Below, piece after piece: positions 1 to 21,622 of a stretch of DNA of 21,622 nucleotides. The stretch lies in the IMG/VR virus record IMGVR_UViG_3300017971_000824, positions 1 to 21,622 of that record; one strand, 5' to 3'. Position numbers and translations under genes: made by a program. Under the pieces are notes generated by a model. It ran no database searches. It was not told where the DNA came from and saw nothing but the letters and a program-made list of their open reading frames with translations. Each line of letters opens with the position of its first letter. The stretch's first letter is position 1. Origin of the DNA: a virus.

Positions 1-1119
1 TAAATTTTCTTTTATGTAATTGATTTCTTTATTATCCATTTTTCCATGGACAACGTAGGGATTGAGATTTAATTGATATGCTAATTTTTCAACAATTAAT
101 GCCTGTTTAGTTTCATCTACCAAATATAGAACAGTCATTCCTTTTGAAATAGCCAGAGATTTTGCTGCTTTTAATAGTTTATTATTTCTTATCTTACTGT
201 ATAGAATATCCTCACGCATAACTGATTTGTAATCAATTCCTTGAGGACTGTGACAATAGTAGCTTACCATGTTGACCTTAACAGGAAGAACTCGTTTAGA
301 TGCTTCTTTATCAGTGACTTCACTTAGTATATTGCCAAAGCAACCCATCATTTTAAACGTTTTTTTCAAATTATGTTTGAATTTTTGTGGTGTGGCTGTA
401 ACACCATACCGATAGTAAATATTTTTTCCATTTTTATTAAGAAATTTTTTTATTGTTTCATTAACTAAATGTACTTCGTCACATAGGATAAGCTGAATAT
501 TATTTCTGGAGACTGTGAATTTATTAAGGGATTGAAATAAACAGATAGTGATATCCCGTTGATCATAAATACCGTCACCAATCATACCTACACGATCACC
601 AAACCAATTCTTAAAAGAATCATACATTTGTTTACCAATTGATTTGGTTGGTACAATAAGAAGGGTATTGGGACAGTATAATTTATCAATAATGCCACCT
701 AATATAATTGATTTACCCATTCCAGTAGGTCCGACAATGATACCCATTTTATTCGGACCTATTTTGCGGAATACCTTTGCTTGATATGGTTCAAATTCAA
801 TTCCCGGTAGGGATGGCATTAATTTACGGGGTAGTTCATAAGAATCTGGTGATCGAATGATCTCCACTGTTTGTCTTCTTAATAAAAGACCTTTTCGTTT
901 TACATATCCTACAAGACCACTTGGAAAATAGTATAATCCATAACGTGATGCTCCATAATCAAATGTCACATCTTTTACTATTTCTTTTCCAATTGATTTA
1001 TCAAAGTATTTTCTTTTTTCTTTATAGGATAATATATTTTTTACAAATGCCCCCGTAACATTGTTTTCACAACGGAAACTTCCAGCATGAATTTCTTTAA
1101 TTTTTAAAGATTTATCCAT
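1..1119 (-). CDS. UvsW-like superfamily II DNA helicase, 3'-truncated by the window edge
   Basis: The first 373 residues are visible and open to the window edge. Superfamily II helicase motifs appear in order: a Q-motif-like FEPYQ near residue 110, Walker A GPTGMGKS at 130-137, a DEVH box at 214-217 (a DEAH variant), and motif III TATP at 241-244 within GVTATP. The second RecA-like domain begins after about residue 300 (VLYLVDE, VVHGKM) and is cut off. In T4, UvsW unwinds branched recombination intermediates and R-loops, and the RecA/UvsY/gp32 neighbours fit that role. The start ATG shares one base with the stop of the DnaB-like gene (TAATG), implying translational coupling. The N-terminus contains SLKIKE, resembling a motif repeated in several proteins here. 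The helicase family is clear; the UvsW assignment is inferred from context. Confidence 0.85.
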   Translation of the reverse strand, partial: MDKSLKIKEIHAGSFRCENNVTGAFVKNILSYKEKRKYFDKSIGKEIVKDVTFDYGASRYGLYYFPSGLVGYVKRKGLLLRRQTVEIIRSPDSYELPRKLMPSLPGIEFEPYQAKVFRKIGPNKMGIIVGPTGMGKSIILGGIIDKLYCPNTLLIVPTKSIGKQMYDSFKNWFGDRVGMIGDGIYDQRDITICLFQSLNKFTVSRNNIQLILCDEVHLVNETIKKFLNKNGKNIYYRYGVTATPQKFKHNLKKTFKMMGCFGNILSEVTDKEASKRVLPVKVNMVSYYCHSPQGIDYKSVMREDILYSKIRNNKLLKAAKSLAISKGMTVLYLVDETKQALIVEKLAYQLNLNPYVVHGKMDNKEINYIKENL

Positions 1120-2522
1120 TAATAATCAACTCCAGCTTCAGCAGATTTATCGTCTTCATCTTGTTTTTCTTTCAGTTCATAGGTATCAAGAGCAACCTGA
1201 CCTATCTCCAGATCACGCACTAAACCAATTTGCATGTGCTGTTTACCATGGCGATAGTTGGCAATATATAATCTGTATTTATTTTGTTCTTCTTCAAATT
1301 TAGTTTGACAGAATGCAAGTACAAGATCACTGTTAAAAATAGTATCAATGTCATCAGCAACAAGGTGAGAGTGAAATATTTCAGCGGTCATGGCTTTACG
1401 ATTTCCCTGCATAGCAGAAATAGCAATCATATTTTTACGACCACTTAGATCTTTTAAACCAATACAATTTTCACTGATCCTTTCTTTCTTACTTTGCCCA
1501 GCAGCAGTTTCTTTCATAATACCAAGATAGTCAACGATAACTACATCAGTATAGAATCCTGATTCTTCTAATTCATCAATGATACGTTCAACATCAAAAC
1601 AATTTAAACGACCACGATTAAAAGCAACGACACGCAAATCACCACCACCGATTTTACGCATTCGATTTCTGTTTTCAACAACCTTATTGATATTGTAAAT
1701 GCTGTCTATATTTTCAGTACTTTTGATCCAATCTTCACCAACTTTTCTCATGACCTCTACATTATCACCATTCATACGGGAAGTCATAAAGCCAATGGTC
1801 ATGTCAAAACGTTCATCAATTTGTTCCTTACCCATTTCTAATGAAATGAATAGTACACGTTTGCCTTGAAATACAGCGGTAACAGCCATTTCAATTAAGA
1901 ACCAAGTTTTACCACCTTTGGTTGCTCCTAATACTGTTACTAACCAAGAGTTTCGATATCCCCCTATGGTTGCATCTAAAACATCGATGCCGGTTGACAT
2001 GTCAAAACGATTTTCTTTTATACGATCATGAATGAATGAGCGATCTTCCAAAAAGTTATAGTATGGTTCCTCAATAACAGGATCTTTGATTGCCTTTAGA
2101 ATAAGTAGTTTGGCATCATTGTACTTACCCCTTTTAATTAATGAAGCGAATTCGACACTTGCTTCCTCTAATCTGAAGTGTCGAATCGCATCATCAATCG
2201 TTTTTAATATGTATTCAGGGTTTGATCCTGATATGTCTTTGAGAACTCCAATGAGATTAATGCAACGATCATATAGATCAGAAGGAATAGACTTTTCACG
2301 TTCTTTAAAGATATCGAAAAAGTTATCCTGTGGTGCAGCATTAAAATCATCGAAGAACTCAAAGCATATCTCAATAAGGAATTTTTTATCTCTGGTTTTG
2401 AAAATGTCCAGAGGAACAGTGTGTCTAACTTTTTTGATAAAATCGTCATTCTGGATACAATGAAGGATGATCTGATTTAAAAAGTGATTATTGAATTTCA
2501 ATGCACCAGAAGTATAAGACAC
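1119..2522 (-). CDS. DnaB/gp41-like replicative DNA helicase
   Basis: A 467-residue protein with the layout of DnaB-family hexameric helicases: an alpha-helical N-terminal region (about 1-150), a linker, then a RecA-fold motor. Walker A GATKGGKT lies at 199-206, the H1a-like segment VLFISLEM at 223-230, and Walker B VVIVDYLG at 327-334. The family normally moves 5'-3' on the lagging-strand template and recruits primase. The start is GTG, preceded by AGAAAGGAT about ten bases upstream; no better ATG is nearby. It starts 15 bases after the methyltransferase stop and its own stop overlaps the UvsW-like start. The C-terminus is acidic. No primase or loader is recognised in this window. DnaB-like versus a stand-alone RadA/KaiC-type ATPase is decided by the N-terminal domain and overall length. 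Confidence 0.85.
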   Translation of the reverse strand: MSYTSGALKFNNHFLNQIILHCIQNDDFIKKVRHTVPLDIFKTRDKKFLIEICFEFFDDFNAAPQDNFFDIFKEREKSIPSDLYDRCINLIGVLKDISGSNPEYILKTIDDAIRHFRLEEASVEFASLIKRGKYNDAKLLILKAIKDPVIEEPYYNFLEDRSFIHDRIKENRFDMSTGIDVLDATIGGYRNSWLVTVLGATKGGKTWFLIEMAVTAVFQGKRVLFISLEMGKEQIDERFDMTIGFMTSRMNGDNVEVMRKVGEDWIKSTENIDSIYNINKVVENRNRMRKIGGGDLRVVAFNRGRLNCFDVERIIDELEESGFYTDVVIVDYLGIMKETAAGQSKKERISENCIGLKDLSGRKNMIAISAMQGNRKAMTAEIFHSHLVADDIDTIFNSDLVLAFCQTKFEEEQNKYRLYIANYRHGKQHMQIGLVRDLEIGQVALDTYELKEKQDEDDKSAEAGVDY

Positions 2523-2537
2523 AGTTTGATATCCTTT

Positions 2538-3293
2538 CTAATTCTTTTTATGCACTCCAAAAAGTGTCCAACTATCCTTGTAATTTTGGTAAAAAGATGG
2601 TGCATCTTTTTCCATTGATGGGCTAAATTTATTTTCTTTAAAATTTTCACGAATAGCGGAATCAATTGAAAGGAATTTTGAGATATTCTTTTTCCACCAA
2701 TATTCTGTTTGAACATTAATGTGAGTTTGATCTCCAAGTTCAATGTCATCTTTTGACATTCCTACTTTAACAGCAGGAATAACAATAACACCCACACCGT
2801 CTTCACTTAATACACGGTTCATTTCTTCAAGGATGAATGGGATACCATCTGTATCCACATGTTCTAAAGTATGAGAGCAATGGATCATTGTAACAGAGTT
2901 ATCTTCCAGAGGAAGTTCTTCTGTTGCAATATTTAATACTTGCATTTCATCATCAGAGAATCCATGTCTTCTTTTGCCAAGATCAATCATGTATTCAGAA
3001 ATATCAAAGCCTTTAACATTTCCAAATACTTTGGTTTCTTTCATTCCAAGAAGATTGACACCACAAGCAGTTCCAAGATCAACAAAAAGAGCAGTACGAT
3101 CATTTGCTGCTTGTTCAACTACATCTGTAATAGAAACAAGTAACTTTGCATAATTTCTTTGCCAATCTCCATAGTAGGCATAATTGATTCCTTGAGCAAG
3201 ACGATCTTTAAAGTATTTCTCTCCGAAATTTGCGATTTCTGCTGCACTGGTTTTTGCTCTTAAAGGTTTACGTTCAGTTTTCTTTTTAGCCAT
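2538..3293 (-). CDS. Class I SAM-dependent methyltransferase, substrate unknown
   Basis: A 251-residue protein with a Methyltransf_11-type Rossmann core. Motif I is VDLGTACG at about 71-78 (SAM glycine loop), the acidic residue after strand 2 is D97 in GFDIS, and the motif IV region is MIHCSHTLEHV near 136-146. No DPPY/NPPY or Pro-Cys DNA-methylase motif is visible, so it is not an obvious DNA base methylase; a small molecule, protein or modified nucleotide are all possible. I chose the ATG at 3293 rather than an upstream in-frame codon at 3389 because AAGGAG sits just before it. It overlaps the exonuclease stop by eight bases (ATGGCTAA). The N-terminus is Lys-rich, like several neighbours. 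Confidence 0.75.
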   Translation of the reverse strand: MAKKKTERKPLRAKTSAAEIANFGEKYFKDRLAQGINYAYYGDWQRNYAKLLVSITDVVEQAANDRTALFVDLGTACGVNLLGMKETKVFGNVKGFDISEYMIDLGKRRHGFSDDEMQVLNIATEELPLEDNSVTMIHCSHTLEHVDTDGIPFILEEMNRVLSEDGVGVIVIPAVKVGMSKDDIELGDQTHINVQTEYWWKKNISKFLSIDSAIRENFKENKFSPSMEKDAPSFYQNYKDSWTLFGVHKKN

Positions 3294-4194
3294 TTTCAAT
3301 CTCCTTATAAAAACGATTTTGGAATGCACGTTCAAATTCATGCATCCTTTCAATAAACGATTTGAAACCCATTTGTTGACAGATTTCAAACCACCTTAGT
3401 ATATTTAAATTCGTTATTTTATAACGAATATTGTATTCTTTTAAATCAGGGTGAGGTAGTACAGTTAATCGTTTACAAAGTTCATATTGGTCTATATTAT
3501 CTGAAATTTTTTTGGATATTTTAGAGCTTGCTTCATTTTTTAAATAGGCTAATGCTCCTTTGGGTCCGATACCTTTTATTCCCGGCACCGTATCAGAAGA
3601 ACATCCAGCTAATGCTTTATACAATCCCCATTGTTCAGGGACAATACCATATTTACGTATGAACCATTTGCGATCTTTTTTCTTTTTATCGTCAGGACTA
3701 TATATAATAGTGTTTTCATCCAGACATTGATAAAGATCTTCATCTCTGGTTATGAGAACCTTATTTAAATATGGATATTTATTTACGTATAAAGCAAACA
3801 AATCATCAGCTTCATATCCTTCAAGCAATTCACTGGCAAAACCAAGCTGTTCACACATTTCCACAATTAATGGATATTCTTCATGCACTTTGTTTTTTGC
3901 TTCAGCTTGTTCATCAGTTAGATTACTGGTTCGTTCTTTATATCCAGCATATTCTTTTTTTCTAACGGAATCATGAAAAGAATCCCAAAGAATAATTGTG
4001 TTTACTGGATTAAATAGATTTGCCATTGACTTTAAGGTATTAAAAAACCCAAAGTAAATACCCGTTGCTTGATCTTCGTATGATAAACTGGAAACATTGC
4101 TACTATACTGTGATCGATAGACAAGGTGCTTTCCATCGATGAACATAATACATTCACCAGTTTCATCTTTTATTTTTAAATTATGTCTTTTCAT
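3286..4194 (-). CDS. FEN-type 5'-3' exonuclease (T4 RNase H / T5 D15 family)
   Basis: This 302-residue protein matches flap endonuclease/5'-3' exonuclease architecture. Metal-binding acidic residues occur in the expected order: D20 in FIDGKH, D71 in LWDS, E128/D130/D131 in GYEADD, D151/D153 in TRDEDL, and D201 in SSDTVPGIKGIGPKGA, which is also the helix-hairpin-helix DNA-binding region. YKER (85-88) matches the conserved arginine element. The likely role is removal of RNA primers and flaps on the lagging strand. The family usually begins almost directly with the first Asp motif, whereas this protein carries about 15 extra residues starting MKRHNLKIKD, a near copy of the start of the 56-residue protein at 14889-15059. 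The start overlaps the upstream stop as ATGA, and its AAAGG ribosome site lies inside the last codons of that gene. Confidence 0.88.
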   Translation of the reverse strand: MKRHNLKIKDETGECIMFIDGKHLVYRSQYSSNVSSLSYEDQATGIYFGFFNTLKSMANLFNPVNTIILWDSFHDSVRKKEYAGYKERTSNLTDEQAEAKNKVHEEYPLIVEMCEQLGFASELLEGYEADDLFALYVNKYPYLNKVLITRDEDLYQCLDENTIIYSPDDKKKKDRKWFIRKYGIVPEQWGLYKALAGCSSDTVPGIKGIGPKGALAYLKNEASSKISKKISDNIDQYELCKRLTVLPHPDLKEYNIRYKITNLNILRWFEICQQMGFKSFIERMHEFERAFQNRFYKEIENG

Positions 4195-4754
4195 TTGGAA
4201 GCAACCTTTAGTTTCATTCTCTTTTTGGGTTTGAGTTTTACTCTTTTAATTGTTTTAGTTTTGAGTGGCATTCTTTTAGGAACTGCATCAACCACTGTAC
4301 TATACTCTGATTTTTTGAAAAGGTTTCTCCAATTGTCAAAGGTAATCTGGTAATCCACATCTATATGCCAATGTGGATTACCATATTCTTTCAGTTGATT
4401 TAATCGATGTGTTAATTGATTCGCTAATCCAGTAGTGGCAACAAATGTTTCATCTGTAGCAAATCCCTCAATTTGTTCCATACCGGGACCGGAAGGATAA
4501 AAAAGAAGATCGTATATTCTATCCCATTTTGGTTCATCATTTACTCTTGTTTTTATATAAAGCTGAATAGAATAACGATCAACCCTTGATATTTTCATTA
4601 TCATTGGATCAAAGAAACTTAAATATGCTAAATCAGAATCGTCATGAACAATTGGAGTATCAGATGTAACAGTACGGGAAATAGTCATTCCTTTTTTAAT
4701 AATTGATTTGGTTTTTAACTTAGGTCGTTTTGCATTCAACTTTAACCGGGGCAT
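4191..4754 (-). CDS. Unknown protein with basic LKLK-type repeats at both ends
   Basis: I do not recognise this 187-residue protein. Its ends are unlike its middle. Residues 1-21 contain RLKLNAK and PKLKTK, and residues 161-187 contain PLKTKTIK, VKLKPKK and MKLKVASK. These are alternating Lys and hydrophobic residues that could form beta strands or bind nucleic acid. The core (about 25-155) is mixed alpha/beta with SFFDPMIMKI, WDRIYDLLFYP and PHWHIDVDYQITFDNW, and no catalytic motif I can name. AAAAGGAG precedes the ATG. The gene starts 18 bases after the ribonucleotide reductase stop and overlaps the FEN exonuclease start by ATGA, so the two are probably co-translated. A role with the exonuclease is plausible from coupling only. 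Confidence 0.7.
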   Translation of the reverse strand: MPRLKLNAKRPKLKTKSIIKKGMTISRTVTSDTPIVHDDSDLAYLSFFDPMIMKISRVDRYSIQLYIKTRVNDEPKWDRIYDLLFYPSGPGMEQIEGFATDETFVATTGLANQLTHRLNQLKEYGNPHWHIDVDYQITFDNWRNLFKKSEYSTVVDAVPKRMPLKTKTIKRVKLKPKKRMKLKVASK

Positions 4755-4772
4755 AACGATCTCCTTTTCTAT

Positions 4773-7139
4773 TTATTCACATGAACTATAGCCACAAGCC
4801 GTACAATAACCACCACGGCAACCAGTGTCATGTCTTAATGTATTCCGATAACAAATAGGACACGTATCCTGTTGTGTTTTAGAAATACAATCCATATTAA
4901 CATCACCGATATTGGATTCCATGAATGCATCTACTCGTTTGTTTTTCTGATCCCAATGATACTCAATCAATTTAGCAATGGCATCAACGATTGATTCAGC
5001 ACTATCACTTTTGGTCATATCATCAGAGATTTTGAACCAAAATTTCTCACCTTTTAATCCACGAAGGGTATCAATGATAATATCCATAGGGATACCACCC
5101 TGTAATGCTTTAGAACAGACACGTCCCAAAGCATCAATCAGAACATTGGTCAATGCTCCTTGTTTTCCAACGCGGAAGAAGATTTCAAATGGTTTCTTTT
5201 TATTATCAAAATTACAAGTGATAAACAGTTTACCATAGGGAGTTTTAATTTCAACTGTTTCCCCAACACGTTTGATGGGGCGATCAAATCCTATAACTTG
5301 ATCTTCTTTGCGTTTCATTTTACCAAAGTGAACAACTGAATCACGGCAACCATCTCTGAATACGGTAACACCTTTCAGACCTTTTTTATATGCTTCACGA
5401 TAAATGTTATCAACATCTTCTATTGTTGCGGTATTGGGAAGATTACATGTAGAAGAAATAGCCAGAGAAATATATTTTTGTCCTGCTGCTTGCATATCAA
5501 TTTTACGCATTGGATCAATATCATGAGCTACCTTATATAGTTTTCGCATACTTTCGGGCAATTCAGTTAGATTTTGAATTGATCCATGATTTTCAACGAT
5601 CTTATTCATAATAATCGTTTTACGTCTTTGAACTTCAGTTTCATTTTTACTGCTATCATGTATATTACTACGAATCCATTTTGTTAAATCGTTTTCAAAA
5701 TCCTGATGTACTATTTTTAAAACGTCATTGCAATCGACCAGTGGTTTCTCCCAAACCAGTGCCATTAAAGGTTCCCAAGCATAAGAACAATCGGAACTGA
5801 TTGATATAGATCCTGTTGGAGCAATGCAAGACCATGTGGAATTACGAATACCAAAATGGACAAAGCGTTGAATGATTTCTTCATCATTTTTAGTATAGTG
5901 TTTCAGTAATTTTACAAAATGATTTAAATCTTTTTCAGGTATAGCAATTGGTGTCCGACCTTCCTTTTCAATAAGGGATATGGAAGCATCGATTGCATTT
6001 TTGGTTAATTCAAAACAAATTCTTTCAAAAAATTGTATGGATTCATCAGAACCGTAGCTGATACCAAGCTTAATACAGGCATCAGCAAAACCCATTATAC
6101 CTAAACCGATTGGACGTTGTGATTGGCTATTCTCTTTAAATTTATGATGAATGTATGTTGATACATCAATGACATTATCCAGAAATTTTACGGCTGTAAA
6201 TGTACTTTCTTTAAAGGCATCCCAATTAAAGAATGGTTTAAAATCAGGATCAGCCATACCGGGAGAGGTACGGATAAAAGGAACTATATTAATTGAACCA
6301 ATGTTACATACACTCCAAGGTGGTAGGGGAACTTCACCACAAGGATTGGTGCAATCAATTTTACTGACGGACGGAAATGCATTGTATTTGTTTGCTGCAT
6401 TGATAAATAAAAGGCCGGGATCACCACATTCCCAAGCTGATTTTACGACCTTATTCCATATTTCATCGGCATTGACTGTGCCTACTATTTGTTTTTTATT
6501 AGGAGAAACAATATTAACAGCTTTATTTGCTTCTCCTTGTTCCATTACTTTACGCATGAATTCATCATCAATCGACATGGATAGATTGAAACTTTGTAAT
6601 GTTTCATTTCCATTTGATTTAGCAGTAATGATATCCATTGCTTCAGGATGATCATATCGGAATACACCAATATTGGCGGCACGTCTTGATCGTCCACCAG
6701 ATTTAACGGTATCGCTTATTAAATCAACAACTCGTAAATAACGAAGTGGACCGGAAGCAATACCACCAGTAGAAATAGGAGATGAATTTTCACGAAGATT
6801 GGTAATGGGAATACCTGATCCAGCACCGGATGCATATATTTTAGAGCATACTCCCCACATTTCAATGATGGATTCCATTGAATCCTCAAGGCCCAGCACA
6901 AAGCAAGCTGCCAATTGTTTATCATGTGCCTTATCAGATCTACGACCAGCATTTATCATGCAGGGACTATTGGGACGAAATATTTTTTCATTTAATATAT
7001 TTTCAAATTCTTCTATTTCTTGTGGAGATTTACCAATTGCATTGGCAACTCTGGTATGTACTTCCCAAGGTTCAGATTCATTTCTCAACTGATCAAAGTA
7101 TAAACGTTTATATACTGCGATTGCATTCTCACTGTACAT
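4773..7139 (-). CDS. nrdJ: Class II (adenosylcobalamin-dependent) ribonucleoside reductase
   Basis: This 788-residue protein is a class II reductase, converting ribonucleotides to deoxyribonucleotides without a separate radical-generating subunit. Active-site features are NPCGE at 265-269 (C267 as the expected thiyl cysteine, E269), and redox cysteines C79 (in AACFVL) and C278 (in WSVCNIG). The C267-C278 spacing of 11 matches NrdJ. Other signatures are NSPCMINAG (57-64), GLGIMGFADACIKLG, NSTWSCIAPTGSISI and KGVTVFRDGCR. The C-terminus is a Cys cluster, CPICYR to CTACGYSSC, typical of NrdJ and used for thiol relay or zinc binding. AAAGGA precedes the ATG, which shares one base with the previous stop (TAATG). 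No NrdB or NrdG partner is nearby, consistent with class II. Activity would depend on host B12. Confidence 0.95.
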   Translation of the reverse strand: MYSENAIAVYKRLYFDQLRNESEPWEVHTRVANAIGKSPQEIEEFENILNEKIFRPNSPCMINAGRRSDKAHDKQLAACFVLGLEDSMESIIEMWGVCSKIYASGAGSGIPITNLRENSSPISTGGIASGPLRYLRVVDLISDTVKSGGRSRRAANIGVFRYDHPEAMDIITAKSNGNETLQSFNLSMSIDDEFMRKVMEQGEANKAVNIVSPNKKQIVGTVNADEIWNKVVKSAWECGDPGLLFINAANKYNAFPSVSKIDCTNPCGEVPLPPWSVCNIGSINIVPFIRTSPGMADPDFKPFFNWDAFKESTFTAVKFLDNVIDVSTYIHHKFKENSQSQRPIGLGIMGFADACIKLGISYGSDESIQFFERICFELTKNAIDASISLIEKEGRTPIAIPEKDLNHFVKLLKHYTKNDEEIIQRFVHFGIRNSTWSCIAPTGSISISSDCSYAWEPLMALVWEKPLVDCNDVLKIVHQDFENDLTKWIRSNIHDSSKNETEVQRRKTIIMNKIVENHGSIQNLTELPESMRKLYKVAHDIDPMRKIDMQAAGQKYISLAISSTCNLPNTATIEDVDNIYREAYKKGLKGVTVFRDGCRDSVVHFGKMKRKEDQVIGFDRPIKRVGETVEIKTPYGKLFITCNFDNKKKPFEIFFRVGKQGALTNVLIDALGRVCSKALQGGIPMDIIIDTLRGLKGEKFWFKISDDMTKSDSAESIVDAIAKLIEYHWDQKNKRVDAFMESNIGDVNMDCISKTQQDTCPICYRNTLRHDTGCRGGYCTACGYSSCE

Positions 7140-7798
7140 TACTTAATTCCTTTCTTTGATTCTTCTAATTTCTTTTGGTTCTCATAATATTTATCACGGT
7201 ATTCTAAACATTTTACCATGGATTTTTGTAATTCATCCTTTTGATTGAACATCATGGCAAGTGCTGCAACATCAACCCAATCTTCATCCCTTAAATTTTT
7301 TCTTAAATTTTCCAGCAATTCATCTTTGGAAAATTGTTCTGGATCAAAATTGCTATCGTACTTTTTATGTTTACTCATGATTTTGGAATAAACGATGTGA
7401 CAAAAAATATTAAAACAAGCAGTGATCGCTTCAATTTTAACACGATCTGGTGCAAGGACAAGGCCAGCTAATTTGGTCATGTTTTCAGATCGGAATAGAT
7501 CCTGAGTTTGAATACCAAAACCCAACAATTTATTACGTTCTGTTTGTCTACGAAGATTGAATTTTTGAAATGCCTGTCGTTTCATTTGAGATATTTTGTC
7601 CAGCAAATATCCTTTGGGATCATCACTGGTATAAAATTCAAATTCATTTTTTTCGTAGTTTGGTCTTAATTCTATTCCTAAGGGATGAAGGAATGTACGA
7701 TTTATTTCTTGAAGTATGCCGTTGCAATCCATGAAATTTAATAATTCTTCCCCCTGAAGTAACCGTTCGCTTGATTGATCCGTTAATACATTTTTCAT
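7139..7798 (-). CDS. Unknown phage protein, 219 residues
   Basis: The function is not recognised. The N-terminal half has NRTFLHPLGIELRP followed by a DDPKGY segment, a pattern I associate with small uncharacterised phage proteins. A basic, Gln/Arg-rich helix follows (KRQAFQKFNLRRQTERNKLL). The C-terminal half has helices around LAPDRVKIEAITACFNIFCH and DEDWVDVAALAMMFNQ, then a charged helical tail ending KKGIK, so the gene may join two units. The start at 7798 was chosen over an in-frame codon at 7831 because GGAGGAAGCACA lies immediately upstream. The stop overlaps the reductase start by one base, and its last codons (AAAGGAATTAAG) provide the reductase ribosome site. This arrangement suggests coupled expression with nucleotide metabolism. 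Confidence 0.75.
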   Translation of the reverse strand: MKNVLTDQSSERLLQGEELLNFMDCNGILQEINRTFLHPLGIELRPNYEKNEFEFYTSDDPKGYLLDKISQMKRQAFQKFNLRRQTERNKLLGFGIQTQDLFRSENMTKLAGLVLAPDRVKIEAITACFNIFCHIVYSKIMSKHKKYDSNFDPEQFSKDELLENLRKNLRDEDWVDVAALAMMFNQKDELQKSMVKCLEYRDKYYENQKKLEESKKGIK

Positions 7799-8075
7799 TG
7801 TGCTTCCTCCATAGTGTGTCTTCGATTTCAAGAGTACTTAATTTTAATACAAATCCTCTATCCTCTATTACCTGTATTTGTTTTGCCATCAGGATTCTAA
7901 CATCTCTGTTAATGAATCTTTTTGGATTTTTAATTACTCTTTTTCCCTGATTGCATTGAAGGCATTGATCAAATGATGATTTTAATTCTTTTATTATCAA
8001 CCCTTCCTTTATAAGTATCTGACGTTTAATACAGGCATCCGTGGATAAAGTGCATTTGAACTTCTTGCAAAACAT
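7644..8075 (-). CDS. Small Cys-rich (probable zinc-binding) protein with an unusually long 3' overlap
   Basis: A 143-codon frame beginning MFCKKFKC. Cysteines at 3, 8, 15, 38 and 41 (ending CLQCNQGKR) look like a zinc-binding domain in the first 45 residues, resembling small Cys-rich phage proteins of unknown function. AGGGGAAG precedes the ATG, 15 bases after the stop of the papain-like gene. The frame runs 155 bases into the next gene in another register. The tail past about residue 92 is basic (ending IKTKLRKK) and may be a genuine overlap or the result of a lost stop. A true short protein ending near 7800 cannot be excluded. The N-terminal domain is the well-supported part. Confidence 0.6.
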   Translation of the reverse strand: MFCKKFKCTLSTDACIKRQILIKEGLIIKELKSSFDQCLQCNQGKRVIKNPKRFINRDVRILMAKQIQVIEDRGFVLKLSTLEIEDTLWRKHNEKCINGSIKRTVTSGGRIIKFHGLQRHTSRNKSYIPSSLRNRIKTKLRKK

Positions 8076-8090
8076 AGCACTTCCCCTGTA

Positions 8091-8891
8091 TTATTTGGTT
8101 ATATAATTGGTAAGGTCTATTTCGTAATTAATTATTTTTTTAATGATAGGATACTTATACTGGAAGGAAGGGGTAATTTCCATTAAGGGCTGTTTGTGTA
8201 TTGGACATTCATGTACAGACATTAGTTTATTTTTAAAATAAGGTGTTGGATGAACACTATTACATAGAGGACAATACCGATAATAAAAAACAGGAAGATA
8301 ATCATCATAAAGAATAGTATACTTGGGACCAGTGCGTTCTTCATTCAAAGCACATCTAATTTCATCAGCTAAGTGATCTGGATTGGTGCCATAGAAATTG
8401 TGATGCCTTGCGCCAGCTTTAAAAAGAACTTTAGCAACGTATTCAGAACATACTAATTTTTTCCAGTGGAATATATGTGCTATATTGATAAGATGAAGGG
8501 GAATGCGATAAGCAGGGTAGATTTGACCAATATGTTTATTGGTCGCTAACATTGCTTTTAATCTTAAATTATCATTTATTTTATTCCAACGTCCAATTAA
8601 TATTCTTTTACCCTGATAGTGATAGAAAAGATTTTTACTTGTTAATGTCCAAAGACACTCAAGGGTGCATGATCCACCGGATAAAATACCCGTATGATTA
8701 AATTCGGATTCACGATCTGGATTTTGATTTTTTGTAACAAAGCGAATTCCTTTAGACAGTATGCTATCTCCAGCTACACAAAAAATGTCAAGAAGTTTTA
8801 AATCGATATTTAAGAAGTGCGAAGAATCAAATGAGAATACTTTTAGACCATCATACAATCCCGGTTCAATAGGTTGTGGCATTCCTGACAT
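8091..8891 (-). CDS. Permuted papain-like (YiiX / NlpC-P60 type) protein with C-terminal zinc ribbon
   Basis: A 266-residue protein. FNHTGIL with H66, an acidic LECLW segment (E78) and LVCSEYVAKVL with C148 reproduce the His-then-Cys order of circularly permuted NlpC/P60 (YiiX/YebB-like) cysteine hydrolases. Family members act on amide or acyl bonds; the substrate here is unknown. A second domain has CPLC at 207-210 and CPIH at 229-232, a probable zinc ribbon. No signal peptide is evident. I place the start at 8891 (MSGMPQP) because AAAGGA lies nine bases upstream, whereas the ATG at 8912 has no ribosome site. It follows the Rad50 C-terminal half directly. A hydrolase among recombination genes is unusual and could act on a host or modified protein. 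Confidence 0.6.
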   Translation of the reverse strand: MSGMPQPIEPGLYDGLKVFSFDSSHFLNIDLKLLDIFCVAGDSILSKGIRFVTKNQNPDRESEFNHTGILSGGSCTLECLWTLTSKNLFYHYQGKRILIGRWNKINDNLRLKAMLATNKHIGQIYPAYRIPLHLINIAHIFHWKKLVCSEYVAKVLFKAGARHHNFYGTNPDHLADEIRCALNEERTGPKYTILYDDYLPVFYYRYCPLCNSVHPTPYFKNKLMSVHECPIHKQPLMEITPSFQYKYPIIKKIINYEIDLTNYITK

Positions 8892-8900
8892 TACTTTAAA

Positions 8901-8906
8901 TCCTTT
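8901..8906 (-). promoter_or_regulatory. Ribosome-binding site deciding the start of the papain-like gene
   Basis: AAAGGA on the minus strand, nine bases before the ATG at 8891. The alternative ATG at 8912 has only CTACATCTA upstream, so the shorter protein is preferred. The alternative start overlaps the Rad50-half stop as TAATG, so weak re-initiation there is not excluded. Confidence 0.6.
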
Positions 8907-8911
8907 CTTCA

Positions 8912-9487
8912 TTAGATGTAGATTAAATTGTTAGCGGTTTCAATAAATCCTTCGATGTGCGTAACCATAATGATTTGAAGATTTAATAAATCAGCAATGT
9001 CAACAATTGTTTGTCCAACCAAGGGAACATATTTAGCAGAAACATTTTTAAATGGTTCATCAAGGATTAAAACCGCAGCAACATCGGGTTCTTCTAACGT
9101 TAGACATATCATGCGAAGCGCAAATGAGCATACATCAATTACGCCGCCACCGCAAGTATCTTTTCGGGGTTCTAATTTGATTCCTAAATGCTTGATAAAA
9201 AAGCGGATTTCAATCTGATCTCGTTTGGTATAGTCAAATTCTATCAGGAATTCATAGTCATCACCATACACGGTTTGTAGTGCCATGGTGGTTGTTTCTT
9301 CGATATACTTTTTTAGCTCTTTTTGGGTATCTTCTCCAACTTTTATCAGAATAGCTTTGCATAATTCCAGTTGTTCAATATACTTTTTCTCCTTTGCTAT
9401 GGCTATGACATTTTTTGAATACTTCTTTTTTGCAAGATTGTATTCAGTTTGTAACTTATTTAAACGATCTATGATTGTGTCTATCAT
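8912..9487 (-). CDS. Rad50/SbcC-like ATPase, C-terminal half (split gene)
   Basis: This 191-residue protein is only the C-terminal part of an SMC/Rad50 ATPase. Residues 1-66 are a short coiled coil. The signature-like loop CGGGVIDVCSFALRM spans 112-125, Walker B VLILDEPF spans 139-146, and VTH with H177 is the switch histidine. No Walker A and no CxxC hook are present; those are in the separate gene at 11925-12992. The signature reads GGGVID rather than the SGGE of canonical SbcC. Known Rad50 proteins pair Walker A of one head with the signature of the other, so this product should assemble with the N-terminal half and Mre11 to resect DNA ends. The start overlaps the stop of the small coiled-coil gene (ATGA). 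Confidence 0.85.
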   Translation of the reverse strand: MIDTIIDRLNKLQTEYNLAKKKYSKNVIAIAKEKKYIEQLELCKAILIKVGEDTQKELKKYIEETTTMALQTVYGDDYEFLIEFDYTKRDQIEIRFFIKHLGIKLEPRKDTCGGGVIDVCSFALRMICLTLEEPDVAAVLILDEPFKNVSAKYVPLVGQTIVDIADLLNLQIIMVTHIEGFIETANNLIYI

Positions 9488-9738
9488 AATATTCCATCTT
9501 TTTCTAAGCGATCTATGAGATCGTTAAATAGTTTACTGTTTTCCTTTTTGTTTTCTTCTGCTTCTTCTGTTAATTGTTTAATTAATTCTTCTCCTTCTTC
9601 AACTGAATTAACATCAAACGTTTCCTTTAATTGTTTAAGAAGGAATTCTTCTTGCACTTCAGCTCTGTCAGACATTGCTTTTTTCTGTTCAAGCATTTCT
9701 TTTATTTCAGTAATATTTTTTTCTTCCTCAGTTGGCAT
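9484..9738 (-). CDS. Small acidic coiled-coil protein, possible Rad50 accessory segment
   Basis: An 84-residue, strongly charged, helical protein with heptad-like spacing through KEMLEQKKAMSDRAEVQEEF and again from EEGEELIKQL to DLIDRLEKDG, broken by a short linker (FDVNSVEE). It has no cysteine. The ATG at 9738 is chosen over an in-frame TTG at 9750 because GGAG lies six bases before it. The stop overlaps the Rad50 C-terminal half as ATGA, so the two are likely made in step. Since that half has a short coil, this protein may contribute helix to the complex. That is inference; an unrelated regulatory role is equally open. Confidence 0.7.
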   Translation of the reverse strand: MPTEEEKNITEIKEMLEQKKAMSDRAEVQEEFLLKQLKETFDVNSVEEGEELIKQLTEEAEENKKENSKLFNDLIDRLEKDGIL

Positions 9739-9783
9739 GATGATCTCCAAATCGCCTTTGGGTTATCGAATATGTGGTTCTTT

Positions 9784-9829
9784 ACTGTATTCTTTATTTA
9801 GAATAGACTGTATTCTTTATTTAGAATAG
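9784..9829. repeat. Exact 23-bp tandem direct duplication across the 3' end of the ThyA-like gene
   Basis: Bases 9784-9806 and 9807-9829 are identical and adjacent; each copy contains CTTTATTTAGAATAG. The second copy in transcription order supplies the stop codon of the thymidylate-synthase-like gene. Because 23 is not a multiple of three, the duplication changes the reading frame at the C-terminus. Confidence 0.95.
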
Positions 9830-10550
9830 CAGCAATTGGTTCTATTTGATAGTCGTAAGCATGAAGACCTTGCGATGCAAAGGATAGTGGTCCCGGTTGA
9901 ATGTTTAGTTCGCCAGCTACGTATTCATTGAGCAATGTGAATCCACCCATGTTTTCAGGGAAACCAGCATAGAGATCCCATGAACGAAAAACAACGGATG
10001 TTAAAAGCATTTCATCTTTTATTTTAAAATCAATTCCACGAAAACAAGGTGATGTTAAACGATTAGCTTCATTAGTATAGGGAATATCATAATTGAAACC
10101 AGAATCAACATTACCAATGTTAATGTAGCAATGATTATTATGATATCCTTTTTCTTTGAAGTGTCGAATTACCCATTCAATAGGTGTTTCATCTGTCGGA
10201 TGCTCTGACATTCGGCCAAATTCAGAGTAGTGTTCTGTTCCATTAATCCATGAAGAATAACGGTAATGCTCATTTTTTGAAAGAAAGGGGTCCATCAGAT
10301 AGTTTGGAAAATAATCCTGTTCCAGCTTTTCATCAGTGGTTGTCGGAGGAATACCTTGTGGCATTATAGGTGCTAATGGTCTTGCATGAGGATTACGAAT
10401 GAATCCTGCTGCATAATAGAATTCCAATCGTTTTGATCCAGCAAAAGATCCTGCATCAATTTTGTATTCATGTCCATGATTCCACAGTTCCCAAAGTAAT
10501 GTGAAATAAGCATCGTTTAGATCTCTTGCTTCAATAAAAACAGGTTTCAT
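9798..10550 (-). CDS. Thymidylate synthase-like pyrimidine methylase/hydroxymethylase
   Basis: This 250-residue protein carries the ThyA signature in its C-terminal half: SPC with catalytic C169, FRSWD with R189/S190/D192 (phosphate and base contacts), GFPEN with N200 (equivalent of E. coli N177), and HAY with H230/Y232 (equivalents of H207/Y209). The Asn favours a dUMP-type substrate rather than dCMP. Two departures are visible. F170 replaces the His that usually follows the catalytic Cys, and the first 150 residues are diverged. It could therefore be a thymidylate synthase or a dUMP hydroxymethylase. The start at 10550 is supported by GGAGG immediately upstream and an ATGA overlap with the 44-residue gene. 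The C-terminal residues were altered by a 23-bp duplication. It supplies thymidine-type nucleotides alongside the reductase. Confidence 0.75.
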   Translation of the reverse strand: MKPVFIEARDLNDAYFTLLWELWNHGHEYKIDAGSFAGSKRLEFYYAAGFIRNPHARPLAPIMPQGIPPTTTDEKLEQDYFPNYLMDPFLSKNEHYRYSSWINGTEHYSEFGRMSEHPTDETPIEWVIRHFKEKGYHNNHCYINIGNVDSGFNYDIPYTNEANRLTSPCFRGIDFKIKDEMLLTSVVFRSWDLYAGFPENMGGFTLLNEYVAGELNIQPGPLSFASQGLHAYDYQIEPIAAILNKEYSLF

Positions 10551-10681
10551 TTTTTTTCCTCCAATACCCATTGTAATGTTCTAATTTTTTCTTTGTAAAT
10601 TTCAATGAATCGAAATGGACAGTTACTTCTTTTTTCTTTAACTTCTTCTAATTTCCTTCTGATCTGTTCCTCTGATTTCAA
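10547..10681 (-). CDS. Small helical protein, 44 residues, TTG start
   Basis: A complete 44-codon frame that starts with TTG overlapping the upstream stop (TTGA) and ends with TGA overlapping the ThyA-like ATG (ATGA). AAGGAG sits seven bases before the TTG. The product is a charged helix: SEEQIRRKLEEVKEK, a turn at SNCPF, then a second helix ending TLQWVLEEKK. This helix-turn-helix hairpin with a terminal WVLEE recalls small phage proteins of unknown function. The four-base overlaps at both ends and the good ribosome site are the main evidence that it is translated. Confidence 0.65.
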   Translation of the reverse strand: MKSEEQIRRKLEEVKEKRSNCPFRFIEIYKEKIRTLQWVLEEKK

Positions 10682-10929
10682 TGCCTTTCTCCTTTTTTAC
10701 AATCACTGATGGTTGCTTTATTTAATGCCTTAGTCATGTTCATAACACAGTGTCCACATACGAGAAAACTATCTACTTTAACAAGTTTAGGATAAAATTT
10801 CTTTCCTTCAGGATCACAGATAGCACAATGAAATTGCGCCTTAAAGTCTCCTTCTTCATGACGTGTGTTACTGTAAACAGACCAGTACTTATCTTCGATT
10901 TTAACTGCCTTACGTACAATTTCTAACAT
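10678..10929 (-). CDS. Small zinc-ribbon-like protein, 83 residues
   Basis: The function is not recognised. Two CxxC knuckles, CAIC at 35-38 and CGHC at 58-61, separated by 19 residues, make a likely four-Cys zinc ribbon. The N-terminus is beta-rich (KYWSVYSN) and the C-terminus helical and basic. GGGAGG lies upstream of the ATG. The gene begins 69 bases after the Mre11 stop, the longest gap in this part of the window. Its last codons (AAAAAAGGAGAAAGG) form the ribosome site of the next small gene, and the two overlap by TTGA. Zinc ribbons of this size often bind nucleic acid or protein partners, but nothing specific can be assigned. Confidence 0.65.
   Translation of the reverse strand: MLEIVRKAVKIEDKYWSVYSNTRHEEGDFKAQFHCAICDPEGKKFYPKLVKVDSFLVCGHCVMNMTKALNKATISDCKKGERH
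10689..10694 (-). promoter_or_regulatory. Ribosome-binding site supporting the TTG start of the 44-residue gene
   Basis: AAGGAG on the minus strand, seven bases before the TTG at 10681, embedded in the final codons of the zinc-ribbon gene. The spacing is ideal and no ATG exists in this frame, so it is the key evidence for translation. Confidence 0.65.
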
Positions 10930-10998
10930 TTTGAATTTCTCCTCCCAAAATTTTTAAAAAGTCAAAATCTCAATCATTCAAGTTAAAATGTGTTCCTA

Positions 10999-11931
10999 TT
11001 ATTGCCCCCCTTTCTTCTCCATAACTTGAGCAATCATTTGTCGTAATATATTTTCAATTGCTGGATTTAATTCATGGTTATCTAATAGGTTCATTAAATT
11101 ATCAAGGAATTTAGCTGAATTTTTTATTTTGGTATTTCTTAATGAATCAACAAATTGTTTGATATCATGTTGTACAATATGTATTTTTTCATTTAGGTGT
11201 TTTTTGGATATAACTTCACTTGTAGGTTTAGCTGACTTTAACTTAATTTTTGTACGTAACATATTATCCAGATTAATCAGATTAACACAGGGAATATCTT
11301 TTTCTTCTATTGTTCTTCTTAAAATAACACCAGCATTGATAACAGTGGTATTTTTTCTTTTAAATTGATATTGACGGTGCCAATGACCACAAATAATTAA
11401 TTTGTATTTCTCCAAGAATTTATCGTCATCAATATTATAGGCAAAATCAGGATCATCAAGAATCCAAGAATTTTTACCAATTTGTTTGGTGTAGACAACC
11501 GCTTTATGTGTAAGTAAAAAAGGAGAATTATTACTGACTAATTCTTGATTCCAATCAATGTAATCCCATGCTATTCCATAATCTCTTTGGAATTGGGAGA
11601 TGTGTTTAACCTTTGGGCTGTTAGACCAAAGAACACCCAAAGAAGTGCGATTCCACATATCAAGGGAGTGATACATAAGATCATGATTACCCCAAGTAAA
11701 AAAGATAGGATGCTCAAGAGCTTGCAGAATGCTACCAAAACGTGTAAGAATTGAATTCGCAATAATTGGAACATTTAAGATATCTCCCGGTGTAATAATA
11801 GGACAGTTAAATTTATTGGCTATGCGTACAATTTCCTTCCATTTATTAAATTGAACTTCTACAATATCATCTACCCTTGCTATTGGATTCTTTCCGGTAA
11901 GATGACCATCCCCAACATGTAGAATTAGCAT
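10999..11931 (-). CDS. Mre11/SbcD-like nuclease (T4 gp47 type)
   Basis: This 310-residue calcineurin-like metallophosphoesterase has all the Mre11 motifs: HVGDGHL with D8 and H10, PGD with D50, GNHD at 81-84, LTH with H142, and CGHWH with H183/H185. A capping region follows and the C-terminus is helical (about 245-305), the expected Rad50-binding part. Mre11 trims DNA ends and opens hairpins with Rad50, and in T4 it feeds recombination-dependent replication. The ATG at 11931 (MLILHVGD) is chosen over an upstream in-frame codon at 11970 because GGAGG lies before it and the fold begins at once. It overlaps the Rad50 N-terminal half by seven bases (ATGCTAA). The canonical HxSDxH starts here as HVGDGH, a mild change. 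Confidence 0.88.
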   Translation of the reverse strand: MLILHVGDGHLTGKNPIARVDDIVEVQFNKWKEIVRIANKFNCPIITPGDILNVPIIANSILTRFGSILQALEHPIFFTWGNHDLMYHSLDMWNRTSLGVLWSNSPKVKHISQFQRDYGIAWDYIDWNQELVSNNSPFLLTHKAVVYTKQIGKNSWILDDPDFAYNIDDDKFLEKYKLIICGHWHRQYQFKRKNTTVINAGVILRRTIEEKDIPCVNLINLDNMLRTKIKLKSAKPTSEVISKKHLNEKIHIVQHDIKQFVDSLRNTKIKNSAKFLDNLMNLLDNHELNPAIENILRQMIAQVMEKKGGQ

Positions 11932-12992
11932 TTGTGTTCCTCCGTTATAGATCTTCCACAAGTGGGACAATAGCCTAACTCAAGAAGGTAATTATTCAAT
12001 TTTTTCTCTAATCGTTTGTATTCCTTTTTAGCAGCAATTTTATCCTTTTTGATTTGTTGGATTTGTTGGATTAGCTTGAATAATTGTTTTATTATTGAAG
12101 TAGTTTTGAAAAATTGATTGTGTTTCTCAATTATCAAATTTATGGAGTGAAGACGCTTGTTATAGATACGTTTATTATGAACTTCTATTTGTGCTTCTTT
12201 TAAGTGATTGAGTAAATCCTGTAAACCAGCAATTATTGCTTTTTTACCTTTGATTGATTTAATTCCACTTTCAATGGTTGTAATATCTTTTAATCGATCA
12301 TTTATTATTTTAATATTGATTCTATTTTTACGACATTGATAGATTTTATCTAATATTATTCTTAATTCTTTATTAGTATTAGTAAGATCATAATATTGAT
12401 CTATTTCGGCTTTTATATATAGAGCATCATCCATAAATCGATTAACATTTTGCAATCGATCTATAGTTTCCTTATGTTCCTCATTATTTTTACTGATTCG
12501 TTTAATATTGGATTTTGATTCAGTTATCTTCGTTTTAACTTCTTTGATTAATAGTTCTTGATCTTCCATTCCAGTAGAAGCATTTAATAATTTAGTTGCA
12601 CCACCACCAGTTTGAAGAACAAGAAAATGAGGTTCTAATTGTCGTTGCCAATTGATATCCTTTAGTGGAAATAGTTCTTTGATAGGCGCAAGGGTATCTG
12701 TACCGAATGCTTTTAATAATTCTCCATTAAGATAGTATCGGCGCTTTTCCCTTTTAACACGACTACCATTAGCATGTACGATTTCAATGCTAAGAGGATC
12801 TTTATTGTGTTTATTTTGAAATATGGATTCACCACTACGGGGTTGATTATCAAGAATCAATTTCAATGCTCTGATGATTGCTGACTTACCAGCATCAGTA
12901 TCACCAAGAATGACATTGACTCCCGGCTGTAACTTAATATGTAGGTCTTTATGAATTTGAAAATTGTGGAGTATTATTTCACTTATCAACAT
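11925..12992 (-). CDS. Rad50/SbcC-like ATPase, N-terminal half ending at the zinc hook (split gene)
   Basis: This 355-residue protein starts like Rad50 (LISEIILHNFQIHKDL) and has Walker A GDTDAGKS at 30-37, then a Q-loop region (INWQRQLEPHF near 120). From about 140 to 340 it is a long coiled coil. It ends just after CPTCG at 342-345, the zinc hook through which Rad50 arms join. There is no signature loop or Walker B; those are encoded at 8912-9487. The hook at the very C-terminus shows that the gene stops where the arm would normally turn back. I prefer the ATG at 12992, with GGGTG upstream, over a GTG at 13001. It overlaps the preceding gene by 14 bases and Mre11 by seven. Confidence 0.88.
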   Translation of the reverse strand: MLISEIILHNFQIHKDLHIKLQPGVNVILGDTDAGKSAIIRALKLILDNQPRSGESIFQNKHNKDPLSIEIVHANGSRVKREKRRYYLNGELLKAFGTDTLAPIKELFPLKDINWQRQLEPHFLVLQTGGGATKLLNASTGMEDQELLIKEVKTKITESKSNIKRISKNNEEHKETIDRLQNVNRFMDDALYIKAEIDQYYDLTNTNKELRIILDKIYQCRKNRINIKIINDRLKDITTIESGIKSIKGKKAIIAGLQDLLNHLKEAQIEVHNKRIYNKRLHSINLIIEKHNQFFKTTSIIKQLFKLIQQIQQIKKDKIAAKKEYKRLEKKLNNYLLELGYCPTCGRSITEEHKC

Positions 12993-13407
12993 CGGGTTCA
13001 CCCAAAATCATAAAATGAGATATTCTTTTAGACCATCCAGTTTTATCAGTGTAATAATATTTATTTAAAAGGTAGTGTTGTAGAAAAGCCCAAGAATTGA
13101 CACAATCATGAATTACATAACTGCTATTGCGTTCAAAAGTCATTATTTGTATTGACTTTATTGGTGGTAAATATTCATTGATCTCAAACCATTTGTTTTT
13201 TTCATTTACAAATGGAGCTTTATTCCTTTGTTCCAGCAATATTGTCAATGCTTCTTCAGGGGTATGTGTTTTTTCACTAACTTTATTAATAAAAAACTTA
13301 TCATAGGTTGCAGTATGTTGATTCTTCTGATTCGATTTTATTATTGTCTTCTTTTTTTTCAAATTCAAACGTTGTGGTTTGCTCTTTAGCTTCAGTTTTT
13401 TTACCAT
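12979..13407 (-). CDS. Unknown protein with LKLK-type basic N-terminus
   Basis: A 142-residue protein of unknown function. Residues 1-24 are a Lys-rich leader (MVKKLKLKSK, then RLNLKKKK) of the type shared by the FEN, 56-residue and DUF3150-like proteins. The remainder contains HTPEEALTILLEQ, NKWFEINEYLPP and SYVIHDCVNSWAFLQHYLL, probably alpha/beta, with no motif I recognise. GGGAG lies seven bases before the ATG, so the start is well supported even though the first 107 bases overlap the preceding gene in another frame. It precedes and overlaps the Rad50 N-terminal half. Confidence 0.65.
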   Translation of the reverse strand: MVKKLKLKSKPQRLNLKKKKTIIKSNQKNQHTATYDKFFINKVSEKTHTPEEALTILLEQRNKAPFVNEKNKWFEINEYLPPIKSIQIMTFERNSSYVIHDCVNSWAFLQHYLLNKYYYTDKTGWSKRISHFMILGEPDVDK

Positions 13408-13864
13408 TTATTTTTCTCCCAGCTAAATGCATATTCCATGCAGCTTCAAATAATCCTTCAAAGAAAGGATGATTATATCCAATTGGTTTTTTATCTTTAC
13501 CCATATAGATTTTGGTAAGAGCATGTTTTGATTTTGTTTCTAAAAAGCAATCAGGATATAATTCTACGATATAATCTTTTTCATCGTAATATTTACTGAA
13601 GAATATGAATGTAGCTTTGAATACATCCTGCCAAGGAAGAATAGACACAATAATTCTACTCTTACGATTGATAATGACTTTGAATATTTCATTATCAATT
13701 GGCAGATAGGCTAAAGATCGGGTAATGGTCAATCGTTTAGCATATATAATTTCACCACCATTTTGAAGATAATTGATTATCTTCTTACGACTTACAGATT
13801 GGTCGGTTCGATCTTCAAACCTCCAATTTGCATGACGTGTTAATGTTTTCTTTTTCTTTTTCAT
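13301..13864 (-). CDS. Unknown protein; N-terminal domain resembles small DUF4258-like folds
   Basis: A 187-residue protein. Residues 8-80 follow the pattern LTRHANWRFEDR, a helix, ITRSLAYLPI and FKVIINRKSRIIVSILP. This recalls the compact beta-sheet domains seen in DUF4258-like proteins and in many small phage proteins that start with HAxxRxxER. Whether it acts on RNA, as some relatives of that fold do, cannot be told. A second half (YPDCFLETK, NHPFFEGLFEAAW) is unrecognised, and the last 35 residues are a low-complexity charged tail whose DNA also encodes the leader of the next gene. AGGAG lies six bases before the ATG, and ATGA overlaps the nuclease stop. Confidence 0.6.
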   Translation of the reverse strand: MKKKKKTLTRHANWRFEDRTDQSVSRKKIINYLQNGGEIIYAKRLTITRSLAYLPIDNEIFKVIINRKSRIIVSILPWQDVFKATFIFFSKYYDEKDYIVELYPDCFLETKSKHALTKIYMGKDKKPIGYNHPFFEGLFEAAWNMHLAGRKINGKKTEAKEQTTTFEFEKKEDNNKIESEESTYCNL

Positions 13865-14469
13865 CCATGTCTCCTATGCATAATTGCTCTGTTAATTCTA
13901 AAACTTATGAATATTTGATTCATCATTCCTTTTGTCCAATAGAAAAAATGACGCATATTAGCAACGGTTACAGGATGTTCATTGTTGATATTAACAGTTA
14001 TATGATCAATGGGTGCATCAAGAGCGCACTTTTTAAATTGATTGAAAATATCTTCATGCATGGCAATACATGGCAATCTCCGTAAACGTCTGAAAATCAG
14101 CATTGGCTCACGTTTAGATGCATCAGCATCTATCTTAGCTTCAGTCCAAAACTGATAGAACCAAGGCGTACTTTGATTTGAATCTAATGCATCCAGTATA
14201 GACCATAATTGATAGCTTTTTTTACGCTTTGATGCATATCCTGTTTTTAATTCAATGCTAAATCGATCAAAGAAATATTCTGTTGTTGAATCATCAGGTC
14301 CAAGATCTCCATGATCATACTTTCGTGATTCATTATACAGTTTTTTTCTTCTTGTAGCTCTACCACCAGATGATTTGGTATACCATACGGCATCATCATC
14401 TTTTCCATTGGTTAGCCAAGAGGATAATTCTCTGCTTGTATCTCTTTCAAAACTTTTTCCCTTTGCCAT
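13861..14469 (-). CDS. PD-(D/E)XK nuclease, Holliday-junction-resolvase-like
   Basis: This 202-residue protein has a PD-(D/E)XK arrangement: E8 in KSFERD, a basic segment SSGGRATRRKK (33-43), HGDLG with D55, and SIELKTG with E73 and K75. The pattern is typical of a phage endonuclease family related to archaeal-type Holliday junction resolvases and recombination nucleases. A resolvase would fit beside RecA, UvsW and Mre11-Rad50, but a repair or restriction-like role is possible. The C-terminal 90 residues are unassigned. The start at 14469 (MAKGKSFE) has AAGGG upstream and overlaps the previous gene by 23 bases. Confidence 0.7.
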   Translation of the reverse strand: MAKGKSFERDTSRELSSWLTNGKDDDAVWYTKSSGGRATRRKKLYNESRKYDHGDLGPDDSTTEYFFDRFSIELKTGYASKRKKSYQLWSILDALDSNQSTPWFYQFWTEAKIDADASKREPMLIFRRLRRLPCIAMHEDIFNQFKKCALDAPIDHITVNINNEHPVTVANMRHFFYWTKGMMNQIFISFRINRAIMHRRHG

Positions 14470-14875
14470 TATCAATTATCCCTTTTTCATTTCTGTAAGC
14501 AATTCCCCTTCTATAAATTGTGTATCTAATACTGGCATCAACAGGTAATGAAAATGCCCAATCTTCAGCTATTTTAACATTACCAAATTCAATGACAGCA
14601 ATATCGTTGGAAATGCCCAGCATATAAGTTGAAAAATCATCTCTTTTTTTAATTGTCAATTTCGGCACAGTAAGAAAAGCAGTTTTACAATTATATAGAA
14701 CGAGAACAATATCGTTTTGATAGATTAACTTCACAAAAAATTCAACTATGTCATCATAGGTTAAAAATTGATGACCTTTATGCTGTTTTTTGAAAAATGG
14801 GAAATGTTGGATAGTTTCAATTAATAAATCAAAAGCATCAACATTAACTTTGACGCATTCTTTTTCATCAGTCAT
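14447..14875 (-). CDS. Unknown protein, 142 residues
   Basis: Not recognised. The sequence looks globular and mixed alpha/beta, with an N-terminal helical part (DAFDLLIETIQHFPFF) and beta-like stretches (DIVLVLYNCKTAFLTVPKL, IAVIEFGNVKIAEDWAFSLP). There is no signal peptide and no membrane segment. AGGAG precedes the ATG with good spacing, 13 bases after the stop of the 56-residue gene, and the 3' end overlaps the PD-(D/E)XK nuclease start. Confidence 0.65.
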   Translation of the reverse strand: MTDEKECVKVNVDAFDLLIETIQHFPFFKKQHKGHQFLTYDDIVEFFVKLIYQNDIVLVLYNCKTAFLTVPKLTIKKRDDFSTYMLGISNDIAVIEFGNVKIAEDWAFSLPVDASIRYTIYRRGIAYRNEKGIIDNGKGKKF

Positions 14876-14888
14876 ATTTATCTCCTAA

Positions 14889-15059
14889 TTACCCACGATG
14901 ACCATACCATTGAATATCTTTTAATTTGGTTTGATGAAAACAACCTAATGGATCAATATCACAATTAGGCCATGCAGGACACCCAAGATGTTCATCCCAA
15001 TCATCATCTTTAGGATAAATAGGTTCTTCTTCTTTTATTTTTAGTTTATATCTTTTCAA
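14889..15059 (-). CDS. Small Cys-rich protein with LKIK leader, 56 residues, TTG start
   Basis: A complete 56-codon frame with a TTG start. GGAG lies eight bases upstream, inside the end of the RecA gene. The first ten residues, MKRYKLKIKE, almost repeat the start of the FEN exonuclease (MKRHNLKIKD). An acidic stretch follows, then C27, C33, C40 and H42 in GCPAWPNCDIDPLGCFH, which could form one small zinc site. The C-terminus is KDIQWYGHRG. It sits between RecA and a 142-residue unknown with no long gap. Function unknown; the shared leader and the ribosome site are the evidence that it is real. Confidence 0.65.
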   Translation of the reverse strand: MKRYKLKIKEEEPIYPKDDDWDEHLGCPAWPNCDIDPLGCFHQTKLKDIQWYGHRG

Positions 15060-15063
15060 TGAT

Positions 15064-16188
15064 TTATCTCCATTTTGGAGGACGTTTAATTTCTGCTTCT
15101 TTAAGTAATTGATTCCAATGTTCCTGCAATCGATCTTTTAACTTGTCAGCAGTTTTAGGATCTGCAATTGCTCTTTTAATTAATTCACTTCTATAGATCT
15201 TTTTATCGTCCCAAATGAGATAGCTACCTGATTTTTCAAAACCACCTTTATCCCAAAGGAAGTTTACGGCTGATCCAAAATTATCTACTCCGTAACCGTG
15301 TAGTATATTAAAATTCATTTTATTATAACGAGAACCAGTTTTATTTTTATCAATCGTAACTTCAACTTCAATACCTTGATTGATTCCACTGTCCGTTGTG
15401 ATTTTATTAGATTCACGCAACCAATAAATGATACTGGCATAATGATCTAATGCTTTTCCACCGGCTCTTGTTAATTGAGGTCCGAACATAACGCCAAAGT
15501 TAGACCTAACTTGGGAAACAATAAAAAGCAGGACATTGGAGTTATTAACCGATTGAATACATGTTCGGAACAGTTGTGATAAAACTCTGGCTTTACCACC
15601 ACCATAGTCTTGTTTACCAACACCTTTTTTCTCAATATGTTTTATTTCTCTGGCATCTGATAAGGAATCCAATGAATCTAATACATAAAGAATAAGATCA
15701 TATTTATCAGATTCTTTTTTCGTAATGTTCATAATGTTTGTATAGAAATCTTCAACCAGTTTTGAATGTTGGAAATCATCCTTTTTCTTTTTCCAATCAG
15801 GAAGTCTTTCACGTAACCCGACAATTTTATCTAATGGCATATTGAAATTCATTGCCAGATCCATATCAAATGCTGATTCAGGTTCATCGTAGTATATCTT
15901 GACTTTTTTACCCATTTTATTATGCCATTCATACCAAACGGCATTTACCGCTTCACAAGCCATTAGAGTTTTGCCAGTAGAGTAATCACCAACTGAATTG
16001 ATTACTCTACCGACAGGATAGCCCAAATTCACATCGTTTGTTAATGCCATATTCAGAATCCAAGATCCTGTTGATACAAATGATGTGAATTGCTTGGGCA
16101 TTGGTTTTAGCAATGGTTTTTGCAATTGTTTTCGTAATGATGATTTTTTCCCACTCGTACTGGTACGCAGATTCAGTTTTTTAGGCAT
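15064..16188 (-). CDS. RecA/UvsX-like recombinase
   Basis: A 374-residue RecA-family strand-exchange protein. Walker A GDYSTGKT is at 67-74, the catalytic Glu region YYDEPES at 99-105, Walker B LILYVLDSLDS at about 165-174, and the L2/ATP-sensing region SQVRSNFGVMFG with RAGGKALDHY at 225-250. The N-terminal 30 residues are highly basic (MPKKLNLRTS, then KSSLRKQLQK) and longer than in many RecA proteins, with weak likeness to the LKLK leaders in this window. It should form filaments on ssDNA and drive recombination-dependent replication with the gp32-like and UvsY-like proteins directly upstream. AAGGGAT precedes the ATG; the gap from the ssDNA-binding gene is 33 bases. Confidence 0.92.
   Translation of the reverse strand: MPKKLNLRTSTSGKKSSLRKQLQKPLLKPMPKQFTSFVSTGSWILNMALTNDVNLGYPVGRVINSVGDYSTGKTLMACEAVNAVWYEWHNKMGKKVKIYYDEPESAFDMDLAMNFNMPLDKIVGLRERLPDWKKKKDDFQHSKLVEDFYTNIMNITKKESDKYDLILYVLDSLDSLSDAREIKHIEKKGVGKQDYGGGKARVLSQLFRTCIQSVNNSNVLLFIVSQVRSNFGVMFGPQLTRAGGKALDHYASIIYWLRESNKITTDSGINQGIEVEVTIDKNKTGSRYNKMNFNILHGYGVDNFGSAVNFLWDKGGFEKSGSYLIWDDKKIYRSELIKRAIADPKTADKLKDRLQEHWNQLLKEAEIKRPPKWR
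15068..15071 (-). promoter_or_regulatory. Ribosome-binding site for the TTG-started 56-residue gene
   Basis: GGAG on the minus strand within the last codons of the RecA gene, eight bases before the TTG at 15059. No ATG is available in that frame before the conserved-looking leader, so this site decides the start. Confidence 0.6.
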
Positions 16189-16221
16189 TAGAATAGATCC
16201 CTTAGAATTGTGTGATATAGA

Positions 16222-17430
16222 TTACAGATCAGCCATTGCTTTTTCATACATGTCATCAATGATCATGGGAATCGCTTCCATTTGATCTATGTGAGTAGCA
16301 TCAGCATAACCATTGGATTTGCACCACATTTTAAAAGAAATAGCTGATTTGTCTTCCAATTCAGCACGTAGGGCATCCAATTCTTCAATCAATTCTTCTT
16401 CAGGATCTTTTTGTCGGATAGGTTTAGAAGTGGATTTATTGGAAAAGGTTCTACGACCCTGAACTGGTTGTTCCGGTACTTCTCCAGCTTCAGCATCAAC
16501 ATTGCCAGAACCATCATGCATCATTTCATCTTCTGCTTGCATGTCTTCCTTAATTTCTTCATATTCAGGAATATTAAGAAAATATTCAACAATATTATCA
16601 AACCCTGCTTCTTCAGCAGCAGAAACGATTGAATCAAGTTTTTCCAATACTTCATCAGGGATGGGATTTTCACGATCAATCAATTCAAAACCAGTGTAAT
16701 CGGGGAAATCACCTTGTTGAACAATACTGAATCCAACAGTGCGTCCCTCTCCACCTTCCTGAACATCAGAAATGTCCAAAGTTGATCGTGTGATTTTGTT
16801 ACGTGCCTTGTTTTGAATTTCTTTATGAAATTTGGATTTAGGAGAAGCCCACAATTGAAAAGTGTAATCAGGGGCATCTCCTTCAAGCAATTCTTTTGAT
16901 CGTTCCCAAAGCAGATAACAGCAACGATCAACAGGATAGAGTTTTTTGATATCATCTGTAACAGCACCATTGATTCGATATAACATTTGTTGTTTTTCAC
17001 ATCGATAACAACGTGCTTTAGATGTACCTTTGGCATAACGCAGCATACAAACGTATGCATTCCCAGCAAAACCAACACCAAAATGAACAGGCAATTCTTT
17101 AAAGTATGGAATATTGGGATTGAATGAAATTGGAAGTACTTCAACAAATTTATCCCCTCTTGCAGTGGAAAAATCAACGATTCCATGTTCTTCCATTAAT
17201 TCTTGATTGAAAATGGGTTTTCCAGCAGAGGATATTTTGGATCTTTTTTCACGATCTTCATATGATTGATCTAATACTTCTTGTTTGGTACGTTTGAATT
17301 TACTACGAATATCACCAGTTGAAGAAGTAGATGCACCTGTGGTTTTCAATCGATTTTTCAATCCAGAGAGTTTGCTCGTACCAGTTTTTGCGGCTTTCTT
17401 TGCTGCCATACGTTCTTTCAATGTTGCCAT
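16222..17430 (-). CDS. gp32-like single-stranded DNA-binding protein
   Basis: This 402-residue protein has the plan of T4 gp32 relatives: a basic N-terminal cooperativity-type region (1-65), a core (about 85-245) with VEVLPISFNP and FGVGFAGNAYVCMLRYAKG, and a Cys/His cluster with H116, C128, C141, C144, C170 and C171 around ARCYRCEKQQ and VDRCCYLLWE that could hold the zinc ion typical of gp32. An acidic region follows (about 285-335). Unlike gp32, the protein then continues with a basic patch and a final helical domain (EEELIEELDALRAELEDK onward), an extension for unknown partners. It should coat ssDNA for RecA, helicase and nuclease traffic. AAAGGAA precedes the ATG. The genes before and after it are the UvsY-like protein and RecA. 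Confidence 0.72.
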   Translation of the reverse strand: MATLKERMAAKKAAKTGTSKLSGLKNRLKTTGASTSSTGDIRSKFKRTKQEVLDQSYEDREKRSKISSAGKPIFNQELMEEHGIVDFSTARGDKFVEVLPISFNPNIPYFKELPVHFGVGFAGNAYVCMLRYAKGTSKARCYRCEKQQMLYRINGAVTDDIKKLYPVDRCCYLLWERSKELLEGDAPDYTFQLWASPKSKFHKEIQNKARNKITRSTLDISDVQEGGEGRTVGFSIVQQGDFPDYTGFELIDRENPIPDEVLEKLDSIVSAAEEAGFDNIVEYFLNIPEYEEIKEDMQAEDEMMHDGSGNVDAEAGEVPEQPVQGRRTFSNKSTSKPIRQKDPEEELIEELDALRAELEDKSAISFKMWCKSNGYADATHIDQMEAIPMIIDDMYEKAMADL

Positions 17431-17445
17431 GATTCAATTCCTTTC

Positions 17446-17931
17446 TTAATATTCAGGTTCTTGTGATTGATTCATTACCCTTAATTTAGGTTTATTTTTA
17501 TATTTTGATCCTTTACTGACAGTTGGTTCGGAATAGTAATTGTTTAACCATAGTTCAGCCAAGATACGAATCATCATACCTCTTTGCCGACAGGTATCAA
17601 CGGCTGATCGTAAATCTTCTTCTCTACGCAATGCTACTTTGTATCGTTTGAATGCATTTATGTATTCCTTTTCTCCTTTCACTAATCCAAAAACAAGTTT
17701 ATCTGTAGGTTTACCTGTGATTCCATATATCTCTGCATTTTGCCTGATGATTTCAGCTTGCTCCGATTCAACGTATTCCAATTCACGTTTAGCATCTTTA
17801 GTTTCAGCAGCAGCAATAGCTAATTTTTTACCATACTTTCGCATTAACCCCGGATTTCGATCTGCTTCCAATTCAAGATTAAATCGATCAATACTGAAAT
17901 CATCATTAGCTTCATCATCAAATAAACCCAT
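17446..17931 (-). CDS. UvsY-like recombination mediator candidate
   Basis: A 161-residue, mostly helical protein. The N-terminal acidic segment (DDEANDDFSID), the ADRNPGLMRKYGKKLA helix, a long charged helix (about 45-70), a GxKxGxPxD-like turn, then YINAFKRYKVALRREEDLRSAV and RGMMIRILAELWLNNYYS give the order seen in UvsY, which loads UvsX onto gp32-coated DNA. The position between a DUF3150-like gene and the gp32-like and RecA genes strengthens the call. There is no catalytic motif. The C-terminus carries KNKPKLRVM, mildly like the basic tails elsewhere. GGGGGTC precedes the ATG, just after the previous stop. The identification rests on topology and context, not on strong sequence identity. 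Confidence 0.5.
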   Translation of the reverse strand: MGLFDDEANDDFSIDRFNLELEADRNPGLMRKYGKKLAIAAAETKDAKRELEYVESEQAEIIRQNAEIYGITGKPTDKLVFGLVKGEKEYINAFKRYKVALRREEDLRSAVDTCRQRGMMIRILAELWLNNYYSEPTVSKGSKYKNKPKLRVMNQSQEPEY

Positions 17932-17939
17932 TTGACCCC

Positions 17940-18890
17940 CTAAATAAAACTCACTTTACGTTTGAATGTTTCAATAGATTTGTCTAATTCCGTTTTAACT
18001 TCACCCAATTGTTTATGGACAACTTTGGTGAGATCAATATCAGTGCGAAGATCTTCTGGTGTTATATCTTCCATGATTGTTTTAGCCTTTTCGATTATAC
18101 TCTCTAATTCAGTATCATGAAAGATATTTTTTGATTGAAATGATGTAAAGAAATCATCAATTTTTCCAATAGCTTTCGGACTCAATCGTTTCTTTTCACC
18201 ATCCAGTTTGCCAGTTAATGTGTCGGTAAGATGGGTAACGATTTCAGAGAATCCTTCACGCAATGCCAGAATTCCCATTTCCCTTGTTTCACCCATCAGC
18301 TTTTTGAACTTACCAAGTTCTTCTTTTCGCATATCGTCATTGATATGAGAGGGAATAGTAAGATCAAAGAATCGATAACTGATGTTGAATTTAGATCGTA
18401 TATCGGTAGGATAATCACTTGGATCAAAGTATTTATAGATTCCCAATTCTGATTCTGCTTCTTTGATATACTTTTTATATTGTTTGCTGAATTCATTAAC
18501 ATCTTTCTTCAGCTTGGAAATATATCCTTCAAGAATATCCTTAATCAAATTAACACGATCATTGGGAATAAAATGAATGCCTTTGATTGGGAATGGAAGG
18601 GATGCTTCCCAAACGAAAGCTCTTGCTTCAGATATCGTGGAATTAATATCCTGAAGATAAGATCGATCAATCAGGCTTTTTGTCGCACGTACCCATTCTT
18701 TTTCTGCTTTCGGAGTCAAAAGAGATGCAATCTTTTTCGGAAGATTCTTTCTGGCTTGCCAAGAATGCGTTTCAAACTGGAGCAATGTACCCATATCGAA
18801 GATATTGAGTTCATCTAATCCTGCATTTATTTCACGTTTGATTTTCAGAGATTTCGGATTGACTTTTAATTTCATTCTTTTAATTGCCAT
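17940..18890 (-). CDS. DUF3150-like helical phage protein with basic tags at both ends
   Basis: A 316-residue, mainly helical protein. The middle (about 33-180) has THSWQARKNLP, ISEARAFVWEASLPFPIKGIHF, a run of helices and DPSDYPTDIRSKFNISYRFF. This resembles DUF3150-type proteins, which in bacteria often sit near AAA+ ATPases; here an AAA+ gene lies four genes upstream. The N-terminus holds two basic motifs (KRMKLKV and SLKIKR within residues 4-19), and the C-terminus is TFKRKVSFI, close to the tail of the adjacent gene's product (DLKRKITFK). AAAGGAG precedes the ATG. The function is unknown; the family assignment is tentative. Confidence 0.6.
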   Translation of the reverse strand: MAIKRMKLKVNPKSLKIKREINAGLDELNIFDMGTLLQFETHSWQARKNLPKKIASLLTPKAEKEWVRATKSLIDRSYLQDINSTISEARAFVWEASLPFPIKGIHFIPNDRVNLIKDILEGYISKLKKDVNEFSKQYKKYIKEAESELGIYKYFDPSDYPTDIRSKFNISYRFFDLTIPSHINDDMRKEELGKFKKLMGETREMGILALREGFSEIVTHLTDTLTGKLDGEKKRLSPKAIGKIDDFFTSFQSKNIFHDTELESIIEKAKTIMEDITPEDLRTDIDLTKVVHKQLGEVKTELDKSIETFKRKVSFI

Positions 18891-18908
18891 GATATAACTC
18901 CTTTCGTT

Positions 18909-19391
18909 TCATTTGAAGGTTATTTTACGTTTGAGATCAATTACATTAACTTCAATCTTTGGTTCATTATCGGTTTCTGATTTATTTTCATAAGAAACTG
19001 ATTCGGTACTACTGGTAAAGTTTAATGGAACATCTGAACCTATTAAAGCACCAGCAAATTGAAAATCAATTATACAATAACTTTGTGACGAATTAATTTC
19101 GGTATTAAAAAATGGATCTTTAATATTTGGGTATTCGTATTTAATGTTAATTGAAAGAAATGCTCCATAAAGAATATAATCTGAATCAATTATTAAATTG
19201 CCAAATTTTCCAGTTAACTTTTGAATTTCTACAGTAATTGAATTTTTTAAACTTTTAGTGGTAAAACTTATGATAATTGAACCATCATAATTTGATTGAT
19301 CACAATTTAATTCATTTAAATCATGAAAATATATTGTATTTAGTTTTTTGTTTTCAGGAACAAAACTAACCACAAATTGGTTTATAGACAC
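18909..19391 (-). CDS. Unknown beta-rich protein with LKRK-type C-terminal tail
   Basis: A 160-residue protein, probably mostly beta sheet (VVSFVPENKKL, NYDGSIIISF, SITVEIQKLTG, LIIDSDYILYGAFLSINIKYEY), with a Ser/Glu/Asn-rich linker (about 130-148) and a tail, KIEVNVIDLKRKITFK. I chose the GTG at 19391 because AAGGGGT lies nine bases upstream; an in-frame codon at 19427 would overlap the previous gene further. Even so it overlaps the DUF2997 gene by 26 bases. The tail resembles that of the next protein (TFKRKVSFI). No function can be assigned; the context ties it to the Ycf46/Ycf35/DUF2997 genes. Confidence 0.6.
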   Translation of the reverse strand: MSINQFVVSFVPENKKLNTIYFHDLNELNCDQSNYDGSIIISFTTKSLKNSITVEIQKLTGKFGNLIIDSDYILYGAFLSINIKYEYPNIKDPFFNTEINSSQSYCIIDFQFAGALIGSDVPLNFTSSTESVSYENKSETDNEPKIEVNVIDLKRKITFK

Positions 19392-19578
19392 GGTTTTCAA
19401 CCCCTTCTTTGGATTTCTCAAAAGCAATCGGCAAAAGTGTTTGCTCCATCAATTGACCAACAGCCGCTTTAAGAAATTCAGATTCCTCAACACATTTCAT
19501 TCCTATATATCCTTCAGTTGTAACTTTGATTTCAGCCGTGTCATTCATTACATCCATTATAATCTTTTTCTGTGCCAT
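19366..19578 (-). CDS. DUF2997-family small protein
   Basis: A 70-residue protein. Its beta hairpin start (KKIIMDVMNDTAEIKVTTEGYIGMKC) followed by VEESEFLKAAVGQ matches the DUF2997 layout, in which a GxxGxxC turn precedes a helix. DUF2997 proteins are often encoded next to DUF1257 (Ycf35) proteins, exactly as here, where the DUF1257 gene ends 27 bases upstream. The last 25 residues (TLLPIAFEKSKEG onward) extend beyond the usual short family length. AAGGAG lies before the ATG. The biochemical role of the family is unknown to me. Confidence 0.7.
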   Translation of the reverse strand: MAQKKIIMDVMNDTAEIKVTTEGYIGMKCVEESEFLKAAVGQLMEQTLLPIAFEKSKEGVENRVYKPICG

Positions 19579-19605
19579 TGATAGTCTCCTTATTGAATAA
19601 TTGAT

Positions 19606-20031
19606 TTATGCATAAACAACTAATCGAACACGATCATCCATTACTTCTTCTTTACATGTAAAACCTTTTAATTTGGCAGCATACTTACCTTGTTCAATGG
19701 CAACCGCTTGAGACAATTTCCATGCATTCGGTCCAAGCTTATTGAGTAGTCTTTTATCCCAAAAATCCCAAATGAGTTTATAATTCTTTTTATTCATTGG
19801 ATCTCTGATTACACCAACTTCATATTCTGCACCGGGAACACCGATTGCATGAATACATTTGCCAAGATCATCTGTTGTCATTCCATCAGGCATGGGATAA
19901 TCACCAACATGCCGACCAAACCATTTATAATTCTTTTGATTCTCTTTCCATACCAATCCTAATCGTTTAACTGCACTTTTTAGACACTTTAGATTTTGTA
20001 TTTCGACTTCAATGGTAGCAACGTGACTCAT
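19606..20031 (-). CDS. DUF1257 (Ycf35-like) protein
   Basis: This 141-residue protein opens with MSHVATIEVEIQNLKCLKSAVKRLG, the hallmark of DUF1257/Ycf35 proteins of plastids, cyanobacteria and other bacteria. The C-terminus (KLSQAVAIEQGKYAAKLKGFTCKEE, then RLVVYA) also fits, with a helix followed by short strands. The middle includes KWFGRHVGDYPMPDG and a Lys-rich KKNYKLIWDFW. No enzymatic motif is visible. The order AAA+ (Ycf46-like), Ycf35-like, DUF2997 suggests one functional unit. AAAGGAG precedes the ATG, 26 bases after the AAA+ stop. The molecular function is unknown. Confidence 0.82.
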   Translation of the reverse strand: MSHVATIEVEIQNLKCLKSAVKRLGLVWKENQKNYKWFGRHVGDYPMPDGMTTDDLGKCIHAIGVPGAEYEVGVIRDPMNKKNYKLIWDFWDKRLLNKLGPNAWKLSQAVAIEQGKYAAKLKGFTCKEEVMDDRVRLVVYA

Positions 20032-20057
20032 TGTTAATCTCCTTTCTGTTGTTTGAA

Positions 20058-21560
20058 TTATTGGAGTGTCATTGCTCGTTTACCTTTAACTTTAAGTGAT
20101 TTACTTTTTTTCGGAATGTAAGACGTATTGGCATGTCTGTATATCTTGGCTTTTTCTTTGATTGATTGAAGTTCCTTTTCTCTGTATTGTGCCAATACTG
20201 GAATTTGTTGCAATGCTGCCATTATACTGCTTTCATAATGACTGTCTTTAGCCAATTGTTCAATTTCAGCACCGGACCATTTTTCTTTCCAAAGATTTTC
20301 ACAGAATTGATCATCATTGGGTAAATCACTTTTGAATTGTTTATTCTTAATATTAATGATCTGTTTAACTTCAGTAGGATTGGGTAAATCAACAAAGAAG
20401 ATTGTATCCCAGCGTCCCAATCGAAGGAATTCAGGCGGCAATATATCTAAGTTATTTGCGGTGGCAACAATGACGGCATCGGATCTTCTTTCCTGCATCC
20501 ACGTAAGAAAATGTCCCAATATCCCTTCACTGGTTTCATGCGCCATTCCCCTTCCAGTTCCACCAAATGCCTTTTCAATTTCGTCAATGCAGATAACCGC
20601 TTTGCCGAATCCATCAATGATCTTTGTGGCACGTCTGGTCTTAGCTTCAGTTTCTCCAACGATACCCCCTTTCAATCCACCAACATCCAATACAATTCCC
20701 GGCCATTCCAATAATGAAGAAAGACATTTAACTGCAAGGGATTTGCCAGTACCTTGAAAACCAACTAATAGAACAGATCGAACTTTAGGTTTGACTGAAT
20801 CAGGATTTTTAAATGGTTCAATTCGTTTTTTCCAGTAGTTTTTAAATTCTTCCAAACCACCTAATGATTCAATTGGTTCGGGTTGAAAGAAATCCATGAA
20901 TCCTGTTTGTCGAATGATATAACGTTTACGTTCAAGGATTGTCATGAGATCAAATTTGCGATGTTTAACAGCAGAATAGGCAAGTACGTTTTCAATTTCT
21001 TCGTAGCTCATTCCCTGACAAGCATCAGTGATTTCGGAGGTAACACTATAATTGGAAGCATTGAATTCTTCTTTTGTCCATTTACCACTGTTCAGCATAT
21101 CATTAGCTGATTCAATAACTGCTTCTTGAATACCAGTGGCAATCGTTACGATTTCATCACGGCTGGGTAATTCAAAATCAAGGACAGGAATGAATTCTTT
21201 GATATCAATGGGGATCTGTTTGGAATCTGTACCAACTATCACCATACATGTTTGATTGGCTTTAAGTAGTTTGTACGCATCCAAAAGCATTTGGGTAATA
21301 AGATTATTATCCAAGAATTGGTCGTAACGTTCAAGAATGAAAACAGTACGTGGTTTATTGATTGCTGCTTCAATAATAGAGAGTTGATCACATTCTTGAT
21401 CTTCATTATAATTGACTTCATTAACGATTATACCTCTATTAATGTTCCAGTAAACAAGATCAAAACCATTTGCTTTGATTGACCTGATTGCCCGTTTAAT
21501 TTCATTTGTTTCAATGAACAGCATTCCATAGCCAGCTAAAAGATAATGTGTTAGATCCAT
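20058..21560 (-). CDS. Ycf46-like AAA+ ATPase
   Basis: This 500-residue protein matches the Ycf46 family: a degenerate N-terminal AAA-like domain (about 1-215, with RTVFILERYDQFL near 71-83), a linker, and an active AAA+ module. Family signatures are ESLGGLEEFKNYW (231-243), Walker A GFQGTGKS (267-274), LKGGIVGETE (296-305), Walker B VICIDEIEKAFGG (322-334), FLTWMQER (351-358), sensor-1 ATANN (366-370), and LPPEFLRLGRWDTIFFVDLP (374-393) with arginine-finger candidates R380 and R383. Proteins of this class probably remodel partner proteins, but targets are unknown. The C-terminus adds a basic tail with SLKVKGKRAMTLQ, like tails of nearby proteins. AAAGGAG precedes the ATG. It heads the DUF1257/DUF2997 genes and lies upstream of RecA. 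Confidence 0.85.
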   Translation of the reverse strand: MDLTHYLLAGYGMLFIETNEIKRAIRSIKANGFDLVYWNINRGIIVNEVNYNEDQECDQLSIIEAAINKPRTVFILERYDQFLDNNLITQMLLDAYKLLKANQTCMVIVGTDSKQIPIDIKEFIPVLDFELPSRDEIVTIATGIQEAVIESANDMLNSGKWTKEEFNASNYSVTSEITDACQGMSYEEIENVLAYSAVKHRKFDLMTILERKRYIIRQTGFMDFFQPEPIESLGGLEEFKNYWKKRIEPFKNPDSVKPKVRSVLLVGFQGTGKSLAVKCLSSLLEWPGIVLDVGGLKGGIVGETEAKTRRATKIIDGFGKAVICIDEIEKAFGGTGRGMAHETSEGILGHFLTWMQERRSDAVIVATANNLDILPPEFLRLGRWDTIFFVDLPNPTEVKQIINIKNKQFKSDLPNDDQFCENLWKEKWSGAEIEQLAKDSHYESSIMAALQQIPVLAQYREKELQSIKEKAKIYRHANTSYIPKKSKSLKVKGKRAMTLQ

Positions 21561-21577
21561 TCGTTTTTCTCCTTTCT

Positions 21578-21622
21578 TTAAGTGACGTATTTATAATCGT
21601 TGACGCGGAACATGTCTAACCA
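21578..21622 (-). CDS. 3' end of an upstream gene, cut by the window edge
   Basis: The last 14 codons of an open frame (WLDMFRVNDYKYVT) end in TAA, followed directly by AAAGGAG for the AAA+ gene. The spacing is typical of gene junctions in this window, so a same-strand gene probably ends here. Too little remains to say what it encodes. Confidence 0.4.
   Translation of the reverse strand, partial: WLDMFRVNDYKYVT

Follow-up and report, generated by a model that had tools for sequence, protein, structure and literature searches.

We found that two non-homologous proteins encoded by one gene block in phages and plasmids, namely a Ycf46-like AAA+ ATPase and a DUF3150 protein, have the C-terminal motif R-[K/R/A]-Phi-x-Phi in common, and on balance we favor the interpretation that this tail is a docking tag that would bring the ATPase and its partners together, with the ATPase remodeling the latter. 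The block was analyzed in a window of 21,622 bases of the IMG/VR virus record IMGVR_UViG_3300017971_000824. It is one copy of a phage/plasmid module that comprises the AAA+ ATPase, a DUF1257 protein, a DUF2997 protein, and one or more partners, the partner usually being DUF3150 in phages and MAG contigs and other proteins elsewhere. The novelty lies in the motif that the ATPase and its partners share; the four-gene order itself is already annotated on a Candidatus Manganitrophus plasmid, in the same order as in the window. The features of the window, with the genes all on the minus strand and running in the order AAA+, DUF1257-like, DUF2997, beta-rich ORF, DUF3150, UvsY-like, possible SSB-type, and UvsX/RecA, are as follows.

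20058-21560, minus strand: predicted two-tier AAA+ ATPase (Ycf46-like), 500 aa (Pfam AAA, 1.8e-18; phrog_8638, 9e-79)
20061-20081, minus strand: candidate C-terminal tag of the AAA+ protein, KRAMTLQ (R-[KRA]-Phi motif comparison)
19606-20031, minus strand: DUF1257/Ycf35-like protein, 141 aa, N terminus MSH (aligned homologues)
19366-19578, minus strand: DUF2997 protein, 70 aa, with an invariant GxxC (Pfam, 18.9 bits, and homologues)
18909-19427, minus strand: orphan beta-rich ORF with a candidate C-terminal tag, outside the conserved core
18912-18935, minus strand: candidate tag of the beta-rich ORF, LKRKITFK (C terminus read from the sequence)
17940-18890, minus strand: DUF3150 protein, the conserved fourth gene of the module (Pfam, 24.0 bits, and homologues)
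17943-17966, minus strand: candidate C-terminal tag of DUF3150, FKRKVSFI (C terminus read from the sequence)
17446-17931, minus strand: UvsY-like protein, a non-core neighbor (phrog_231, 1.6e-4)
16222-17430, minus strand: possible SSB-type protein as called in the original prediction, a non-core neighbor (weak PHROG match only)
15064-16188, minus strand: UvsX/RecA recombinase, a non-core neighbor (phrog_97, 4e-42; Pfam RecA, 8e-24)

The original prediction had placed consecutive AAA+, DUF1257-like, and DUF2997 genes ahead of a beta-rich ORF and a DUF3150-like gene, with tag-like tails at the ends of the block. Gene calls, profiles, and homologues bear this arrangement out, and the tails are present as described on the AAA+ protein (ending KGKRAMTLQ) and the beta-rich ORF (DLKRKITFK), as well as on DUF3150 (FKRKVSFI). 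The UvsY/SSB/RecA-type genes said to come next were recovered in the case of the UvsY-like gene and the recombinase gene, whereas the best PHROG match of the ORF called SSB-type is weak and to a family of unknown function, the ORF being kept in the near relative G002. The AAA+, DUF1257, DUF2997, and DUF3150 genes each have a clear Shine-Dalgarno sequence upstream. The DUF3150 gene falls outside the range, 18909 to 21560, that the original prediction had given for the block.

A gene neighborhood survey, which had been proposed as a check on the linkage, showed it to be common in phages, MAG contigs, and plasmids; the refuting condition set with the prediction, that the linkage would be seen in no further genome, is thereby decisively contradicted. 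Of about 18 IMG/VR contigs and 19 MAG contigs from bacteria or archaea, nearly all have the combination of AAA+, DUF1257, and DUF2997, often together with DUF3150, and the first three genes are also found in several isolated phages and in IncC, IncA, Pseudomonas, and Manganitrophus plasmids. When viral records were scanned with DUF1257, 20 loci on 18 further records were obtained; all those whose sequence extends far enough on the relevant side have AAA+, DUF1257, and DUF2997, in varying gene order, and every one except an SM1-like locus has DUF3150. Among isolated phages, Rhizobium phage RHph_I4 carries the AAA+ gene, a gene for an unknown protein, and annotated DUF1257 and DUF2997 genes, and a similar arrangement is seen in Pseudomonas phage SM1, Agrobacterium phage JP1, Aeromonas phage HJ05, and Rhodobacter phage RcKickapoo. 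The 19 MAG contigs, retrieved in a genome scan for DUF1257 with DUF2997, contain the AAA+ gene in nearly all cases and DUF3150 in most, and come from Nitrospirota, Syntrophaceae, Armatimonadetes, Planctomycetia, Pyrinomonadaceae, Patescibacteria, Verrucomicrobiaceae, a Lokiarchaeota bin, and others; many of the contigs may in fact represent mobile elements. For metagenomic contigs, gene starts are approximate, with C termini unaffected, and whole-contig gene calls are longest-ORF calls that include spurious ORFs. There are 858 plasmid records with a match to the AAA+ family, and in the IncC and IncA plasmids read the AAA+ gene is followed by one for a 130-aa DUF1257-like protein and then by DUF2997. 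A Nostoc plasmid encodes a related AAA+ protein with no adjoining DUF1257 or DUF2997 and with no motif in its tail. The gene set is widespread but unstudied; among the papers on DUF1257, DUF2997, Ycf35, or Ycf46 that we found, none appeared, in the portions available, to treat the module in phages or plasmids, and we found no link to the module for the IncC protein 053 (PMC10954446).

The original prediction had further proposed that the ATPase acts on the recombination proteins UvsY, SSB, and RecA, whose genes adjoin the module in both the window and G002. The N termini of RecA are lysine rich in these two genomes, RecA of G002 ends in EGRKIV, and an IncC plasmid has another DUF3150 in a CobS-Bet-Exo-VWA locus, all of which would be compatible with such a role. 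Nevertheless, we consider recombination targets improbable and the proposal unsupported, given that the adjacency is restricted to the window and G002 and is absent from the other module contigs read (local HMMs are narrow and may miss distant recombinases), and that tagged partners elsewhere are not recombinases, those of plasmids including proteins that look membrane anchored. Across the module loci read, neither the beta-rich ORF nor the UvsY/SSB/RecA neighborhood is conserved. The IncC CobS(MoxR)-DUF3150-VWA locus with Bet/Exo resembles the module in that DUF3150 adjoins an AAA+ gene on a mobile element, but it has a different class of AAA+ protein, a VWA partner, and an untagged DUF3150.

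The assignment of the smaller proteins to families rests on their homologues. By itself, the DUF1257-like protein of the window gave no Pfam match (E > 0.1); it is 45% identical over 120 residues to the L003 protein, and the call rests on aligned homologues that pass the Pfam DUF1257 cutoff of 22.2 bits (RHph_I4, 37.1; SM1, 24.6). S2 and H3 are invariant in 17 homologues, and a sequence search found no solved relative. The DUF2997 protein of the window scores below the Pfam cutoff of 24.1 bits, which is exceeded by its homologues in SM1 (33.2 bits) and RHph_I4 (25.5 bits); G26 and C29, forming the GxxC, are invariant in 17 homologues. The DUF3150 protein is slightly under its cutoff of 24.9 bits, its L100 homologue passes it (34.1 bits), and a model containing DUF3150 matches a BFVD protein named DUF3150. 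Homology within this family is full length (27% identity over 316 aa to the L003 protein), and the N terminus is lysine rich: RMKLKVNPKSLKIK. DUF3150 belongs to the module core and the beta-rich ORF does not, the latter having a homologue in none of the loci read. Its membership in the phage family X discussed below was rejected, there being no significant match, and a GTG start 12 codons inward looks better for this ORF than the listed TTG that overlaps DUF2997.

In cyanobacteria, duf2997, ycf35, and fed7 lie side by side in cluster g (PMC4284462). Together with the invariant GxxC of DUF2997, this arrangement raises the prospect of a cofactor or Fe-S maturation system in which the AAA+ protein acts on a metalloprotein. 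We regard this as very improbable, since DUF1257 lacks a conserved set of Cys residues in the alignment of homologues and the neighborhoods read show no recurring gene for a ferredoxin or metalloprotein. The DUF1257 and DUF2997 families are the same as those of the cyanobacterial and plastid Ycf46/Ycf35/DUF2997 proteins, but in the phages and plasmids they are fixed beside the AAA+ protein and DUF3150 or other tagged partners, with no ferredoxin.

The evidence for a shared tag comes from the comparison of C termini. After clustering of proteins at 60% identity, the core R-[KRA]-Phi was found within the last 12 residues of 19/31 AAA+ and 18/21 DUF3150 proteins, against a background of 6.8% among 1,217 other ORFs from module phages; in internal controls from the same loci, it was present in 0/30 DUF1257 and 1/31 DUF2997 proteins. 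The longer R-[KRA]-Phi-x-Phi occurs in 10/31 AAA+ and 15/21 DUF3150 proteins, compared with 1.2% of the background. These statistics count sequences as independent, the motif having been framed on part of the tested data, and about one-third of the AAA+ proteins miss the strict motif. In 14 DUF3150 homologues with a mean column identity of 25%, the tail Arg (R311) is the sole invariant residue besides M1. Furthermore, an AAA+ tail resembles the DUF3150 tail of its own genome more than those of other genomes (mean BLOSUM62 score, 6.0 versus 3.0; permutation p = 1e-4 over 23 loci), a likeness that shared ancestry of loci may inflate. Five pairs illustrate this.

L023: AAA+ THRKIDLN, DUF3150 PIRKFDLEA
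L112: AAA+ SGRKLKLDD, DUF3150 GRKFKLEDED
L115: AAA+ GRKMEL, DUF3150 GRKFNLSED
L019: AAA+ GQRKIA, DUF3150 GQRKFAA
L105: AAA+ SRAFGTE, DUF3150 SRAISFEEE

The sharing of tails between the AAA+ protein and its partners is thus established by comparison. A genome-wide code was considered and rejected: the strict motif clusters on the AAA+ protein and module partners and is not proteome-wide, and matches outside module proteins look like chance. Lysine-rich N-terminal tags of the KLKLK type were likewise set aside as versions of the same tag, since they differ in register and are confined to the window and genomes closely related to it.

Plasmids, phages with family X, and a satellite phage, examined after the motif was framed, provide a fairer test. 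On the Vibrio rumoiensis IncC plasmid, the AAA+ protein ends in GSGRKLAIED and three unrelated proteins encoded downstream in that gene run have the tails PGKRKIILD, KDKRKIILD, and RDKRKIILD; signal or transmembrane segments are predicted by eye in two of the three. Ends of the R[KR]Phi type occur in 9/230 ORFs of the scanned IncC stretches (the Manganitrophus region included), and four of these nine are the IncC AAA+ protein (GRKLAIED) and the three KRKIILD proteins. On a Pseudomonas plasmid, the AAA+ tail is GGRALELG, and the tails SGRKLFLD and ARRIIL belong to a protein that has a hydrophobic segment and to a small lipoprotein-like protein, respectively. Isolated phages without DUF3150 carry family X in its stead, with the tails GRNRKLKL, RRGRKITI, TRRAVKL, and RKRRLRLS, the motif being absent from the SM1 member. 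In G002, a protein with an N-terminal hydrophobic segment ends in ERKITFNKE. In the Streptococcus satellite phage Javan368, the AAA+ protein ends in TRKVLV and a 573-aa protein ends in NRKIKI; neither DUF1257 nor DUF2997 was found there, so the AAA+ ring or a host factor stays a candidate receptor. As compared by sequence, at least five unrelated types of partner therefore carry the motif.

The hydrophobic N-terminal segments of several plasmid partners and of the G002 protein, and the lysine-rich N termini of several replication proteins of the window phage, recall another possibility, namely, that the tails, which are basic and then hydrophobic, are membrane- or nucleic acid-binding segments that co-locate module proteins with no protein receptor. 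We think this unlikely, although it deserves consideration: the motif is short and positionally strict, Asp or Glu often comes directly after it (KRKIILD, GRKLKLDD, RKFDLEA), and the lineage-specific correspondence of AAA+ and partner tails is better accommodated by a protein receptor.

The Pfam AAA match of the AAA+ protein covers residues 263 to 391, and that of phrog_8638 covers residues 2 to 471. Residues ~1 to 200 correspond to a degenerate AAA domain (D1-like) and residues ~230 to 470 to an active-type AAA domain (D2-like). D2 has Walker A, Walker B, sensor 1, and the Arg finger in the window and in most of 29 aligned members (in some, Walker B falls where the alignment has gaps), whereas Walker A is missing from D1. 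D1 also has NFHxFL-like motifs, which we take to recall Ycf46; no model of that name was found in the profile libraries used. In an AF2 model of the L100 homologue, with the AAA+ protein fused to DUF1257 by stop read-through (pLDDT, 89.6; pTM, 0.70), two tandem AAA domains are seen, as in classic p97-like AAA proteins, and the AAA+ part aligns with p97 residues 211 to 763, from D1 to D2 (Z, 25.7; rmsd, 5.0; 429 residues aligned). On these grounds, we predict a two-tier ring protein of the p97/Cdc48 type, in which D1 is dead and D2 is ATP-competent. Its predicted architecture is like that of p97/Cdc48, Rix7/NVL, and Drg1, but it has no N-terminal double-psi barrel (residue 1 of the model aligns with p97 residue 211), no Walker A in D1, and a mostly Leu-Val pore loop. 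As this loop is aromatic in only some members, threading is not assured. The AAA+ remodeling machine of the original prediction is thus consistent with a predicted p97/Cdc48-like architecture, and remodeling would be its probable activity. The AAA domain is also similar to that of IetA, the ATPase of the IetAS defense system (8e-21 for the IncC AAA+ protein and 1e-8 for that of the window), but only this domain matches, the module has no subtilase partner (IetS), and the other module proteins tested had no PADLOC match. A defense system was rejected as an explanation, PADLOC yielding generic AAA matches only.

The reading of C-terminal tags by AAA+ unfoldases is well known, as with ssrA and ClpX. 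With this precedent and a p97-like two-domain ATPase, the tail might be a degradation signal, in which case the AAA+ protein would unfold tagged proteins, including itself, and pass them to a host protease. The annotated plasmid and phage neighborhoods read contain no linked protease gene, and a tag that has long stayed on one constant partner is more in keeping with regulation or assembly than with disposal; we judge a degradation role quite improbable.

Models of complexes, another check proposed with the original prediction, were built with AlphaFold on read-through fusions, with stop codons read as residues. In the L100 AAA+-DUF1257 fusion, the AAA+ tail is disordered and unbound, with pLDDT below 50. 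In the DUF1257-DUF2997-DUF3150 model (pTM, 0.49), the DUF3150 tail has intermediate confidence (pLDDT, about 50 to 80) and forms no strand; this model matched nothing in the PDB at E<=0.001, and BFVD gave only DUF3150 relatives. The idea that the ATPase recognizes the tails gains strong support from the comparison of tags, and no docking was seen in the models of AAA+-DUF1257 or DUF1257-DUF2997-DUF3150.

Taken as a docking tag, R-[K/R/A]-Phi-x-Phi would be bound by a shared receptor, probably the DUF1257/DUF2997 proteins as adaptors or the AAA+ ring itself. Such binding would unite tagged partners with the ATPase, which might then remodel the tagged partner through ATP-driven cycles. The tag would be portable, and each lineage could therefore place it on different proteins; putative carriers include DUF3150, the phage X family, and plasmid proteins for which signal or transmembrane segments are predicted; the beta-rich orphan of the window is probably another. 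A precedent is offered by Vps4, an AAA ATPase that reads the C-terminal MIM motifs of ESCRT-III. By analogy, the principle would be the same, with a helical partner bearing a short C-terminal motif and a classic AAA ATPase, but the tag of the module is also found on the ATPase itself and on unrelated proteins, and the DUF1257-DUF2997-DUF3150 model had no significant match in the PDB, ESCRT-III included. More tentatively, the module may be a previously undescribed client-tag system of Vps4/ESCRT-III-like logic, in which a p97-like AAA+ protein and DUF1257/DUF2997 adaptors read R-K-Phi-x-Phi on element-specific clients. These clients would be interchangeable and unrelated: helical DUF3150, beta-rich phage proteins, and membrane proteins of conjugative plasmids. 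As an AAA+ remodeler with a short client motif, it would be of the same kind as Vps4/ESCRT-III or the tag-reading unfoldases, with components of its own.

The module is found on IncC plasmids, a group known to carry drug resistance, and in tailed phages with many different hosts. We could find no established function for DUF1257 (Ycf35), DUF2997, or DUF3150, and no mention of DUF3150, in the literature searched. Through the shared tag, the so far unexplained gene cluster becomes a direct question of binding between a single short peptide and three candidate receptors, and, if the tag is indeed read in this way, it would offer a handle on the Ycf46 and Ycf35 proteins of plastids and cyanobacteria.

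The plasmid L096 (Vibrio rumoiensis, IncC), one of the module-bearing records, has an additional AAA+ locus, and in the module-bearing record L003 a gene for a repetitive protein lies within the module itself.
L096 38527-45993: additional AAA+ locus
L003 700-1449: repetitive protein, between AAA+ and DUF1257
The L096 locus encodes a CobS/MoxR-type ATPase, a 301-aa protein, Bet, Exo, DUF3150, and a VWA protein; two of its proteins have acidic Phe-Phe C termini (..DDGDLFF and ..EQEDHFF), and its Bet ends in Tyr-Tyr (..EGHYY). The L003 protein contains VRLGDxVSLGDYV repeats and is of the left-handed beta-helix type.

One gene is found in pieces, and two others appear to be. The AAA+ gene of phage L013 (10867-13353) consists of two ORFs separated by ~850 bases, an arrangement resembling a gene broken up by an intron or insertion. 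In L002, a near relative, a family-A DNA polymerase appears to be spread across three ORFs (6602-9985), the first with a C terminus (..RINRKVSFG) resembling the module tag. In the window, the coding sequence of an SbcC-like ATPase is apparently divided in two (8912-9487 and 11925-13001, - strand), with a zinc-hook-like CPTCGR at the end of the N-terminal half and the C-terminal half located apart.

Several replication proteins of the window start with a lysine/hydrophobic tract (e.g., MKRHNLKIK, MPRLKLNAKRPKLKTK, MVKKLKLKSK, MKRYKLKIK, MPKKLNLR, and RMKLKV).
Window, - strand, 3286-4194, 4191-4754, 12979-13407, 14889-15059, 15064-16188, 17940-18890: lysine/hydrophobic-tract proteins
The 4191-4754 protein also has such a tract at its C-terminal end. 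Similar N termini occur in G002, a near relative of the window, on RecA (MKRVKLKL) and one other protein (MKRLKLK). The lysine/hydrophobic starts in the window and G002 are possibly a second, N-terminal tag family.
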